From NCBI GenBank assembly GCA_903917705.1, contig CAIXBQ010000015.1:42429-106428 (forward strand): a DNA stretch of 64,000 nt. The letters are read 5' to 3'. The notes under the pieces are model-generated. The model was not told where the DNA came from. It did no database searches and saw only the letters and a program-made list of their open reading frames with translations. Origin of the DNA: an uncultured Verrucomicrobia subdivision 3 bacterium (GTDB lineage Bacteria; Verrucomicrobiota; Verrucomicrobiia; Limisphaerales; UBA11358). The position numbers were made by a program, and so were the translations under genes. The stretch's first letter is position 1, and the number at the start of each line of letters is the position of its first letter. Of the stretch, positions 1 through 64,000 are shown in pieces.

Positions 1-192
1 GTGCGGCCAGAACGCGGAGTCCGCTTGCTCCAATCCGGCTTGCGCAGCCATGATTCGCTGCTGCGCGATACGCGCGTCTGGATTATGCGACAGCGCGTAA
101 TCCAGGGCACGCTCCAGCGTCCACGGTTCGGCGGCACCGGCGGCCAGCGAACATAGCAGCGACAAAGCCAGAAATCCCGGTAGCTTTTTCAT
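1..192 (-). CDS. TolC-family outer membrane efflux protein, N-terminal part only (runs off the window)
   Basis: Reverse strand reads MKKLPGFLALSLLCSLAAGAAEPWTLERALDYALSHNPDARIAQQRIMAAQAGLEQADSAFWPH: signal peptide plus a TolC-like N-terminus; ATGA overlap with the upstream gene. Confidence 0.75.
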   Translation of the reverse strand, partial: MKKLPGFLALSLLCSLAAGAAEPWTLERALDYALSHNPDARIAQQRIMAAQAGLEQADSAFWPH

Positions 193-422
193 TTGGTGCA
201 GCAAGATTCTCCCGATTTTACGGTTTCACAGCAAGACCCGCCGACGCCCATTTTCTTCAACACGATTTCCAGTGGGCAGAAATTCGTGAATGACGATTGC
301 AACAGGTTGAAGCCGACGAACGCGGTGAACCAGAGCCAGTTCGGGCTGTGGTAATGCGCGAGCAGCAGGCTGATGAGGATAAATGTGCCGGCAAACCGGC
401 GGATGATCATGTGCATTTTCAT
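189..422 (-). CDS. DUF2892 (YgaP-like) small membrane protein with Cys-rich tail
   Basis: 77 aa, two hydrophobic segments, FTNFCPLEIVLKKMGV typical of DUF2892; a downstream Met (about 407) may be the real start. Confidence 0.7.
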   Translation of the reverse strand: MKMHMIIRRFAGTFILISLLLAHYHSPNWLWFTAFVGFNLLQSSFTNFCPLEIVLKKMGVGGSCCETVKSGESCCTK

Positions 423-432
423 ACGCCCATAC

Positions 433-459
433 TGAGCCGCCAGCCGCCAAAAAGTTACA
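433..459 (-). promoter_or_regulatory. Putative ECF-type promoter, site 1 (TGTAACTTTTTGGCGGCTGGCGGCTCA)
   Basis: One of six copies of TGTAAC-N15-GGYTCR, directly upstream of the DUF2892 gene. Confidence 0.7.
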
Positions 460-512
460 AATCAATCACAATTGAGGTTTGCTCCCCAACCGTCAGTCTT
501 TTGATGCCCCGG

Positions 513-674
513 TTATGAAAGCCGCACGATCCCGGCTCGATAATAAGCATTCAATGCCAGTTGAAAAGCCACGGCCACCAGTCCGGCCACAAAGCCGTAG
601 GCGCACGTTTTGAGAATCGTGCGCGGTCGTTCTGGAAGTTTGGCCAGCCACTCAACCAAAATTTTCACCCCCAT
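513..674 (-). pseudogene. Short ORF resembling the N-terminus of a ClC-type chloride channel; possible remnant
   Basis: Own translation: MGVKILVEWLAKLPERPRTILKTCAYGFVAGLVAVAFQLALNAYYRAGIVRLS*; not in the ORF track (53 aa). Confidence 0.3.
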
Positions 675-802
675 GATGCAAAGAAACACGCCGGGTGAAA
701 AGTTTCAACCACCGGTCTCGTTTTCCACGCTTCCGTCAGCAGGTTTGCAACTTGCCCTATTTGATTTCAAAGATAAGCTGGACGCTCGTTTTTCCAACTT
801 TT

Positions 803-2071
803 ATGGCCAGATTAAAAAAAAACAATGATACCGAGGCGGTGAATGCTTTCCGATTCAGCCTCACCGGTTTGCTCCTCTTCAGCCTCGTGCTCATTGCCGG
901 CACGGGGTTGGTTGCCAGCCGTTTTTTTGACGCCAAATCCAAATCTTATTCGTTTGCCAAAAACGATGTCCCTGACCCGGACGCACAGGACAATAATATG
1001 TTCACCCGCAAAGGGCCGTGGGGAGAATTGCTCACGCAAAACATCAAGCTGGAGCGGCCGGCGGAATATATTGCACTGGATGAAAAAACTCCCGAGCCGG
1101 AGACTTGGACATTCAACGGGATGACCTTGGACCAGGTCAGAATCTTGCTCACGGCCAATGGCTTGTCCAAGGATGATGTTGCGGCACAGTTGACGCCCAA
1201 TCGCCTCAATGCGATCGGCAGCAACCTGGTATTCACTCCCGACGAAGGTTTTCTGCTCTCGTTGAAAACCGAAACCCGGCAGAAACTTTACGGCACATTC
1301 TATGGTCTGGGCGTCGGCTTGTATTTCGATTATCCGTTTATTTTCCCCAAGGACAGCGCGGAAACGGTTTACACCGACAGCCGCTTGAATACAGACGATG
1401 TGACCTTGCTTAAGCAACTGATTTATCCCGCCGCCAATTCCGTCCGGTTATCGGATTACAATTTGCTTCTGCGCCGAATCCCCACGCCGGAGCGGCGCAC
1501 CATGATGGCCAAGGTCCTTTCCTTGCAGCCCGCCGTGCTGGCCCGCCTTTGCGTCCGGCCCGACAGCGACATTGACAAGATTGCCGCCTATTGGGGTGCC
1601 ATGGATAACGTCCGCTTCACCGACATGCGCCCGATGCTGGAAGCCTTGAAAGGCTTGCCCCACGGCGGCACGGTCAGCTTGATGTATTTTCTTCCACCCT
1701 TTGCGCGCACCCGGCTTTACACCTATCCGCTGCCGTCGCAGCCGGGCGACCCCAAGATGGATTGCCACTGGAGCACATTTAATTTTTCCAGCGTGCAGCC
1801 CGACAATCGCTTCAACGATCCGACGTTTGCGGTGGATTACATTCAGAAGAATTTTTACCGGATTGATGCCCCGTCCATCTACGGCGACATCCTGCTGTAT
1901 GTGAATGACAAAAATGAGATCAAGCATTCCTCGGTTTTCCTCGCCGACGATCTGGCCTTCACCAAATACGGCGATAACTACCGCCAGCCTTGGATGATTG
2001 TCCGGATGGCGGATATGCAGACCATGTATCCCGCCTTACGGCCGGTGTTTTATCGCCGGAAGACGGAATGA
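803..2071 (+). CDS. Hypothetical membrane-anchored protein
   Basis: Long ORF; start at MARLKKNNDTEAVNAF gives one N-terminal TM helix; no family recognised. Confidence 0.65.
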   Translation: MARLKKNNDTEAVNAFRFSLTGLLLFSLVLIAGTGLVASRFFDAKSKSYSFAKNDVPDPDAQDNNMFTRKGPWGELLTQNIKLERPAEYIALDEKTPEPETWTFNGMTLDQVRILLTANGLSKDDVAAQLTPNRLNAIGSNLVFTPDEGFLLSLKTETRQKLYGTFYGLGVGLYFDYPFIFPKDSAETVYTDSRLNTDDVTLLKQLIYPAANSVRLSDYNLLLRRIPTPERRTMMAKVLSLQPAVLARLCVRPDSDIDKIAAYWGAMDNVRFTDMRPMLEALKGLPHGGTVSLMYFLPPFARTRLYTYPLPSQPGDPKMDCHWSTFNFSSVQPDNRFNDPTFAVDYIQKNFYRIDAPSIYGDILLYVNDKNEIKHSSVFLADDLAFTKYGDNYRQPWMIVRMADMQTMYPALRPVFYRRKTE

Positions 2072-2131
2072 GGGGGATGTTAAAACTTGCGACCCAAAAG
2101 ACCCGCATGGTATTTCATTTTGATACAGAAA

Positions 2132-3490
2132 ATGCCCTCAAACGAAAATCCCGTCTTTGTCATCGGTGTTTTCCGTTCCGGCACTTCACTGCTTTGCTCC
2201 ATCCTGAACCAGAATCCGCAGTTGGCACTGATGTATGAATGCGATGTCTGGAATTTCCCGCGCCCACTCCTGAATAGCCGCTTCAAAAGAAATTGGGCCG
2301 AGCGAATCGAGTTTTTCAATCAGGCGCTTTCCCGGCACCGGCTGATTAAACCAAAAGAGACTCGGAAGCTTGATCCAATCCGCACTCCACTCGACTTGTA
2401 TCGGGCGTTCGGCGCACAGAAGGGTGCTTCCCTCAGTGGCGAGAAATCCCCTTTTTACTGCGACCGTTTGGAACAGCTCCACCGGCAATATCCGTCGGCG
2501 TTTTTCATTTTTGTCTGGCGCAACCCGGTGGAGATTTACCGCAGCGTGTTGAAAGCCGGGCAGACCTCCCGTTTTTTTGGCAAGCCCGGCATGTTGAGCC
2601 GCATGATTTACCAGCAGGAACAGGCCATTGTTCAGGCAGAACGCATTGAAGCGAAGGGCGCACGGATTTTCCGGTTGGATTATGCCAGCCTGATGGATCA
2701 AACCGAAAAAGTATGCCGCGAAATCAGCGCGTTTTTAGGCGTCCCGTATGACGCCCGGATGCTCCAGTTGAATCAGGCGGATTTGTCCGCCATATACAAG
2801 GCTCCGCACCACGCCTATCTGCGGCGGGGGGTGATCGAACGGCAGAAATACGCCGAGGAACTGGTGTCGCCTGGCATTGCCCAAAAACTGGAGCGATACC
2901 GCCATCGTTGGGAATCGCAACAGGCTAAGTGGCTGAATCCGGCGGCACGCCCAAATCAACCGGTGCCGGGATCCGTGGAGTTTTTCTATCATCATTGCAT
3001 GGGTCGGGCATTGAGCATTTACGATTCATTGGTGCGGGCCGGGTTTGAATTCTTGCCGCTGGCATGGCTGCGCGTTTACCGGTTGCTTAAAAGCTGGGTG
3101 GTCAATCCGCCCTCCGGGGCAGCCGACGAGAGAACTTCCTTGGCCGGGGATTGTCAGCGTCATTGGCTAACGATTCTGGTGGCGGCCATTTTACTTGTTT
3201 TGGTCAGCTATATCCATCTCCATGCCAACCCGCATTTGCAGTTCAACCTGCTTTATGCCGTCCCCTGCGTCCTGCTTGCGCTGGTGGTGAATATGCGCTG
3301 GGCCAGCCTGTTTGTGCTCGTCAGTTCAATCATCTCACCGATGATTCAATACATTGGCGACAGTGATTATCGTTCCGCATGGGTTTTTGTTTGGAATTTC
3401 TTCACCCGGTTCATCCTGCTGGAGATTGTTATTCTCACCATCGGCCGCATCCGGAAGGAATTCTCCGAGGACGGCGACAAGGCCACCTAA
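2132..3490 (+). CDS. Sulfotransferase-family protein with C-terminal multi-TM domain
   Basis: N-terminal PAPS loop GVFRSGTSLLCSILNQNPQL and later FIFVWRNPVEIYRSV; four or so hydrophobic helices from about residue 350. Confidence 0.75.
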   Translation: MPSNENPVFVIGVFRSGTSLLCSILNQNPQLALMYECDVWNFPRPLLNSRFKRNWAERIEFFNQALSRHRLIKPKETRKLDPIRTPLDLYRAFGAQKGASLSGEKSPFYCDRLEQLHRQYPSAFFIFVWRNPVEIYRSVLKAGQTSRFFGKPGMLSRMIYQQEQAIVQAERIEAKGARIFRLDYASLMDQTEKVCREISAFLGVPYDARMLQLNQADLSAIYKAPHHAYLRRGVIERQKYAEELVSPGIAQKLERYRHRWESQQAKWLNPAARPNQPVPGSVEFFYHHCMGRALSIYDSLVRAGFEFLPLAWLRVYRLLKSWVVNPPSGAADERTSLAGDCQRHWLTILVAAILLVLVSYIHLHANPHLQFNLLYAVPCVLLALVVNMRWASLFVLVSSIISPMIQYIGDSDYRSAWVFVWNFFTRFILLEIVILTIGRIRKEFSEDGDKAT

Positions 3491-3515
3491 ACCGCCGCCG
3501 CCGAAATACGCTGGT

Positions 3516-4055
3516 TCAAATTGCAAAATCATTCAGATGGCTCTTTGCCACGCTCAGAATGGAATGATAACATTCATCCACATTGTGTGTAATCGTATTG
3601 ACATGGTTGCCGCGCTCATGCGAGCGGGGAGCCTCAAAGGGATAATCAATCAATTGCTGGAGTTGGCCGGCCTGGGCGCGTTTGTAAATCCCTTTTGGGT
3701 CTCGCGCCATGCAGACATCCAGCGGCGCATCAATGTAAAACCACACCAGCTTGTCGCCCAAAATCTGCGTCACGAGATCGCGCTGGGGATATTCCGGGGC
3801 CATCGTGGAAACCACCACATTCAAATCCTGACCAGCCAGCAGTCGGGCGATTTCTGCAATACGGCGATGATTTTCCAGCCGCGCCTCTGGCCGGAAGCCC
3901 AAATCGGAACAGAGCGTCGAGCGCATTTCGTCCCCGTCGCGATAGACCACGGGAATTTTCCGATTTAACAGACCATCGCGGAGTCGCAGCGCCAGCGTGG
4001 TTTTGCCGGCACCGGAACGACCGAACAACCAGAATACTTTGGTAAGGGTTTCCAT
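3516..4055 (-). CDS. cysC: Adenylylsulfate kinase-like protein
   Basis: P-loop GRSGAGKTTLALRL, YRDGDEMRSTLCSDLGF, ENHRRIAEIA typical of APS kinases. Confidence 0.75.
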   Translation of the reverse strand: METLTKVFWLFGRSGAGKTTLALRLRDGLLNRKIPVVYRDGDEMRSTLCSDLGFRPEARLENHRRIAEIARLLAGQDLNVVVSTMAPEYPQRDLVTQILGDKLVWFYIDAPLDVCMARDPKGIYKRAQAGQLQQLIDYPFEAPRSHERGNHVNTITHNVDECYHSILSVAKSHLNDFAI

Positions 4056-4448
4056 CTACAATTGGGGAGATTGGCGTTTTGTTTCTGATGATTGCGGTTT
4101 CTTGGTTGTTTTGTCTTGGAATTTTCCATCCGTTTGGAGTTTCTTAAATTGCTTTGGCCAAAAATATGGCGGGGCGTAACAAATCTTGTCGGCGCGCACT
4201 AGGGCGCAGACTTTTGGCAGCCGGTTCTTCGCGCAGAAGTCGGGATTCGAGTAGCGGCAGCCGTGAGTTTGCGTTTCGCTGTCCAGCGGATGCAGCGGCG
4301 CGTGAAAGGCGTCGGCGTTTTTCATTCAGCTACGTTGGAATGACATCGCCGCACCGGAATTCCGGGAAGACGATTCAAGAGTGATGTCGCTCGGCATGAC
4401 GCGGAGTTTGCAACAAGTGAGCGTGCGCAACAAGCGCGAGCATTTACT

Positions 4449-4616
4449 TTAATGGGAACTGGTCGCAATCAGCACGCCGAGAACCGCGCCGTAAATCATG
4501 GTGATGACGGGATGGCTGGTGAGCGGACAGGCACCGGTGGAACAACCCACGAGTTTATACCAGCCGAACCCGATCCCGCCGCCGACAACGACGCCAATGA
4601 TGATGCGTAATATCAT
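4449..4616 (-). CDS. DUF6132-like small membrane protein (55 aa)
   Basis: Own translation: MILRIIIGVVVGGGIGFGWYKLVGCSTGACPLTSHPVITMIYGAVLGVLIATSSH; GC-S/T-G-A-CPLT signature; starts 4 nt after the thioredoxin stop. Below the ORF-track size cut-off. Confidence 0.65.
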   Translation of the reverse strand: MILRIIIGVVVGGGIGFGWYKLVGCSTGACPLTSHPVITMIYGAVLGVLIATSSH

Positions 4617-4620
4617 GGCT

Positions 4621-4974
4621 TTAAGCGGTGACGTTCAAATTTGCCGCTTTCTCCAGCCAGGCTTTGAGTGGGCGTGGGCCGTAAAAGCCCTCGACCTGAT
4701 CTACCGGCTCACCGTCGCGAAACATCATCATTGTCGGGACGCTGTTGATTTCATATTCGCCACCCAGCGCGGCGGCATCATCAATGTTCAACTTGGCAAA
4801 TTTCACCTTGCCGGTGAAATCAGCGGCGAATTGTTCGAGCAGCGGCGCAAGCATCTTGCATGGCCCACACCACGGCGCGTAAAAATCCACCAGCACCGGT
4901 TCGGTGGCGCGCAGGACTTCGGTTTCAAAATTGGTTTCCGTCAGTTCGATGATGTTTTTCATGGCAAAATCCAT
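4621..4974 (-). CDS. trxA: Thioredoxin
   Basis: PVLVDFYAPWCGPCKMLAPLLEQFA, INSVPTMMMF; start at MDFAMKNIIE or MKNIIE. Confidence 0.9.
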   Translation of the reverse strand: MDFAMKNIIELTETNFETEVLRATEPVLVDFYAPWCGPCKMLAPLLEQFAADFTGKVKFAKLNIDDAAALGGEYEINSVPTMMMFRDGEPVDQVEGFYGPRPLKAWLEKAANLNVTA

Positions 4975-4989
4975 CGTTGCTAACTTTAC

Positions 4990-5016
4990 TGAACCGCGAG
5001 TGGCGGAAAAGTTACA
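4990..5016 (-). promoter_or_regulatory. Putative ECF-type promoter, site 2 (TGTAACTTTTCCGCCACTCGCGGTTCA)
   Basis: Same TGTAAC-N15-GGYTCR architecture; immediately upstream of trxA. Confidence 0.7.
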
Positions 5017-5106
5017 AACCAATTGCAGACATCTCCGGGCTTCGATCCAATACATCGGGTAAAGGGATGTTTGAAGCGCATGGTCGGCAAGAAGCAAATA
5101 ATGCGT

Positions 5107-5137
5107 TTGACAGTATTTAGCATATATGCTAAATACT
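5107..5137 (+). promoter_or_regulatory. Sigma70-type promoter TTGACA-N17-TAAATA overlapped by a 26-bp perfect palindrome (ArsR operator)
   Basis: AGTATTTAGCATATATGCTAAATACT (5112-5137) is perfectly self-complementary; -35 TTGACA at 5107-5112, -10 TAAATA at 5130-5135. Confidence 0.85.
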
Positions 5138-5149
5138 AGAGAAGCCGAT

Positions 5150-5491
5150 ATGACTGCCACCACCCAAGCTAAATACAAAAATCAAGCCCGCATCATCAAG
5201 GCGCTTGCCCATCCGACGCGCCTGTTCATTGTGGATGAGTTGTCGCGCGGCGAACGCTGCGTGTGCGAACTCACGGACATGATCGGCGTGGAGATGCCGA
5301 CGGTATCGCGTCATTTGGGAGTGCTTAAAGGTGCGGGCATTCTGGAGACTGAAAAGCGCGGCTTGCAGGTATTTTACCGGCTGCGTGTCCCCTGTGTGCT
5401 GAATTTTTTCAAATGCGTTGAAGCAGTGCAACGCGACGATGGCAAGCCTGCCAGACGAACCGCTGCACCCAAAATGGGCTGCGCCTTATGA
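5150..5491 (+). CDS. arsR: ArsR/SmtB-family transcriptional regulator
   Basis: ALAHPTRLFIVDELSRGERCVCELTDMIGVEMPTVSRHLGVLKGAGILETEKRGLQVFYRL. Confidence 0.9.
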   Translation: MTATTQAKYKNQARIIKALAHPTRLFIVDELSRGERCVCELTDMIGVEMPTVSRHLGVLKGAGILETEKRGLQVFYRLRVPCVLNFFKCVEAVQRDDGKPARRTAAPKMGCAL

Positions 5492-6567
5492 ATGGTGTCA
5501 AAGACATGGCGGCTCCCGTTGGCGTCTCAAAATCCGCCGATCCGCGCAAGGCTGGTTGGCAAAATTATTCACTGCGGGGCATCGTCGTATTGGCCGTCTG
5601 GTGGTTGGTTTATCAAAGTCTAGCTCCGCTGGCTGGCTGGTTCACCTATTCCCTGTGCGGGCTGGCGAAGGGTTCGCACCTGGGTGCCACGGTGGAGTTC
5701 TTTGTCTATGAATCCCCCAAGGTGCTGATGTTGCTCATGCTGGTCGTGTTCGCTGTCGGCATCGTGCGGTCGTTTTTTACGCCGGAACGGACGCGGCGGA
5801 TGCTCTCCGGTCGGCGCGAGTCCACCGGCAATGTGCTGGCCGCGCTGTTGGGCATCGTGACGCCGTTCTGTTCATGCTCGGCGGTGCCGCTGTTTATCGG
5901 CTTCGTTACGACTGGCGTGCCGTTGGGCGTGACGTTTTCGTTTCTTGTCTCTGCGCCGATGGTGAACGAAGTGGCGCTAGTGCTGCTGTTCGGTTTATTT
6001 GGTTGGAAGGTAGCGGGCTTGTATTTATGCACCGGGCTGCTCATCGCGATTATTTCCGGCTGGGTGATCGGGCGACTTCACATGGAGAAGCACGTCGAGG
6101 ATTGGGTTTATGAAACCAAGACCGGCACCAGTGCCGACGATGAATTATTAAACTGGCCGGCGCGTATTCGGCTCGGCCTGGACGCGGTAAAGGACATCGT
6201 CGGGCGCGTATGGCTATACGTTCTGATCGGCATCGCGGTGGGCGCGGGCATTCATGGCTATGTGCCGGAAAACTTCATGGCGTCCATCATGGGAAAAGGC
6301 GCGTGGTGGTCAGTGCCGTTGGCGGTGCTCATCGGCGTGCCGATGTATTCCAATGCGGCGGGGATCATCCCCATTGTGCAGGCGTTGCTCGGCAAGGGCG
6401 CGGCACTCGGCACAGTGCTGGCGTTTATGATGTCGGTCATCGCGCTGTCGCTGCCCGAAGCCATCATTCTGCGCAAGGTTCTCAAGCCCCGGCTCATCGC
6501 CACTTTTTTTGGCGTCGTGGCGTTGGGCATCCTGTTGGTCGGCTATCTTTTTAATCTGCTGATGTAA
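5488..6567 (+). CDS. DUF318/ArsP-type permease
   Basis: TPFCSCSAVPLFIGFVTTGVPLGVTFSFLVSAPMVNEVAL signature; ATGA coupling with arsR. Confidence 0.85.
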   Translation: MNGVKDMAAPVGVSKSADPRKAGWQNYSLRGIVVLAVWWLVYQSLAPLAGWFTYSLCGLAKGSHLGATVEFFVYESPKVLMLLMLVVFAVGIVRSFFTPERTRRMLSGRRESTGNVLAALLGIVTPFCSCSAVPLFIGFVTTGVPLGVTFSFLVSAPMVNEVALVLLFGLFGWKVAGLYLCTGLLIAIISGWVIGRLHMEKHVEDWVYETKTGTSADDELLNWPARIRLGLDAVKDIVGRVWLYVLIGIAVGAGIHGYVPENFMASIMGKGAWWSVPLAVLIGVPMYSNAAGIIPIVQALLGKGAALGTVLAFMMSVIALSLPEAIILRKVLKPRLIATFFGVVALGILLVGYLFNLLM

Positions 6568-6596
6568 TGACTTAAAGCAGCAATCTGTCACCAATT

Positions 6597-7751
6597 ATGA
6601 AACGCATTTCCCTTCGCAAACTTCTACCGTGGCTGGTGGTCGCCGCCATCGTCGTTTTTGCCGTCTATCGTCTCAAATTCAGTCCGACACCGGTAATGAC
6701 TTACATAATCGCAACGGGCGAAGTGCGCGGCGATGTCATGGGCACAGGCACGCTGGAAGCCCGCGTCAAAACCACCATCAGCCCCCGCATTCAGGAGCGG
6801 CTGGCGGAAGTGCTCGTGGATCAGGGCGACGCCGTGAAGTCCGGCCAACTCCTCGCCCGCCTCGATGACGCGGAAACCAAACAGCAAGTCGCCATCGCGG
6901 AAGCCACGCTTACTGCCGCTCGCGCCACGGTGGAGCGCGTGCGTTCCGACGAAGCCCGCGCGCAGGCAGTGCTCAAGCAGGCTCAACAAGATCACCAACG
7001 TTCGATTGAGTTGCTCGCCGGGAAAATCACTTCGCAGGCCGACTTCGACAAATCCGCCGAAGCGTTGCACGTCGCCGAAGCTGACCTCAAGAGCGCGCAG
7101 GCCGCCATCGTGGAAGCCGAGAGCCAGGTGTTCACCGACGAAAAAACTTTGCTTTATCAAAAGGAACATCTCGCGTTCACCGAAATGCGCAGTCCCTATG
7201 ACGGATTGGTCACGCGCCGCGACCGCGACCCCGGCGGGATTGTCGTGCCGGGATCATCCATCCTGCAACTCGTCGCCACGAATGAAATCTGGGTTTCCGC
7301 TTGGGTGGACGAAACCGCGATGACAGGTTTGCAAGCAGGCCAGCCAGCGCGCGTCGTCTTCCGCTCCGAACCCGCGAAGAATTATGCCGGTGAAGTCGCC
7401 CGACTCGGTCGCGAAGCCGACCGCGAGACACGCGAATTCTTGGTGGACGTGCGCGTGAAGGAATTGCCGGAGAACTGGACGATAGGCCAGCGCGCCGAGG
7501 TGTTCATCGAAGCCGGAAAAAAATCCGGTGTGCTGCTAATGCCTCCACAATTTATTCGCTGGCGTGAAGGTAAAGCTGGCGTGTTCGTCAACGAACACGG
7601 TCACGCCCGCTGGCTCGGTGTGACGCTGGGTTTGCGCGGATTGCAGAACGTCGAAGTGACACAGGGGCTTTCCGCCGGCGAACAAATCGTCCGGCCTGTC
7701 GAAGGCCAGAAACAACCGCTTACTGACGGTCAACGCATCAAAGTGAAATGA
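6597..7751 (+). CDS. HlyD/MacA-type periplasmic adaptor
   Basis: GTLEARVKTTISPRIQERLAEVLVDQGDAVKSGQLLARLDD plus coiled coil and barrel motifs. Confidence 0.85.
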   Translation: MKRISLRKLLPWLVVAAIVVFAVYRLKFSPTPVMTYIIATGEVRGDVMGTGTLEARVKTTISPRIQERLAEVLVDQGDAVKSGQLLARLDDAETKQQVAIAEATLTAARATVERVRSDEARAQAVLKQAQQDHQRSIELLAGKITSQADFDKSAEALHVAEADLKSAQAAIVEAESQVFTDEKTLLYQKEHLAFTEMRSPYDGLVTRRDRDPGGIVVPGSSILQLVATNEIWVSAWVDETAMTGLQAGQPARVVFRSEPAKNYAGEVARLGREADRETREFLVDVRVKELPENWTIGQRAEVFIEAGKKSGVLLMPPQFIRWREGKAGVFVNEHGHARWLGVTLGLRGLQNVEVTQGLSAGEQIVRPVEGQKQPLTDGQRIKVK

Positions 7752-8959
7752 ACCTCGCCGTCCGTGACATCCGCCACAACCTTGGCCGGTTTGCGCTGAC
7801 CACCGTCGGCATCGGCCTGTTGCTGATGATCGTCATGGGCATGGGCGGAATCTATCGCGGCCTGATTTATGAAGCGACGCTGCTCGTGGATCTAGTCGGC
7901 GCGGACTTGTGGGTGGTGCAGGGCAGCACGCGCGGGCCGTTCGCCGAGGTCTCGCGCATTCCTGCCAACCTTGAAGACCGCGTCCGCGCCGTGCCGGGTG
8001 TGGCGGACGCGCGACATTTTGTCTCGCACACCATTCAACGTGAGCATCGCGGCCTGCCGTTGCGCATGGTGGTGCAAGGACTCTCATGGCCCGAAGACAA
8101 AGGCGATTGGTTGACGCTGATGGCGGGTCGCGCGTTGCGTCAGGCTCACTACGAAATGATTGCCGATCAGTCCTTGGGCTTGCCGCTCGGCGAGAAACTC
8201 AAGCTGGGCAAGGACGTTTACGAAGTCGTCGGTCTGACCAAGGGCATGGTGGGGACAGGCGGCGACGGCTTGTGCTTTTTCACGGTGAGCGATGCGGAGG
8301 CCATTCAGTTCGACGTGCCGGGTGAAGCCACGCGCCTCGAACGCGCTGCGCGCCTTGCCCGCCTGGAAAACCTAGACCTTGGCCGCGTGACGCCGCTGCT
8401 GTCAGAACGAGTGGTTGGCCCGGCCAGCGAGTTGCCCGCGCTCGCGCCACCGCAAGTCAGCGCGGTGCTGGTGACATTGCGGAACGGTGCGGATGCGGCG
8501 CGGGTGACGGCGACGCTGGCGACATGGCCGGATGTGACGGTCTATTCCACACAACAGCAGAAAGACCTCCTGCTCTCCGGCATGGTGGACAAGTCAAAGC
8601 GGCAACTTGGTTTGTTTCGCGCCCTGCTCATCATCATTTCCACGATCATCATGGCGCTGATTCTCTACACGCTCACGCTCGACAAGATCCACGACATCGC
8701 CCTGCTGAAACTCATCGGAGCGCGGAATGGCGTCATCATCGGCTTGATTCTCCAACAGGCGCTGCTCATGGGCGTGCTGGGCTACGGACTGGCATGGTGG
8801 CTGGGGCAATTCGCCTTTCCACGTTTCCCGCGACTTGTGATGATTGAGACGCAGGACTTGCTGATGCTGGGTGGCATCGTGCTGACAATTTCCGTGCTGG
8901 CCAGCCTGCTTGGCATCTGGAAGGCGATGAGTGTCGAGCCAAACAAGGTGTTGTCGTGA
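7748..8959 (+). CDS. DevC/FtsX-like ABC transporter permease
   Basis: MNLAVRDIRHNLGRFALTTVGIGLLL, four TM pattern, C-terminal FtsX domain. Confidence 0.85.
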   Translation: MNLAVRDIRHNLGRFALTTVGIGLLLMIVMGMGGIYRGLIYEATLLVDLVGADLWVVQGSTRGPFAEVSRIPANLEDRVRAVPGVADARHFVSHTIQREHRGLPLRMVVQGLSWPEDKGDWLTLMAGRALRQAHYEMIADQSLGLPLGEKLKLGKDVYEVVGLTKGMVGTGGDGLCFFTVSDAEAIQFDVPGEATRLERAARLARLENLDLGRVTPLLSERVVGPASELPALAPPQVSAVLVTLRNGADAARVTATLATWPDVTVYSTQQQKDLLLSGMVDKSKRQLGLFRALLIIISTIIMALILYTLTLDKIHDIALLKLIGARNGVIIGLILQQALLMGVLGYGLAWWLGQFAFPRFPRLVMIETQDLLMLGGIVLTISVLASLLGIWKAMSVEPNKVLS

Positions 8960-9702
8960 TGAAGACGAACGATTCCAACCACCCGCCCGCCATCGTGGCT
9001 GAGAACCTCACCAAGGTTTATGGCAGCGGCAATACCGAAGTCGTGGCCATGAAGGATGTGTCGCTTCGCGTCGAGCGGGGCGAAGTCATCGCGCTGCTTG
9101 GCCCGAGCGGTGCGGGCAAGTCCACGCTGCTCACGGCCATCGGCCTGATCAATCCGCCCACGTCGGGCCGCATTCACATTGGTGGCGAGTTGGTCATGGA
9201 CGCCGATCGAGCCAAGGTGGACCTGCGCGAATTCCGCCGCCGCCATCTCGGCTATGTCTTCCAAAAGGCGAACCTGATTCCGTTTCTGAGTGCCGTCGAG
9301 AACGTGCAAGTGGCGCTGGAGATTAACGACACCCCGGCGAGCGCCGCGCACAAACGCGCGATGGAACTGCTTGATTACCTTGGCGTGGCCGACCGGTCGC
9401 AAAATCTTCCCGACGCCCTTTCCGGCGGTCAGCAACAACGCGTCGCCGTGGCCCGTGCCCTCGCCAATGAGCCGAGCTTGATTCTGGCCGACGAACCCAC
9501 CGCCGCACTCGACAGCCATCGCGGACGACAGGTAATGGAATTGTTCCGCAAAGTGGCGCATGAACGCGGGGCTGCCGTCCTCGTGGTCACACACGACCAC
9601 CGCTCGCTCGATGTGTTCGACAAGACTTATGAGATGGAAGACGGCCGGTTGACATCATCGCCAGCGAACATTTCGAACCCAAACAACGAAAGAAACGACT
9701 AA
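8956..9702 (+). CDS. ABC transporter ATP-binding protein
   Basis: Walker [25 protein letters not shown], Walker B LILADEPTA. Confidence 0.95.
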   Translation: MMKTNDSNHPPAIVAENLTKVYGSGNTEVVAMKDVSLRVERGEVIALLGPSGAGKSTLLTAIGLINPPTSGRIHIGGELVMDADRAKVDLREFRRRHLGYVFQKANLIPFLSAVENVQVALEINDTPASAAHKRAMELLDYLGVADRSQNLPDALSGGQQQRVAVARALANEPSLILADEPTAALDSHRGRQVMELFRKVAHERGAAVLVVTHDHRSLDVFDKTYEMEDGRLTSSPANISNPNNERND

Positions 9703-9706
9703 CAGT

Positions 9707-9937
9707 ATGAAACTCCAAATCCTCGGCACCGGCTGCGCCAAATGCAACGCCCTGACGATGGCCACCGAAAAAGCCGCGCAAACACTCGGCCTGCCATACG
9801 AACTCGAAAAAGTCACCGACCTGAAACAAATCATGGCGTTCGGCGTAATGACTACGCCCGCGCTGGTCGTGGACGGCAAAGTGAAGGTCAGCGGCAAGGT
9901 GCCGTCGGTGGATGAACTCAAAAAATTGCTCGCGTGA
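9707..9937 (+). CDS. Small redox-active disulfide (thioredoxin-fold) protein
   Basis: MKLQILGTGCAKCNAL...GVMTTPALVVDGKVK. Confidence 0.85.
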   Translation: MKLQILGTGCAKCNALTMATEKAAQTLGLPYELEKVTDLKQIMAFGVMTTPALVVDGKVKVSGKVPSVDELKKLLA

Positions 9938-9973
9938 ACCGTGATGCGTGACCCTGTGATAACAAAACCGATT

Positions 9974-10444
9974 ATGAAAACACCTCTGAAACTCGTCATT
10001 GTGGCCGCGCTCACCATGACGGTGGTCGCCGCCGTAACCCTAAAACAGAACAAGGACAAAGCCTCCGTCGAAACCAACGCCGTGGCCGTGGCCGCAGACA
10101 CCAACGCGCCAGTGGAAACCGCCACCGCCCCGACCACGCCGGTCGCCAACGCCAAGCTGCCCAAGCTCCTCGACTTGGGCGCGGGCAAATGTATTCCCTG
10201 CCGGATGATGGCCCCGATTCTGGAAGAAATGAAAAAGGAATACACTGGCAAGTTCGAGGTTGAATTCATTGACGTGTGGAAAAATCCCGACGCCGGCAAG
10301 CAATATGGCATCGAAGTCATTCCCACCCAGATTTTTTACGACGCCGACGGCAAGGAACTGTTCCGGCACGTCGGGTTCTTTGCGAAGGAAGACATCCTAA
10401 CCAGGTGGAAGGAACTCGGCGTGGATTTGCAAGCAGCAAAATAG
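9974..10444 (+). CDS. Exported thioredoxin-family protein
   Basis: Signal anchor, LDLGAGKCIPCRMMAPILEEM and IEVIPTQIF. Confidence 0.8.
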   Translation: MKTPLKLVIVAALTMTVVAAVTLKQNKDKASVETNAVAVAADTNAPVETATAPTTPVANAKLPKLLDLGAGKCIPCRMMAPILEEMKKEYTGKFEVEFIDVWKNPDAGKQYGIEVIPTQIFYDADGKELFRHVGFFAKEDILTRWKELGVDLQAAK

Positions 10445-10462
10445 TCCGCAACCGAACGCGGT

Positions 10463-10966
10463 ATGCATAAATCATTCTCCATTTCACCCGTCGTCAACCG
10501 CGAGGCAGCTTGCCCGCGTTGTGGCCAGAAAAGCCGGAGCGTTTCCCCGGCAACCATTGGGTCGCTCGTCACCCCGGCGGCCCGGGCGCGGTTGCGGTCA
10601 CTGGCCGGCTTTCAATTCTGTGCAACACCGAAATGCGACGTGACTTATTTCCATCCGGCCAACGGCGAAACCGTCATGGCCGCCGAAGTGAGTGTGCCGA
10701 TTTTCCAAAAGGGCACGGGGCAGGAACGCTTGGTCTGTTATTGTTTCGGGTATACCGTGGAGGAAATTCAGCGCGAATTCAGAACCACCGGTATTTCCCA
10801 GATCGCGACGGACATCAAAACCAAATGCACCCAAGGACTGGACGATTGCGCACACACCAACCCGCAAGGTTCCTGCTGTCTTGGCAATATTCAACGGGTA
10901 ATTCGTGAAGCCGCCGGGGACAATCAATCACCGCCATCGGACGCGGGAAGCTGCTGTTGCCAATAA
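10463..10966 (+). CDS. CopZ-like iron-sulfur metallochaperone
   Basis: Zinc-binding N-terminus (CPRCGQKS) and BFD-like C-terminus VCYCFGYTVEEIQRE...C...C; Cys-rich tail. Confidence 0.75.
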   Translation: MHKSFSISPVVNREAACPRCGQKSRSVSPATIGSLVTPAARARLRSLAGFQFCATPKCDVTYFHPANGETVMAAEVSVPIFQKGTGQERLVCYCFGYTVEEIQREFRTTGISQIATDIKTKCTQGLDDCAHTNPQGSCCLGNIQRVIREAAGDNQSPPSDAGSCCCQ

Positions 10967-10987
10967 GAAACCACGGACTAAATCGCC

Positions 10988-11686
10988 ATGGAAAAACTGT
11001 TCACCGGTTTGAGTCACGCCGTCGAGGGTGCGCCCGCGCTCGCGCTGGCGGCGGCGGTGGCGTGGGGAGTTTTGAGCATCCTTTTAAGCCCGTGCCATCT
11101 GGCGAGCATCCCGCTGATTGTGGGTTTCATTAGCGAGCAGGGAAAAGTGACGGTGAAGCGCGCATTCTGGACTTCGGTGCTGTTCGCCGTGGGCATTCTC
11201 ATCACCATCGCGGCCATCGGCGCGATCACGGCGGCTGCTGGGCGGATGCTAGGGGACGTGGGCCAATACGGAAATTATTTTGTTGCGGTAATTTTCTTCG
11301 TGGTGGGGCTGCATCTGCTGGGAGTGATACCGATGCCGTGGTCGGGGCCGGGCCAGGTGGGCATGAAGCGTAAGGGTTTGCTCGCTGCTTTCATTCTCGG
11401 CTTGTTGTTCGGCATCGCGCTTGGCCCCTGCACGTTCGCCTACATGGCCCCGATGCTCGGAGTCACGTTTAAGCTGGCGAAGACCGCGCCGCTTTACGGG
11501 GTCTCACTCTTGCTGGCCTATGGCGTGGGCCATTGCGCAGTGATTGTGGCGGCAGGGACTTCCACGGAAATGGTGCAACGCTTCCTGAACTGGAACGAAC
11601 ACTCCAAGGGTGTGGCCGTGGTGAAAATCATCTGCGGCGTGCTGGTGCTGTTGGGCGGTGTGTGGCTAATTTATACCGCGCCGTGA
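10988..11686 (+). CDS. CcdA/DsbD-like transmembrane thiol-electron carrier
   Basis: LLSPCHLASIPLIVGFI and ALGPCTFAYMAPML repeats. Confidence 0.8.
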   Translation: MEKLFTGLSHAVEGAPALALAAAVAWGVLSILLSPCHLASIPLIVGFISEQGKVTVKRAFWTSVLFAVGILITIAAIGAITAAAGRMLGDVGQYGNYFVAVIFFVVGLHLLGVIPMPWSGPGQVGMKRKGLLAAFILGLLFGIALGPCTFAYMAPMLGVTFKLAKTAPLYGVSLLLAYGVGHCAVIVAAGTSTEMVQRFLNWNEHSKGVAVVKIICGVLVLLGGVWLIYTAP

Positions 11687-11727
11687 GTCCGGCCACAAGA
11701 CCGGCGAAGGCGAGAGACGCCGCCGTT

Positions 11728-14085
11728 TCAGCGCAGGGACCACCGCGCGAACAGCCAGACTTTGATCCAATCCAGGGCGAGAAAATAAACCACTGCCGCG
11801 CCGGCGACGGCCAGCAGCAACCGCAGGTCAATGGCCGGCACATGCCAGCCTGACAACGCGATGAACGCAGTTACGCTCAGACCCAGAACCGTGCTGGCGA
11901 TCATCGCGTTGCTCGGTCGCGACGCCCAGCAGTGGCCGCGTTCACGTAGCACATAAACGCCCGCTTGCGAACCCAGAATGACCGTGGCAAATGTCAGGGT
12001 TTGCAGATGCGGCATATCAAAGCGCAGCGCGTAGTGGCCGAGCGCGAAGACGCCGAAGGTGAACAACAGCCGCAGCAATCCCAAACTGACACCCACAATG
12101 GCAATGGGCCGTGTGCGCCAGAGATTCGGTTGTTGCGAGACGCTCATGTGGTCGGTCGTCAGCGCCATCGTCAGGAAATCGTTGAGAAAAATGATCAGCA
12201 CCATCAGCAATGGCGTCAGCGGCTTGTGGCCGGTGAGCAGAAAGCCGGCGACGAGCAGGAGCATCAATTCGACCTTCTTCGAGAGCATGTTGAGCGTGTA
12301 AGTGAGCACGCGTTGGAACACCCGCCGGCTCGCCTCGATGGCCGGCACCACATTAGCCAGGCCCGGCTGGGTCAGCACGATGGCGGCGGCGGCCTTGGCC
12401 ACGTCCGTCGCGTTGGCCACCGCGATGCCCGCCTCGGCCTGCCGCAACGCAGGCGCGTCGTTCACGCCATCGCCGCTCATGCCCACCACCGCGCCCCGCC
12501 GCTGGAAGGCGCGGACCAGCTTGAATTTGTCTTCGGGGAACACACCGGCGAAGACGCTATTTTCCAGCGTGCCATCGGCGAAGTCGCCGTGCAGCTTTTC
12601 GGGCGGACAGACCTGCGGCGGAATGCCCACCTGTTCCGCCACGGCGCGGGCGGTGAGCGCGTTGTCGCCGGTCACCATCACCACGCGCACGCCGGCGTCT
12701 TGAATGGCCTTCACGACGGCGTGGGAGTCTTCGCGCACGGCGTCTTCCAGACCGATCAAGCCCGCGAAACGCAGCGAACCTTCGCCACCTTCCGCCACGC
12801 CGAGCACTCGCTGGCCGCGCGCGGCAATCTCTTGGGTCACCGGCTGCCAGGCGGATTTCGGCACACCGCAGAGTTGGGCGATGACGGCGGGCGCGCCTTT
12901 CGTGTAACGGCGCTCGCCAGCCGTTTCGCGATAGGCGGCCTCAGCCCGTTTGGTCGCCGGATCAAACGGTTTGAATTCAATGCGGGTGAGATTCCCGCCC
13001 GCCAGACCGCGCGCCGTGGCCTCACGCACCATCGCGCCATCCACCGGGTCCTGTCCCGCCGGGTCGCTGGCGAGCCAGGCGGCGCGCAGCAATTGATCCT
13101 CGCTGAAACCTTCAGCCGGTCGCAGCGTGCTGACGGTGGCTTCGTTGCGGGTGAGCGTGCCGGTCTTGTCGGTGCAGAGCACGGTCATCGAGGCGATGTC
13201 ATGCAGCGCGCTCAGGCGGGTCACCAGCACGCCGAACTTGGACAACTCCACCGAGCCCAGCGCGGCGGCGAGCGTGAACGTGGCCGGCAGCGCGACCGGG
13301 ATGGACGCCAGCAGAATGGTCAGCGCCAGCGGCAAGGTTTGCCCGAGAGTCATGCCTTGGAGATGGGCTACGCCAAAGATAAAAACGATCAGGCTGGCGT
13401 TCAGGACGAACAAGTCGCGCACGACCCGGACAATCTCCTGTTCCTGCCGGTTGGCGGCATGCGCCGTGCGCACCAGCTCCGCCGTATTGCCAAAAAACGT
13501 GCGTGCGCCAGTCGCCGTGATAATGCCGTCGGCTTCGCCGCCCCGCACCAGTGCGCCGGCATAGGCGGTTTTGCCCGCCGGAATTTGGACGGCAGCGGAT
13601 TCGCCGGTGAGCGCCGATTGATCCACCAGCAACGAGCCGTCGCTGATACGCACGTCGGCGGGCACGATGCCGCCCTGGCGCAGATGAATCACGTCGTCCG
13701 GCACCAATTCTTCTGCGCTGATGGTTTGCCACTGGCCGTCGCGCCGGACGCGGGCTTCGACGCGCAGTTGCTGCCGCAGCAGCGCCAGCGCCTTTTGAGC
13801 TTTGCCTTCCTGCAAAAAACCGAGCACGGCGTTCGCCACCAGCAATCCGGCAATCACTGCCGCCTCAACCCGCTCGCCCAGGAATATCTGGAGGATGACG
13901 GAGGCTTCGAGCAACCAGGGAATGGGTGCCCAAAACCGGCGGACGAACTGGCGCAGCGGATGCGACTTTTCCTCGCTCACGGCATTCGGACCGATCTGGG
14001 CAAGCCGCGCGCGGGCGGCGGCGGTGGTCATCCCGACTGGCTCCACCGCATTGGCATTCGGCGACGGGGTTTCAGCGTTGCTCAT
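11728..14085 (-). CDS. Plasma-membrane H+-ATPase type (P3A) cation ATPase
   Basis: LTGES, CTDKTGTLTRNEATV, GDGVNDAPALRQAEAGIAV; start at MSNAETPSP. Confidence 0.88.
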   Translation of the reverse strand: MSNAETPSPNANAVEPVGMTTAAARARLAQIGPNAVSEEKSHPLRQFVRRFWAPIPWLLEASVILQIFLGERVEAAVIAGLLVANAVLGFLQEGKAQKALALLRQQLRVEARVRRDGQWQTISAEELVPDDVIHLRQGGIVPADVRISDGSLLVDQSALTGESAAVQIPAGKTAYAGALVRGGEADGIITATGARTFFGNTAELVRTAHAANRQEQEIVRVVRDLFVLNASLIVFIFGVAHLQGMTLGQTLPLALTILLASIPVALPATFTLAAALGSVELSKFGVLVTRLSALHDIASMTVLCTDKTGTLTRNEATVSTLRPAEGFSEDQLLRAAWLASDPAGQDPVDGAMVREATARGLAGGNLTRIEFKPFDPATKRAEAAYRETAGERRYTKGAPAVIAQLCGVPKSAWQPVTQEIAARGQRVLGVAEGGEGSLRFAGLIGLEDAVREDSHAVVKAIQDAGVRVVMVTGDNALTARAVAEQVGIPPQVCPPEKLHGDFADGTLENSVFAGVFPEDKFKLVRAFQRRGAVVGMSGDGVNDAPALRQAEAGIAVANATDVAKAAAAIVLTQPGLANVVPAIEASRRVFQRVLTYTLNMLSKKVELMLLLVAGFLLTGHKPLTPLLMVLIIFLNDFLTMALTTDHMSVSQQPNLWRTRPIAIVGVSLGLLRLLFTFGVFALGHYALRFDMPHLQTLTFATVILGSQAGVYVLRERGHCWASRPSNAMIASTVLGLSVTAFIALSGWHVPAIDLRLLLAVAGAAVVYFLALDWIKVWLFARWSLR

Positions 14086-14165
14086 CAATTTTGATTCGTA
14101 GCTTTTATTTTGGGCTGGCGGTTTTCGTTCGCGTCGTTTGAAACGTCGCTTCAACTCTACTTAAT

Positions 14166-14181
14166 AGCGTCCAGCGTGCCA
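14166..14181 (-). promoter_or_regulatory. Candidate sigma54 promoter (TGGCACGCTGGACGCT)
   Basis: GG-N10-GC spacing with perfect TGGCACG -24 element; about 80 nt upstream of the P-ATPase start. Confidence 0.5.
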
Positions 14182-14331
14182 GCCCATATTCAAAGGTGTT
14201 CTGGAGGCCGTTGTGCGAAGACTCAAGGGGTTGCGAACGAAGCGAAAGAAGATCGCGCTGCGCCCGTGGTCAGGCGTTGCTCATGGATGGATAAACCGAT
14301 TACCGACAGCGATGGCGCGTGCGGGAGCACT

Positions 14332-15771
14332 TCACTCCACAGCGGCGGAGTCGCTGTTCGCGCCCGGATGCAGGCCGAGCTGTTTGAGCTTCTCGCGCAG
14401 TGTCAGGCGCGAAATGCCCAGCCAGCGGGCGGCTTTGGCCTGGTTGCCTTCCGCGAGCGCGATGGCCTGGGTGAGGATTTCACGCTCCGCCTCGGCGACA
14501 ATTTGCGCGTGAGTGTCGCTGATTTCACCGCGTTGAGCGCGGGCCAGCAACGTCGCGACGAGAGATGGAAGCGAGTTCGCGGCCTGCCCGTTGACCGATG
14601 CGCGGGCGGCGAGAATGGCGCGCACGGCCTCGGCGGTGATGGAGAGGCCGCGCGCTTCCAGCAGCAGGCGGCGCGTGACGTTCTCCAGTTCACGAATGTT
14701 GCCGGGCCACGCGGCGGCTTGCAGTGCGGCAACGGCGTCGGGTGTGATGGTGGGTGCGGCGATGCCGAAGTCAGTAGCGTATTTGCGAAGGAAATGCTGG
14801 ACGAGCACAGGAACGTCTTCGCGTCGTTCGCGCAACAGCGGGAGTTGGATGGCGACGACGTTCAGGCGATGGAACAAATCTTCGCGGAATTTCCCTTCGC
14901 GAATCATCGCTTCGAGGTCGCGGTGCGTGGCGGCAATGATGCGCACGTCCACGGAAATAGTTTCGCTGCCGCCAACGCGCTGGAAGGTTTGCTGTTGGAG
15001 GACGCGGAGCAATTTAACTTGAGTGTTCGCCAGCAGGTCGCCGATTTCATCCAGGAACAATGTGCCATTGTTCGCCTGCTCGAAGCGTCCGATGCGGCGC
15101 TGGTCCGCTCCGGTGAACGCGCCACGTTCGTGACCAAAGAGTTCGCTTTCCAACAGGTTTTCAGGCACGGCGGCGCAGTTGATGGCGATGAATGCGGCCT
15201 TGACGCGTTCGCTGTGCTGGTAAATGGCGCGGGCGATGAGTTCCTTGCCCGTGCCGGTTTCGCCGCGAATGAGAACGGTGACCGGCTTAGCGGCGACGCG
15301 TCCAATTTCCTTGCACACCTCCCGCATGGCCCGGCTGACGCCCACGAGCGCGGTGCGGGCGGATGGTGCGTCCGCCAACGCCACGGGTTCGCGCATGAGA
15401 CGACCGGCATCCACAGCCTTGTGGAGCAGCGTGAGCAGTTCTTCCATCTCGAACGGCTTTTGCATGTAGTCGTAAGCGCCGAGTTTGGTGGCTTCGATGG
15501 CCGTTTCGATTGTGCCGTGCGCCGTCATCAGGACAACGGGCAGGCGTGGCTGGGTCTCGTGGAGTTGGCGCACGAGGTCAAGTCCGCCAAGTCCGGGCAG
15601 GCGCAAGTCAGTGAGCACGGCGTCAAATGTGGCGTCACTTGCGCGGCGCAAGCCATCGTCGCCTCGCGCGCTGTGCGTGACCGCGAATCCTCCATCCTCC
15701 AACACTTGCCGTAGGTTAACAGCGAGTTGGGAGTCGTCTTCGATAAGGAGAATGCGGGGTGAAGAACTCAT
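14332..15771 (-). CDS. NtrC-family sigma54-dependent response regulator
   Basis: REC domain, [24 protein letters not shown], Fis-type HTH. Confidence 0.92.
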
Positions 15772-17156
15772 GCGGGCGGAATGGGTAAAGCGGTCGCCGG
15801 CGCGGGCACGACGGGCAACACGATGCCAAAAGTCGTGCCGTGACCCAGTTGGGTCTGATATTCCAGCGCGCCGCCTTGTTTCTCGACGATGCGCGCCGCA
15901 ATGGAAAGGCCAAGACCTGTGCCGGCTTCCTTCGTGGTGAAGAAAGGGTCGAACAGGCGCTTTTCGACTTCGGGCGGAATGCCTTTGCCGGTGTCGGTGA
16001 CTTCGAGAATGGCCACGTTGCTGGTTTTGCCGTGAAGCTTGGCACGGTCTGAGCGCACCCGCAACGTGACGAGACCCTGACCTTCGATGGCTTCGGCGGC
16101 GTTGCGGACGAGATTGATGAGGACCTGCTTGATGAGCGCGCTGTCCATCGAAACGTGCAACTCCGGGCCGTCTTCGAGCGCGAGTTGCACGCGGCCTTGT
16201 TCGAGCGTGCTGCCCATGAGGGAAAACACCTCGCGTAACGCCGCGTCGGCGCGCACGTCTTTGAGTTGTGGTTCGGAGGGGCGGGCAAAATGGAGCACGT
16301 CCTGCACGATGCGTTCGAGCCGTCCAATTTCGGAACTGATGACGCCCGTGTCCGCCGTGCTGGCCGCGTCGTTGGCAACGCGTTTACCGAGCATATAAAG
16401 GCGAGCCTTGATAGACGTGAGCGGGTTGCGAATTTCGTGGGCGATGCCGGCGGCCAGGGTGCCGAGCGTGGCGAGCTTCTCCTGTTTTTCGAGCATGACC
16501 TCGCTTTGCACCAGCTTTCTGCGCAGCGGTGCAATCAGGTCGCGGTAGAGGATGACCCCGAGCACGGCGACGAGCGCGAGCAGCACCACCACACCGATAA
16601 AAAGAAAGACGCGCAGGTTCGCGATCGTGTGGTTCGCATCGGTCAGGAAAAGCGCCTCCGCCTCGCGATGCATCCCGGCGATTTGGACAGCGATTTGGCG
16701 CAACCGGTCTTCGTGGTGTTCGACCTGTTCAAGCTGGGCAAAAACCGACGGCGTCATGCCCGCAGGCTGTCCGTTGGTCTGCACTTGAGCGGCGGCCGCC
16801 AGGTAGTCGCCATAGGCCGCGTTGAGTTGGTGGAAGAGGTCCAGCTCGCGCGGAGTGTTGTGCTCCGAGGTATGCTGGTCAATCCATTGGTCAAGCTGAA
16901 CGCTCGCTGCTTGAAATTGAGTCCAGGTCGCCGGGTTGCGCCGGGCGGTGTAGCGAAGCAAGAGATTTCCCAATGGCAGCAACTGCTGCTGGAATTCTTC
17001 GGCGAGCCGGAAACTTCCCAGTTGCGAGGCGGTCAGGTTGCCTTTGAGTTGCGCGATGCGCCGCCAGGAATCCTGCATGCCCCAAAGCGTCAGCCCAGCC
17101 ATCAGAGCGATAGCGCCAATCAACATCGTCATGCGCAGGCGGGCAGCGGAGATCAT
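15768..17156 (-). CDS. Sensor histidine kinase
   Basis: AAGIAHEIRNPLTSIK H-box, ATPase motifs DTGKGIPPE, GTGLGLSIAARIVE; ATGA overlap with the NtrC gene. Confidence 0.9.
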   Translation of the reverse strand: MISAARLRMTMLIGAIALMAGLTLWGMQDSWRRIAQLKGNLTASQLGSFRLAEEFQQQLLPLGNLLLRYTARRNPATWTQFQAASVQLDQWIDQHTSEHNTPRELDLFHQLNAAYGDYLAAAAQVQTNGQPAGMTPSVFAQLEQVEHHEDRLRQIAVQIAGMHREAEALFLTDANHTIANLRVFLFIGVVVLLALVAVLGVILYRDLIAPLRRKLVQSEVMLEKQEKLATLGTLAAGIAHEIRNPLTSIKARLYMLGKRVANDAASTADTGVISSEIGRLERIVQDVLHFARPSEPQLKDVRADAALREVFSLMGSTLEQGRVQLALEDGPELHVSMDSALIKQVLINLVRNAAEAIEGQGLVTLRVRSDRAKLHGKTSNVAILEVTDTGKGIPPEVEKRLFDPFFTTKEAGTGLGLSIAARIVEKQGGALEYQTQLGHGTTFGIVLPVVPAPATALPIPPA

Positions 17157-17334
17157 ATCAATGGTCAGCAGCTTACCAGACGGCTGTAACTTCCTAACCA
17201 AAAAAGTGGCTGGGAAGATGTGTTTTTGGACTAAAGCCCAGTAAATCAACAAGTCAGCCGGTTGGCATCCCGGCGGCTTACGGTTAACTCGTCCGAACGC
17301 CCGCTGCGGTCGGCCAATAAATAAACGAACAACT

Positions 17335-17853
17335 ATGAATACTTCAACAACTCTCCCGAACCTTGCGCGGCGCGCACAACCATCACCCGCCGCGTGTCCA
17401 TCCGAGGTCGCCACGAATCGCAAGCGCGTTCTCATTGCCGAGGACGATGCCGTGGTGCGCGCCGCGCTGGCTGCCGTCCTTGAATCGGAAGGCTACGACG
17501 TGGACGTGGCGGCGGATGGCCGCCAAGCGGTTCTCCACGCCACCGCCCAGCCACCGGATCTCGTGCTGCTGGATCTGAACATGCCCAATGTGGACGGCTG
17601 GACGGCGTTCACGAAGCTCGACCATGTGTGTCCGCTGCTGCCGGTCATTATCATCACGGCGCGTCCGCACCAATACCCGGAAGCCGTGCGGCTGGGCGTG
17701 GATGCGTTCATGGAAAAGCCGCTCGATTTCCCGGTGCTGCTGCGGGCCATCCGCAAGTTCACGCACGAACCGGAAAAGCGGCACACCGAGCGCATCACCG
17801 ACCGCGGCTTCGTCACGCGGCTGTTAAACGGCAATAGCGCAAACCATTCCTGA
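17335..17853 (+). CDS. Single-domain response regulator
   Basis: KRVLIAEDDAVVRAAL, DLVLLDLNMPNVDGW. Confidence 0.85.
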   Translation: MNTSTTLPNLARRAQPSPAACPSEVATNRKRVLIAEDDAVVRAALAAVLESEGYDVDVAADGRQAVLHATAQPPDLVLLDLNMPNVDGWTAFTKLDHVCPLLPVIIITARPHQYPEAVRLGVDAFMEKPLDFPVLLRAIRKFTHEPEKRHTERITDRGFVTRLLNGNSANHS

Positions 17854-17854
17854 T

Positions 17855-18376
17855 ATGAAAGCCGCAACAAAATTCCCAAGCCGGAAACATGAGCCGATGG
17901 AGAAGCCGTCGCCTCGGACCGCGCGCCAGCGCATTCTGCTCGTGGATGACGACGCCGGCGTGCGCGGTTCACTCCATGACGTGCTGGTCGAGGAAGGCTA
18001 TCTGGTGATTCCCGCCAATGACGGCCAGCACGCGCTGGAACTCATCACCGTCAATTCCATTGACCTCGTGCTGCTTGATCTCAATATGCCGCGCAAGAAC
18101 GGCTGGGACACCTTTGAACACCTCAGCGCCGAGCATCCGCTTGTGCCGGTCGTCCTCATCACCGCGAGGCCAAACCAACTTTTCACGGCGGTAGGCTCGG
18201 GTGTGGGTGCACTGTTAGAAAAACCATTGGATATTCCCATTCTGCTCCAAACCATCACTCGATTGCTCACCGAATCGGACGAGACGCGCCTCGCCCGGCT
18301 CGCGGGGCGCGACGTGCCGTTCCGCTACGCCACCGGAAGAACTGGCCAGCCAGTGCAGCCCGGCGGCTCATCTTAA
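17855..18376 (+). CDS. Single-domain response regulator (paralogue of the preceding gene)
   Basis: QRILLVDDDAGVRGSL, DLVLLDLNMPRKNGWD. Confidence 0.85.
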   Translation: MKAATKFPSRKHEPMEKPSPRTARQRILLVDDDAGVRGSLHDVLVEEGYLVIPANDGQHALELITVNSIDLVLLDLNMPRKNGWDTFEHLSAEHPLVPVVLITARPNQLFTAVGSGVGALLEKPLDIPILLQTITRLLTESDETRLARLAGRDVPFRYATGRTGQPVQPGGSS

Positions 18377-18383
18377 ATGTCTT

Positions 18384-19586
18384 ATGAAAATTGCGCGATT
18401 AGGCTTGCTGGTATTGATCTGTAATACCGGGTTTTCAGCGTTGGCGGATGCGCCAGCCGATCAGGATAACTTGGCGGCGGCCAACACCGGTTTCGCCTTT
18501 GACTTGCTGAAACAAATCGCCGGCAAACAGCCCAGCGGCAATGTTTTCATTTCGCCTTACAGCGTTTCAACCGTTCTGCAAATGGTCAGCGACGGCGCGG
18601 CGGGCGTGACGAAACAGAAAATGGAAAGCGTTCTCCATGTGAACGGACTGGCCGCGCGGGACGCGGCTTGCAAAAGTTTGGATCAATCCATCACGAGCGG
18701 TCAGAACGATGCCACTCTGAACCTGGCCAATTCCATCTGGTATAAGCAGGGCGTCGAATTGAAACCCGAGTTTGTGGCTCGCAGCATTAATTATTTCCAG
18801 GCGAAAACCGGTGCGCTGGATTTTGCCAGCCCGCAATCGGCCAAAATCATCAATAACTGGGCGGAAGAAAATACTCACGGACGAATCAAAGACATCGTCC
18901 AATGGCCGATGAACCCGCTGACCCGCGTCATCCTTGCCAACGCGATTTATTTCAAGGGCCGCTGGGCGCACGAGTTTGACAAGCGCGCGACGAAGGATCG
19001 CGCGTTCACCCCGCCCGATGGAACTCAAATACAAGTTCCGATGATGCAGCAGCATGGGCACTTTGATTATTTTCAGGCGCAGGGATTTCAAGCCGTGCGC
19101 CTGCCCTATGCCGGCGGGCGTCTGCAAATGTGTCTCTTTCTTCCAGACAACGGTTCCGACATCAAAAAACTGCTTGCCAGCTTCGATGGCAGCGCCTGGC
19201 AAAGCAATACCCTGTCGCAATTTCGCGACCGCGAAGGCACGGTGGTGCTTCCGCGCTTCAAATTGAATTATGAAGTGACTTTGAACGAGCCGCTCGAAGT
19301 GCTGGGCATGAAGCGCGCCTTTTCCAATGCAGCGGACTTTTCGGCCATGTCCTCCGAGAAATTATTTTTGAGCGAGGTGAAGCAGAAAAGTTTTGTCGAA
19401 GTGAACGAGGAAGGAACCGAAGCGGCGGCGGTGACCACCGCCACGCTCCGCACCATGGCCGTGATGCGACCGAAAAATCCTTTTGAGATGATTCTGGATC
19501 GTCCGTTCTTCTTCGTGATTGGTGACAAAACCACGCGCTCCATTTTGTTCATGGGAATCGTCTCCAACCCAAGGCCAGGGTTTTGA
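18384..19586 (+). CDS. Secreted serpin-family protease inhibitor
   Basis: Signal peptide, NVFISPYSVSTVLQMVSDGA, hinge VNEEGTEAAAVTTAT, PFFFVIGDKTTRSILFMG. Confidence 0.92.
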   Translation: MKIARLGLLVLICNTGFSALADAPADQDNLAAANTGFAFDLLKQIAGKQPSGNVFISPYSVSTVLQMVSDGAAGVTKQKMESVLHVNGLAARDAACKSLDQSITSGQNDATLNLANSIWYKQGVELKPEFVARSINYFQAKTGALDFASPQSAKIINNWAEENTHGRIKDIVQWPMNPLTRVILANAIYFKGRWAHEFDKRATKDRAFTPPDGTQIQVPMMQQHGHFDYFQAQGFQAVRLPYAGGRLQMCLFLPDNGSDIKKLLASFDGSAWQSNTLSQFRDREGTVVLPRFKLNYEVTLNEPLEVLGMKRAFSNAADFSAMSSEKLFLSEVKQKSFVEVNEEGTEAAAVTTATLRTMAVMRPKNPFEMILDRPFFFVIGDKTTRSILFMGIVSNPRPGF

Positions 19587-19873
19587 AGTTTTATCCCTGT
19601 TTCGCTGGCGGTGTTTGGCGATTTATACCGTGCGGTGATGCAAAACATCCGGGGGATTTTTCCATCACAACATTCATCAGAAGCAGCGCCGCAAAGCGGC
19701 AACTCGACCGGCCTGCGCAAGCCGCCTCATTTTGCCAGCTTGCGCCATTAAAAATTACTGGATCAGATTACAAGACTGTCATCGCCCCTTCAGGCGGCGT
19801 TAACGAACAGGTGGTTTAATGATTGGCGTCAAACTTGGCTGGCATGACGCCCGCCGAAAAAACAAAACACAAA

Positions 19874-20359
19874 ATGAAAAAAATAATCATCATCGGGATG
19901 GCTGCGGCCATCGTCACCACGTTCGCCACGACATCGTTCGCGGGCGACGAGAAGGAAGTTAAGATCACGATGGATAAAGTTCCAGCAGCCGTGCAGAAGG
20001 CGGTAAAGGAGTTTGCCACCGACGCCGAGATCAAAGGCATTGAGGACAGCGACGTGGACGGCACCAAGGTCATTGAGTTCGACATTGAAAAGAACGGCAA
20101 GACCTCCGAAGTTGCCTTCCTTCCTGACGGCAAGCTGTTCAGCACCGAGGCGGAAGTTGCGCTGACGGACTGCCCGGAAGCCGTGCAAAAAACCATTGCC
20201 AAAATCAGCGAGGACGCCACGGCGGGCAAGCCGGAGAAAATCGTTCAAGAAGGCAAGACCAGCTACGAAATCGTCATTGAGAAGAAGGGCAAGAAAATCG
20301 AATACAGGATCTCGCCTGAAGGCAAAGTCACCGGCAAGGAAGAAGTCGGCAAGGACTAA
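19874..20359 (+). CDS. Periplasmic PepSY-like repeat protein
   Basis: Signal peptide; two repeats VPAAVQKAVKEFA / CPEAVQKTIAKIS with YEIVIEKKGKKIEYRISPEGKV. Confidence 0.65.
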   Translation: MKKIIIIGMAAAIVTTFATTSFAGDEKEVKITMDKVPAAVQKAVKEFATDAEIKGIEDSDVDGTKVIEFDIEKNGKTSEVAFLPDGKLFSTEAEVALTDCPEAVQKTIAKISEDATAGKPEKIVQEGKTSYEIVIEKKGKKIEYRISPEGKVTGKEEVGKD

Positions 20360-20429
20360 AAGTATTACCGCAAACGAACCGGCGGCGGGTTTTGCTCGTC
20401 GTCGGTTTCGTTTGCGACACAATCAACTC

Positions 20430-21104
20430 ATGCGCATCCTCGTCGTGGAAGATGAAAAGAAAACGGCCTCGTTCATCCGCAAGGCATTGCAGGCGGAAAG
20501 TTTCGCCGTGGATGTCTGCCACAACGGCGACGACGCGCTGGCCGCCGCCAGCACCACTCCGTTCGACGTCGTCGTGCTCGACATCATGCTGCCGGGCCGC
20601 GACGGCTTGAGCGTGCTGCGACAGTTGCGGACACGGAAAGTTTCCACGCCGGTGCTGCTCCTTTCCGCCCGCGGCGAGGTGAATGAGCGCGTCGAAGGCC
20701 TGAATGCCGGCGCGGATGATTATCTGCCCAAACCGTTTGAACTGACCGAACTCGTGGCCCGCGTGCGCGCCCTCACGCGGCGCGGCGGCGAAAATAAATC
20801 TACTCTCTTACGCGTGGCCGATTTGACGCTCGACACCCTCACCCACAAGGCGCAACGCGGCGGCGCAACCATCGAGTTGACCGCGCGCGAGTATCGGTTG
20901 CTGGAATTTCTCATGGGTTCGGCAGACCGCCCATGTGGGCGCATGATGATTCTCGAAAAAGTCTGGGACTATGATTTTGATCCCGGCACGAATCTCGTGG
21001 ATGTTTACATCCGCCGCCTGCGCGAAAAAATTGACGCCAATTTCCAGCCCAAGCTGCTGCAAACCATTCGCGGATCAGGTTATATGTTGAAGGAAGCGCC
21101 ATGA
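20430..21104 (+). CDS. OmpR/CopR-family response regulator
   Basis: MRILVVEDEKKTASFIRKALQAESF and winged-helix C-terminus. Confidence 0.92.
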   Translation: MRILVVEDEKKTASFIRKALQAESFAVDVCHNGDDALAAASTTPFDVVVLDIMLPGRDGLSVLRQLRTRKVSTPVLLLSARGEVNERVEGLNAGADDYLPKPFELTELVARVRALTRRGGENKSTLLRVADLTLDTLTHKAQRGGATIELTAREYRLLEFLMGSADRPCGRMMILEKVWDYDFDPGTNLVDVYIRRLREKIDANFQPKLLQTIRGSGYMLKEAP

Positions 21105-22210
21105 CCATCCGCACCCGCTTGAGTTTGTGGTATGCCACCGTGATGTTTATCGCGCTGATGGTCATGGGCGTGCTGCTTTATTATCAACTCGTCATCGAGC
21201 CGCGTCAGGAAGCCCGCCAGCACCAACAGGAACAAAACGAAGAAACCGTTGACCCGGATGTTTTTGAAGATGTGACGGGCATCATGCTGTGGTGCGGGGT
21301 GCCGGCGACGTTGCTGGCGCTGGTCGGCGGCTGGTGGCTCATGAAGAAATCACTCACGCCCATCGCCAGCCTGACGCAGGCGACGAGAAAAATCACCGCG
21401 CAAAATCTTGGGGAACGACTGCCACGCACGCACAACGGCGACGAACTGGACGAGCTGACGGAAGTTCACAACGCCATGCTCGCCCGGCTGGATGATTCGT
21501 TCAACCGTATCCACGAATTCACCTTGCACGCCTCGCATGAATTGAAAACACCGCTCACCGTGCTGCGCGGCGAAACGGAAACCGTCTTGCGCGATGAATC
21601 CCTTTCGACTAGCGAACGCGAACGCGCCGTCAGCCAGCTTGATGAATTGCGCCGCCTTGCGCGCATCGTGGACGGCCTCACCCTGCTGGCCAAAGCCGAT
21701 GCGGGCCAGATCCCGCTGGCCAGGGAGCCGGTGAATTTGGCGGAGCTTGTCCGCGACAATTTTGCCGACCTGCAAATCCTCGCCGAGTCGCAAAACCTCA
21801 AAGTTGAATTGGAAAGCTGTGAAGAATTGTTCGTGCGCGGAGACCGGCATCGTCTGCGCCAACTCTTGCTGAACCTTGCGGACAATGCCGTGAAATACAA
21901 CCAGCCGCAGGGCGGCGTGACGATTAACCTGCGCCGTTCCGGCGAACTAGCTGAACTTACCATCACCAACACCGGCGCGGGCATTACGGCGGAAATTGTG
22001 CCGCGTGTTTTCGACCGGTTCTTTCGCGGCGATCCCTCGCATGGTAACACCGTTGATGGCTGTGGTCTTGGTTTGAGCATTGCACAATGGATTGTTGCCG
22101 CGCACGGCGGCACCATTGGACTGGTCTCCCGACCGGGGACATTAACCACGGTGACGGTGCGGTTGCCGTTGGCGCCATCCCCGGCGGTCGCAACGAAATT
22201 GCCGGTTTAA
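21101..22210 (+). CDS. Sensor histidine kinase (heavy-metal-sensor type)
   Basis: HASHELKTPLTVLRGE, HAMP, GCGLGLSIAQWIV. Confidence 0.9.
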   Translation: MTIRTRLSLWYATVMFIALMVMGVLLYYQLVIEPRQEARQHQQEQNEETVDPDVFEDVTGIMLWCGVPATLLALVGGWWLMKKSLTPIASLTQATRKITAQNLGERLPRTHNGDELDELTEVHNAMLARLDDSFNRIHEFTLHASHELKTPLTVLRGETETVLRDESLSTSERERAVSQLDELRRLARIVDGLTLLAKADAGQIPLAREPVNLAELVRDNFADLQILAESQNLKVELESCEELFVRGDRHRLRQLLLNLADNAVKYNQPQGGVTINLRRSGELAELTITNTGAGITAEIVPRVFDRFFRGDPSHGNTVDGCGLGLSIAQWIVAAHGGTIGLVSRPGTLTTVTVRLPLAPSPAVATKLPV

Positions 22211-22237
22211 GCAGCAATTGAGACGAGTTCATTAACC

Positions 22238-23650
22238 ATGTCCAATTTTTTCAAATCCATTTCCTTGCTCATCATCGTCGGAGTGACGGGCTGTCAGTCG
22301 TATCACCCGGTGCCGCTTGATTCCAGCAGCGTTGAGCGCGCACTGAAACCGCCAGACGAACAGGCGTTGCAACTCGCCGCCCAGCAGTTGCATCACCCGC
22401 TGCTTGAGCCGGTTCAGCTTGATTTTAATGCGGGGTTGTCGCCGGACACCGCCGCCGTGCTGGCGGTGTTGATCAATCCCAGCTTGCGGGCGTTGCGGGA
22501 CGAACGCGGTCTGGCGCAGGCGCAGTTGCAACAGGCCGGATTGCTCCCCAACCCGCAACTAACTTACAGCCTTGACCAACCGGCATTTGGCAGCACGGCG
22601 GGGACCGTAAGCGCTTACGGTCTCGGCTTGAGCTGGGACACACAACAATTGATCACCCGTTCCGCGCGGGTGCAGGCGGCGCAGCGGCAACAAAAGGCGG
22701 TTGATCTCAACATCGCCTGGCAGGAATGGCAGGTGGCCGAAACCGCCAAGACCGCCGTCTATCAACTGGTCGCGCTGGAGCAACAAACCGCCTTGGTGAC
22801 CGGGATGGATCAACGGCTCGCGAAGAATCTTGATCTCGTTCGTCAGGCGGCCAAGGCCGGACAGATGACAGGCTTGGATTTGTCCGCTGCGGAAACGGCC
22901 GTCAGCCAGGCCCGCGCCAACCGGCTGGTGCTCGATAAACAAACCATCCAGCAACGGCTCGAACTCAACCGGCTGCTCGGTCTGCCGCCCGAATCGCCGA
23001 TTAAATTACAGGCGGATATTTTGTTGCCGACGCAATTAGATGTGCCGTCCGCGTTAACATTGGGTGCGGGTCTGGAGCAACGACGGCTTGACCTTGTGGC
23101 CTTGCAATTGGGTTACGCGAGTCAGGAGGCCACGGTGCGTGCGGCTATTCTCGCCCAGTTTCCCAAGCTCAATCTGGGCATCAATCGCGCCCGTGACACC
23201 GGCAATGTCGGCACGATGGGTTTCGGCGTCGGCCTAGAGCTGCCGGTGTTCGACCGCAGCCAGGGAGTCATCGCACAGGAACGCGCCACGCGGCAAAGGC
23301 TGTTTGATGAATACGTCAATCGTGTCTTCGAGGCGCGGGCGGAAATTGCCCGATTGCTGGCCGAAGCGCTGTCGCTGAACGAGCAGATTCAAACCGCAAT
23401 GGCGGCGAATGCCGGTCTGGAGCGGCTGGAACAGGCTTATCGCACCGCCTTGAATTCCGGGCAGGCGGATGTGTTGAGTTATTACACGGCGTGGAACAAC
23501 GTCACGCAAAACCGCGTGGCCGTGCTGACGCTCAAGGAACAATTGTTGCAGACGCGGATCGCCTTGGAACTGGCCAGCGGCCGCTATCGGCTGGACGAGG
23601 GAGCGCCGTCGCCGGTTCCGGCATTCAGCCCAACCAAAGAAATTAAATGA
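22238..23650 (+). CDS. TolC-family outer membrane protein
   Basis: Lipoprotein-like signal, repeated coiled-coil domains. Confidence 0.85.
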   Translation: MSNFFKSISLLIIVGVTGCQSYHPVPLDSSSVERALKPPDEQALQLAAQQLHHPLLEPVQLDFNAGLSPDTAAVLAVLINPSLRALRDERGLAQAQLQQAGLLPNPQLTYSLDQPAFGSTAGTVSAYGLGLSWDTQQLITRSARVQAAQRQQKAVDLNIAWQEWQVAETAKTAVYQLVALEQQTALVTGMDQRLAKNLDLVRQAAKAGQMTGLDLSAAETAVSQARANRLVLDKQTIQQRLELNRLLGLPPESPIKLQADILLPTQLDVPSALTLGAGLEQRRLDLVALQLGYASQEATVRAAILAQFPKLNLGINRARDTGNVGTMGFGVGLELPVFDRSQGVIAQERATRQRLFDEYVNRVFEARAEIARLLAEALSLNEQIQTAMAANAGLERLEQAYRTALNSGQADVLSYYTAWNNVTQNRVAVLTLKEQLLQTRIALELASGRYRLDEGAPSPVPAFSPTKEIK

Positions 23651-24738
23651 AAGCTACGAAGTGGATAGGTTTGATTGTAATTGCCGTCGTCATGGCGCTC
23701 GGCGGTTACTGGTTTGCCGCACATAACAAAAGCAATGCGGCGGAGCCGGGGGAGGTTGCGCCCGCCGCCGATGCCGGCCCCGTTGTCAAAGTCAGTGTGA
23801 CGCCGCTGCGCGCGGGTTCGATTGACGAAACCTTTTCGGCCTTCGGCACGTTGCTGGCGGCTCCCGGCGAAGCAAACTCCGCCAGTGCGCCGTTTGAATG
23901 CCGGGTGCGCAAGGTGTTTGTCTCCGCCGGACTGGAGGTGGCCACGAATGCACCGCTGTTGGAAATCGAGGCCAGCCCGGACACCAAACTGCAACTGGAG
24001 CAGGCGCGCAGCGAACGTGACAGCGCCACGAACCAGCTCCAAATGCTGGAGCAGCGGATCGAATTGAAACTGGCGACCAAACCGGATTTGCTGGTGGCCC
24101 AGCAGCGCGTGCATGATGCCTCCTTGCGCGTAGCCAGTTTGGAGCAACGTGGCGCGGGTGGCCCGCAGATCATTTGCGCGACGGCGGGCGGGATGGTCAG
24201 CCAGATTTTTGCGCAGCCCGGCCAGATCGTCGCCGCCGGCGCGGTGCTGGTTGAAACCATCGGCGCGAACCAGGTCGCGGTGCGGCTGGGGCTGGAAACC
24301 CAGGACGCGGCCCATTTGCAAACCGGTCAGTCCGTTCGCCTGTTGCCGGTGAATGGCACCCAACCGCTCGCTGTGACGGGCCAGGTGCAATGGATTACCC
24401 GGGCGGTCAACGCGCAGACCCGCTTGGTGGACATCTTCGTCAAGCCGGCGGCGGACTCCCATTTGCTGCTGAATGAATATGTGGAAGGACAAATCGTCAT
24501 AGATTCCACCAACGCGCTCATCGTGCCCCGCGCCGCCGCTTTGCCAGAAGACGATCATTATGTTTTGTTCACCGTGGACAAAGGTCATGCCGTGCGGCAC
24601 GTCGTGACGATTGGTTTGGAAAACGCCCAGGAAGTTCAAGTAACCGGTGACGGGCTAGCGGCCGGACAGCCAGTCGTGACGGTTGGCAACAGTCAATTGC
24701 AGGACGGCATGGCCGTGGAAACGGGGTCGGGCCAATGA
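23647..24738 (+). CDS. RND efflux adaptor (HlyD/MFP family)
   Basis: RKVFVSAGLEVATNAPLLEIEASPD; coupled to the RND pump gene. Confidence 0.85.
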   Translation: MKATKWIGLIVIAVVMALGGYWFAAHNKSNAAEPGEVAPAADAGPVVKVSVTPLRAGSIDETFSAFGTLLAAPGEANSASAPFECRVRKVFVSAGLEVATNAPLLEIEASPDTKLQLEQARSERDSATNQLQMLEQRIELKLATKPDLLVAQQRVHDASLRVASLEQRGAGGPQIICATAGGMVSQIFAQPGQIVAAGAVLVETIGANQVAVRLGLETQDAAHLQTGQSVRLLPVNGTQPLAVTGQVQWITRAVNAQTRLVDIFVKPAADSHLLLNEYVEGQIVIDSTNALIVPRAAALPEDDHYVLFTVDKGHAVRHVVTIGLENAQEVQVTGDGLAAGQPVVTVGNSQLQDGMAVETGSGQ

Positions 24739-27700
24739 ACTTCACCAAATGGGTGCAATCGCACCATCGCTCGATCCTGTTTTTGATGGCGGCGTTCGGC
24801 GTGGCCGGACTGTTCAGCAGCTTGAGCCTGCCAGTCAGCTTGTTTCCACAGGTGGATTTCCCCCGCGTCGTGGTGAGCCTCGATGCTGGCAACCGGCCCG
24901 CCGAACGCATGGCCATCGAGGTGACAACGCCCGTTGAACAGGCGATTCGCGCCGTGCCCGGCGTGCGCAGCGTGCGTTCCACCACCAGTCGCGGCAGCGC
25001 CGAGGTTTCCATCAATTTCGACTGGGGCGCGGACATGGTGGCGGCCATGTTGCAAACCGAGTCCGCCATCAACCAGGTGGTCAGTTCGTTGCCAGCCGGC
25101 ACGACCTTTGAGGTGCGGCGCATGGACCCGACGGTGTTTCCCGTGCTCGGCTACAGTCTGGTTTCCGACACGCATTCGCTGGTCGAGCTGCGCGACCTCG
25201 CGCTCTACCAAATGCGGCCCGTGCTTTCGACGGTGACCGGGGTTTCCCGCATAGCCGTGCAAGGCGGGGCGACGGAGGAATATCAAGTGATGGTAAACCC
25301 GGCCAAGCTGGATGCCCTCGGCATGAGCCTCGATGATGTGGCCGGCGCCCTGTCGGCGGCCAACATCATCACGGCCGTCGGACGGTTGGAAGAACACAAC
25401 AAACTTTATTTGATTCTGTCCGATACGCAGTTTCGCAACTTCGAGCAGATCGGGCGCACCATCCTGCGTTCCAGCGCCAGCGGATTTGTCCGGCTCGCCG
25501 ATGTCGCGACCATCAGCCAAAGCACGACCCCGCAATGGACGCGTGTAACCGCCGACGGGCATGACGCCGTGCTGGTGCAGGTCTATCAACAACCGGGTGG
25601 CAACACGGTGAACATCGCCAAACAAATCAAGGCCAAGCTGGCCGGATTGCAAAAGCGCCTGCCAGCGGATGTCCGCATCGCCAACTGGTATGACCAGAGC
25701 GAGCTGATTGTTTCCGCCGCCGCCAGCGTGCGCGATGCCATTATCATCGGCGTGATTTTTGCCGCGCTCGTGCTGCTGCTGTTCCTGCGCAACCTGAAAG
25801 TCACGCTGATCGCAGCCATCACCGTGCCGATGGTGCTCGCCGCCACGGTGCTGCTGCTTTCGCTGCTCCACATGAGTTTCAACATCATGACGCTTGGCGG
25901 AATGGCGGCGGCGGTGGCTCTCATTGTGGATGACGCGGTGGTGATGATTGAACACATCATCCGCCGGTTGCGTGGCGGCACCGGGCATTACCGGGAACGG
26001 GTCATGGCGGCGGCCAGCGAATTCACCCGGCCACTAGCCGGTTCGTCCGCCTCCACGATCATCATCTTCGCGCCGCTGGCGTTTTTGTCGGGTGTGACTG
26101 GCGCATTTTTCAAGGCGTTGTCGTTGACCATGGCGGCGAGCCTCATCATTTCCTTTCTCATCGCGTGGCTGTCCGTGCCATTGCTCGCGCTGCATTTGTT
26201 GCGGCAGAAAGACGCCGACCAAAAGGAAGGCGGTGCATGGACGGACCGGATGCTGCGCGGCTACGATTGGCTGATGCGCCGGATTTTGCCCCGGCCGTGG
26301 TTGATCTTGCTGGTGATTGTGCCGCTGCTGGGAGCCGGGTGGTTGAGCTATCGGAACACCGGTTCGGGCTTCATGCCTTCCATGGATGAAGGCGGTTTCA
26401 TCCTTGATTACGTCGCACCGCCGGGCATGTCACTCACGGAAACGGATCGGTTGCTGCGACAGGTGGAAACGATTCTGCGGGCCACGCCCGAAGTGCAGAC
26501 CTATTCACGACGCACCGGTTTGCAATTGGGCGGCGGCATTACGGAAGCCAACCAAGGCGATTTTTTTGTGCGGCTTAAACCACTGCCGCGCCGGAACATT
26601 GAGGCGGTCATGGACGAGGTGCGCCAGCACATTGAGCAATCCGTGCCGGGGCTGGAGGTTGAAATGGCGCTGTTGATGGAGGATTTGATCGGCGACCTGA
26701 CCGCCGTGCCGCAGCCCATCGAGATCAAATTGTTTTCCGATGATTACGAAGCGCTGCGCCAACTCGCGCCGAAAGTCGCCGACGCCGTGGGCAAAGTGTC
26801 GGGCGTGGTGGACGTGAAGGATGGCATTGTTCTCGCCGGTGACGCCTTGGACATCCGGGTGGATCGGGAAAAGGCCGCGCTGGAAGGCGTCGCCCCGGAA
26901 ACAGTCACCAAAATGCTGGACGCCTATCTGGAAGGCTCCGTCACCACCGAGGTGCAGCAGGGGCCGAAGATGATTGGCGTGCGGGTCTGGATTCCGCATA
27001 CGAATCGCAGCCTCACCCGCGATTTGGAAATACTTCGCCTGCGGGCGCCGGACGGTCATCTGTTCCCGCTCCAGCGCGTCGCCAGCATCACGGTCATCAC
27101 CGGGCAACCGGAGATCACGCGCGACGATTTGAAGCAGATGGTCGCCGTAACCGGGCGCATCACCGGACGCGATTTGGGTTCGACGATTCGGGATGTGACC
27201 GCAATTCTAAATCAGCCAGGCTATTTCCCACCGGGCACTTACTACACCTTGGGCGGACTATACGAACAACAACGCATCGCCTTTCGCGGCCTGCTGGCCG
27301 TATTCGCCTCGGCGGTGGTGCTGGTCTATGTGCTGCTCCTGTTTCTCTATGAAAGTTTCCGCGTGGCCATTGCGATGCTGCTGACGACACTGCTGGCCGT
27401 GGCCGCCGTCTTCATCGGGCTTTGGTTGACCCATACCGAATTAAACATCACCGCGATGATGGGCATGACCATGGTTGTAGGCATCGTGACGGAAGTGGCC
27501 ATTTTCTATTATTCCGAATATCACGAGATGGCAACGGCGATTCTGCCGCACGAACGATTGATATTGGCTGGGAAAAACCGGATGCGGCCGATTGCCATGA
27601 CCACGCTGGCGGCGATCCTCGCGTTGCTGCCGCTGGCACTGGGCATCGGTCAGGGCGCGGCCATGGAACAACCGCTGGCCATCGCCATCATCGCCGGCCT

Positions 27701-27800
27701 GATGGTGCAAATGCCGCTAGTGTTGACCGTCCTGCCGCTGCTGCTGCACCTGTTCGGCTGCACCCGGAACGAAACCGAAAATGGGCTGAAGCCCGGATGA
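24735..27800 (+). CDS. RND-family inner membrane efflux pump
   Basis: 1021 aa; FDWGADMVAAMLQTESAINQ, MTLGGMAAAVALIVDDAVVMIEHI. Confidence 0.95.
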   Translation: MNFTKWVQSHHRSILFLMAAFGVAGLFSSLSLPVSLFPQVDFPRVVVSLDAGNRPAERMAIEVTTPVEQAIRAVPGVRSVRSTTSRGSAEVSINFDWGADMVAAMLQTESAINQVVSSLPAGTTFEVRRMDPTVFPVLGYSLVSDTHSLVELRDLALYQMRPVLSTVTGVSRIAVQGGATEEYQVMVNPAKLDALGMSLDDVAGALSAANIITAVGRLEEHNKLYLILSDTQFRNFEQIGRTILRSSASGFVRLADVATISQSTTPQWTRVTADGHDAVLVQVYQQPGGNTVNIAKQIKAKLAGLQKRLPADVRIANWYDQSELIVSAAASVRDAIIIGVIFAALVLLLFLRNLKVTLIAAITVPMVLAATVLLLSLLHMSFNIMTLGGMAAAVALIVDDAVVMIEHIIRRLRGGTGHYRERVMAAASEFTRPLAGSSASTIIIFAPLAFLSGVTGAFFKALSLTMAASLIISFLIAWLSVPLLALHLLRQKDADQKEGGAWTDRMLRGYDWLMRRILPRPWLILLVIVPLLGAGWLSYRNTGSGFMPSMDEGGFILDYVAPPGMSLTETDRLLRQVETILRATPEVQTYSRRTGLQLGGGITEANQGDFFVRLKPLPRRNIEAVMDEVRQHIEQSVPGLEVEMALLMEDLIGDLTAVPQPIEIKLFSDDYEALRQLAPKVADAVGKVSGVVDVKDGIVLAGDALDIRVDREKAALEGVAPETVTKMLDAYLEGSVTTEVQQGPKMIGVRVWIPHTNRSLTRDLEILRLRAPDGHLFPLQRVASITVITGQPEITRDDLKQMVAVTGRITGRDLGSTIRDVTAILNQPGYFPPGTYYTLGGLYEQQRIAFRGLLAVFASAVVLVYVLLLFLYESFRVAIAMLLTTLLAVAAVFIGLWLTHTELNITAMMGMTMVVGIVTEVAIFYYSEYHEMATAILPHERLILAGKNRMRPIAMTTLAAILALLPLALGIGQGAAMEQPLAIAIIAGLMVQMPLVLTVLPLLLHLFGCTRNETENGLKPG

Positions 27801-27952
27801 AGCACTGGCGTGTCCTGCGTTATTCGTCAAAAATCGCATTGCAGAAGCTACCGCCGCACGAATGAAAAGATGTGCCGTTTGATCAAGATGAATTTGTTAA
27901 AGAGTGCGGCAGCTAGCCCGGGCCATGAACGAAGAAGTGCATCAGTCAAAGC

Positions 27953-28810
27953 TTATTTCTCGACCGGCTTACCGGCTTTGGCCCACGCCCTAAAGCCGGC
28001 GGGCAGGTTATAGAGATTGGGGAAATCAAGATGGTTGAGCTTGTCACATGCTCTGGCGCTGCGCACGCCGCTGGCACAATGCACCAGATAAGTTTTGTTC
28101 CGGTCGAGCAAGGCCGCTTTGGCTTGAAAGTCGGACGCGGTAACGTCGAGGTTCACCGCTCCCGGGATATGGCCGGCTTGAAATTCCTCTGCCGTGCGCA
28201 CATCCAGAATCACGTTTTGTTTGTCATCCGCCATGCGCGCAAATTCTTCGACGCTCAAGTTTTTATAGGCGGCTGTGGCATCAGGCGTCGCAGCAGTTCC
28301 GGGATGCCGCTGAAGTTTCGGCAAGACTTCCGCCGCTCCACCGCCCGCGTAGCCAGTTTCCTGAAAAACCGTTTCACCTGTGTCATTCAACAGCACAATG
28401 GTGGGAAAACCTTCGCCCGGTTCCCGGCTTAAATTGAACCGGGCTTTCAGCACGAGATTGGTTCGTTTTAATTCTTCGCTTTGCGTGGACTTTTGCGGAA
28501 AGTCCACGTCCACGAGAATCAGCGCGCGGCGGGCGTATTGAGTAAACTCCGGGGAGGCAAAAACCTGATGCTGCATTTCAACGCACGGCGGGCACCAGTC
28601 AGAACCATGAAAAAAGAGCAGGACGGATTTGCCTTCAGCTTTTGCCCGAACCAGCGCTTTCGGAAGGTCAGTCAACCAGATCAGTTCGGTTTGGTCAGAC
28701 TGGCGCGCGGTAGTCGTCGCCGGGGTTTCTGGCGTTTGGGCATCCGCCATCACCGCCACGCCTGCCAGCAGAGTTGCGAAAATTAAGGCGGTGATTGGAC
28801 TGTTTTTCAT
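27953..28810 (-). CDS. Exported thioredoxin-rhodanese fusion
   Basis: LLFFHGSDWCPPCVEMQ and NVILDVRTAEEFQAGHIPGA...VHCASGVRSARA in one ORF. Confidence 0.88.
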   Translation of the reverse strand: MKNSPITALIFATLLAGVAVMADAQTPETPATTTARQSDQTELIWLTDLPKALVRAKAEGKSVLLFFHGSDWCPPCVEMQHQVFASPEFTQYARRALILVDVDFPQKSTQSEELKRTNLVLKARFNLSREPGEGFPTIVLLNDTGETVFQETGYAGGGAAEVLPKLQRHPGTAATPDATAAYKNLSVEEFARMADDKQNVILDVRTAEEFQAGHIPGAVNLDVTASDFQAKAALLDRNKTYLVHCASGVRSARACDKLNHLDFPNLYNLPAGFRAWAKAGKPVEK

Positions 28811-28881
28811 TTTTCAATTTTGCGGCAGATGTTGATTCACGACAATGCACATTTCATTCACAAATTGCTTGGAACAGCGAG

Positions 28882-29346
28882 TTAGTAAATCCACGGAATG
28901 AATCGCCGCACGCGTCGCTCATAGCCCGCATATTCTGGGAATTGCTGCCGCAGCCAACATTCTTCGTGCCGGGCTTTGGCGTCAAAAAACACACCCAGCA
29001 CCAAGGAAACGACCAAGGCCGGACCGCTTTGCCAAACAAGTGACCAGCCCACGGCGGCACAAAAAACAGCGGTGTAAAGCGGATGCCGAATCAAACTATA
29101 AATGCCATGCTGAACCAATTGTGTTCCACTCGACGGCTTTGGAAACGGGGTCAGGTTACGCCCCAATCTCATCAGACCGGCAATGCCGCAAATCGCGGAA
29201 ACCGCGAGAAAGACCAAACCACAGATGAAAATCGGAAGCGACTTCGATGTCGCGCGACTGGTGATGCCCATAATGGCGATGGCAAACAGGAGCAGGAATT
29301 GCCCAACCACCCACCAGCCGCCGCGTTGGACAAAGCTGTTACTCAT
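28882..29346 (-). CDS. Isoprenylcysteine carboxyl methyltransferase-like membrane protein
   Basis: LVQHGIYSLIRHPLYTAVFCAAVGWSL, C-terminal EE-motif region HEECWLRQQFPEYAGYERRVRRFIPWIY. Confidence 0.8.
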   Translation of the reverse strand: MSNSFVQRGGWWVVGQFLLLFAIAIMGITSRATSKSLPIFICGLVFLAVSAICGIAGLMRLGRNLTPFPKPSSGTQLVQHGIYSLIRHPLYTAVFCAAVGWSLVWQSGPALVVSLVLGVFFDAKARHEECWLRQQFPEYAGYERRVRRFIPWIY

Positions 29347-29941
29347 GGCGGCGGGCTAAAACTTGCACCACCGCGCCGCGCCCCGTGTGCCCATCGCCCT
29401 CGATGACATCGCGTTCGATTTCGCGCCCAATTACAAATTCCAGTCCCGCGAATTCTTTACGGAGGTTGGCCAGAGTCATCAGCAATTCGGGAGATTTTGG
29501 CCCGCCGGTGTCGAAGGCTAGTTGCGCCGGGGTATAGGCTTCCAGAACGAACACTCCGCCAGGCCGCAGACCACGCACCGCTTGCGCGTGAACTATGCGC
29601 CGAATCGCTGGCGGCAAATGGGCAAACGTAGCGACGATGCCAGACCAAACACCCGGCTTGATGGTAAAGTTTCCCAGATCAGCAAGCACCGTTTCAATTT
29701 CCACAACGCGAGCCGCCGCGAGTCGCCGGGCTTTGGCCAGACCAGCTTCGGATTGATCCACCGCAGTCACCGTATGACCAAAAGTCGCAAGGTGAACGGC
29801 GTTGCGTCCCTCGCCCTCGGCGAGACAAAGCACCGGACCGGCGGGAATCTTTGACGCCATTTCCGCCACGAAGGCATTCGGTATTTCGCCGTAAATATAT
29901 TGCGGCGCGGCGAAGCGGTTATTCCAAAAGGCAGCGTCCAT
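29339..29941 (-). CDS. Class I SAM methyltransferase (TehB-like)
   Basis: WNNRFAAPQYIYGEIPNAFV, PVLCLAEGEGRNAVHLA. Confidence 0.8.
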   Translation of the reverse strand: MDAAFWNNRFAAPQYIYGEIPNAFVAEMASKIPAGPVLCLAEGEGRNAVHLATFGHTVTAVDQSEAGLAKARRLAAARVVEIETVLADLGNFTIKPGVWSGIVATFAHLPPAIRRIVHAQAVRGLRPGGVFVLEAYTPAQLAFDTGGPKSPELLMTLANLRKEFAGLEFVIGREIERDVIEGDGHTGRGAVVQVLARRHE

Positions 29942-29994
29942 GGATTCAAAAACTCAAAAAATGAAGATCAGGGGCATTTGCATATATCCTATAC

Positions 29995-30021
29995 CGAGCC
30001 ACCAGCGAAGGGAAAGTTACA
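29995..30021 (-). promoter_or_regulatory. Putative ECF-type promoter, site 3 (TGTAACTTTCCCTTCGCTGGTGGCTCG)
   Basis: TGTAAC-N15-GGCTCG, 54 nt upstream of the methyltransferase start. Confidence 0.65.
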
Positions 30022-30148
30022 AGCCAATCGAGCATTATTTTTTGTCGCTGCGAACTTCGGCATTCCTCTACCTCACTGCATGATTGAAATTGCCCAACGC
30101 CACATCTGGGCTTTTACTGACTCGGGTTTTAGGCTACATTTCCTTGGC

Positions 30149-30538
30149 ATGAATGAGACGCCAGATTCTACGACTGATCCGCGAATTTATATGGCTGCCG
30201 AGCGCACGTTTCTGGCTTGGATCAGAACCGGCATAGCTTTCATGGGATTCGGATTTGTGGTTGCCCGCTTCGGCCTATTTTTGCGCGAAATTGCGCATAG
30301 CAATAATGTGACTGTTCCCCAGCATGACAGCGGCCTTTCCCTCCCCGTTGGCATTGCCCTGATCGTGGCGGGCATACTGGTTAACTTAATTGCCGCCATC
30401 CGGCATCGTCGTTACACCAAAGCGCTTGACCGAGGCGAATTCAGGCAGGCATACGGAGCCGCATTCCCCTTTTTAGTCGCCGGATTTCTCGCCATCATTG
30501 GAATCGCCGTGGCTATTTATCTGGGTGTTTTGCTGTGA
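30149..30538 (+). CDS. DUF202/YidH-family membrane protein
   Basis: IYMAAERTFLAWIRTGIAFMGFGFVVARFG. Confidence 0.85.
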   Translation: MNETPDSTTDPRIYMAAERTFLAWIRTGIAFMGFGFVVARFGLFLREIAHSNNVTVPQHDSGLSLPVGIALIVAGILVNLIAAIRHRRYTKALDRGEFRQAYGAAFPFLVAGFLAIIGIAVAIYLGVLL

Positions 30539-30557
30539 TTAGCCCGCTCGAATTCTA

Positions 30558-30767
30558 ATGAAAGCCAACATGCATTCTAAAAACAGCAGCCATTGGCTAA
30601 TTTCTTCTACCGCCAAATACTTAACCTTGCTGTTGCTTCTGCTCGGGCATCTTTGCTGCGGCCTCCTGATTTGGTTCCACCACAATCCCGGCCTTGAATC
30701 ATGGGTGGCAGTGCCGATCATTAGCGGACTGGCAACAGTTTGGTTGCTGGGTGGATCAAACGATTGA
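30558..30767 (+). CDS. Small two-TM hypothetical protein
   Basis: 69 aa, two hydrophobic helices, directly after the DUF202 gene. Confidence 0.5.
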   Translation: MKANMHSKNSSHWLISSTAKYLTLLLLLLGHLCCGLLIWFHHNPGLESWVAVPIISGLATVWLLGGSND

Positions 30768-30804
30768 CCGGTTTCGCTCATAAAAATTCCCAAGTCGGTT
30801 TGAT

Positions 30805-32034
30805 TTAACTCACCAGCGCAACCCAGATGAGCAGTCCAGCCAGGGCGGCCAGTGTCACGGGAATTCCCAGCCGCGCGAAATCCCAAAAGGAGATATGTAT
30901 TCCCATTTCCCGCGCCTGCTGAACCACGATGATGTTGGATACGCTGCCGATGATGATCAAACTGCCGCCAAAGCTGTTGGCCAGTGCCAGAATATATGGC
31001 ACCGCTGGGTCGGTGAGATTGACCACCTTCAGGAGCAGCATCACGGCAGCGGAATTGCCCACGGCATTAGACAGCGCGGTCGTTGTAAAAGCCAAATTAG
31101 CCGGGGCATTGAGATTAAATCCGCCTTGCGCCAGCCAGTGGATGGCTTGGTCGCCATAACCGGTGGATTGAAATGCTCCGGCAACCACAAACAGTCCGAT
31201 GAACAACACCAGAATCGGCCATTCAACCAGTCCCAGCAAATCTTCGGTGCGGAATTTGGTGCTGGCCAGATGAATGCCGGCGGCAGCCAGGACGATCACT
31301 TCTTTTGGAATGGAGGTGAAGAAAAGTCCAATGACCACAATGAGAATAATGATTCCTTTGACGGTATGCGGACGGTCGAAAAGATAGCCATGTTGAGCCA
31401 ATTCATTTTGGCTGGGCACCGACAATTGAAGGTTTTTTCGCGACATCAGCCAGATGATGCCAAAGGCGGCAGTCATGGCCAACGCGACCGGCGCAATGCT
31501 CCAAAGCATATAGTGACCAAAATCCAAATGCGCCACTTGCCCGATCATCATGTTCTGCGGATTCCCAATCAAGGTTGCGCCCGCGCCAATGTTGCTGGAA
31601 ATAGTCAGGGCAATCAGAAACGGAACCGGATTTATTCTTTTGCGCAAAAGTGCGACACCTGTGATTGGCGCAAAGGCGTAACATACGATGTCGTGATTCA
31701 GAACTGCTGAAAGTCCGCCGGTCACCAACATCAGAATCAAAAGAAATCGCGCGGGATTTTCCAACTGGCTGGAAAGGTTCTCCGCCACCTTGTCATAAAA
31801 CCCCGAAAGACGAAGTTGGGCGGAGATGACAAAAAATCCAAAAAGCAGGCAAATCGTCGGCCCGTTGATATAAGAAATGGCGTCGGCGGTGGAAACGCCG
31901 CCGAAAATCATCATGCCAATCGCCCCCAGCAAAGCGATGCCCACCCGGTTGAGCTTCAAGCCGGGAATGTGCCCGACCGCAATCCCAATGTAGGTCACGG
32001 CGAAAATCGCCAGAATGATTTTGTCAGGCGGCAT
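30805..32034 (-). CDS. SLC13/ArsB-type anion permease
   Basis: About 11 hydrophobic helices; SNIGAGATLIGNPQNMMIG and NAVGNSAAVMLLL. Confidence 0.8.
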   Translation of the reverse strand: MPPDKIILAIFAVTYIGIAVGHIPGLKLNRVGIALLGAIGMMIFGGVSTADAISYINGPTICLLFGFFVISAQLRLSGFYDKVAENLSSQLENPARFLLILMLVTGGLSAVLNHDIVCYAFAPITGVALLRKRINPVPFLIALTISSNIGAGATLIGNPQNMMIGQVAHLDFGHYMLWSIAPVALAMTAAFGIIWLMSRKNLQLSVPSQNELAQHGYLFDRPHTVKGIIILIVVIGLFFTSIPKEVIVLAAAGIHLASTKFRTEDLLGLVEWPILVLFIGLFVVAGAFQSTGYGDQAIHWLAQGGFNLNAPANLAFTTTALSNAVGNSAAVMLLLKVVNLTDPAVPYILALANSFGGSLIIIGSVSNIIVVQQAREMGIHISFWDFARLGIPVTLAALAGLLIWVALVS

Positions 32035-32667
32035 TTATTTTCAACAGACAGGTTTGGCAAACAATATGGCAGAAGCCGCCGTGCGTCCACCACCGACATT
32101 CCACCGAGGCACAGCTATATCTACCGGAGAAATAGCGATCGCCTTTCGTGAAATTGCGACAGTCGCTGGGGGGGGGCGGATCGGGACCGCCGACCTGCTG
32201 GAACAACTTGCCGAAATGGATGATTTCGTTTTGCAATTCGACGGCACACACAGGCAAGCCGACAACACAGTTTCACAAGGTTTCTTTTGGGGAGGTGCCT
32301 GGTCTGAAAAGCGCGTGTGCAAAACGGCCGGATTTGCCGAGCGTGTAAAACAGTCTCTTCTCGTAACCATTAAAAATGCTATCGCGTCTAGTCGGCTGGG
32401 GTGCTTATGAATGCTGCCGGACTACAGGAAAAACTGATCGCAGCCGCTCGTCTAAACCAGTCGAGCTGAACGTGTGCTGCATGTCTTGGAGCAGCGTATC
32501 ATGGTGCCCATTACAGCCCTGATCGTGGCCGGCGACAGGTTTTTCTGGATTCGCGGTTTGTGGCGCACGACGGTTTCGTGCATCGCCGTAACCGTCGCGT
32601 TTGGCACGCTTCCGCATAATTTTGAAAACGGGCTGCTCGCCTCGGTTTATCGGGGCGACACAACACC

Positions 32668-33120
32668 ATGAAAAACTGGAAAGTCATCGTCGCCACGGTG
32701 GTCATTTTCTGCACGGGTGCCACCACCGGCGGCCTGTTGATCAAATATGTTCAGCATTCGCATCCCAAAGCTCCGCGCCGTGCCACTGCCACGAGTGAAG
32801 TTCATCCGTCAGCAACGAACCATTCACCACGCACGGTCAACGCCGCCCAGCCGCAACCGCCCGAAGTTTTGAGCAAACACTTCTTGCAACGGCTGGATGA
32901 GAATTTGCATCTCCCGCCGGAGCAGCACGAGGCAATTCAAAAAATCATCAGCGAAGGCCAGAACCAAATGCGCAAGGTCATTCAGGATTCGCGACTTGAA
33001 ATCCGCGAAGCCCTCACGCCTCCCCAGCGCCTGAAATTCGACGTCCTCATCCAACGCCGCTTCCATCACCCCCTCTTCACCACCAATGCGCCGACGGCCT
33101 TGACCGCCGCATCTCAATAA
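32668..33120 (+). CDS. Spy/CpxP-like periplasmic protein
   Basis: N-terminal anchor; HLPPEQHEAIQKIISEGQNQMRKV...LTPPQRLKFD. Confidence 0.55.
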   Translation: MKNWKVIVATVVIFCTGATTGGLLIKYVQHSHPKAPRRATATSEVHPSATNHSPRTVNAAQPQPPEVLSKHFLQRLDENLHLPPEQHEAIQKIISEGQNQMRKVIQDSRLEIREALTPPQRLKFDVLIQRRFHHPLFTTNAPTALTAASQ

Positions 33121-34136
33121 CTCATCCGGTCGAGCTTCACCTTGCCCCGGAAAATCCAGTAGATGCAAACCGTGTAGGCGATGACCACCGGCACGCCGAT
33201 GCACGCGATGACGAGCATGATGCCGAGCGTTTTCGGCGACGAGGCGGCGTTGTAAATTGTAAGGCTGTTTTCAGGATTCGGCAGGCTGTAAATCATGTTC
33301 GGAAAAATGTTCAATGCGAACAACGCCATCAATGTGACAATCGTAGCGCACGACGAGAGAAACGCCTTGCCGTCGTTGCCGTGATGAAATTCGCGCGGGA
33401 TGTTCGCGATGGCCAGCATGTTCGCCAGTGCCACGGAAAAGAGCCACGGATTTTCGCGGACGCGCGCGGCCATGTGCGGCACATAGAGCAGCGTGGACAT
33501 CGTGAGCGTCACAGCACAAATCACAAAAAAGATGATGCAACCCATCGCCCAGCCGCGCAGTTTGTCATGCAGTTCGCCTTCCGTTTTCATCACGCCGTAA
33601 ATCGCGCCGTGCATCATAAACAGTGCCACGGTCGTCACACCGACCAGCAGCGGATACGGCGACAGCAGGCCAAGAAACGTCCCGGCGAATTCGCCATTGG
33701 CATCCACCGGCACGCCCCAGGCGATGTTACCGAGCGCAGTGCCAATGAGCAGGGACGATACAATGCTGCCAACGGAAAAACTCACATCCCACATTTGCCG
33801 CCACCAGCGTTCGGGACGTTTGCTGCGAAATTCAATCGCCACCGCGCGAAAAATCAGTGCCGCGAGCAGCAGCATCAACGCGAGGTAAAAACCGGAAAAT
33901 GCCGTCGCATAGACATTCGGAAACGCGGCGAATAGCGCGCCGCCGCCGGTGACGAGCCAGACTTCGTTGCCATCCCAAACCGGCCCGATGGAATTGAGCA
34001 TGACGCGGCGTTCTTCATCTTTGTTCGTGAAAAGATGCAGCGCACCGATGCCGAGGTCGAAGCCGTCCAGCACGGCGTAGCCGGTCAACAGAACGCCGAC
34101 GAGGATGAACCAGATGGTATTGAGATCAAGGTGCAT
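33114..34136 (-). CDS. cydB: Cytochrome bd ubiquinol oxidase subunit II
   Basis: TIWFILVGVLLTGYAVLDGFDLGIGALH, GPVWDGNEVWLVTGGGALFAAFP. Confidence 0.95.
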   Translation of the reverse strand: MHLDLNTIWFILVGVLLTGYAVLDGFDLGIGALHLFTNKDEERRVMLNSIGPVWDGNEVWLVTGGGALFAAFPNVYATAFSGFYLALMLLLAALIFRAVAIEFRSKRPERWWRQMWDVSFSVGSIVSSLLIGTALGNIAWGVPVDANGEFAGTFLGLLSPYPLLVGVTTVALFMMHGAIYGVMKTEGELHDKLRGWAMGCIIFFVICAVTLTMSTLLYVPHMAARVRENPWLFSVALANMLAIANIPREFHHGNDGKAFLSSCATIVTLMALFALNIFPNMIYSLPNPENSLTIYNAASSPKTLGIMLVIACIGVPVVIAYTVCIYWIFRGKVKLDRMSY

Positions 34137-34144
34137 GGCGTGAT

Positions 34145-35506
34145 TTAGTTTTTGGTGGGCAGCGCGAGTTTGCCGGACGGAATCAAATCCGCGTCATCCG
34201 GGCCGTGCTGAATTTTGTCATTGAGCAGGTAAATGAAAACGGCGAACAGCAGTGAATAAATCAGCGTGAACAAAATCAGCGATGACAAAACGACGTTCGC
34301 CTTCACCACGGCGGACAAACCGGCGGGCGTTCGCATCAGGCCATAAACAATCCACGGTTGCCGCCCGACTTCAGCGGCGAACCAGCCGAGCTGATTGGCG
34401 AGCTGCGGGCCAAGCACGGAGAAAACCAGAATCCACAGCAGCCAGCGGCGTTCATGCAAAGTGCCTTTGCGGAAATATAAAAAGCCGAGCGACGCCACGG
34501 CAATCAGGGTAAAACCAATGCCGACCATGCCGTGAAAAAACAGGAATGACGGTGTGACTGGCGGACGATCTTCCGGCTTGAACTCGTTCAGTCCAATGAC
34601 CGGCGAGTGAAAATCGTTGTGCGTGAGAAAGCTCAACATTCCCGGCGCGGAAATACCGATGACTTTTTCATTTTTCTCATCCGGCCAACCCACCAGCACG
34701 AGCGGCGCATTGGAAGTAGTTTCGTAAAGTCCCTCGAACGCGGCGAGTTTGGCCGGCTGATTCTTTTCCAAACCCTGTGCGCTCTTGTGGCCGGTGACGG
34801 CTTGCAGCAGCGTCGAAACGAGCGCCACGGTAAGGCCGACTTTTAGTGACTTGCGGGCAAATTCCAGATGTTTTCCTTTCAGCAAATACCATGCGCTGAC
34901 GCTCACCACGAGAAATGAGCCGGCGCACCACGCGCCACAAATGGTGTGGAACAACCGGTCCAGCATGGAGGGATTGAAAACGAGTTGCCAGAATTCGGTG
35001 ATTTCCGCGCGGGCGTGCATTCCTTCGCCAACGATGTGATAACCGGCTGGCGTCTGCATCCAGGAATTCGCCACAACGATCCACACCGCGCTGAAATGCG
35101 CGCCGAGCGCCACCATGCACGTCGAAAAAAAGTGCAGCTTGCGACCGACCTTGTCCCAGCCAAACAGCAGCACCGCGAGAAAACCGGATTCGAGGAAGAA
35201 CGCAAAAATTCCTTCCGCCGCCAGCGCGCTGCCGAACACGTCGCCCACAAAACGTGAATAGGTCGCCCAATTCGTGCCGAACTCAAATTCCATCACGATG
35301 CCCGTCGCCACGCCGATGGCGAAGGTGAGCGCAAATACCTTCGTCCAAAACCGCGCCATCTGGTGATAAAGGTTGTTGCCGGTTTTGAGCCACGCGCCTT
35401 CCATCAGCACTAGCATGATGCCCAGCCCGATGCTTAAAGGTGGATAAATGTAATGAAATGCAATCGTTGCGCCGAACTGAATTCGTGAGAGGGTTAAGAC
35501 ATCCAT
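34145..35506 (-). CDS. cydA: Cytochrome bd ubiquinol oxidase subunit I
   Basis: [55 protein letters not shown]. Confidence 0.95.
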
Positions 35507-35591
35507 AACAATCGGTTAATGTTCTGCAATTTTTGCACTCTGCCAACCGCTTTTGACGGGCCGGCAAAGGTATTGGTTTGGTTTAAGGGCG

Positions 35592-36149
35592 CTATAAGGC
35601 GTGCGTTGTTGCGGTTGCTGGCGGGTTGGTTTGCAGCAGCGAATCCAGCCGCAGGATCAAATCTTCCTTCGCGACCAAGCCGACGAAGGTTCCCGCAGTT
35701 TTCCCATTCTGGAGAAACACCAGCATCGGGATGCCTTCAACTTGAAATTTCTGCGCCAGCTTGGGCGACTCGTCCACGTTGACTTTGACAAACTTGAATT
35801 TGCCCGCGTATTGATCTGCCAAGCTGTCCATCGTGGGCGCGAGCTGACGGCAGGGGCCGCACCACGTTGCATAGAAGTCCATGACCACCGGCACCGCCGA
35901 CTGCATTACTTCGGCGTCGAAGTCCGCATCCGTGATGTGCTTCACATTGGTGGTAGATTGATTCATCGCCGTGGAATTGCCGCCGCCGGATGACAGATAA
36001 ACTACCAATCCTATGACCGCACCGACAAATGCACCGCGCCGCCAGTTCGCCGTCAATGGGCAGGCACCGGATTTGCAACTGCCAAAATATCCCAGCCCAG
36101 CGCCCACGCCGCCGCCAATCAGAACGTAAATTAAAAGTGTTGGGGTCAT
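35592..36149 (-). CDS. DUF6132-like membrane domain fused to thioredoxin
   Basis: N-terminus GGGVGAGLGYFGSCKSGACPLTANWRRGAFVGAVIGLVVYL, C-terminus PVVMDFYATWCGPCRQLAPTMDSLA. Confidence 0.85.
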   Translation of the reverse strand: MTPTLLIYVLIGGGVGAGLGYFGSCKSGACPLTANWRRGAFVGAVIGLVVYLSSGGGNSTAMNQSTTNVKHITDADFDAEVMQSAVPVVMDFYATWCGPCRQLAPTMDSLADQYAGKFKFVKVNVDESPKLAQKFQVEGIPMLVFLQNGKTAGTFVGLVAKEDLILRLDSLLQTNPPATATTHAL

Positions 36150-36155
36150 CTTACG

Positions 36156-36506
36156 TCAAGGCTTTGCCCGAATTTGACCGAAATGGAGATCAAGCAGTTC
36201 CGTCGCTTGGGTGACACAGGATTCGCACGGATGCACTTTGGCCGCGCGCAGTTCTTTGCAGTTAATCGAGCCGAGCCGAGCGGCGAAATTTTGCTTCAAC
36301 GCTTCCGCCCGGTCGGGCGCGACCATGCAGGCCGTGTGCAATGCCCCGCAAAGTCCGCCCGGTGCCCGTCCGCCGCCAAAGGATTTGAGATCGGCGAGCA
36401 GTATTGAAGTGTCGCCGGAAACTTCGCGCCATGCGTGCAGCACGGACTGGGCGCAATTGAGCCGTTCAGGATCTTTCCGAAAAACTTTCAGCGCGTGTTC
36501 TTTCAT
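36156..36506 (-). CDS. C_GCAxxG_C_C family protein
   Basis: LNCAQSVLHAW, GGRAPGGLCGALHTACM, CESCVTQATELL. Confidence 0.8.
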   Translation of the reverse strand: MKEHALKVFRKDPERLNCAQSVLHAWREVSGDTSILLADLKSFGGGRAPGGLCGALHTACMVAPDRAEALKQNFAARLGSINCKELRAAKVHPCESCVTQATELLDLHFGQIRAKP

Positions 36507-36515
36507 GCTATTTTA

Positions 36516-37451
36516 TCATTTCGTTCGTTTATCTGCCAGGAATTGAGCCGCGATCGGCGTAAAAGTTACAAAGTTAGTTTGGTTTGCCCCGCCAGTGGGA
36601 AGTGAAGCATGGTCGTGTTCGTGATCGGCGTGACCGAAGCGCGTGATGGCCACCGTGACCGCCAGCCCCGTCAGCAGGGCCAGTGAAAGTATGAAACGGT
36701 CATGCGAGTGAAATTGCAGTTCCGGCAGCAAGTCGGCGCAGGCGATGCACAGAAATGTTCCGGCGCAAAAAGCCAGTGCATAACCAAGCCAAGCCGGATG
36801 TTCGTGAGCCCAGGCTCCCGCGCCAAAGTAAAACAGCAGCGCGCCCAGCGGTGTCACCAAGGCAAACGCCAGATTCACGAGATGCCGTGATGTGCGCGTC
36901 GCGCCGCTCGCCGCCATCAGCGTGATGATGGCCAGCGCGCCGAAGGGTTTGTGCAGGATCACCGCCAGCGCTGTGCCCAGACTCAGCGCGCCGCCATGAC
37001 CGTGAGTGTCCGCCGCCACGGCGGCGGCCATCGCCAGGCCGTCAAAAATTGAATGGAGTGACAGGCCAATCGCCACCCCCATCCAACTCAAGCCGCGTGC
37101 CGACTGTTCCGCCAGCGAATGGGAATGACCACAAGTTTCTTCCGGGCTGCCATCAGGCACATCGTGATGATGGAACGGCAGGAAACGCTGGAGGAAGAAC
37201 ATTAACAGGAAGCCGCCCAGCAGCCAGCCGGTAGCTAGGTGAGCTGAGTGCAGTTCACCCATCGCGTGCGGCAACAAACCCAGCAGGGAAAGTCCCAGCA
37301 TCAGCCCGGCGACGAAGCTGATGGCAATTTGCAGCCGCGCATGACTCAACTTGAACACCGTGGGCAACGCCCCGCCCGCCAAGGCCGCAACCAACGCGAG
37401 GGCGCAGTAACCCACCAGCAACCAGGTCGGCAAAGAAAAAATTGTGTTCAT
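36516..37451 (-). CDS. ZIP-family metal transporter
   Basis: Eight TM pattern; His-rich loop FLPFHHHDVPDG; IGLSLHSIFDGLAMAAAV, ILHKPFGALAII. Confidence 0.9.
   Translation of the reverse strand: MNTIFSLPTWLLVGYCALALVAALAGGALPTVFKLSHARLQIAISFVAGLMLGLSLLGLLPHAMGELHSAHLATGWLLGGFLLMFFLQRFLPFHHHDVPDGSPEETCGHSHSLAEQSARGLSWMGVAIGLSLHSIFDGLAMAAAVAADTHGHGGALSLGTALAVILHKPFGALAIITLMAASGATRTSRHLVNLAFALVTPLGALLFYFGAGAWAHEHPAWLGYALAFCAGTFLCIACADLLPELQFHSHDRFILSLALLTGLAVTVAITRFGHADHEHDHASLPTGGANQTNFVTFTPIAAQFLADKRTK
36544..36570 (-). promoter_or_regulatory. Putative ECF-type promoter, site 4 (TGTAACTTTTACGCCGATCGCGGCTCA)
   Basis: TGTAAC-N15-GGCTCA embedded in the 3' coding end of the ZIP gene, upstream of the C_GCAxxG_C_C gene. 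Confidence 0.7.
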
Positions 37452-39478
37452 GGCGATAAAGCGGGATGTGGGTGCATGGATGTTGCGTGCCCGGTTTGGG
37501 AATGAGCCGGACAGCTTGGTGCCGACATGTCTTGAGTTGAATCGCGCAGATGCGGCTCAAGTTCCTCGCCCTGCCGCACCAAGCGAAAACTGTTGGACAC
37601 GACCAGCAGCGAACCGGCCACATGAAAAATCGCCGCAAGGATGGGGTTGATGTAGTTCAGCGCGGCCAGAACCATGCCGCCCACCACGAAACCCAGCCCG
37701 ATCAGAAAATTCTGGTTGATCACCCGGCGCGTTTCCCGCGAGAGCCGCACGAGAAATGGCAAACGACGAAGGTCATTGTTCATCAGCGCAATGGTCGCGC
37801 TATGAATCGCCACTTCACTTCCCGCCGCGCCCATCGCGATGCCGAGGTCGCCAGCGGTCAATGCGGGCGCGTCATTCACGCCGTCACCCACGACCGCGAC
37901 GCGATAGCCTTTGGCGCGAATCTGGCGGACGTAATCCACCTTGTCCTGCGGCAGGCAATCGCCCACGACTTCGTCACAGCCCAATTCCAACCCGACCCGG
38001 CCGGCCACCGGCTGGCGGTCGCCGCTCACCAGCGCGATCCTCCGCACGCCATTCAATTTTAATTCGGCCAGCGCCTCCTTCGCTTCGGCGCGGGTCTGGT
38101 CCTGCAATCCCACCCAGCCGATGCACTGCTGATTCCGCGCCACGAAAATCAAGCTCCAGCCTTCGGCTTCATTCAAATCCACTGACTTGAGAAAGCCACC
38201 GTCCACGCCATTGTCGTGCAGCCATTGCGCCCGCCCGATAAAAACCTGGTCGCCATTTAATTTTGCCTGGATACCGCGCCCGGCGGTTTCCGCGAAGTCC
38301 GTCGCGGCGATGAGCGGGACGCCGGCTTGCGTGGCCAATTGCACCAGCGCTTTGGCGGTGGGATGGTTGCTGAATTTTTCCGCCGAGGCCGCCACGCGCA
38401 GCAACTCCGCCGGCGTCACTTGGTTCAAAGGCGCAAGCCGGCTGACAGCGAGTTTGCCGGTGGTCAGCGTGCCGGTTTTGTCGAAAATAAAGGCGTTAAT
38501 CTTGGCCACCAGTTCGAGGTCGCCCACATTCTTGATGAGAATGCCCAACCTAGCTGCCGCCGCCAGCGCCGCCACCACTGCCGTGGGCGACGCCAATACA
38601 AACGCGCACGGACACGAAACAATGAACACGGAAACCACCCGGTTCAGATCGTGCGTGAACGCCCATACCAATCCACCGATGCAGAGCACCAGCGGCGTGT
38701 AGAATCCCATGTATTGGTCTATGATGCGGACAATGGGGAGCTTGGTTTTTTCCGCCGCAAGAATGAGATCGCGCACGCGGCCCAGCGTGGTGTCGTGCCC
38801 CGCGCGCGTGACGCGGATGTCCAGCACGCCGGTCAGGTTGATGGTGGCGGCAAAGACTTCGTCACCCGGCTTTTTATCCACTGGCAGCGATTCCCCGGTG
38901 ATGTTCGCCTGATTGAGCGAGCCTTGCCCGTTCACGATGACTCCATCCGCCGCCACATTGTCGCCCGGCCGCACCCGGATCAAATCGCCCACGCCCAATT
39001 CATGCACGGCCACCTCGTGTTCCTCGCCGTTTTGAATGCGCCGGGCCTTGGTGGGCGTGAGCTTAATCAGAGAATGAATGGAAGCCAGTGCGCCTTCCGC
39101 GGTGCGCGTTTCGATAATCTGCCCCAGTAGCATGAAAAACGAAACGATGCCCGCTTCGGGATAGTGTCCCGACGCAAATAGCGTCACCACCGCCAGTGCC
39201 ACCAAGACGTTGGTGTTGAGCGAACCGGCCCGCAAATCTTTGAAGGCAACCCGCACGATCGGAAATCCAAGGATCGCCGCGCCCACCATCGCACTGAATC
39301 CAGCCACCGTCTCGCTGTCTTGGAAAAACCATCGCACAAGAAACGAGTTGAACACCAGTGTCAGCCCGACCAGCGTGTGGACTAATTGTGCCTGGACGTG
39401 CGAATGATGTTCGCCGCAGGCACACGCGCCGTCGTGCGTGTGTTCGTGCAGATGTTCAACGTGGGAGGCGGCTCTCAT
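37448..39478 (-). CDS. P1B-type heavy-metal translocating ATPase
   Basis: FIVSCPCAFVLASP, FDKTGTLTTGKLAV, GDGVNDAPAL; His-rich N-terminus. Confidence 0.93.
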   Translation of the reverse strand: MRAASHVEHLHEHTHDGACACGEHHSHVQAQLVHTLVGLTLVFNSFLVRWFFQDSETVAGFSAMVGAAILGFPIVRVAFKDLRAGSLNTNVLVALAVVTLFASGHYPEAGIVSFFMLLGQIIETRTAEGALASIHSLIKLTPTKARRIQNGEEHEVAVHELGVGDLIRVRPGDNVAADGVIVNGQGSLNQANITGESLPVDKKPGDEVFAATINLTGVLDIRVTRAGHDTTLGRVRDLILAAEKTKLPIVRIIDQYMGFYTPLVLCIGGLVWAFTHDLNRVVSVFIVSCPCAFVLASPTAVVAALAAAARLGILIKNVGDLELVAKINAFIFDKTGTLTTGKLAVSRLAPLNQVTPAELLRVAASAEKFSNHPTAKALVQLATQAGVPLIAATDFAETAGRGIQAKLNGDQVFIGRAQWLHDNGVDGGFLKSVDLNEAEGWSLIFVARNQQCIGWVGLQDQTRAEAKEALAELKLNGVRRIALVSGDRQPVAGRVGLELGCDEVVGDCLPQDKVDYVRQIRAKGYRVAVVGDGVNDAPALTAGDLGIAMGAAGSEVAIHSATIALMNNDLRRLPFLVRLSRETRRVINQNFLIGLGFVVGGMVLAALNYINPILAAIFHVAGSLLVVSNSFRLVRQGEELEPHLRDSTQDMSAPSCPAHSQTGHATSMHPHPALSP

Positions 39479-39885
39479 GGCGTTTGAAATTCAAGGTGGA
39501 GCCGGCACTCGTGTGGCTGATTGGCCTGACCGCGCTGGTGATCACAGCCCTGCGAGGTTTGAGGTAGCTGTCCTTGCAAACACTCGGCCACCAGCACTCT
39601 CACCAATTCGCGAGAACGCCCGGTGCATACCTCGATGCCGTGGTGAACCAAATTTCCGAACGCCCGCTGACCAATGCCGTTGCGGCCAACGATAAGAACT
39701 TGAACGCCCTGTGCGCGCAGCCAGCGGGGAAACGAACCCGGCTCATGCGGCGGCGCTTCGACGGTTTGGGAGCAGCCAATGGCGCGGCTTTGCCGATTCG
39801 CATCCACGAACTCAAAATGTGTGGCTTCCCCAAAATGTTCGAGGAGCCGACCGTCAACCACGGGCATGGCAATTTTCAAATTCAT
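39475..39885 (-). CDS. NifX/NifB-family (dinitrogenase Fe-Mo cofactor-like) protein
   Basis: MNLKIAMPVVDGRLLEHFGEATHFEFVDANRQSRAIGCSQTVEAPPHEPGSFPRWLRAQGVQVLIVGRNGIGQRAF. Confidence 0.85.
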   Translation of the reverse strand: MNLKIAMPVVDGRLLEHFGEATHFEFVDANRQSRAIGCSQTVEAPPHEPGSFPRWLRAQGVQVLIVGRNGIGQRAFGNLVHHGIEVCTGRSRELVRVLVAECLQGQLPQTSQGCDHQRGQANQPHECRLHLEFQTP

Positions 39886-40256
39886 GGTTGTGCCATTGCA
39901 GGATGGTCTTGGTTGATGAAGTTTTTTCCATCGGCCCGCGCCAGCAGTTCGTGCAATTCCCGCTGGGACAACTCGCCCATGAACTGATAGCAGACCGTCT
40001 CGCCATTGAACAACAGGACGGCGGGCAGCGAGATGATGCCAAATCGCGCCAACAGTTCGGGAGATTCCGTCGGAGTGGCTTTCGCAATCATGGCAGAACT
40101 GTGGCTGCGCGTCGCGTTCGTCAACAACGTCTGGAGCCTTTGGCTGGCGGAACAACCGTCCGCGCAAAATGCCAGCAGCACCGGCACTTTGGATTGCATC
40201 ACCGTTTCAGCAAAAGAACGGTCAGTGATTTCGAGAATGGTGTTTGGGGAAGTCAT
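39882..40256 (-). CDS. Thioredoxin-like protein with CSAS active-site motif
   Basis: MTSPNTILEITDRSFAETVMQSKVPVLLAFCADGCSASQRLQ...FGIISLPAVLLF. Confidence 0.8.
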   Translation of the reverse strand: MTSPNTILEITDRSFAETVMQSKVPVLLAFCADGCSASQRLQTLLTNATRSHSSAMIAKATPTESPELLARFGIISLPAVLLFNGETVCYQFMGELSQRELHELLARADGKNFINQDHPAMAQP

Positions 40257-40263
40257 GGAGGTT

Positions 40264-40461
40264 TCAAAAGTTGCGATGGTGCGCCGGGCAACCATAAACT
40301 CGTTCGTAAGCGCGGCAGAAAGGGCACAGTCTGGCTTCAACGTGCTTCACCAGCCAGAAGGCGAATCCTCGTTGCCGCTTGCGGGCACGCCGGCAGACCG
40401 GGCAGTTTGCGCAAACTCTGGCTAGGGCTTTGTCGAGTGAGGAGGCGCTCCGGGTGCTCAT
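40264..40461 (-). CDS. Small zinc-ribbon-like protein (65 aa)
   Basis: CANCPVCRRARKRQRGFAFWLVKHVEARLCPFCRAYERVYG; ATGA overlap with trmO. Confidence 0.65.
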   Translation of the reverse strand: MSTRSASSLDKALARVCANCPVCRRARKRQRGFAFWLVKHVEARLCPFCRAYERVYGCPAHHRNF

Positions 40462-40952
40462 GCTGATTGGCTTTCTGCATCTTTCGCGAAACGCCCGTCG
40501 GCGATCCCCGTCCCACGAGCGTGGGCATACCACCCAACGCGTTCGACCGGGAATACGTCGTAATCGGGGATGAATGGTTTGACGTCCAATAGCGGTGTGC
40601 CGTCCAGCACGTCCAGATCAGCCACCCGCAGCGTGGCTCCATCCACGGCCAGAAGTCGCACACAGGAAATGCCGATGGCATTGGGCCGGCTGGGGGCGCG
40701 CGTGGCAAAGATTCCGTGGGTTTGCGTGTCGAGGTAAGGAACGACCTCGAGTTGCGCTGCCCGCACCCGGTCGAACCAGTAAAGCAGCCAGATGCGGTCG
40801 AATCCATCGAGGTCGCGCAAGCCCGGCGCGAACTCGGTAAACACTTCCACTGTGCCCTCGATGCCCGCCGCCCAACGAGGTTGAATCGGCGTGCCTTCCG
40901 CCTGATGATGCGGCGAGTGAATCAATCCGACAGGCCTGAGTTCGAGTTTCAT
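40458..40952 (-). CDS. trmO: TrmO/TsaA-family tRNA-methyltransferase-like protein
   Basis: PVGLIHSPHHQAEGTPIQP, GFDRIWLLYWFDR, GIFATRAPSRPNAIGISCVRLL. Confidence 0.88.
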   Translation of the reverse strand: MKLELRPVGLIHSPHHQAEGTPIQPRWAAGIEGTVEVFTEFAPGLRDLDGFDRIWLLYWFDRVRAAQLEVVPYLDTQTHGIFATRAPSRPNAIGISCVRLLAVDGATLRVADLDVLDGTPLLDVKPFIPDYDVFPVERVGWYAHARGTGIADGRFAKDAESQSA

Positions 40953-40975
40953 GCGGTATGTTGAGTTTGCATGGA

Positions 40976-41320
40976 TTACTGGTGCGGACGATTTCCGTCG
41001 TCCATGTATATGATGGCCGGTTTCCGACTGCGTGCTTCCTCGTCGTCCATCCAGCCAAACGCCATGATGATGACCCGATCGCCAATCTGCCCCAGACGCG
41101 CAACCGCCCCGCGCAGGCTGATCTGGCCTTTCTGGCCCGTGATGGCATAGGTCTCAAAGCGGACGCCGTTGTTCAGATTGGCCACCAAGACTTTTTCGCC
41201 CGGCAAAATATCCGCTGCCCGCAGCCATTCCGGGTCGCAGGCAACGCTGCCCTCGTAATTCAACTCCATGTCGGTGACAGTCGCCCGGTGAATTTTACTT
41301 TTGAGCATTTGCCGGAACAT
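40976..41320 (-). CDS. panD: Aspartate 1-decarboxylase
   Basis: MFRQMLKSKIHRATVTDMELNYEGSVACDPEWLRAADILPGEKVLVANLNNGVRFETYAI, including the Gly-Ser self-cleavage site. Confidence 0.9.
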   Translation of the reverse strand: MFRQMLKSKIHRATVTDMELNYEGSVACDPEWLRAADILPGEKVLVANLNNGVRFETYAITGQKGQISLRGAVARLGQIGDRVIIMAFGWMDDEEARSRKPAIIYMDDGNRPHQ

Positions 41321-41322
41321 CT

Positions 41323-41748
41323 TTACCTCCGCTCCTGTTGGAACAATTTTTCTGCGCCGCTGTAAGCCTCCTCGACCCGCAGCAGTGTCGCCGCCACGCC
41401 GGGATACTTCGGGTCGTGCCAGGACTGCATGTTGGCAAAAATGGGGCCGTCAGTGTGATAGGTCAGGGAGCCTTTCACCTGAAACGACTTGCGTTCCTTG
41501 GTGATAAACAAGATGGCTCCGCGCGTCCCGCTTTTGATGTTGGCGCGGGTTTTCGAGAAATAATTGTCCGCCACTATGAAACCTTCGCCGGGAAAGTAAC
41601 TGATTTCGCCGACGTAAATGGCATTGGGCGTTTTTGCCACATCCACCGTCGCGAATACCGCCGGCCCCTCGCGGTTTTCCCAGGCTTGGGCAACGAGACT
41701 CAGGCCGTCAGTGGTTGATAGAACCTCGCTTGGTTGATTTTCTTTCAT
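41323..41748 (-). CDS. Pyridoxamine 5'-phosphate oxidase-family protein
   Basis: GPAVFATVDVAKTPNAIYVGEISYFPGEGFIVADNYFSKTRANIKSG. Confidence 0.8.
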   Translation of the reverse strand: MKENQPSEVLSTTDGLSLVAQAWENREGPAVFATVDVAKTPNAIYVGEISYFPGEGFIVADNYFSKTRANIKSGTRGAILFITKERKSFQVKGSLTYHTDGPIFANMQSWHDPKYPGVAATLLRVEEAYSGAEKLFQQERR

Positions 41749-41769
41749 AATTTGTTTTGTGCTCGTCGC

Positions 41770-42666
41770 TCAAGGTTTTCCGATTTTGGCGCTGGCGAGT
41801 TCCGCCGCTTCGGGAACATTGCGATGCAAAACCAAGGTGCCAACCGGCTGGCCGATATGCCGGCCCACGACGGCGCATTTGACCTTGAACAAGAAGAAAA
41901 TGTTTTGCCCGCCGCCGTCCAGCGACTCAAAATTCGCCTGCCCCTTGGCGATAATCAGATCGGCGCGCGCAAACCGCCGCTGAAACTCCGGGCTGCATGT
42001 TTCCAGCACAATGCCTGCGCCATCACAGCCGGTGTCCGTCACGGCCACCCACCCGTCGAGGCCGGCCACGGTGGCATCCGCGCGCAAGGCGTCGTTGATG
42101 GCCGGGCCTCCTTTGACGACAACCGTGATTTTTTCGCGCGGCAATAATTCGAGCAGTAGCCGGTCAAAAACCAGTTCCCCCGCGTTGTCCGCCAGAAACA
42201 AAATTTCCGTCGCGCGTTCCGCCGCCGCGAAGAATTCTTCTACATCGCCCGTGAACGGCCCAGCAAAGGAATTCTCCAGCGCGGCGGGAATTTGTGCCGC
42301 CGTCAAATCGCCCTTGATGCCGTAATCAATGACGTTGCCGGCGATGGCCATTTTAACGGCAGTCTGGCGCGGGTTCGCCGCTGTTCTTAGCCGCTCGCGC
42401 CAGACGGGCAACAGCGCCAGCGCGAGCCGGTTGGATTCCTGTTTGACGGCCAGATAAGGATCCACCTGTCCCGTAAGCTCGCGCACCCATTGATGCAGGC
42501 TCCGGCCAAACTGCGGCGGCGACTGGGTTAAATCCGCCTGGCTGGCGCGGCGCAGCACTTCGCGTAAAATCTGTTCCTGAACGCGCCCATCCGAAGTCAC
42601 CATGCGGGCGACGTTCAGTCCTTGCGACACGAAACAAGGCAGGCAAGCCAGGGTGCTTTTCATCAT
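41770..42666 (-). CDS. DUF89 (ARMT1-like) protein
   Basis: CLPCFVSQGLNVARM, ILFLADNAGELVFDRLLLELL, DLIIAKGQANFESL. Confidence 0.88.
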   Translation of the reverse strand: MMKSTLACLPCFVSQGLNVARMVTSDGRVQEQILREVLRRASQADLTQSPPQFGRSLHQWVRELTGQVDPYLAVKQESNRLALALLPVWRERLRTAANPRQTAVKMAIAGNVIDYGIKGDLTAAQIPAALENSFAGPFTGDVEEFFAAAERATEILFLADNAGELVFDRLLLELLPREKITVVVKGGPAINDALRADATVAGLDGWVAVTDTGCDGAGIVLETCSPEFQRRFARADLIIAKGQANFESLDGGGQNIFFLFKVKCAVVGRHIGQPVGTLVLHRNVPEAAELASAKIGKP

Positions 42667-43134
42667 TCAATGCGCCGTTGCGGCTTCGTGGTCACAGCCC
42701 TCATGGCTGTGATCATGCTCGTGATGGTGATGGTGACCATGCTCATGTTCGTGATGATGGCCGTGGTTTTTGCAACCCTCGGGGGTTGCGGTCAACTGGC
42801 CGGCCAGGTAGGTAGCGACCAGCACTTCAATGCGGGCATTCACCTCACCGGCGAGCACAATGACGCCGTTCACCAAGAGGTTGTTGAGACAGCCTTTGCC
42901 CATGCCGCCGGCAATGACCACCCGCACGCCCTGTTCCCGCAGCCAGCGCGGATACAAGCCGGGTTTATGCGGCGGCGCGGCGATGGTTTGTGTGGAGATT
43001 ACCGTCCGGCTTTTGGGGTCGGTGTCCACGAGCGTAAATTCGCGACATCCACCGAAATGGCCGTGCAGTTTTCCATCAGCAGTCGGGATGGCGATGCGAA
43101 TAATGTTTTCTTTGGGAGCGATGGCAGTTGTCAT
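42667..43134 (-). CDS. NifX/NifB-family protein with His-rich tail
   Basis: IRIAIPTADGKLHGHFGGCREFTLVDTDPKSRTVISTQTIAAPPHKPGLYPRWLREQGVRVVIAGGMG; tail HGHHHEHEHGHHHHHEHDHSHEG. Confidence 0.88.
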   Translation of the reverse strand: MTTAIAPKENIIRIAIPTADGKLHGHFGGCREFTLVDTDPKSRTVISTQTIAAPPHKPGLYPRWLREQGVRVVIAGGMGKGCLNNLLVNGVIVLAGEVNARIEVLVATYLAGQLTATPEGCKNHGHHHEHEHGHHHHHEHDHSHEGCDHEAATAH

Positions 43135-43772
43135 TTTTGAATTTTCTTTCGTTGGGCGGATGGCGCGGTGGCCACCAGCAGTTCTTGGTTACATCCTTTG
43201 GATCGTTTTGTTTTCCAGCCTAGATGGCGCATATGGTGCGCGAAATCAGCCAGACCATTTTTCAGACGGGGATGCGTCCCGCCTTCAAACCGGTGAATCC
43301 GGTCGAAAATTTGAAAACCGCGCGGCGAAAAATCGCACAGGACGAACTTTCCGCCCGGTTTCAATACCCGCAGCATTTCCTGAAACACCCTCATCGGGCG
43401 TTCCAGATGGTGAAAGGTGTTCATGCTGGCGACCGTGTCGAAACTGGCGTCGGCCCAAGGCAGATGTTCTGCGTCGTGAGCGATGAATCGAATCTGGCGT
43501 CCGACCCGCGTCCGGCTGACATGCAGTTTGGCCGCGCGCTGCTGGTCCGCATCCACATCCAGCGTCGTGATGCGTTCCGCGTGCTTCGCCATCGCGGCGA
43601 GGAAACGGCCTTTGCCGGTGCCAATTTCAAGCACATGACCGGGCAGCGGCAAAGCCTGGGCGAGAATAAATTTCAGGCTCGCCGCCGAGTCGTAACCAAA
43701 GCGGCGAAACAAGGCCTCGCGCTGCTTCAGGGCGCGCTGATTGCGAATCGTTTCAGTTTGCAACTGGCTCAT
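43131..43772 (-). CDS. Class I SAM-dependent methyltransferase
   Basis: HVLEIGTGKGRFLAAMAKHAERITTLDVD; ATGA overlaps at both ends. Confidence 0.85.
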   Translation of the reverse strand: MSQLQTETIRNQRALKQREALFRRFGYDSAASLKFILAQALPLPGHVLEIGTGKGRFLAAMAKHAERITTLDVDADQQRAAKLHVSRTRVGRQIRFIAHDAEHLPWADASFDTVASMNTFHHLERPMRVFQEMLRVLKPGGKFVLCDFSPRGFQIFDRIHRFEGGTHPRLKNGLADFAHHMRHLGWKTKRSKGCNQELLVATAPSAQRKKIQK

Positions 43773-44230
43773 ACGTTGACCTTGTGCTTTTGGAATAGAG
43801 CTTTTGGCAGGTTGGCGGTTGGTTTTTCTTTCCCGCCGGACTTGCCGTTTCGCGCCATGTTCCGGCGTTGGCAACAACCGCCGGGCGAATGTGGTTTCCC
43901 GCAGCCCGGCATCCGGAATTCAGGCCGGTTGAGCCGGTCACAGCAAAAGGCTTGCAGCACGGCTTCGGTTTCGCCGCAGAGATGCGGCTGAACGCGCACG
44001 CCACACCGCTCCAGTTCCCGTTGCAAGCCCTGGGAAAGCGCCGCGCAGAGCAGCACATCCACGCGCAGTTCCGCCACGCCCAGCGCCAGTTCTTCCGGCG
44101 ACAGCGGACTGAGGACAACTTCCTTGCGCGCCACTTCCTTACCACGCTGGCAGGTGACCAGCAGTAGCCGCGCCGCCGCATCCAGCAGCGGCGATATGCG
44201 TTCCTGCGAAATGGGAATGGCAATCGTCAC
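43769..44230 (-). CDS. NifX/NifB-like Cys-rich protein (GTG start)
   Basis: MTIAIPISQERISPLLDAAARLLLV...FCCDRLNRPEFRMPGCGKPHSPGGCC. Confidence 0.75.
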   Translation of the reverse strand: MTIAIPISQERISPLLDAAARLLLVTCQRGKEVARKEVVLSPLSPEELALGVAELRVDVLLCAALSQGLQRELERCGVRVQPHLCGETEAVLQAFCCDRLNRPEFRMPGCGKPHSPGGCCQRRNMARNGKSGGKEKPTANLPKALFQKHKVNV

Positions 44231-44242
44231 AAACCAACCTAT

Positions 44243-44258
44243 TGCAACCGCCGTGCCA
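44243..44258 (-). promoter_or_regulatory. Sigma54 promoter (TGGCACGGCGGTTGCA)
   Basis: Exact match to TGGCACG-N4-TTGCA, immediately upstream of the NifX-like operon; a sigma54 activator gene is 0.6 kb away. Confidence 0.85.
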
Positions 44259-44505
44259 GCCGCCCAACTTCCGCAGCCGGCACCCCGTGAAAACTCACCT
44301 GCGGTTGGCCAGCGCGAATGTTAAATGGGTTTTTTGAAGATTGCGCCGCCGCCGCGCCGCCGCCAAACCAATTTCCTGCCACAAGACCAGCGTGGCATTC
44401 CACAACGATGCAAAATAAACGGCATGGCGTTTTGCAATGATTTGTTTGCAACGGATTGGGACGGACGGAAAGCCCGGAAGATAAATGCCGGGGCAAAGCC
44501 AAGGG

Positions 44506-44787
44506 TTAAGGCTTGTCCTTCAGCCGATCCTTGGCCTGCTGGATCAGATCGAATAGGCTCACCACTTTGGCAGGAGGGCGAGATGCCCCGGCCCGCGCGA
44601 CCTGCGCCATCTCTTCCGCCGACAGATGCGCGTGCAGGAAGGCGCGGACATCAAATTGTTCCCACCAGCAGTCCAGAATCAGCCGGCAGGGCTTTCCGCC
44701 CGTTTCCTGACGACAATAACCGAAAGTCACCTCGTGACCGAGTCGGCGGCAACGCAGAAGGACATCTTGGTCGTGTTCGTTTAGCAT
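44506..44787 (-). CDS. Conserved-looking hypothetical protein (93 aa)
   Basis: MLNEHDQDVLLRCRRLGHEVTFGYCRQETGGKPCRLILDCWWEQFDVRAFL; Cys-containing, lies between the sigma54 activator and the NifX-like operon. Confidence 0.6.
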   Translation of the reverse strand: MLNEHDQDVLLRCRRLGHEVTFGYCRQETGGKPCRLILDCWWEQFDVRAFLHAHLSAEEMAQVARAGASRPPAKVVSLFDLIQQAKDRLKDKP

Positions 44788-44814
44788 GATTCGAGGCTAC
44801 CATTTTTCGGGCCA

Positions 44815-46185
44815 TCAGCCTTTTAATTTCAGCGACTTGATCTTGCGAAACATTGTGCTGGCATCCATGCCGAGTTCGCGCGCAGCAGCGGCACGATTGC
44901 CCTGGTTGCGTTTTAGCGCGTCTTGAATGAGCAGCTTCTCCATCGCCGCGAGTGTTAGTCCTGCGGGCAGTGCCGAGGTGCGGCCTTCTTCTTCGCCGCG
45001 CAGATGCGGCGGCAGGTGCGCGAGTTCAATCAGTCCGCTCCGGCAAAGCACGAAGGCGTGTTCGATGATGTTCTCCAACTCACGCACGTTGCCGGGAAAA
45101 TCATACTCCATGAGCCGGATCAACGCGGCGTCCGATAAACCGGCCACATCGCGGCTGCGGAGCCGGTTGAACCGCGCCACAAAATGATCCACCAGCAGCG
45201 GAATATCTTCGCGCCGCGCACGCAGCGACGGCAGTTCCATGCGCACCACATGCACGCGGTAAAACAGGTCTTCGCGAAACTTGCCTTCTTTCACCAGCGT
45301 AGTGAGCGATTTATTGGTGGCCGCAATCACCCGCACGTTGCAACGCACTGGCTCCACGCTGCCGAGCGGTTCATACACGCGCTCCTGCAAAACGCGCAGC
45401 AGCCGCGTCTGCATGGCGGGCGAGATGTCGCCGATTTCGTCGAGCAGGATCGTGCCGCCTTCAGCAAGCGCGAAGCGGCCCTGCTTGTCCTTGCGCGCGT
45501 CGGTGAACGCCCCAGCTTTGTAGCCGAACAATTCGCTTTCCAGCAGCGTGTCCGGCATCGCGCCGCAGTTGATAGCCACGAAGCGTTTGGCTTTGTGGCG
45601 GGAAAGCTGATGCAACGCTTGGGCGAACAACTCTTTGCCCGTGCCGCTCGCGCCTTCGAGCAGCACCGTGCTGTCACTCTCGGCCACGGGCGGCAGCAAC
45701 TCGAATAATTGCCGCATGGTCGCACTGCGACCAATGATGTTGGAAAATGAATCCTGCTGCTCGGCTTGCTGACGCAGTTCGTTCACGAGGCGCAAGTCGC
45801 GAAAACTTTCGACGCCGCCGATGACTTTGCCGCGCGCATCCTTGAGCGGCGCGGTGGAAATGCTGATGGGAATGCGTTCGCCCTGGGCGTTGACGATATA
45901 AACGACCTTGTTGGCTATCCGACGATGAGTGGCCAGCGTTTGCTTTAAGGCACAGGCGCTTTCGCAGATGGAGGCGCGGAATACATCGCAGCAGCGCTGG
46001 CCGATGGCTTCCTGTCGGCGGACCCCAGTGATCTGCTCGGCAGCATGATTGAAAAACGTGATGCGCCAGTCGGCGTCCACGGTGAACACGCCGTCGGGAA
46101 CGGAATCGAGCAACTGGTTGTGAATTTTTTCCAACATGCTGGCGGACGCAAATCCGCCGAAGTCATCATCGGCTTTCCCCTGCAC
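44815..46185 (-). CDS. PAS-domain sigma54-dependent transcriptional activator
   Basis: PAS domain, GASGTGKELFAQALH, GAFTDARKDKQGRF, Fis HTH; start may be MLEKIHNQ at 46137. Confidence 0.92.
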   Translation of the reverse strand: MQGKADDDFGGFASASMLEKIHNQLLDSVPDGVFTVDADWRITFFNHAAEQITGVRRQEAIGQRCCDVFRASICESACALKQTLATHRRIANKVVYIVNAQGERIPISISTAPLKDARGKVIGGVESFRDLRLVNELRQQAEQQDSFSNIIGRSATMRQLFELLPPVAESDSTVLLEGASGTGKELFAQALHQLSRHKAKRFVAINCGAMPDTLLESELFGYKAGAFTDARKDKQGRFALAEGGTILLDEIGDISPAMQTRLLRVLQERVYEPLGSVEPVRCNVRVIAATNKSLTTLVKEGKFREDLFYRVHVVRMELPSLRARREDIPLLVDHFVARFNRLRSRDVAGLSDAALIRLMEYDFPGNVRELENIIEHAFVLCRSGLIELAHLPPHLRGEEEGRTSALPAGLTLAAMEKLLIQDALKRNQGNRAAAARELGMDASTMFRKIKSLKLKG

Positions 46186-46332
46186 AACCGCAATGGCATT
46201 TTGCCACGGTCGGTCAGGGCGGTCGCCAGGGCTTTTCTTTTGGATTCGTTGCCGATGTCAGAAAATGGCCGGTTTTCTACTGTCAGCAGAAGGTTTGCTG
46301 GGTTGGCATTGCCGCTGCTTGGCAGGAGAAGC

Positions 46333-46776
46333 ATGATAACACCCGTTGCGCCTGACCGCGCTCAAATTCATTTGGTGAACAATCAGACGGAGGCGCATCC
46401 GTTTTGTTTTGTGTGCAGCGGATCCAACCCAATGGGGCTGGCGCTGCATTATGCGCCGCTACCGGACGGCAGTGTCAGCGCGAAATTTCTCGGCCACAGT
46501 GCGCTGGAAGGTTATTCCGGCTTGTTGCACGGAGGTGTGATTGCCGCCATGCTCGACGGCGCGATGACCAATTGCCTCTTTGCGCGCGGCATTCGCGGCC
46601 TGACGGCGGAATTGAAAGTGCGCTACCACGAAAGTGTCGCCGCATCCGAAGAAGTTTTTTTACAAGCATGGTTGGACGATGACGCGCACGGTCTTTTTCA
46701 GTTGCGGGCCAACCTCACGCAGGGCGGCGAGGTCAAGGCCAGCGCCACCGGCAAATTTATGAAACAACATGAGTAA
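46333..46776 (+). CDS. PaaI-type thioesterase
   Basis: CFVCSGSNPMGLALHYAP, GYSGLLHGGVIAAMLDGAMTNCLF. Confidence 0.85.
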   Translation: MITPVAPDRAQIHLVNNQTEAHPFCFVCSGSNPMGLALHYAPLPDGSVSAKFLGHSALEGYSGLLHGGVIAAMLDGAMTNCLFARGIRGLTAELKVRYHESVAASEEVFLQAWLDDDAHGLFQLRANLTQGGEVKASATGKFMKQHE

Positions 46777-47614
46777 AACCATTCGCATCACCGTGCTCGT
46801 CGAGAACAGCGTCCATCGCCAGGGGCTGGTCGCGGAACATGGACTATCCTTTCATATTCAAGCCGGCGAACGCAGCCTGCTGTTCGATACCGGCCAAACC
46901 GACTTGGCGGTGATCAATGCGGAAACCTTGCGGCTGCCATTGGATCGCGTGGAAGCCCTTGTGTTGAGCCACGGCCATTACGACCACACCGGCGGAGTTC
47001 CAGCGATGCTCGAGGTTGTTCCCGAGGCTCGGATTTATCTGCATCCCGCCGCGTTTGAAAATAAATTCAGCCGCAACCACGCCGGACCGGCGCGCAAAAT
47101 CGGCATGAGCGATTGCGTAGCACAAGCCATTCGTCACCGCCCGGGCAGATTCATTGAAACAACCGCTCGCACCGAGATCATGGAAGGCGTCTTTGCCACC
47201 GGCGAAATTCCCCGTGCGACCACTTACGAAGACACCGGCGGCGCATTCTTTCTGGACGCCGAAGGCACCCGCCCCGACCCGCTCGTGGATGATCAGGCCC
47301 TGGTGATTGACCTAGGCCGCAGCGTCATTTTACTGCTGGGCTGCGCCCACTCCGGCGTGGTCAACACGCTGAATCACGTCTGGCATTTGACCGGCGGTAA
47401 ACCCGTTTGTGCCATGATTGGCGGCCTGCATCTCGGTTCAGCTAGCGAAGAACGAATTCAGCAAACCATCGCGCAACTGCGCGCCGCCCAAATGGAAATT
47501 CTTGCGCCCGCCCACTGCACCGGCTGGCCCGCGACGGCGCAATTGTGGCAGGCATTCCCAGACCTTTGCCGTCCCGCCGGCGTCGGCACGGTCTTTGAAT
47601 TCAAACGGGATTAG
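46769..47614 (+). CDS. MBL-fold metallohydrolase (dihydropterin-ribofuranosyl aminobenzene phosphate synthase-like)
   Basis: LVENSV..GLVAEHGLSFHI, LSHGHYDHTGG, GCAHSGVVNTL. Confidence 0.85.
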   Translation: MSKTIRITVLVENSVHRQGLVAEHGLSFHIQAGERSLLFDTGQTDLAVINAETLRLPLDRVEALVLSHGHYDHTGGVPAMLEVVPEARIYLHPAAFENKFSRNHAGPARKIGMSDCVAQAIRHRPGRFIETTARTEIMEGVFATGEIPRATTYEDTGGAFFLDAEGTRPDPLVDDQALVIDLGRSVILLLGCAHSGVVNTLNHVWHLTGGKPVCAMIGGLHLGSASEERIQQTIAQLRAAQMEILAPAHCTGWPATAQLWQAFPDLCRPAGVGTVFEFKRD

Positions 47615-47644
47615 CATCTGCCATCCGCACAGGAATTCTACGCT

Positions 47645-48388
47645 TCATGCGATACCGCCGTTGACGCGCAGATTTTGGCCGGTGATCCAGCCCGCTGCGT
47701 CCGACGCGAGAAAGGCCACCACGTCGGCGATTTCCGCCGGCTGGCCGAGCCGCCCCAACGCCGCCGCCGCTGCAAACTGTTTGATCTGTTCCGCCGTTTT
47801 ACCCGCCGTGAACAATTCGGTTTCCGTTGGTCCGGGCGAAATCACATTGACCGTGATGCCGCGCGGGCCAAGTTCCCCGGCGAGCGAGCGCGTGAGCTGT
47901 TCCACCGCACCCTTGGTGGCGACGTAAGCCGCGTAGTTCGGCATCATTCGCGCCGTCGTCGAACTCGATACATTTATGATTCGCCCGCCTGCGGCCAAGC
48001 GCGTGGCGGCTTGCTGGCAGGCGAAAAATACACCCTTCACGTTCACCGCAAAAATCCGGTCGAACTCTGCTTCGGACATCGCGCTGACTGGCTTGGTGAA
48101 CATGAGGCCGGCGTTGTTCACCAAAATGTCCAGCTTCCCGAAGCGCGCAATAGTTTCATCAAACAACCGGACAACTTCGGACACGCGCCCGACATCGGCT
48201 TGGATGGCAAATGCCTTCCCGCCGGAGGATTCAATTGCGGCAACCAGTTTTTGCGCCGCGTCCGCTTGCGCGGCATAATTCACTACCACAGCGACACCAT
48301 CCCGACTCAGGCGTTCGGCGATGGCGCGACCGATGCCGCGCGACGCGCCAGTGACTAGGGCAACTTTTCCTTTGAGGGAAGTGTTCAT
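47645..48388 (-). CDS. SDR-family 3-oxoacyl-ACP reductase-like oxidoreductase
   Basis: VALVTGASRGIGRAIAERL, NNAGLM, YAAYVATKGAVEQLTRSLA. Confidence 0.9.
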   Translation of the reverse strand: MNTSLKGKVALVTGASRGIGRAIAERLSRDGVAVVVNYAAQADAAQKLVAAIESSGGKAFAIQADVGRVSEVVRLFDETIARFGKLDILVNNAGLMFTKPVSAMSEAEFDRIFAVNVKGVFFACQQAATRLAAGGRIINVSSSTTARMMPNYAAYVATKGAVEQLTRSLAGELGPRGITVNVISPGPTETELFTAGKTAEQIKQFAAAAALGRLGQPAEIADVVAFLASDAAGWITGQNLRVNGGIA

Positions 48389-48488
48389 GGTTTGAAGATA
48401 ATAAGAAATTACGGCGCTGGCCACGAAATCAATGGTCTTCCACCTCACCAACAATTCAGAGTTCTGCTTCGTTCTACGTTGAAGGCCG

Positions 48489-48650
48489 TTAGTGTTTTCG
48501 GACCATTCGCAGCATTTTAATGTTGAGGATCACAAAGCGGAAAAACTGCCACAGCAAGTTCGTGCGCATCGCTTTCGTGAAACGCGTGGGCACGGCGGGA
48601 TAAAAGCTTTGTTCGTAAGGCTGGCGTTCAGGCTGTGGTTGCTCGGTCAT
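48489..48650 (-). CDS. Small protein (53 aa) downstream of the SQR-like gene
   Basis: MTEQPQPERQPYEQSFYPAVPTRFTKAMRTNLLWQFFRFVILNIKMLRMVRKH; 49 nt after the SQR-like stop, same strand. Confidence 0.55.
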   Translation of the reverse strand: MTEQPQPERQPYEQSFYPAVPTRFTKAMRTNLLWQFFRFVILNIKMLRMVRKH

Positions 48651-48699
48651 GGTGTTCTCCTTTGGTTGGCTATATGGCTGGGTGGATGATTCAAAAAAA

Positions 48700-50157
48700 C
48701 TATTCCGGCACCATTCGCCAAAATGGATTGGCCTTAGCTTTGTATAGGAATGCGAAATGCAGCAAATGCTTGATCCAATGGCCAGCCAGCCCAATTTCTC
48801 CCGAGGTGTAACGCAACTGGCGCCCGGTATCGGGGTAGGTTTGAAAATCAGGAACAATCGGATACATCGTCATGGACACAGCAGTGCCGTTCCAGAAATT
48901 TGAACCGGCGGAAGCGATGCAGGCCGCGCCCATTTTAGCGAGTGAGGCTTGCCGAGTCGGCACGGTGCTTTTGCCCTGCATCATATCCGTGACATTGAAG
49001 GCGACCTGTCGGGCCATTACGCCGGACGGCATCCCGGTGCGCGGCGGTGCGGGAAAAATCGGCGTGCCTTTGGGGTTGATCATCGGCTTGGAAATCGCGT
49101 GCGGTGGCGCAAAGGCGATGCCGACGGCAAAAATGTTTTTGTATTTCGGGTTCTGATAGGTGTTCGGCCAGTCAGACGGCAGCCATTTTTCGTAGGGCTT
49201 TGGCTCGTAATTGCCGTCCACGAGCATGAAACCACTCTTGGCAAAAAGCGTGGTGGTGATGTCGGCACCCTGCTTGTCGAACGCCTTGAGGCCGACACCG
49301 GCGAAGGGCGGTAAAAGCATGGCAAAATCAAACGGCACGGTCTTTTCATTGCCGTCGAGGTCTTCATACAAAATGGTATCCTTGCCGACCTCCTTGACGT
49401 GGGCGCGGGTGATCCATTTGACGCCGCGTTCGGTGTAAAGCGATTCCGTGAAAACGCGCGAGTGGGTGATGTAGCCGCCGCGTTTGATGTGCATTCCGCC
49501 GATGCCAAAATCACCCAACTCCTGTTCGTTGGAAATCCAAATGATGGTGGCATTGTTTCGCACCTTTCGCTGGCGCAGCACAAATTCCACGTTGAAAAGA
49601 TATTCAAACGCCGCGCCCTGGCAGGTGCAAGTCCCGTGACCCGTGCCAATGACAATCGTCTTCTTCTCGCCGCGTTGCATCCGGGCGACCAGTTCGTCCA
49701 ACGCTTTGGAGGCATGGGCCGCATGGTCAAAAGTGCAGACGGATTGGCTATTGTGGAGCGGTCCCAAGCCCGGCGTGGCATCAAAGTTCAGCTTGGGGCC
49801 GGTCGCATTGATCAAATAGTCATAAGTGACGGTTTCCCTTTGCCCCTTTTTCTCATGCGAAGTGTGTTCCACAGTCACAAATGGCTGCGGGTTATCGGCA
49901 TCGCCTTCGGGATGGATGCTGACTGCCTTGGCTTGGAAATACGTTATGCCCGTTTTCTTATACACTGGTGCCAGCGGAAACGTGACCTGTTCCGGTTGCA
50001 TCACCCCAACTCCGACCCAGATGTTCGAGGGAATCCAGTTCCATAAACTGTTGGGCGTGACAACGAGGACTTCATGGCTGCCGCCCAGTCGTTTCTTCGC
50101 ATGAAGCGCGGCGGTCTGCCCGGCAATGCCGCCACCGAGAATAACGAGACGTGCCAT
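48700..50157 (-). CDS. Sulfide:quinone oxidoreductase-like FAD/NAD(P) oxidoreductase
   Basis: N-terminal FAD motif ARLVILGGGIAGQTAALHAKKRLGG; PNSLWNWIPSNIWVGVGVM; co-located with rhodanese and DUF2892. Confidence 0.8.
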   Translation of the reverse strand: MARLVILGGGIAGQTAALHAKKRLGGSHEVLVVTPNSLWNWIPSNIWVGVGVMQPEQVTFPLAPVYKKTGITYFQAKAVSIHPEGDADNPQPFVTVEHTSHEKKGQRETVTYDYLINATGPKLNFDATPGLGPLHNSQSVCTFDHAAHASKALDELVARMQRGEKKTIVIGTGHGTCTCQGAAFEYLFNVEFVLRQRKVRNNATIIWISNEQELGDFGIGGMHIKRGGYITHSRVFTESLYTERGVKWITRAHVKEVGKDTILYEDLDGNEKTVPFDFAMLLPPFAGVGLKAFDKQGADITTTLFAKSGFMLVDGNYEPKPYEKWLPSDWPNTYQNPKYKNIFAVGIAFAPPHAISKPMINPKGTPIFPAPPRTGMPSGVMARQVAFNVTDMMQGKSTVPTRQASLAKMGAACIASAGSNFWNGTAVSMTMYPIVPDFQTYPDTGRQLRYTSGEIGLAGHWIKHLLHFAFLYKAKANPFWRMVPE

Positions 50158-50180
50158 AAATTTCCTTTATTGGGTTGGTT

Positions 50181-50555
50181 TCACCGGGAGGTTGATTGGT
50201 TTACGACGCTTTCCGCCCGACCATAGGAGCCAAGGTTGAAAGCGTTCGTGTAACCCAAGCCTTTCAATTTGCTTTTCGCCATGCCACTGCGCATACCGCT
50301 CGCGCAGTGCAACAACAGCACCTGGCTCTTATCCTTCACACGCTTCGGCAACGCGGTTTCAATTTCGTCGAGCGGGATGTTGATGGCCTTGGCCAGATGG
50401 CCGGAGTTGAATTCACCGGCACTGCGCACATCTATCACCAGCGCGCCGTTTTTAAGTTTTTCAAAGGCGTCTTTGGTCGAAATCTGGCCGGATTGTTTCA
50501 TCATAAAAATGGCCGCGACAATTGCCACGATGACTAAAATAGTTATCCAATTCAT
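50181..50555 (-). CDS. Membrane-anchored rhodanese-like protein
   Basis: MNWITILVIVAIVAAIF...LVIDVRSAGEFNSGHLAKAINIP...LLLHCASGMRSGMA. Confidence 0.88.
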   Translation of the reverse strand: MNWITILVIVAIVAAIFMMKQSGQISTKDAFEKLKNGALVIDVRSAGEFNSGHLAKAINIPLDEIETALPKRVKDKSQVLLLHCASGMRSGMAKSKLKGLGYTNAFNLGSYGRAESVVNQSTSR

Positions 50556-50559
50556 AGGG

Positions 50560-50775
50560 TTAATCCTCGTCGTCATCATCTGCTGCTTCACCAAGTTGTT
50601 TTTTCAAATAGTTCTTTACTGGACAAAAGCCAGTGAAGCCGGAGATGACTAAATAAGCACTGACCAGAAACGTCAGCAGCAGCCACCACTGACTGACCAC
50701 TTGCGAGAGCCAGACGCTGATGAGAATCAGTGCGCCAGCCAGAATCCATACCAAGCTGTTCATCAACCTGTTCAT
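50560..50775 (-). CDS. DUF2892-family small membrane protein
   Basis: MNRLMNSLVWILAGALILISVWLSQ...FTGFCPVKNYLKKQLG. Confidence 0.8.
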   Translation of the reverse strand: MNRLMNSLVWILAGALILISVWLSQVVSQWWLLLTFLVSAYLVISGFTGFCPVKNYLKKQLGEAADDDDED

Positions 50776-50783
50776 GCAAGCAT

Positions 50784-50810
50784 TGAGCCGCAGAACAGTA
50801 AAAAGTTACA
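50784..50810 (-). promoter_or_regulatory. Putative ECF-type promoter, site 5 (TGTAACTTTTTACTGTTCTGCGGCTCA)
   Basis: TGTAAC-N15-GGCTCA, directly upstream of the DUF2892-rhodanese-SQR operon. Confidence 0.7.
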
Positions 50811-50902
50811 AAACTTGTGTGCTCAACGAAGTTTGGATCAGCAGCAGGAAGAATTTAGCACGGGTTCGCATGGCAAACCCGTGCTTGAGTTACACTTAAA
50901 TA

Positions 50903-51562
50903 TTATGGGCGAAAATGCTTGGCATGGCGGATGTCCTCCGCTTCATACAGAAAGACCACTTCTTCGGCAATATTGACAGCGTGATCAGCGATGCGCTCCA
51001 AACTTTTGGCGATAACCATCAACTTCAGACAACGGCTGACATTATCTCGGTTTTCAGACATCAAGGTGGCGAGTTGGGTTTGAATATCACGGTTGAGGGC
51101 ATCAATTTCCTTGTCGCGATCAATGAGGCTTCGGGCGGTTTGGGAATCTTGTTTTACAAAGGAGTCCAGCGACGACTTCAAGATTTCCAGCACGGATTCG
51201 GCCAAACCGTAAATATCAACACGTTCTTGCAATGGCGGTTCAAGGTTGAGTTCCAGCACGCGGCGGGCGATTTTGGTGGCTTCGTCGCCGATCCGTTCCA
51301 ACTCATGTGCGGTCTTCATGCCCACGGTGATGAGCCGCAAATCTTTGGCCAATGGAGCTTTGGCCAGTAGTTCAATGGTGGTGTTGTCAATTTCTAGTTC
51401 CAATCGGTCGAGAATGGTATCCTCGGCGATGATGCGGGTGGCCTGGTCATTGTTGCGGTCACGCAAAGCCAGCATGGCATGGCTCGCCGCCGCCTCGGCG
51501 CGGCTGGCCATGCCAATGAGTTTTTCTTTGAAGCTGGAAATATCCTGTTCGAAGTGCTGCAT
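50903..51562 (-). CDS. phoU: Phosphate transport regulator PhoU
   Basis: MQHFEQDISSFKEKLIGMASRAEAAASHAMLAL, LERIADHAVNIAEEVVFL. Confidence 0.93.
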   Translation of the reverse strand: MQHFEQDISSFKEKLIGMASRAEAAASHAMLALRDRNNDQATRIIAEDTILDRLELEIDNTTIELLAKAPLAKDLRLITVGMKTAHELERIGDEATKIARRVLELNLEPPLQERVDIYGLAESVLEILKSSLDSFVKQDSQTARSLIDRDKEIDALNRDIQTQLATLMSENRDNVSRCLKLMVIAKSLERIADHAVNIAEEVVFLYEAEDIRHAKHFRP

Positions 51563-51572
51563 AAAATTCAGT

Positions 51573-52406
51573 TCAGCCAAAACGGCCGGTCACATAGTCC
51601 TCAGTCTGCTTCTGTGCCGGGGTCGTAAAAATTTTGGTGGTGGTGTCAAATTCGACCAGTTTGCCAAGATAGAAAAATGCCGTGTGTTCGGAGATGCGGG
51701 CAGCCTGCTGCATATTGTGCGTGACGATGACAATGGTGAACTCTTTTTTGAGGTCCAAAATCAAGTCTTCGATGTGCGCTGTGGCAATCGGATCCAAGGC
51801 CGAGGCCGGTTCATCCATCAGCAGAACTTCGGGCTGCACGGCGAGGGCGCGGGCGATGCACAAGCGCTGTTGTTGGCCGCCGGACAAGCTGATTGCCGGG
51901 GCGTTCAGTCGGTCTTTCACCTCGTCCCACAAGGCAGCCATGCGCAAGGATGTTTCCAGTCGTTCCTGTAACAGATCGGATTTTCTCAAGCCATTGAGCC
52001 GAAGACCAACGGTTACGTTCTCGGCAATGGACATCGTCGGAAACGGGTTTGATTTCTGGAAGACCATGCCAATCCGGCGACGCACCAAAGTCGGGTCAAT
52101 TTTTTTAGAATAAAGGTCTTCTCCAAAAAGTGTGATCCGGCCTTCCATGCGGGCGGAAGGCACCAGATCGTGCATCCGGTTCAGGCTGCGCAGCAGCGTG
52201 GATTTGCCGCAGCCGCTGGGTCCGATGATGGCGGTGACGGCGCGAGCCGGAACTTGCAGGGCCACATCAAAGAGCACTTGATGGCTGCCAAACCAGATGT
52301 TCAGGTCGCGAACATCGAAGGCCACTGGCGAGGGCGTTACAGAACTGGCTTCAATTCCGGTTGCTTGACCGGCCAGGCGGCTTAATGGGATGGAATTCAA
52401 AGTCAT
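51573..52406 (-). CDS. pstB: Phosphate ABC transporter ATP-binding protein
   Basis: [58 protein letters not shown]. Confidence 0.95.
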
Positions 52407-52418
52407 GATTCAGCTTTA

Positions 52419-53276
52419 TTAGCCGCGCGCCGAAAATTTTCCACGGGTAAGAAATCTGACGCCGATATTGAGAGCGAGCACCATGAGTATTAAAACCAAG
52501 GCTCCCGCCCAGGCTTGACGATGCCAGTCTTCATAGGGGGAAATGGCGTAGGTGAATATCTGCAACGGGAGCGCCGCGATAGGTTCCTTCAAATCATGAT
52601 TCCAAAATCGATTGCCGAACGCGGTGAACAAGAGCGGCGCGGTTTCTCCGGCGACCCGCGCCAACGCCAGCAAAACACCGGTAACAATCCCTTTGCTGGC
52701 AATTTTTACCACGATATGCAGGATGATTTTCCATCGGGCGATGCCCAGGGCATACGCCGCCTCACGATAACTGTTCGGCACGAGCGTCAGCATTTCCTCG
52801 GTGGTGCGGAGAATCAAAGGAATCATCATGAAACCAAGGGCGACAGCACCGGCATAAACGGAAAAGCCCTTCATCGGAATCACGAGCAGGGCATAAACCA
52901 CCACGCCCCAGACAATCGAAGGGGTGCCATTCAAAATGTCCGCCATGAAACGCACCAGCCAGTTGAACCGGCGTGATCCATATTCCGAAAGGTAAATGCC
53001 GCCCAAGACGCCCACCGGCACGCCGAGCAAGGCGGCCAAACCCAAAAGTGTGAGCGTCCCGACAATGGCATTGGCCATGCCGCCGCCCACTTCGCCGACC
53101 GGTTTTGGCAGGGCGGTAAAAAAATGCCAGTCCACTGAGCCAGCCCCCAATCTGACCAGATGAAATAAAACCAGTCCCAGCGGGGCGATCACGGCTAATG
53201 CACAGGCAAAACAGACGATGCTGACGCAACCGCTTTTAAGCTTGCGCCAGTGGTGGTGATGTTTGCTGACTTGCAT
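52419..53276 (-). CDS. pstA: Phosphate ABC transporter permease
   Basis: GIYLSEYGSRRFNWLVRFMADILNGTPSIVWG. Confidence 0.93.
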   Translation of the reverse strand: MQVSKHHHHWRKLKSGCVSIVCFACALAVIAPLGLVLFHLVRLGAGSVDWHFFTALPKPVGEVGGGMANAIVGTLTLLGLAALLGVPVGVLGGIYLSEYGSRRFNWLVRFMADILNGTPSIVWGVVVYALLVIPMKGFSVYAGAVALGFMMIPLILRTTEEMLTLVPNSYREAAYALGIARWKIILHIVVKIASKGIVTGVLLALARVAGETAPLLFTAFGNRFWNHDLKEPIAALPLQIFTYAISPYEDWHRQAWAGALVLILMVLALNIGVRFLTRGKFSARG

Positions 53277-53279
53277 TGA

Positions 53280-54269
53280 TTAGTGGCCGGCGGGCACGCG
53301 TTTGCCGACACCAAAATTTCCGATCAATAACTGGGCAACGATATTGGTGACGATAGTGACCAGCAGCAGCACCAAGCCCAGTTCAAAAATCGCGCTCAAA
53401 TAAACTTCCGTGGTGGCCTCGCTGAATTCGTTGGCGATGGCGCTGGCCAGGGTGTAACCCGGCGCGAACAAGGACTTGGCAATTTCTGGCCGGTTGCCGA
53501 TGACCATGGTAACGGCCATCGTCTCGCCGAGCGCCCGCCCCAAGCCCAGCATCGTGGCTCCGAAAATGCCCCGCTTGGCATAACTCAAAACTGCAATTCG
53601 CGTCACTTCCCAACGGGTTGCCCCCAACGCATAGGCCGCCTCCCGTTGCGAGTCTGGCACCGAACGCAGGATTTCCCGCGAAACGGAAGTGATAATGGGC
53701 AGAATCATTATGGCGATGATGATGCCCGCCGCCAAGATGCTGACTCCGTAAATCGGGCCTTGAAAAAAGGGTGTGAAGCCAAGTGTCTTTTTTAAGAACG
53801 GAAACGGCCAGTCGCGCAGCCACGGCACCATCACGAAAATGCCCCACAGTCCCAAAATGACGCTGGGAATTGCCGCCAGCATTTCGATCAGCATCATGAC
53901 CGGCTGCCGCAACCAGTTCGGCGCGAGTTCGGTCAGATAAATGGCCGTTCCCACGCTTAACGGCAGGGCAATCAACACGCCGATGATGGAAGACACAAAC
54001 GTGCCGAAAATGAACGGCAACGCGCCGTAATTTTCGTTGACTGGATCCCAGTCCGATTGCACCAGAAATCGCCAGCCAAATTTATGCAGCGTCAGCTGCG
54101 AGCCTTGAAACAACTTCCAGCCAACCAAGACCACCAACGCCAGCACAAACATGGCCATTGTTCCCGTCAGAATGCGAAAGACCGTGTCACCAATTTTACC
54201 AGGAGGCGGCAGCGATATGATTTCACTGCGCCCCGCAATTTTGGAATCAGCCTCTGACATGCCGGTCAC
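53280..54269 (-). CDS. pstC: Phosphate ABC transporter permease
   Basis: GTAIYLTELAPNWLRQPVMMLIEMLAAIPSVILGLWG. Confidence 0.93.
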   Translation of the reverse strand: MTGMSEADSKIAGRSEIISLPPPGKIGDTVFRILTGTMAMFVLALVVLVGWKLFQGSQLTLHKFGWRFLVQSDWDPVNENYGALPFIFGTFVSSIIGVLIALPLSVGTAIYLTELAPNWLRQPVMMLIEMLAAIPSVILGLWGIFVMVPWLRDWPFPFLKKTLGFTPFFQGPIYGVSILAAGIIIAIMILPIITSVSREILRSVPDSQREAAYALGATRWEVTRIAVLSYAKRGIFGATMLGLGRALGETMAVTMVIGNRPEIAKSLFAPGYTLASAIANEFSEATTEVYLSAIFELGLVLLLVTIVTNIVAQLLIGNFGVGKRVPAGH

Positions 54270-54274
54270 TCCGG

Positions 54275-55294
54275 CTAGTATTTGATTTCCTTGATGCGCG
54301 CCAGAACTCGGGCCTGCACATTCTCCGGCAAAGGTGCGTAGTTCAGCGACTCGGCCATCGTTTCACCCTTGGTGGCCGCCCAGTTCAAAAATTCCACCAG
54401 CTTCTTGCCTTTGGTAGCGTCTTTTTGAGTTTCATAAACCAGCAGCCATGTCGTGCCGGCAATGGGATAGGCTTTTTCGCCAGGCGGATTGACCATTGAG
54501 AAGCGGAAGTCATCAGGAATCTTGGCCGAAGCCAGCGCCGCCGTCACCGATTCCAGTGAAGCCTTAACATAACTGCCGGCGGAATTTTTCATGTTGGCGT
54601 AAGGCAGATGATTTTGCACTGCATAGGCCAGTTCAATATAGCCAATCGTGCCGGGCAACTGCTGAACTTGACCGGTGACGCCTTCATTACCTTTGGCACC
54701 CAATCCAACCGGCCATTTGACCGAGGTGCCGCGTCCAACTTTCGCTTCCCATTCCTTGCTGATGCTGCTCAAATAATCCACGAAAATATAGGTCGTGCCA
54801 CTACCGTCCGAACGATGCACCACCACAATATCTTGATCCGGTAACTTTGCATCGGGATTGGCTGCCGCAATGCGGGCGTCATTCCATTTGGTGATTTTGC
54901 CCAAGAAAATGTTCGCCACCGTCTCGCCATCCAGATTCAAGGTGGGATTTCCGGGCAAGTTGTAAGTAATGACATCCGCACCGGCGACCGTTGGAATGTG
55001 GAGGATTTTCGACGGGGCTTTGGCGAGATTATCATCGCTCATCGGGCCGTCGGAAGCGCCGAAATCAACCGTCTGCGCGAGAATCTGCTTCTGGCCGCCG
55101 CCGGAACCGATGGATTGGTAATTAAACCGCACCGACGGATCAGTTTTGGCATATTCATCAAACCACTTGGAATAAATCGGGTAAGGAAACGTCGCTCCTG
55201 CCCCGTTAATCAGCATTTGGGCAGAAGCCGTGGCCGCGATGCCAAAAGCAAGGCTGGTTGCGAAGAGGTTTTTGAATGTTTTGACGCAGTTCAT
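54275..55294 (-). CDS. pstS: Phosphate-binding protein
   Basis: INGAGATFPYPIYSKWFDEY, YQSIGSGGGQKQI, HRSDGSGTTYIFVDYLS. Confidence 0.95.
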   Translation of the reverse strand: MNCVKTFKNLFATSLAFGIAATASAQMLINGAGATFPYPIYSKWFDEYAKTDPSVRFNYQSIGSGGGQKQILAQTVDFGASDGPMSDDNLAKAPSKILHIPTVAGADVITYNLPGNPTLNLDGETVANIFLGKITKWNDARIAAANPDAKLPDQDIVVVHRSDGSGTTYIFVDYLSSISKEWEAKVGRGTSVKWPVGLGAKGNEGVTGQVQQLPGTIGYIELAYAVQNHLPYANMKNSAGSYVKASLESVTAALASAKIPDDFRFSMVNPPGEKAYPIAGTTWLLVYETQKDATKGKKLVEFLNWAATKGETMAESLNYAPLPENVQARVLARIKEIKY

Positions 55295-55346
55295 AATGTG
55301 TTTTGTGTGTGCAATAAAGCCTACCAAAGCATTAGACGACCCGCTT

Positions 55347-55384
55347 GTTACAGTCCCGCTGCAAAGGTGTTACAAGTGCGTTAC
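55347..55384 (-). promoter_or_regulatory. Candidate Pho box: 11-bp-phased GTAAC direct repeats upstream of pstS
   Basis: On the minus strand GTAAC-GCACTT-GTAAC-ACCTTT-GCAGC-GGGACT-GTAAC: start spacings 11, 11, 11. Confidence 0.65.
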
Positions 55385-55593
55385 GAAAAAGAGAATCGGA
55401 ATCCTGACCAGAGGCTTGAAACAGAAGCATCAAGCGGCAGAAAGCTACTTTGCAGGAAATTTTTATTTCCACTTTTTGCGTAACAAGTCGTGCGTCTCAA
55501 AAAAAATAAACAAATTGTAATCCGCGCACGGGCTTTGTGTTTATCCAAAGATGGTCTGTTCTTGTGTAGCGGGCGCTGTGGAGGCGTCCAACG

Positions 55594-55613
55594 AAACAAA
55601 CAAACAAACAAAC
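55594..55613 (+). repeat. Tetranucleotide repeat (AAAC)5
   Basis: aaacaaacaaacaaacaaac directly upstream of the 55626 start codon. Confidence 0.9.
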
Positions 55614-55625
55614 AAAAGAACAGCT

Positions 55626-55961
55626 ATGAAAAATAAAACACTCACCGGCCTGATCGTGGCCGGATTATTGATGAGCGGCGCGGCCTTCACGGCCTTCGCA
55701 CAAAACGGGGCGGGCCGGGCTGGCAACGGCAAAGGTTACGGCGGACCACCGCAATCCCAAGAGGAACGCGCCGCCCGGCAGGCCACGTGTCTCGAAAAGA
55801 ACGGCGGCATCTGCCCCAACGGCGGGCCACAGACAAACTGTCCGGCAGGCGGCATGGGCAAAGGTAAAGGCAAGGGCGGCCAGCATGGCTTGCGCGATGG
55901 CACCGGCCCGCGCAATGCCAGCGGAACCTGCCCCAATGCCTCTGCCCAGGGACAGAAGTAA
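55626..55961 (+). CDS. Small secreted Gly/Cys-rich protein
   Basis: Signal peptide MKNKTLTGLIVAGLLMSGAAFTAFA, then GKGYGGPPQSQEERAARQATCLEKNGGICPNGGPQTNCPAGG. Confidence 0.65.
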   Translation: MKNKTLTGLIVAGLLMSGAAFTAFAQNGAGRAGNGKGYGGPPQSQEERAARQATCLEKNGGICPNGGPQTNCPAGGMGKGKGKGGQHGLRDGTGPRNASGTCPNASAQGQK

Positions 55962-56008
55962 CGGCGAAATCCAAAGCACATACAGGCGGCAGCAATGCCG
56001 TCTGTTTT

Positions 56009-57550
56009 TTATTTCATGCCGGTGGCATTCCCGGAGGCGGGCAGCCACAAAACAAAAGCTGTCCAGCCGGCGCGCCCCTCCTTTAGCGAGAGTTCTCCGC
56101 CGTGGGCACGCGCAATCTCCCGCGCCAGACTTAAGCCCAGGCCGATGCCGTCAACCTGCCGTCCGCCGGCATGACTGACCCGATAAAACCGATCGAATAT
56201 TCTCGTTTGCTCATCCGACGGTATGCCGGGGCCGGTGTTACCGATGGTGAAAACAACCTGCCCGTTCGCGGCCTCGAGCTGGACGCTGATCTGTCCGTCC
56301 GTCTCGTTGTATTTGATGGCGTTCATGATGAGGTTGAATAGCGCGGTGTGCAGCAGCGCTCGGTCGGCCACCACCATCAATTGCAGCTGGATTGCCACGT
56401 CAAATTGCAGATGGACATCGGCGGCGAGCACGCGGGCGTCCTCGATCATCGCGTCCAGTTCCGCGCTCAAATCCACGGGTTCGCGCGCGAGCTTGAGTTG
56501 GCCGGCGTCGGCTTGGGCGAGCAGGAGGAGACTGCGTGTGATGGTTTTCAGGCGTTGGGTTTCATCGAGGAGATTGCTGAATAGTCGTTGTTCGGCCGAG
56601 CCGGGCGCGGCGGATTTCAGTGCGCTTTCCAATTCACCCTGCATCACAGTGAGTGGCGTCTTCAATTCGTGTGAGGCGTCCGCACTGAACCGGGTCGCCT
56701 GCCTGAAGCTCGTTTCCAGGCGCTCCATCATGCGATTCAAGACTTGAATGACGCGGCTGGCTTCCGGGCTTTCACCCGCGTCGGGAATCCGCTGCTCCAA
56801 CCCGCGCGCGGTGAAACGCTCGGCTGTATCGGCGATGGTCTTGAGCGGACGCAACGCGCGGCCCGCGACCGCCCAGCCGCCGAGGCCGACGAGAAACAGC
56901 GCCACTGGCAGCGTGAGCAAAAACGCGGCGCGCACCCGATTAAGTTCTTGTTCCACTTCCTGCTGGTTGAGGCCGATGACCAGCGTCACGTCATCATTGC
57001 CCAGCACGCCCACCCGCCAAGTGGAATTCGCCGCTTTGACAGTGAAGAATTTTGGGGACTTGGTGAAAACCACGTTGGGCGGCGGCCCGCCACGGCCTTG
57101 TCCGAAGCCGCGTCCGCCGAAGCCACGTTCCATGCCGGAATCAGTCCCTGGCGCTGCGGCGGCGGGAATATTCGTCCCGCCATCTTGCGCCATGGCAATG
57201 TGGTTGGTTTCCTCCAAGCGCAGGCTGTAAATGTCCGGTGCAATTTCTTTCGGCCAATATGGCGAACAGAAGATAGTGCGTCGGGCGGCGTCCTTGATCA
57301 GGAGAATGATGTGGTTGGTGTAATCGTCGCCGAAGGTGGATTCCAGCGAGCCGGCCAGCCGCTCGTAATTGCCGCGACCGGCAAACAAGCCGGGATGGCG
57401 CGTGCCAAGCGAACGGATTTCACGGTCCACCGCCTCCAGGCGCACCTGATAAATGAGCAGCCACATCACCACGCCAAACACCACCAGCACCAAGCCGGAA
57501 ATGCCCGCCGAGAGCAGCGCGATCTTGAGGCGTGAGGGCAGCGCCTTCAT
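56009..57550 (-). CDS. Sensor histidine kinase
   Basis: FSADASHELKTPLTVMQGELE, GIGLGLSLAREIARAHGG. Confidence 0.92.
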   Translation of the reverse strand: MKALPSRLKIALLSAGISGLVLVVFGVVMWLLIYQVRLEAVDREIRSLGTRHPGLFAGRGNYERLAGSLESTFGDDYTNHIILLIKDAARRTIFCSPYWPKEIAPDIYSLRLEETNHIAMAQDGGTNIPAAAAPGTDSGMERGFGGRGFGQGRGGPPPNVVFTKSPKFFTVKAANSTWRVGVLGNDDVTLVIGLNQQEVEQELNRVRAAFLLTLPVALFLVGLGGWAVAGRALRPLKTIADTAERFTARGLEQRIPDAGESPEASRVIQVLNRMMERLETSFRQATRFSADASHELKTPLTVMQGELESALKSAAPGSAEQRLFSNLLDETQRLKTITRSLLLLAQADAGQLKLAREPVDLSAELDAMIEDARVLAADVHLQFDVAIQLQLMVVADRALLHTALFNLIMNAIKYNETDGQISVQLEAANGQVVFTIGNTGPGIPSDEQTRIFDRFYRVSHAGGRQVDGIGLGLSLAREIARAHGGELSLKEGRAGWTAFVLWLPASGNATGMK

Positions 57551-58221
57551 GCGCCGGCCTTGATGCGATAGCCCACGCCGCGAATGGTCTCGATGAGCTT
57601 GTTGGGAAAATCACCGTCCACTTTTTTACGCAGGCGCTGGACGTAAACCTCCACGAGATTTGTGCCCGGATCAAAATTGTAATCCCAGACCCGCTCGCAA
57701 ATCTCAACCCGCGTCAGCACGCGGCCCGGCGAGCGCATCAGATGTTCGAGCAGCGAAAATTCGCGCGCCGTCAACTCGACGGCTTGGTCTCCGCGCGCCA
57801 CCTTGCGCGTGAGCAGATTCATTTTTAGATCTGCCACGGCGAGGATGCTCTGACTGGTGCCCGCCGCGCGCCGGGTGACCGCATGGAGACGGGCGATCAA
57901 TTCCTCGATATGAAACGGTTTGGTAAGGTAATCATCCGCGCCAAGATTCAACCCTTCGAGGCGCTCGTTGAGTTCGCTGCGAGCCGTCAGCAGGATGACC
58001 GGCAGTGCAATCTTTCGTTCGCGCAGATTGCGCAGGATGCTCAAGCCATCTTTGCCCGGCAGCATGATGTCGAGCACGAGCGCGTCGTAAGGCCGCGAAC
58101 ACGCCAACATATATCCCTCATCGCCGTGCGTTGACACCTCGACGACGAAACCCTGCGCCTCCAGCCCTTTGCGGACAAAGGAGGCGATCTTTTTCTCGTC
58201 TTCGATAACCAGGACTTTCAC
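57547..58221 (-). CDS. OmpR-family response regulator
   Basis: MKVLVIEDEKKIASFVRKGLEAQGF; winged-helix C-terminus; ATGA overlaps on both sides. Confidence 0.92.
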   Translation of the reverse strand: MKVLVIEDEKKIASFVRKGLEAQGFVVEVSTHGDEGYMLACSRPYDALVLDIMLPGKDGLSILRNLRERKIALPVILLTARSELNERLEGLNLGADDYLTKPFHIEELIARLHAVTRRAAGTSQSILAVADLKMNLLTRKVARGDQAVELTAREFSLLEHLMRSPGRVLTRVEICERVWDYNFDPGTNLVEVYVQRLRKKVDGDFPNKLIETIRGVGYRIKAGA

Positions 58222-58475
58222 AGGGCGTTTTCACTGCCCGGAAATTTTTCTTTCCACTTTTTGCGCAGCGTGTCGTGCATTTTTTCGCGAAATTGAATAG
58301 GCATCGCATACGGCTGGCCGTCCTTGTAGAGCGTGATGGTCTGGCGGATGTTATCCACGACCACCTGGCAGGGATTGCACCCCGCCATGTGCTTCTCGAA
58401 CTCGACGCAGACCGCCGGATCAACCGTGCCGTCCACATATTCGTTCAACATCGCCAGCAATTCTTCGCACTTCAT
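58218..58475 (-). CDS. Soluble zinc-finger (ZAS-type) anti-sigma factor
   Basis: MKCEELLAMLNEYVDGTVDPAVCVEFEKHMAGCNPCQVVV: HxxxCxxC motif, no TM helix, 85 aa. Confidence 0.8.
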   Translation of the reverse strand: MKCEELLAMLNEYVDGTVDPAVCVEFEKHMAGCNPCQVVVDNIRQTITLYKDGQPYAMPIQFREKMHDTLRKKWKEKFPGSENAL

Positions 58476-58496
58476 GGTATTTATCTCTTTAATGAC

Positions 58497-58523
58497 CGAG
58501 CCATGAGCCGGCTAAAAGTTACA
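58497..58523 (-). promoter_or_regulatory. Putative ECF-type promoter, site 6 (TGTAACTTTTAGCCGGCTCATGGCTCG)
   Basis: TGTAAC-N15-GGCTCG between the sigma gene and the anti-sigma gene. Confidence 0.7.
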
Positions 58524-58545
58524 AGGTTTGTGGCAAAATGAGTTT

Positions 58546-59190
58546 TCATTCGTGGTGGTGATGTGACCTAACCAATTGCCTCGCTGGGTCACCCAGCACG
58601 CGGGTCAAATCTTCGCGCAACTGCAAACGTGCGCGCAGCAGCCGCACTTTCACATTACCCTCGCTCAATTCGAGCGCGGCGGCGGTTTCCTGGATAGACA
58701 AGCCTTCCACGTCGCGCAGGAGGAAAACCAAACGATGCTTCTCATCCAGTCGTGTCAGCGCGTCATCCAGCAAACGACGCACTTCATTCCGTTCCACCAG
58801 ATGTTCCGGCGACTGCCGCCAGTCGGCGATGAATTCCGGGTGCGGAATGGAATTCAAATCGTCGGATGGCTCTGTCGCCTCTTCCAGGGAAACGGTGTTC
58901 AGCCCTTTGCGTTTGCGGATGATTTTAAGCGCTGCATGGCTGGCGATGCGCAGCACCCAGGTGGAAAAATTCGCCTCACCGCGAAAACCTTCAAGGTTTT
59001 CCAGCACGCTTAAAAAGGTTTGCTGCGTGACATCCTCGGCATCCTGCTCCTGCCGCAGCATCCGCATGGCCAGCCCAAAAACCCGCTGCTCGTAACGGCT
59101 GGTCAACGCCTCGAAAGCATCCAACTCGCCGGCTTTGGCCAAGCGCACCAGCTCGCCATCGGGCGTTTCGGGGTTGAGTGGATTGGTCAT
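58546..59190 (-). CDS. ECF-type RNA polymerase sigma factor
   Basis: FEALTSRYEQRVFGLAMRMLRQEQDAEDVTQQTFLSVLENLEGFRGEANFSTWVLRIASHAAL; sigma4 region LREDVEGLSIQETAAALELSEGNVKVRLLRAR-like. Confidence 0.93.
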   Translation of the reverse strand: MTNPLNPETPDGELVRLAKAGELDAFEALTSRYEQRVFGLAMRMLRQEQDAEDVTQQTFLSVLENLEGFRGEANFSTWVLRIASHAALKIIRKRKGLNTVSLEEATEPSDDLNSIPHPEFIADWRQSPEHLVERNEVRRLLDDALTRLDEKHRLVFLLRDVEGLSIQETAAALELSEGNVKVRLLRARLQLREDLTRVLGDPARQLVRSHHHHE

Positions 59191-59260
59191 GCAATTTGAC
59201 AACCTGATTATATTTGCATACCAAATTGCAACAAGCCGCAACTTTTTCAATCGCGTCACC

Positions 59261-59548
59261 ATGCCAAAACCCGCTTTATTTCAAAACGCTAACGAAGCAG
59301 CCATGAAGTTGATGGCAGCGCGTTTTCGCGCATTGGGGGAAGTCAGCCGGCTCAAGTTGATTTTCGCCGTCGGCAATGGCGAGAAGAATGTGTCGCAGTT
59401 GATCGCCGCCACCGGCTTGTCCCAGGCGAATGGTTCCAAGCAACTCAAGATTCTGACCGACAGCGGCATCTTCGCCCGCCGCAAGCAGGGTGTTTATGTG
59501 TTTTATTCCACGACCGATTCATCTGTTTTCAAGCTGTTCAAAGTTTGA
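59261..59548 (+). CDS. ArsR-family transcriptional regulator without cysteines
   Basis: AARFRALGEVSRLKLIFAVGNGEKNVSQLIAATGLSQANGSKQLKILTDSGIFARRKQGVYVFYS. Confidence 0.88.
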   Translation: MPKPALFQNANEAAMKLMAARFRALGEVSRLKLIFAVGNGEKNVSQLIAATGLSQANGSKQLKILTDSGIFARRKQGVYVFYSTTDSSVFKLFKV

Positions 59549-59568
59549 AATGAATGAGTCGGGAAATC

Positions 59569-60465
59569 TCACCGGATATTTATGTCTTTATGCGCGCGTA
59601 GCAGTTTCAAAAACTGGCTCACCGCCGGACTTGGACTTTTGCTCTGCAATTTTTGTAAATGCAACGGGCGGCGAATCACCAAATCTTTCACCGGGATGAC
59701 CACCAGCGAACCAATTTGAAGTTCGCAGCCAATCGCCAGTCGGGAGACAATGGCAACGCCCACCCCGGCGATGACTGCGCGCTTGATCGCTTCAGGACTC
59801 GCCAGCGATAGCACCGGTTTCGCCGCAACGCCCCGTTTGCTCAATGCCCGTTCCACTACCGCCCGCGTGCCGGAACCTTCCTCGCGTAAAATAAACGGTT
59901 CACGACAAAGCTCGCGGACGGTGACACGATTCTGTTTCAGCAACGGATGGCCGCGCGGCGCGATGGCAACCAGTTCGTCCTCGTGGAAGACTTCGGAATC
60001 AAGATGCTCCGCTTCCATCAAACCTTCGGTCAATCCAACTTCAATTGAGCCTTCCATCAGTTGATTTTGAATGGTTTCGGTATTGGCGATTTCCAGTTGA
60101 AGTTCGATGTCGGGATGCTGCCGGTGAAACTCCCCGAAAACCTGTGGCAGCAGGTAAGCCCCAATGGTCGTGCTGGCACCCACGGCCAGGCGTCCCCGCT
60201 TGAGTCCGCGAAATTCTTCAATCGCCTGCGCCGTTTCTTCCTCAACCACGGCCAGGCGTTGAACATATTGCGCCAGCAGCTTTCCCCCATCGGTGAGCCG
60301 ACTGCCGCGTGGCAATCGTTCCAACAAACGAATTCCCAAAGCGTCTTCCAATTCTTTGATTTGTTTTGAAACGGCGGGCTGGCTGACATGCAACCGTTCA
60401 GCCCCGCGACTGATGCCGCCAGCCTGGGCAACGGCATGAAACAGCGCCAGATGATTTCGATTCAT
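59569..60465 (-). CDS. LysR-family transcriptional regulator
   Basis: MNRNHLALFHAVAQAGGISRGAERLHVSQPAVSKQIKELEDALG. Confidence 0.93.
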   Translation of the reverse strand: MNRNHLALFHAVAQAGGISRGAERLHVSQPAVSKQIKELEDALGIRLLERLPRGSRLTDGGKLLAQYVQRLAVVEEETAQAIEEFRGLKRGRLAVGASTTIGAYLLPQVFGEFHRQHPDIELQLEIANTETIQNQLMEGSIEVGLTEGLMEAEHLDSEVFHEDELVAIAPRGHPLLKQNRVTVRELCREPFILREEGSGTRAVVERALSKRGVAAKPVLSLASPEAIKRAVIAGVGVAIVSRLAIGCELQIGSLVVIPVKDLVIRRPLHLQKLQSKSPSPAVSQFLKLLRAHKDINIR

Positions 60466-60479
60466 CTGATAACAATAAG

Positions 60480-60494
60480 ATATGTATCACATAT
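60480..60494. promoter_or_regulatory. Inverted repeat ATATGT-ATC-ACATAT in the lysR/yeiH divergent intergenic region
   Basis: Perfect 6-bp arms with a 3-bp loop; candidate LysR-type operator. Confidence 0.55.
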
Positions 60495-60544
60495 AAACAA
60501 TGTCTTTGTGCTATATCAAACACAAACTAAAATATGGTTCAATT

Positions 60545-61585
60545 ATGAATACGTCGCACACCGAAAACAAAAGCATCGGCTGGATCGCTTCGCCGAACCA
60601 CGCAGCGAAAGTCGTTGTTTTCGTATTGGTCGCGGCTGGACTTATCGCGTGGGCAACTCCGCCAGTTGCTTTAGTCGCGGGGATGATTTTTACGCTGTGC
60701 CTGGGCAATCCGTTCCACCACCGGGGACACAAAATCGCCAAAGTTCTCCTGCAAATATGCGTCGTCATGCTGGGTTTCGGAATGAATCTGCCCGTTATCC
60801 TGCGGGCGGGTTGGAATGGGTCACTCTTCGCCGCTCTGACCATCGGAACAACTTTGTCGTTGGGCTATTGGATTGGCCGGCGACTCGATATAAACCGCAA
60901 CACGTCCATTTTAATTTCGGCGGGAACAGCAATTTGCGGCGGCTCGGCCATCGCCGCCGTCGGATCAGTGCTGGCTGTCACGGAAGGCGAAATCGCCGTT
61001 GCGATGGGAACCGTCTTTCTGCTGAACGCCGTCGCGCTTTATCTATTTCCATTCTTGGGCCATGCGTTGAATTTGAGCCAGCATCAGTTCGGGGTCTGGG
61101 CGGGAGTTGCCATTCACGATGTATCTTCGGTGGTCGGTGCCGCGCTGCCTTATGGGAACGACGCCTTGGAGACGGCCACCGCCGTCAAACTCTCACGCAC
61201 CTTGTGGATTGTTCCACTCACTTTGGGGCTGGTGTTTGCCGCCGGTCGCAGCCACCGAATGAAACAGGCTGGTGGCAAAACGGTAAGCGTTGGCTCTCAA
61301 CCAACGGCAAGAAAACCGAAGGTGGAAATTCCGTGGTTCATCGCCTTTTTCCTGCTCGCCTCACTGGCACGCAGCTATATGCCGGTGATTGCCACTTGGT
61401 CGTCTGCAATTTCTCACGTCGCCAAAGGCGGATTGACGTTGGTGCTCTGCCTCATCGGCGCAAGCCTTTCGCCCCGCACGCTGCACACCGTGGGATGGAA
61501 AGCCGCCGTTCAAGGGATGCTACTTTGGGTCTTCATCAGCATCGTCTCGTTGCTACTGATTCTTTATGGCCACGCCGGACAATGA
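60545..61585 (+). CDS. YeiH/YadS-family putative sulfate exporter
   Basis: FTLCLGNPFHHRGHKIAKVLLQICVVMLGFGMNL, ISAGTAICGGSAIAAVGSVL. Confidence 0.88.
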   Translation: MNTSHTENKSIGWIASPNHAAKVVVFVLVAAGLIAWATPPVALVAGMIFTLCLGNPFHHRGHKIAKVLLQICVVMLGFGMNLPVILRAGWNGSLFAALTIGTTLSLGYWIGRRLDINRNTSILISAGTAICGGSAIAAVGSVLAVTEGEIAVAMGTVFLLNAVALYLFPFLGHALNLSQHQFGVWAGVAIHDVSSVVGAALPYGNDALETATAVKLSRTLWIVPLTLGLVFAAGRSHRMKQAGGKTVSVGSQPTARKPKVEIPWFIAFFLLASLARSYMPVIATWSSAISHVAKGGLTLVLCLIGASLSPRTLHTVGWKAAVQGMLLWVFISIVSLLLILYGHAGQ

Positions 61586-61629
61586 ATTTTTTACCCTAAA
61601 TCTCAACTGTGGCAGACTAAATTTGACAA

Positions 61630-61995
61630 CTAGAGAGTTTTCATTTGTTTTTGGCTGAATTCAATTTTCTCAATAATTCCTTCACTTTTGCCAAGCCCTT
61701 CGTATTTTTCAGGCCGCAACCTGATCCGTTCCACGGCGAGCCGTTCCAATGCTTCGCACAGCGGTTCTAAACCCTTTCCTTTGACCGAGACGATTCGGTC
61801 TTGAAACTGGATTTCCACAACGTCCTTGCCGCTTTGCCGGCTGAATTTTGCGTGCTGAAAATAGCCATAGGGAAACAAGTGAACCTCGTTGACGGTTTCC
61901 ACTCGCAAGCATTGCGGATTTGTAGCCGTGCGCCAGCACGTCAGATTCTTTGCGCTCTCGTTTGTTGAGTCAGTCTTGTTGTGGGGCTTTTCCAT
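61630..61995 (-). CDS. Hypothetical protein downstream of the relaxase remnant
   Basis: 121 aa ORF overlapping the 3' end of the relaxase C-terminal fragment by 55 nt. Confidence 0.5.
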   Translation of the reverse strand: MEKPHNKTDSTNESAKNLTCWRTATNPQCLRVETVNEVHLFPYGYFQHAKFSRQSGKDVVEIQFQDRIVSVKGKGLEPLCEALERLAVERIRLRPEKYEGLGKSEGIIEKIEFSQKQMKTL

Positions 61996-62495
61996 AAATC
62001 AATCTTTTCGATTTGTTGTCGAGGCGTTTCCGAACGGCGGCTTTGAATCAATCCGGCGATATATTTGCGAACTGGCGGCGGCACACGTTGCGCCTGCGCT
62101 GAATCCTGTTTGGCAAATTCAATTGCCAGTTCACGGTCGCCCAAGCGACCGACGTTCTCGCGCAACTGTGCTTTGTCCTGGGTGAAGATTTTGACCGCCC
62201 GCGTTCCGCGTGAAATCGTAACGAGCCATTGCTGATTATTCGTCGCGGCCTTCACCGACGAATCTGAAAACAAAACGTGTTCGACGGTTTTGCCTTGCGA
62301 GCCGTAGGACGTAATCGCGTAACCGCGCACGAACTCGCGATATTTTTCCGGCAGGACTCGCCCGTCCTTCAATTGGATTTGCCCCTTGTGATTCACGCCT
62401 GCAACCGTCACCAGTTCGCCGTTAATCAATTCCTTGCCGTCGAGTGACGGCGCATTGGCCTTGAGTTGCAGTTGATCGCCTTTGGCGAGCGTCAT
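61941..62495 (-). pseudogene. MobF/TraI-like relaxase-helicase, C-terminal helicase fragment
   Basis: KGDQLQLKANAPS...GELVTVAGVNHKGQIQLKDGRVLP...YRE-FVRGYAITSYGSQGKTVEHVLFSD...ISRGTRAVKIFT. Confidence 0.75.
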
Positions 62496-63835
62496 TTCAA
62501 GCGGCTGGCAAACCGTGACCCTAAAATCAATTCAGCGGCAGCACGCTGATCCGGCATGAGTCCAGTGGCAATCTTGTGACGCGGATTCAACTCCGTGAAT
62601 TTGCCCCGCCCGTCGCGGGCGAGGCAGACGATTTCCCATTCGCAGCTTAAAATCTCGCGCGTCGTGATTTTCGACGGCGCGTGTTCGTTGCGAATGTATT
62701 CGCGTTCTTGCCCTGCCGCCTTGATGTCTTCCGTCGTCAATTCCGCCCCGCGCCCCCGCTCCAAAGCCGCGCTCCAAACTTCGTTTTCGCGCACGACCGA
62801 ACGGCGGTCGAACAGGTGTGCTTCCGCCCACTGGATTGCGGCTTGCGCCGTGACAGACGGCGATTGCAGCGCCGCCTTTGACTGGCGAGCCAGCGCGCGC
62901 AGGGACTGCCTTTCTTTGCCAGTAAGCTGGCTGTCCCACAGTCGTTGCAGTTCAGGCAGTGCGATTCCTGCAATTTTCCGGCTGCGCTCCGCTTGCGCGA
63001 TTTGCGAGCGCAGTTCCTTCAAATTGCCCTTCGCTAGTTCCGGCTTTTCCTTCAGCACCTTTTCGATGCTGGCGTCAATTTCATTGTGCCGTTTGGAGAA
63101 CCGCGATTGCAGTTCGCGCGATACGCCTTTGATTTCAAAATCGCCGCGCGGCTTGTTTTCAATCTCGTAGCCGAACTGCCGCAAGTCGCGGGCGAATTCG
63201 TGGTAATAAACATTTTCGGCAAACTTCCGCGCTTGCAGCATTTCGTAATTTGAAAGTGCTTTCCAACGCTGCTCGCTTGCATCAAACGTGGCGTTGAACA
63301 TGACGCAATGCGTGTGCAAGTGCGGATCAAGCGCGCGTGAAGTGTCGTGCCGAAACGTGGCACACACCACATTGCCGGTCAACCGTTCTGAAATTTTCCC
63401 CGCTTGATGAACGCGCGTTCCGGCGAAGTGCTGTAATTCATTTATGGCAATCCGAACCGCGCGACTGTGTGATTCCAAGAGCCGCTTGTCATCGGCAATC
63501 AACGCCTGAATGGAAACCGATTTGGGCGGTGAAAAAGTGAAGTCATAAAAAATCCTGCGATTGGCAACCTCTGCCATTTTGTCAGTGTCCCATCGTGTCG
63601 TTTTCAGCCGTTGCGTAAGCAATACGCCGCTCTGTGGATTCTGGTTGTGGCAGAGTTTCAAAAATTGATCCTGTCTCACCCTGCCCGTAAGCCCAAGCTG
63701 TGTAGCCCCGATTCCTGCCCATTCGCCGGACACGATGTTTTCCTGACTGTAATAATCACCGAGTTGCAGATGTTCTTTGAAGTATTTTTCCGCGTTGTTC
63801 AGGTTGCATTGTGTCTTGGTGGACAGCACACCCAC
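62492..63835 (-). CDS. MobF-family (TrwC/TraI-like) relaxase domain, truncated before the helicase Walker A
   Basis: YYSQENIVSGEWAGIGATQLGLTGRV, FSPPKSVSIQAL, HDTSRALDPHLHTHCVMFNATFD; ends at MPDQRAAAELILGSRFASRLK*. Confidence 0.85.
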   Translation of the reverse strand: MGVLSTKTQCNLNNAEKYFKEHLQLGDYYSQENIVSGEWAGIGATQLGLTGRVRQDQFLKLCHNQNPQSGVLLTQRLKTTRWDTDKMAEVANRRIFYDFTFSPPKSVSIQALIADDKRLLESHSRAVRIAINELQHFAGTRVHQAGKISERLTGNVVCATFRHDTSRALDPHLHTHCVMFNATFDASEQRWKALSNYEMLQARKFAENVYYHEFARDLRQFGYEIENKPRGDFEIKGVSRELQSRFSKRHNEIDASIEKVLKEKPELAKGNLKELRSQIAQAERSRKIAGIALPELQRLWDSQLTGKERQSLRALARQSKAALQSPSVTAQAAIQWAEAHLFDRRSVVRENEVWSAALERGRGAELTTEDIKAAGQEREYIRNEHAPSKITTREILSCEWEIVCLARDGRGKFTELNPRHKIATGLMPDQRAAAELILGSRFASRLK

Positions 63836-63860
63836 TTTTTAGCTCATCCCGCTCGAAAAA

Positions 63861-63882
63861 GTTGTAATGAATTCGTTACAAC
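63861..63882. promoter_or_regulatory. 22-bp near-perfect palindrome upstream of the relaxase gene
   Basis: GTTGTAATGAATTCGTTACAAC: GTTGTAA/TTACAAC arms around GAATTC, one mismatched pair. Confidence 0.6.
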
Positions 63883-64000
63883 CTGACCGCTGGAAATCAG
63901 CTTACATGAAAAGATGAATTCGTCGCTGAAGCGTCATTTTTCATGGCACGCCTTACCTCTAACTGTCGTTAGAACTTTTGCGTCCGAACACTATCCGAAG

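Follow-up and report, generated by a model that had tools for sequence, protein, structure and literature searches.

A DUF6132 membrane hairpin fused to thioredoxin, and the matching unfused gene pair, in a candidate ECF sigma factor regulon with a possible role in reactive-sulfur handling

The 64,000-nucleotide stretch of DNA analyzed here, from now on referred to as the window, encodes a DUF6132 (PF19628) domain together with thioredoxin at two separate loci, once as a single protein and once as neighboring genes. The ORF at 35592-36149 (minus strand) translates into a 185-aa product in which Pfam profile scans identified DUF6132 at residues 5-54 (57.1 bits, cut-off 23.2) and Thioredoxin (PF00085) at residues 69-166 (109 bits, CGPC motif present), confirming the original prediction that an N-terminal DUF6132 segment precedes a CGPC thioredoxin in this protein. 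The same two modules had been predicted as separate neighbors at 4449-4974, where a trxA gene (4621-4974, minus strand, 108 bits for Thioredoxin) is indeed followed after 4 nt by a 55-aa ORF (4449-4616, minus strand) matching DUF6132 at 31.4 bits against the same cut-off. A profile search found no further DUF6132 gene in the source genome, a 66%-complete MAG. The genes at the two loci are:

4449-4616, minus strand: unfused DUF6132 protein, 55 aa (profile and model)
4621-4974, minus strand: thioredoxin trxA, lacking a signal peptide (profile)
5126-6567, plus strand: ArsR regulator and ArsP-type permease, divergent from and adjoining the trxA-DUF6132 pair
34145-35506, minus strand: cytochrome bd oxidase subunit I (cydA), beginning 85 nt past the fusion gene (profile scan)
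35592-36149, minus strand: DUF6132-thioredoxin fusion with helices at aa 2-22 and 36-55, a C25/C30 loop and thioredoxin at aa 69-174 (C97-G-P-C100)
36156-36506, minus strand: putative redox protein of the C_GCAxxG_C_C family, first gene of the fusion operon (profile scan)

The fused thioredoxin scores above the TIGR01068 equivalog cut-off and contains a WCGPC active site, the cis-Pro region and a complete thioredoxin fold, which in structure comparisons is nearest to ancestral and E. coli thioredoxins (2trx). TrxA is a free soluble protein, whereas the thioredoxin of the fusion is preceded by a membrane hairpin. The trxA product of the unfused pair carries no signal peptide and should therefore be cytoplasmic. 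Pairing of a C_GCAxxG gene with a DUF6132-thioredoxin fusion is also found in three relatives (L188, L189 and L190). The gene following cydA (33114-34136) is presumably cydB, judging from its sequence. The divergent operon next to the unfused pair (5126-11686) encodes ArsR, the ArsP permease, a membrane fusion protein (MFP), a MacB-like permease, an ABC ATPase, Trx_3, an anchored thioredoxin, zf_CopZ and DsbD_TM. A third thioredoxin-like gene (39882-40340) is located amid two Nitro_FeMo-Co-domain genes and an ARMT1-like gene in a cluster (39475-43134) upstream of Zn ATPase and ZIP genes.

DUF6132 proteins consist of two helices connected by a CxxGxCP loop, as seen in alignments and models, and the window proteins resemble the family in this architecture and in scoring above its cut-off. 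The fusion was modelled from 12 sequences with a mean pLDDT of 86: two membrane-length helices (residues 2-22 and 36-55) precede a complete thioredoxin, and C25 and C30 both fall in the loop joining the helices. The unfused protein was modelled as the same hairpin at lower confidence, and the alignment shows that the linker of the fusions varies in length and sequence. Both cysteines are retained in 207 of 209 DUF6132 proteins, a count comprising 204 by strict pattern and three by reading the sequences, with part of the set pre-selected for the second cysteine. Copies missing one cysteine are rare: one is L198:548-712 (GAFP), and in L074:4423-5073 the first cysteine is lost and a new one follows PLT. 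A structure search returned no solved DUF6132 match at E-values up to 1. A search of the open-access literature found no paper on DUF6132 or PF19628, its one text match concerning plant EamA/DUF6 transporters.

Profile searches identified DUF6132 in 50 of 291 genomes sampled from the window's phylum and in 66 of 299 Bacteroidota genomes. Thioredoxin is fused to DUF6132 or encoded within 1 kb of it at 22 of 50 own-phylum loci and at 25 of 76 loci from diverse phyla, the enrichment in the latter set being read with care when taken by itself because its search pattern demanded the second cysteine, whereas HMM searches supplied the own-phylum and Bacteroidota sets. In a third set of 65 loci, nearly all from Bacteroidota and including two from Bdellovibrionota, a thioredoxin lies within 1 kb of DUF6132 at 43 loci, a same-strand thioredoxin within 200 nt at 29 and a rhodanese within 1 kb at 19. 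Background density was estimated from 131 thioredoxin domains in ~49.5 Mb (12 genomes), so that <1% of loci would be expected to have a thioredoxin within 1 kb by chance. Thioredoxin density around DUF6132 is 40-67 per 100 kb within 150 nt compared with ~1 at 2-5 kb. The association recurs in Verrucomicrobiota, Bacteroidota, Elusimicrobia, Fibrobacterota, KSB1 and others. The survey of DUF6132 neighbors and fusions put forward with the original prediction thus revealed a large thioredoxin enrichment in all three sets.

Altogether, about 18 DUF6132-thioredoxin fusions were seen: besides the window protein, 11 more were found in 10 genomes around own-phylum matches and own-genus relatives contribute six further examples. 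The reverse order, thioredoxin followed by DUF6132, occurs in a Bdellovibrionales MAG (L146), and two Clostridiales MAGs encode DUF6132-rhodanese fusions (L126:5004-5510 and L151:4920-5498). In a thioredoxin tree, the reverse-order protein is found in a well supported clade apart from the other fusions, so that at least two fusion events likely took place and a single origin for all fusions was rejected; the remainder of this tree is poorly resolved and too short to resolve the DUF6132-thioredoxin fusions. The Rosetta-stone argument of the original prediction, namely that DUF6132 proteins act with thioredoxin, is strongly supported by the enrichment of DUF6132 beside thioredoxin and by fusions in both orders. 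Further close neighbors of DUF6132 are YgaP-TM (PF11127), YeeE pairs, DUF302, a zinc-ribbon protein, ArsR and RND efflux genes and, in relatives, a CoA-disulfide-reductase-rhodanese (CoADR-rhodanese). A gene for a small P-II-like protein separates DUF6132 from an RND efflux gene at 12 own-phylum loci, among them L035, L041, L044 and L048. Directly 3' of one DUF6132-thioredoxin fusion, a 570-aa protein (L187:7819-9528) combines HEAT repeats with a following thioredoxin.

The motif TGTAAC-N15-GGYTCR is found in nine copies in the source genome, six of them inside the window, while a reversed control motif yielded 0 copies in the same genome. In 1.35 Mb of fetched loci, a non-random collection mostly retrieved for DUF6132, 33 matches were found at spacer 15 and 0 at spacers 12, 13, 14, 16, 17 and 18, a spacing control that is independent of how the loci were chosen. 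Together, the two controls (9 versus 0 and 33 versus 0) exclude chance as the origin of the motif. Aligned sites widen the consensus to TGTAAC(T/C)TTT ... GCGGCTC(A/G)GT; the ninth copy, on contig C95 (TGTAACGATT...), departs from it and was treated as a chance match. The window copies and the features associated with them are:

433-459, minus strand: motif ahead of a YgaP-TM gene (189-422) and an outer-membrane efflux gene
4990-5016, minus strand: motif ahead of trxA, exact copy, 15 nt upstream of trxA
29995-30021, minus strand: motif ahead of methyltransferase, ICMT-like and Trx_7-rhodanese genes (27953-29941)
36544-36570, minus strand: motif ahead of the C_GCAxxG/fusion (then cydA) operon, exact copy, 37 nt upstream of the C_GCAxxG gene
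48700-50775, minus strand: YgaP-TM (50560-50775), membrane rhodanese (50181-50594) and sulfide:quinone-reductase-like flavoprotein (48700-50157)
50784-50810, minus strand: motif ahead of the YgaP-TM/rhodanese/SQR-like operon
56009-58221, minus strand: response regulator and histidine kinase, heavy-metal/HprR-like, 3' of the anti-sigma gene
58218-58475, minus strand: zf-HC2 (HxxxCxxC) anti-sigma-like protein, 85 aa
58497-58523, minus strand: motif between the sigma and anti-sigma genes
58546-59262, minus strand: ECF sigma factor (Sigma70_r2 and r4_2), proposed regulator

Genes preceded by the motif encode YgaP-TM, rhodanese, SQR-like, peroxiredoxin, thioredoxin and DUF6132 proteins. A copy had been predicted in front of both DUF6132 loci; exact copies do exist at both, but the second precedes the first gene of the operon and not the fusion directly. 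Although located within the 3'-terminal part of the ZIP transporter ORF upstream, the copy at 36544-36570 is an exact consensus match. The product of 27953-28810 combines Trx_7 and rhodanese domains and has an apparent signal peptide; its gene closes a motif-led operon that also contains two genes of the methyltransferase type.

The sigma factor of the window consists of Sigma70 regions 2 and 4 without other domains and has an adjacent zf-HC2 gene, as does its paralogue on contig C12, where the cluster reads ECF, site, anti-sigma, rhodanese, site, YgaP-TM and membrane fusion protein. The sigma factors of these two paralogous ECF/zf-HC2 pairs (58218-59262 and L163:4647-6089) are 85% identical, and both pairs carry the motif between their genes. 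The ECF-site-anti-sigma order is repeated at four other loci (L105, L189, L195 and L198). Of 59 relatives, 17 encode an ECF orthologue (≥60% identity), and 14 of these have a TGTAACYTT-type site; among the 42 without an orthologue, 3 do (Fisher p 2.9e-8). Because position, exact spacing and genome co-occurrence agree, there is good evidence that the motif represents an ECF promoter and that the adjacent ECF factor would be its sigma factor.

In systems of the SigR-RsrA type, an ECF sigma factor paired with a zinc-containing HxxxCxxC anti-sigma factor responds to thiol stress and controls thioredoxin genes. The window system is similar in combining an ECF sigma factor and an HxxxCxxC anti-sigma protein with control sites before thioredoxin genes, but differs in its lineage, in its promoter (TGTAACTTTT...GCGGCTCRGT) and in a regulon weighted towards rhodanese, YgaP-TM and DUF6132. 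Among the genes of this putative regulon, rhodanese and YgaP-TM are clearly identified; SQR is assigned by weak similarity, the SQR-like protein scoring far below the NCBIfam cut-off, and CoADR-rhodanese is found in relatives. The motif regulon and the DUF6132 neighborhoods also hold YeeE-type pairs, peroxiredoxin and thioredoxins. Based on this gene content, reactive-sulfur or thiol stress is the favored interpretation of what the regulon would respond to.

The arrangement of the fusion in the membrane limits what can be said about its mechanism. Charges are balanced between the tails and the loop of DUF6132, so that the positive-inside rule gives no topology. Signal peptides are absent from most adjacent TrxA proteins and from the N-terminal thioredoxin of the reverse-order fusion L146, suggesting that thioredoxin is probably cytoplasmic; since the N- and C-termini of a two-helix hairpin are on the same side, the cysteine loop would then face outward. 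In the model, the loop and the fused thioredoxin are found at opposite ends of a membrane-length hairpin and would thus be on opposite sides of the membrane, making direct reduction within one molecule unlikely. The attached thioredoxin could directly reduce the loop only if hairpins were arranged antiparallel, the loop were re-entrant or a helper protein took part. Confidence in any electron-passing model is limited by this geometry, and the mechanism proposed below is accordingly given about equal weight for and against. The original interpretation therefore stands as far as the DUF6132-thioredoxin link is concerned, while passage of electrons through the membrane cysteine pair is unproven and, with the loop opposite thioredoxin, geometrically awkward.

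Closest to that earlier interpretation is a membrane thiol-disulfide relay, a miniature DsbD/CcdA in which cytoplasmic thioredoxin would reduce the DUF6132 cysteine pair and, through it, periplasmic thiols. The near invariance of both cysteines is consistent with it, as are CcdA/DsbD_TM and signal-bearing thioredoxin genes at some DUF6132 loci and the Trx_3, anchored thioredoxin and DsbD_TM genes divergent from the window pair. However, DsbD/CcdA cysteines sit inside the membrane domain, whereas DUF6132 is modelled with only two helices and has both cysteines in a single loop outside the membrane core; the fusion has no DsbD_TM match in the profile scan. CcdA is close to only 5 of 126 DUF6132 loci, and a relay leaves the rhodanese, YgaP-TM and YeeE neighbors unexplained, so that we consider it improbable; the neighbors point more to sulfane-sulfur handling, a reading absent from the original interpretation, than to a plain disulfide relay. 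A metal or metalloid thiol-stress module, with the cysteine pair binding Cu, Zn or As and delivering it to RND, ArsP or P-type pumps while thioredoxin keeps DUF6132 reduced, would account for the RND genes within 1 kb at 22 of 50 own-phylum loci and ArsR at 13 of 50, for ArsR/ArsP adjoining the window pair, for the ZIP and heavy-metal P-type ATPase genes upstream of the fusion and for the heavy-metal-like kinase/regulator pair. Yet RND genes are found at only 5 of 76 diverse loci and at 0 loci within 1 kb in the Bacteroidota set, where thioredoxin and rhodanese dominate, and the SQR-like, rhodanese and CoADR-rhodanese members of the regulon are sulfur enzymes. This explanation, too, appears rather unlikely.

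The hairpin might also act purely as an anchor, tethering thioredoxin near clients such as cytochrome bd or YgaP, which would fit an ordinary fused thioredoxin and a linker of variable length and sequence. Most DUF6132 proteins are encoded by separate genes, though, making covalent anchoring impossible for them, and tethering does not need two nearly invariant cysteines; we regard simple anchoring as very unlikely. That the neighborhood reflects chance or hitch-hiking without any functional link is hardly credible: the source genome is an incomplete MAG (66%), but recurrence over many phyla, two fusion orders and a common promoter motif all argue against it.

We hypothesize, with even confidence for and against, that DUF6132 is a membrane hairpin with a paired-cysteine loop that acts as a partner of thioredoxin in the handling of reactive sulfur (sulfide, persulfide, polysulfide and thiosulfate sulfur) within an ECF-controlled regulon. 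The trxA-DUF6132 pair and the fusion would belong to one regulon whose ECF sigma factor would be kept in check by an anti-sigma protein of the zinc-finger (thiol) type. Further products of this regulon would be YgaP-TM, rhodanese and the SQR-like enzyme, with cytochrome bd made alongside the fusion. We infer the signal, chemistry, topology and direction of transfer in the following scheme. Thiol or sulfur stress may free the sigma factor, as its zf-HC2 partner suggests, and the sigma factor would then transcribe the genes behind TGTAAC-N15-GGYTCR, consistent with motif position, spacing and co-occurrence. At the membrane, the DUF6132 cysteines could accept sulfane sulfur or a disulfide and be reduced by the fused or neighbor-encoded thioredoxin, releasing H2S or a thiol. 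The products might be handled by SQR, rhodanese and a sulfide-tolerant bd oxidase, as the gene content suggests. Many DUF6132 genes located beside RND efflux, ArsR or ArsP genes count against a sulfur role, as they fit metal or metalloid stress as well.

The membrane domain of YgaP, a membrane sulfurtransferase, is dimeric and consists of two helices (PMC4730233). DUF6132 proteins are similar to YgaP (rhodanese plus PF11127) in joining a small two-helix membrane domain with a Cys-Pro motif to a sulfur or thiol enzyme; YgaP-TM genes are among the commonest close neighbors of DUF6132, and the promoter motif is common to both. However, Cys-Pro closes helix 2 in YgaP-TM but sits between the helices in DUF6132, the partner is rhodanese in the former and thioredoxin in the latter, and profile scans of the fusion detected neither rhodanese nor PF11127. 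Homology between DUF6132 and YgaP-TM was rejected, hhalign giving a probability of 20% and a strained alignment. YeeE-type proteins import sulfur species, and their short PmpA/PmpB forms have been linked to sulfane sulfur (PMC11582611). Like DUF6132, YeeE/TsuA and PmpA/PmpB are small membrane proteins whose genes accompany those for rhodanese and thioredoxin-type proteins, and they contain functional cysteines; YeeE-type genes occur together with DUF6132 at three loci (L251, L271 and L296). In contrast to the two-helix DUF6132 hairpin, these transporters have nine or four helices and belong to another fold family. A sulfane-sulfur cluster of Bacillus includes a putative thioredoxin (PMC9918477). 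A more far-reaching and doubtful possibility is that DUF6132 serves as a minimal membrane sulfur carrier, its glycine-rich hairpins forming oligomers in which CxxGxCP would pick up sulfane sulfur or a thiol/disulfide equivalent on one side of the membrane and deliver it across to thioredoxin or rhodanese, all as part of a sulfur-stress regulon with its own ECF sigma factor.

Both DUF6132 and thioredoxin are catalogued families, and control of thioredoxin by an ECF sigma factor with a zinc anti-sigma protein is of a known kind. Fusion and adjacency to thioredoxin and rhodanese, the near-invariant cysteine pair and membership in an ECF regulon give a concrete and testable role to DUF6132, a widespread family without an assigned function. 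If correct, this role would extend the bacterial machinery for reactive sulfur by a small membrane protein, and the promoter motif would allow the regulon to be read in uncultured Verrucomicrobiota.
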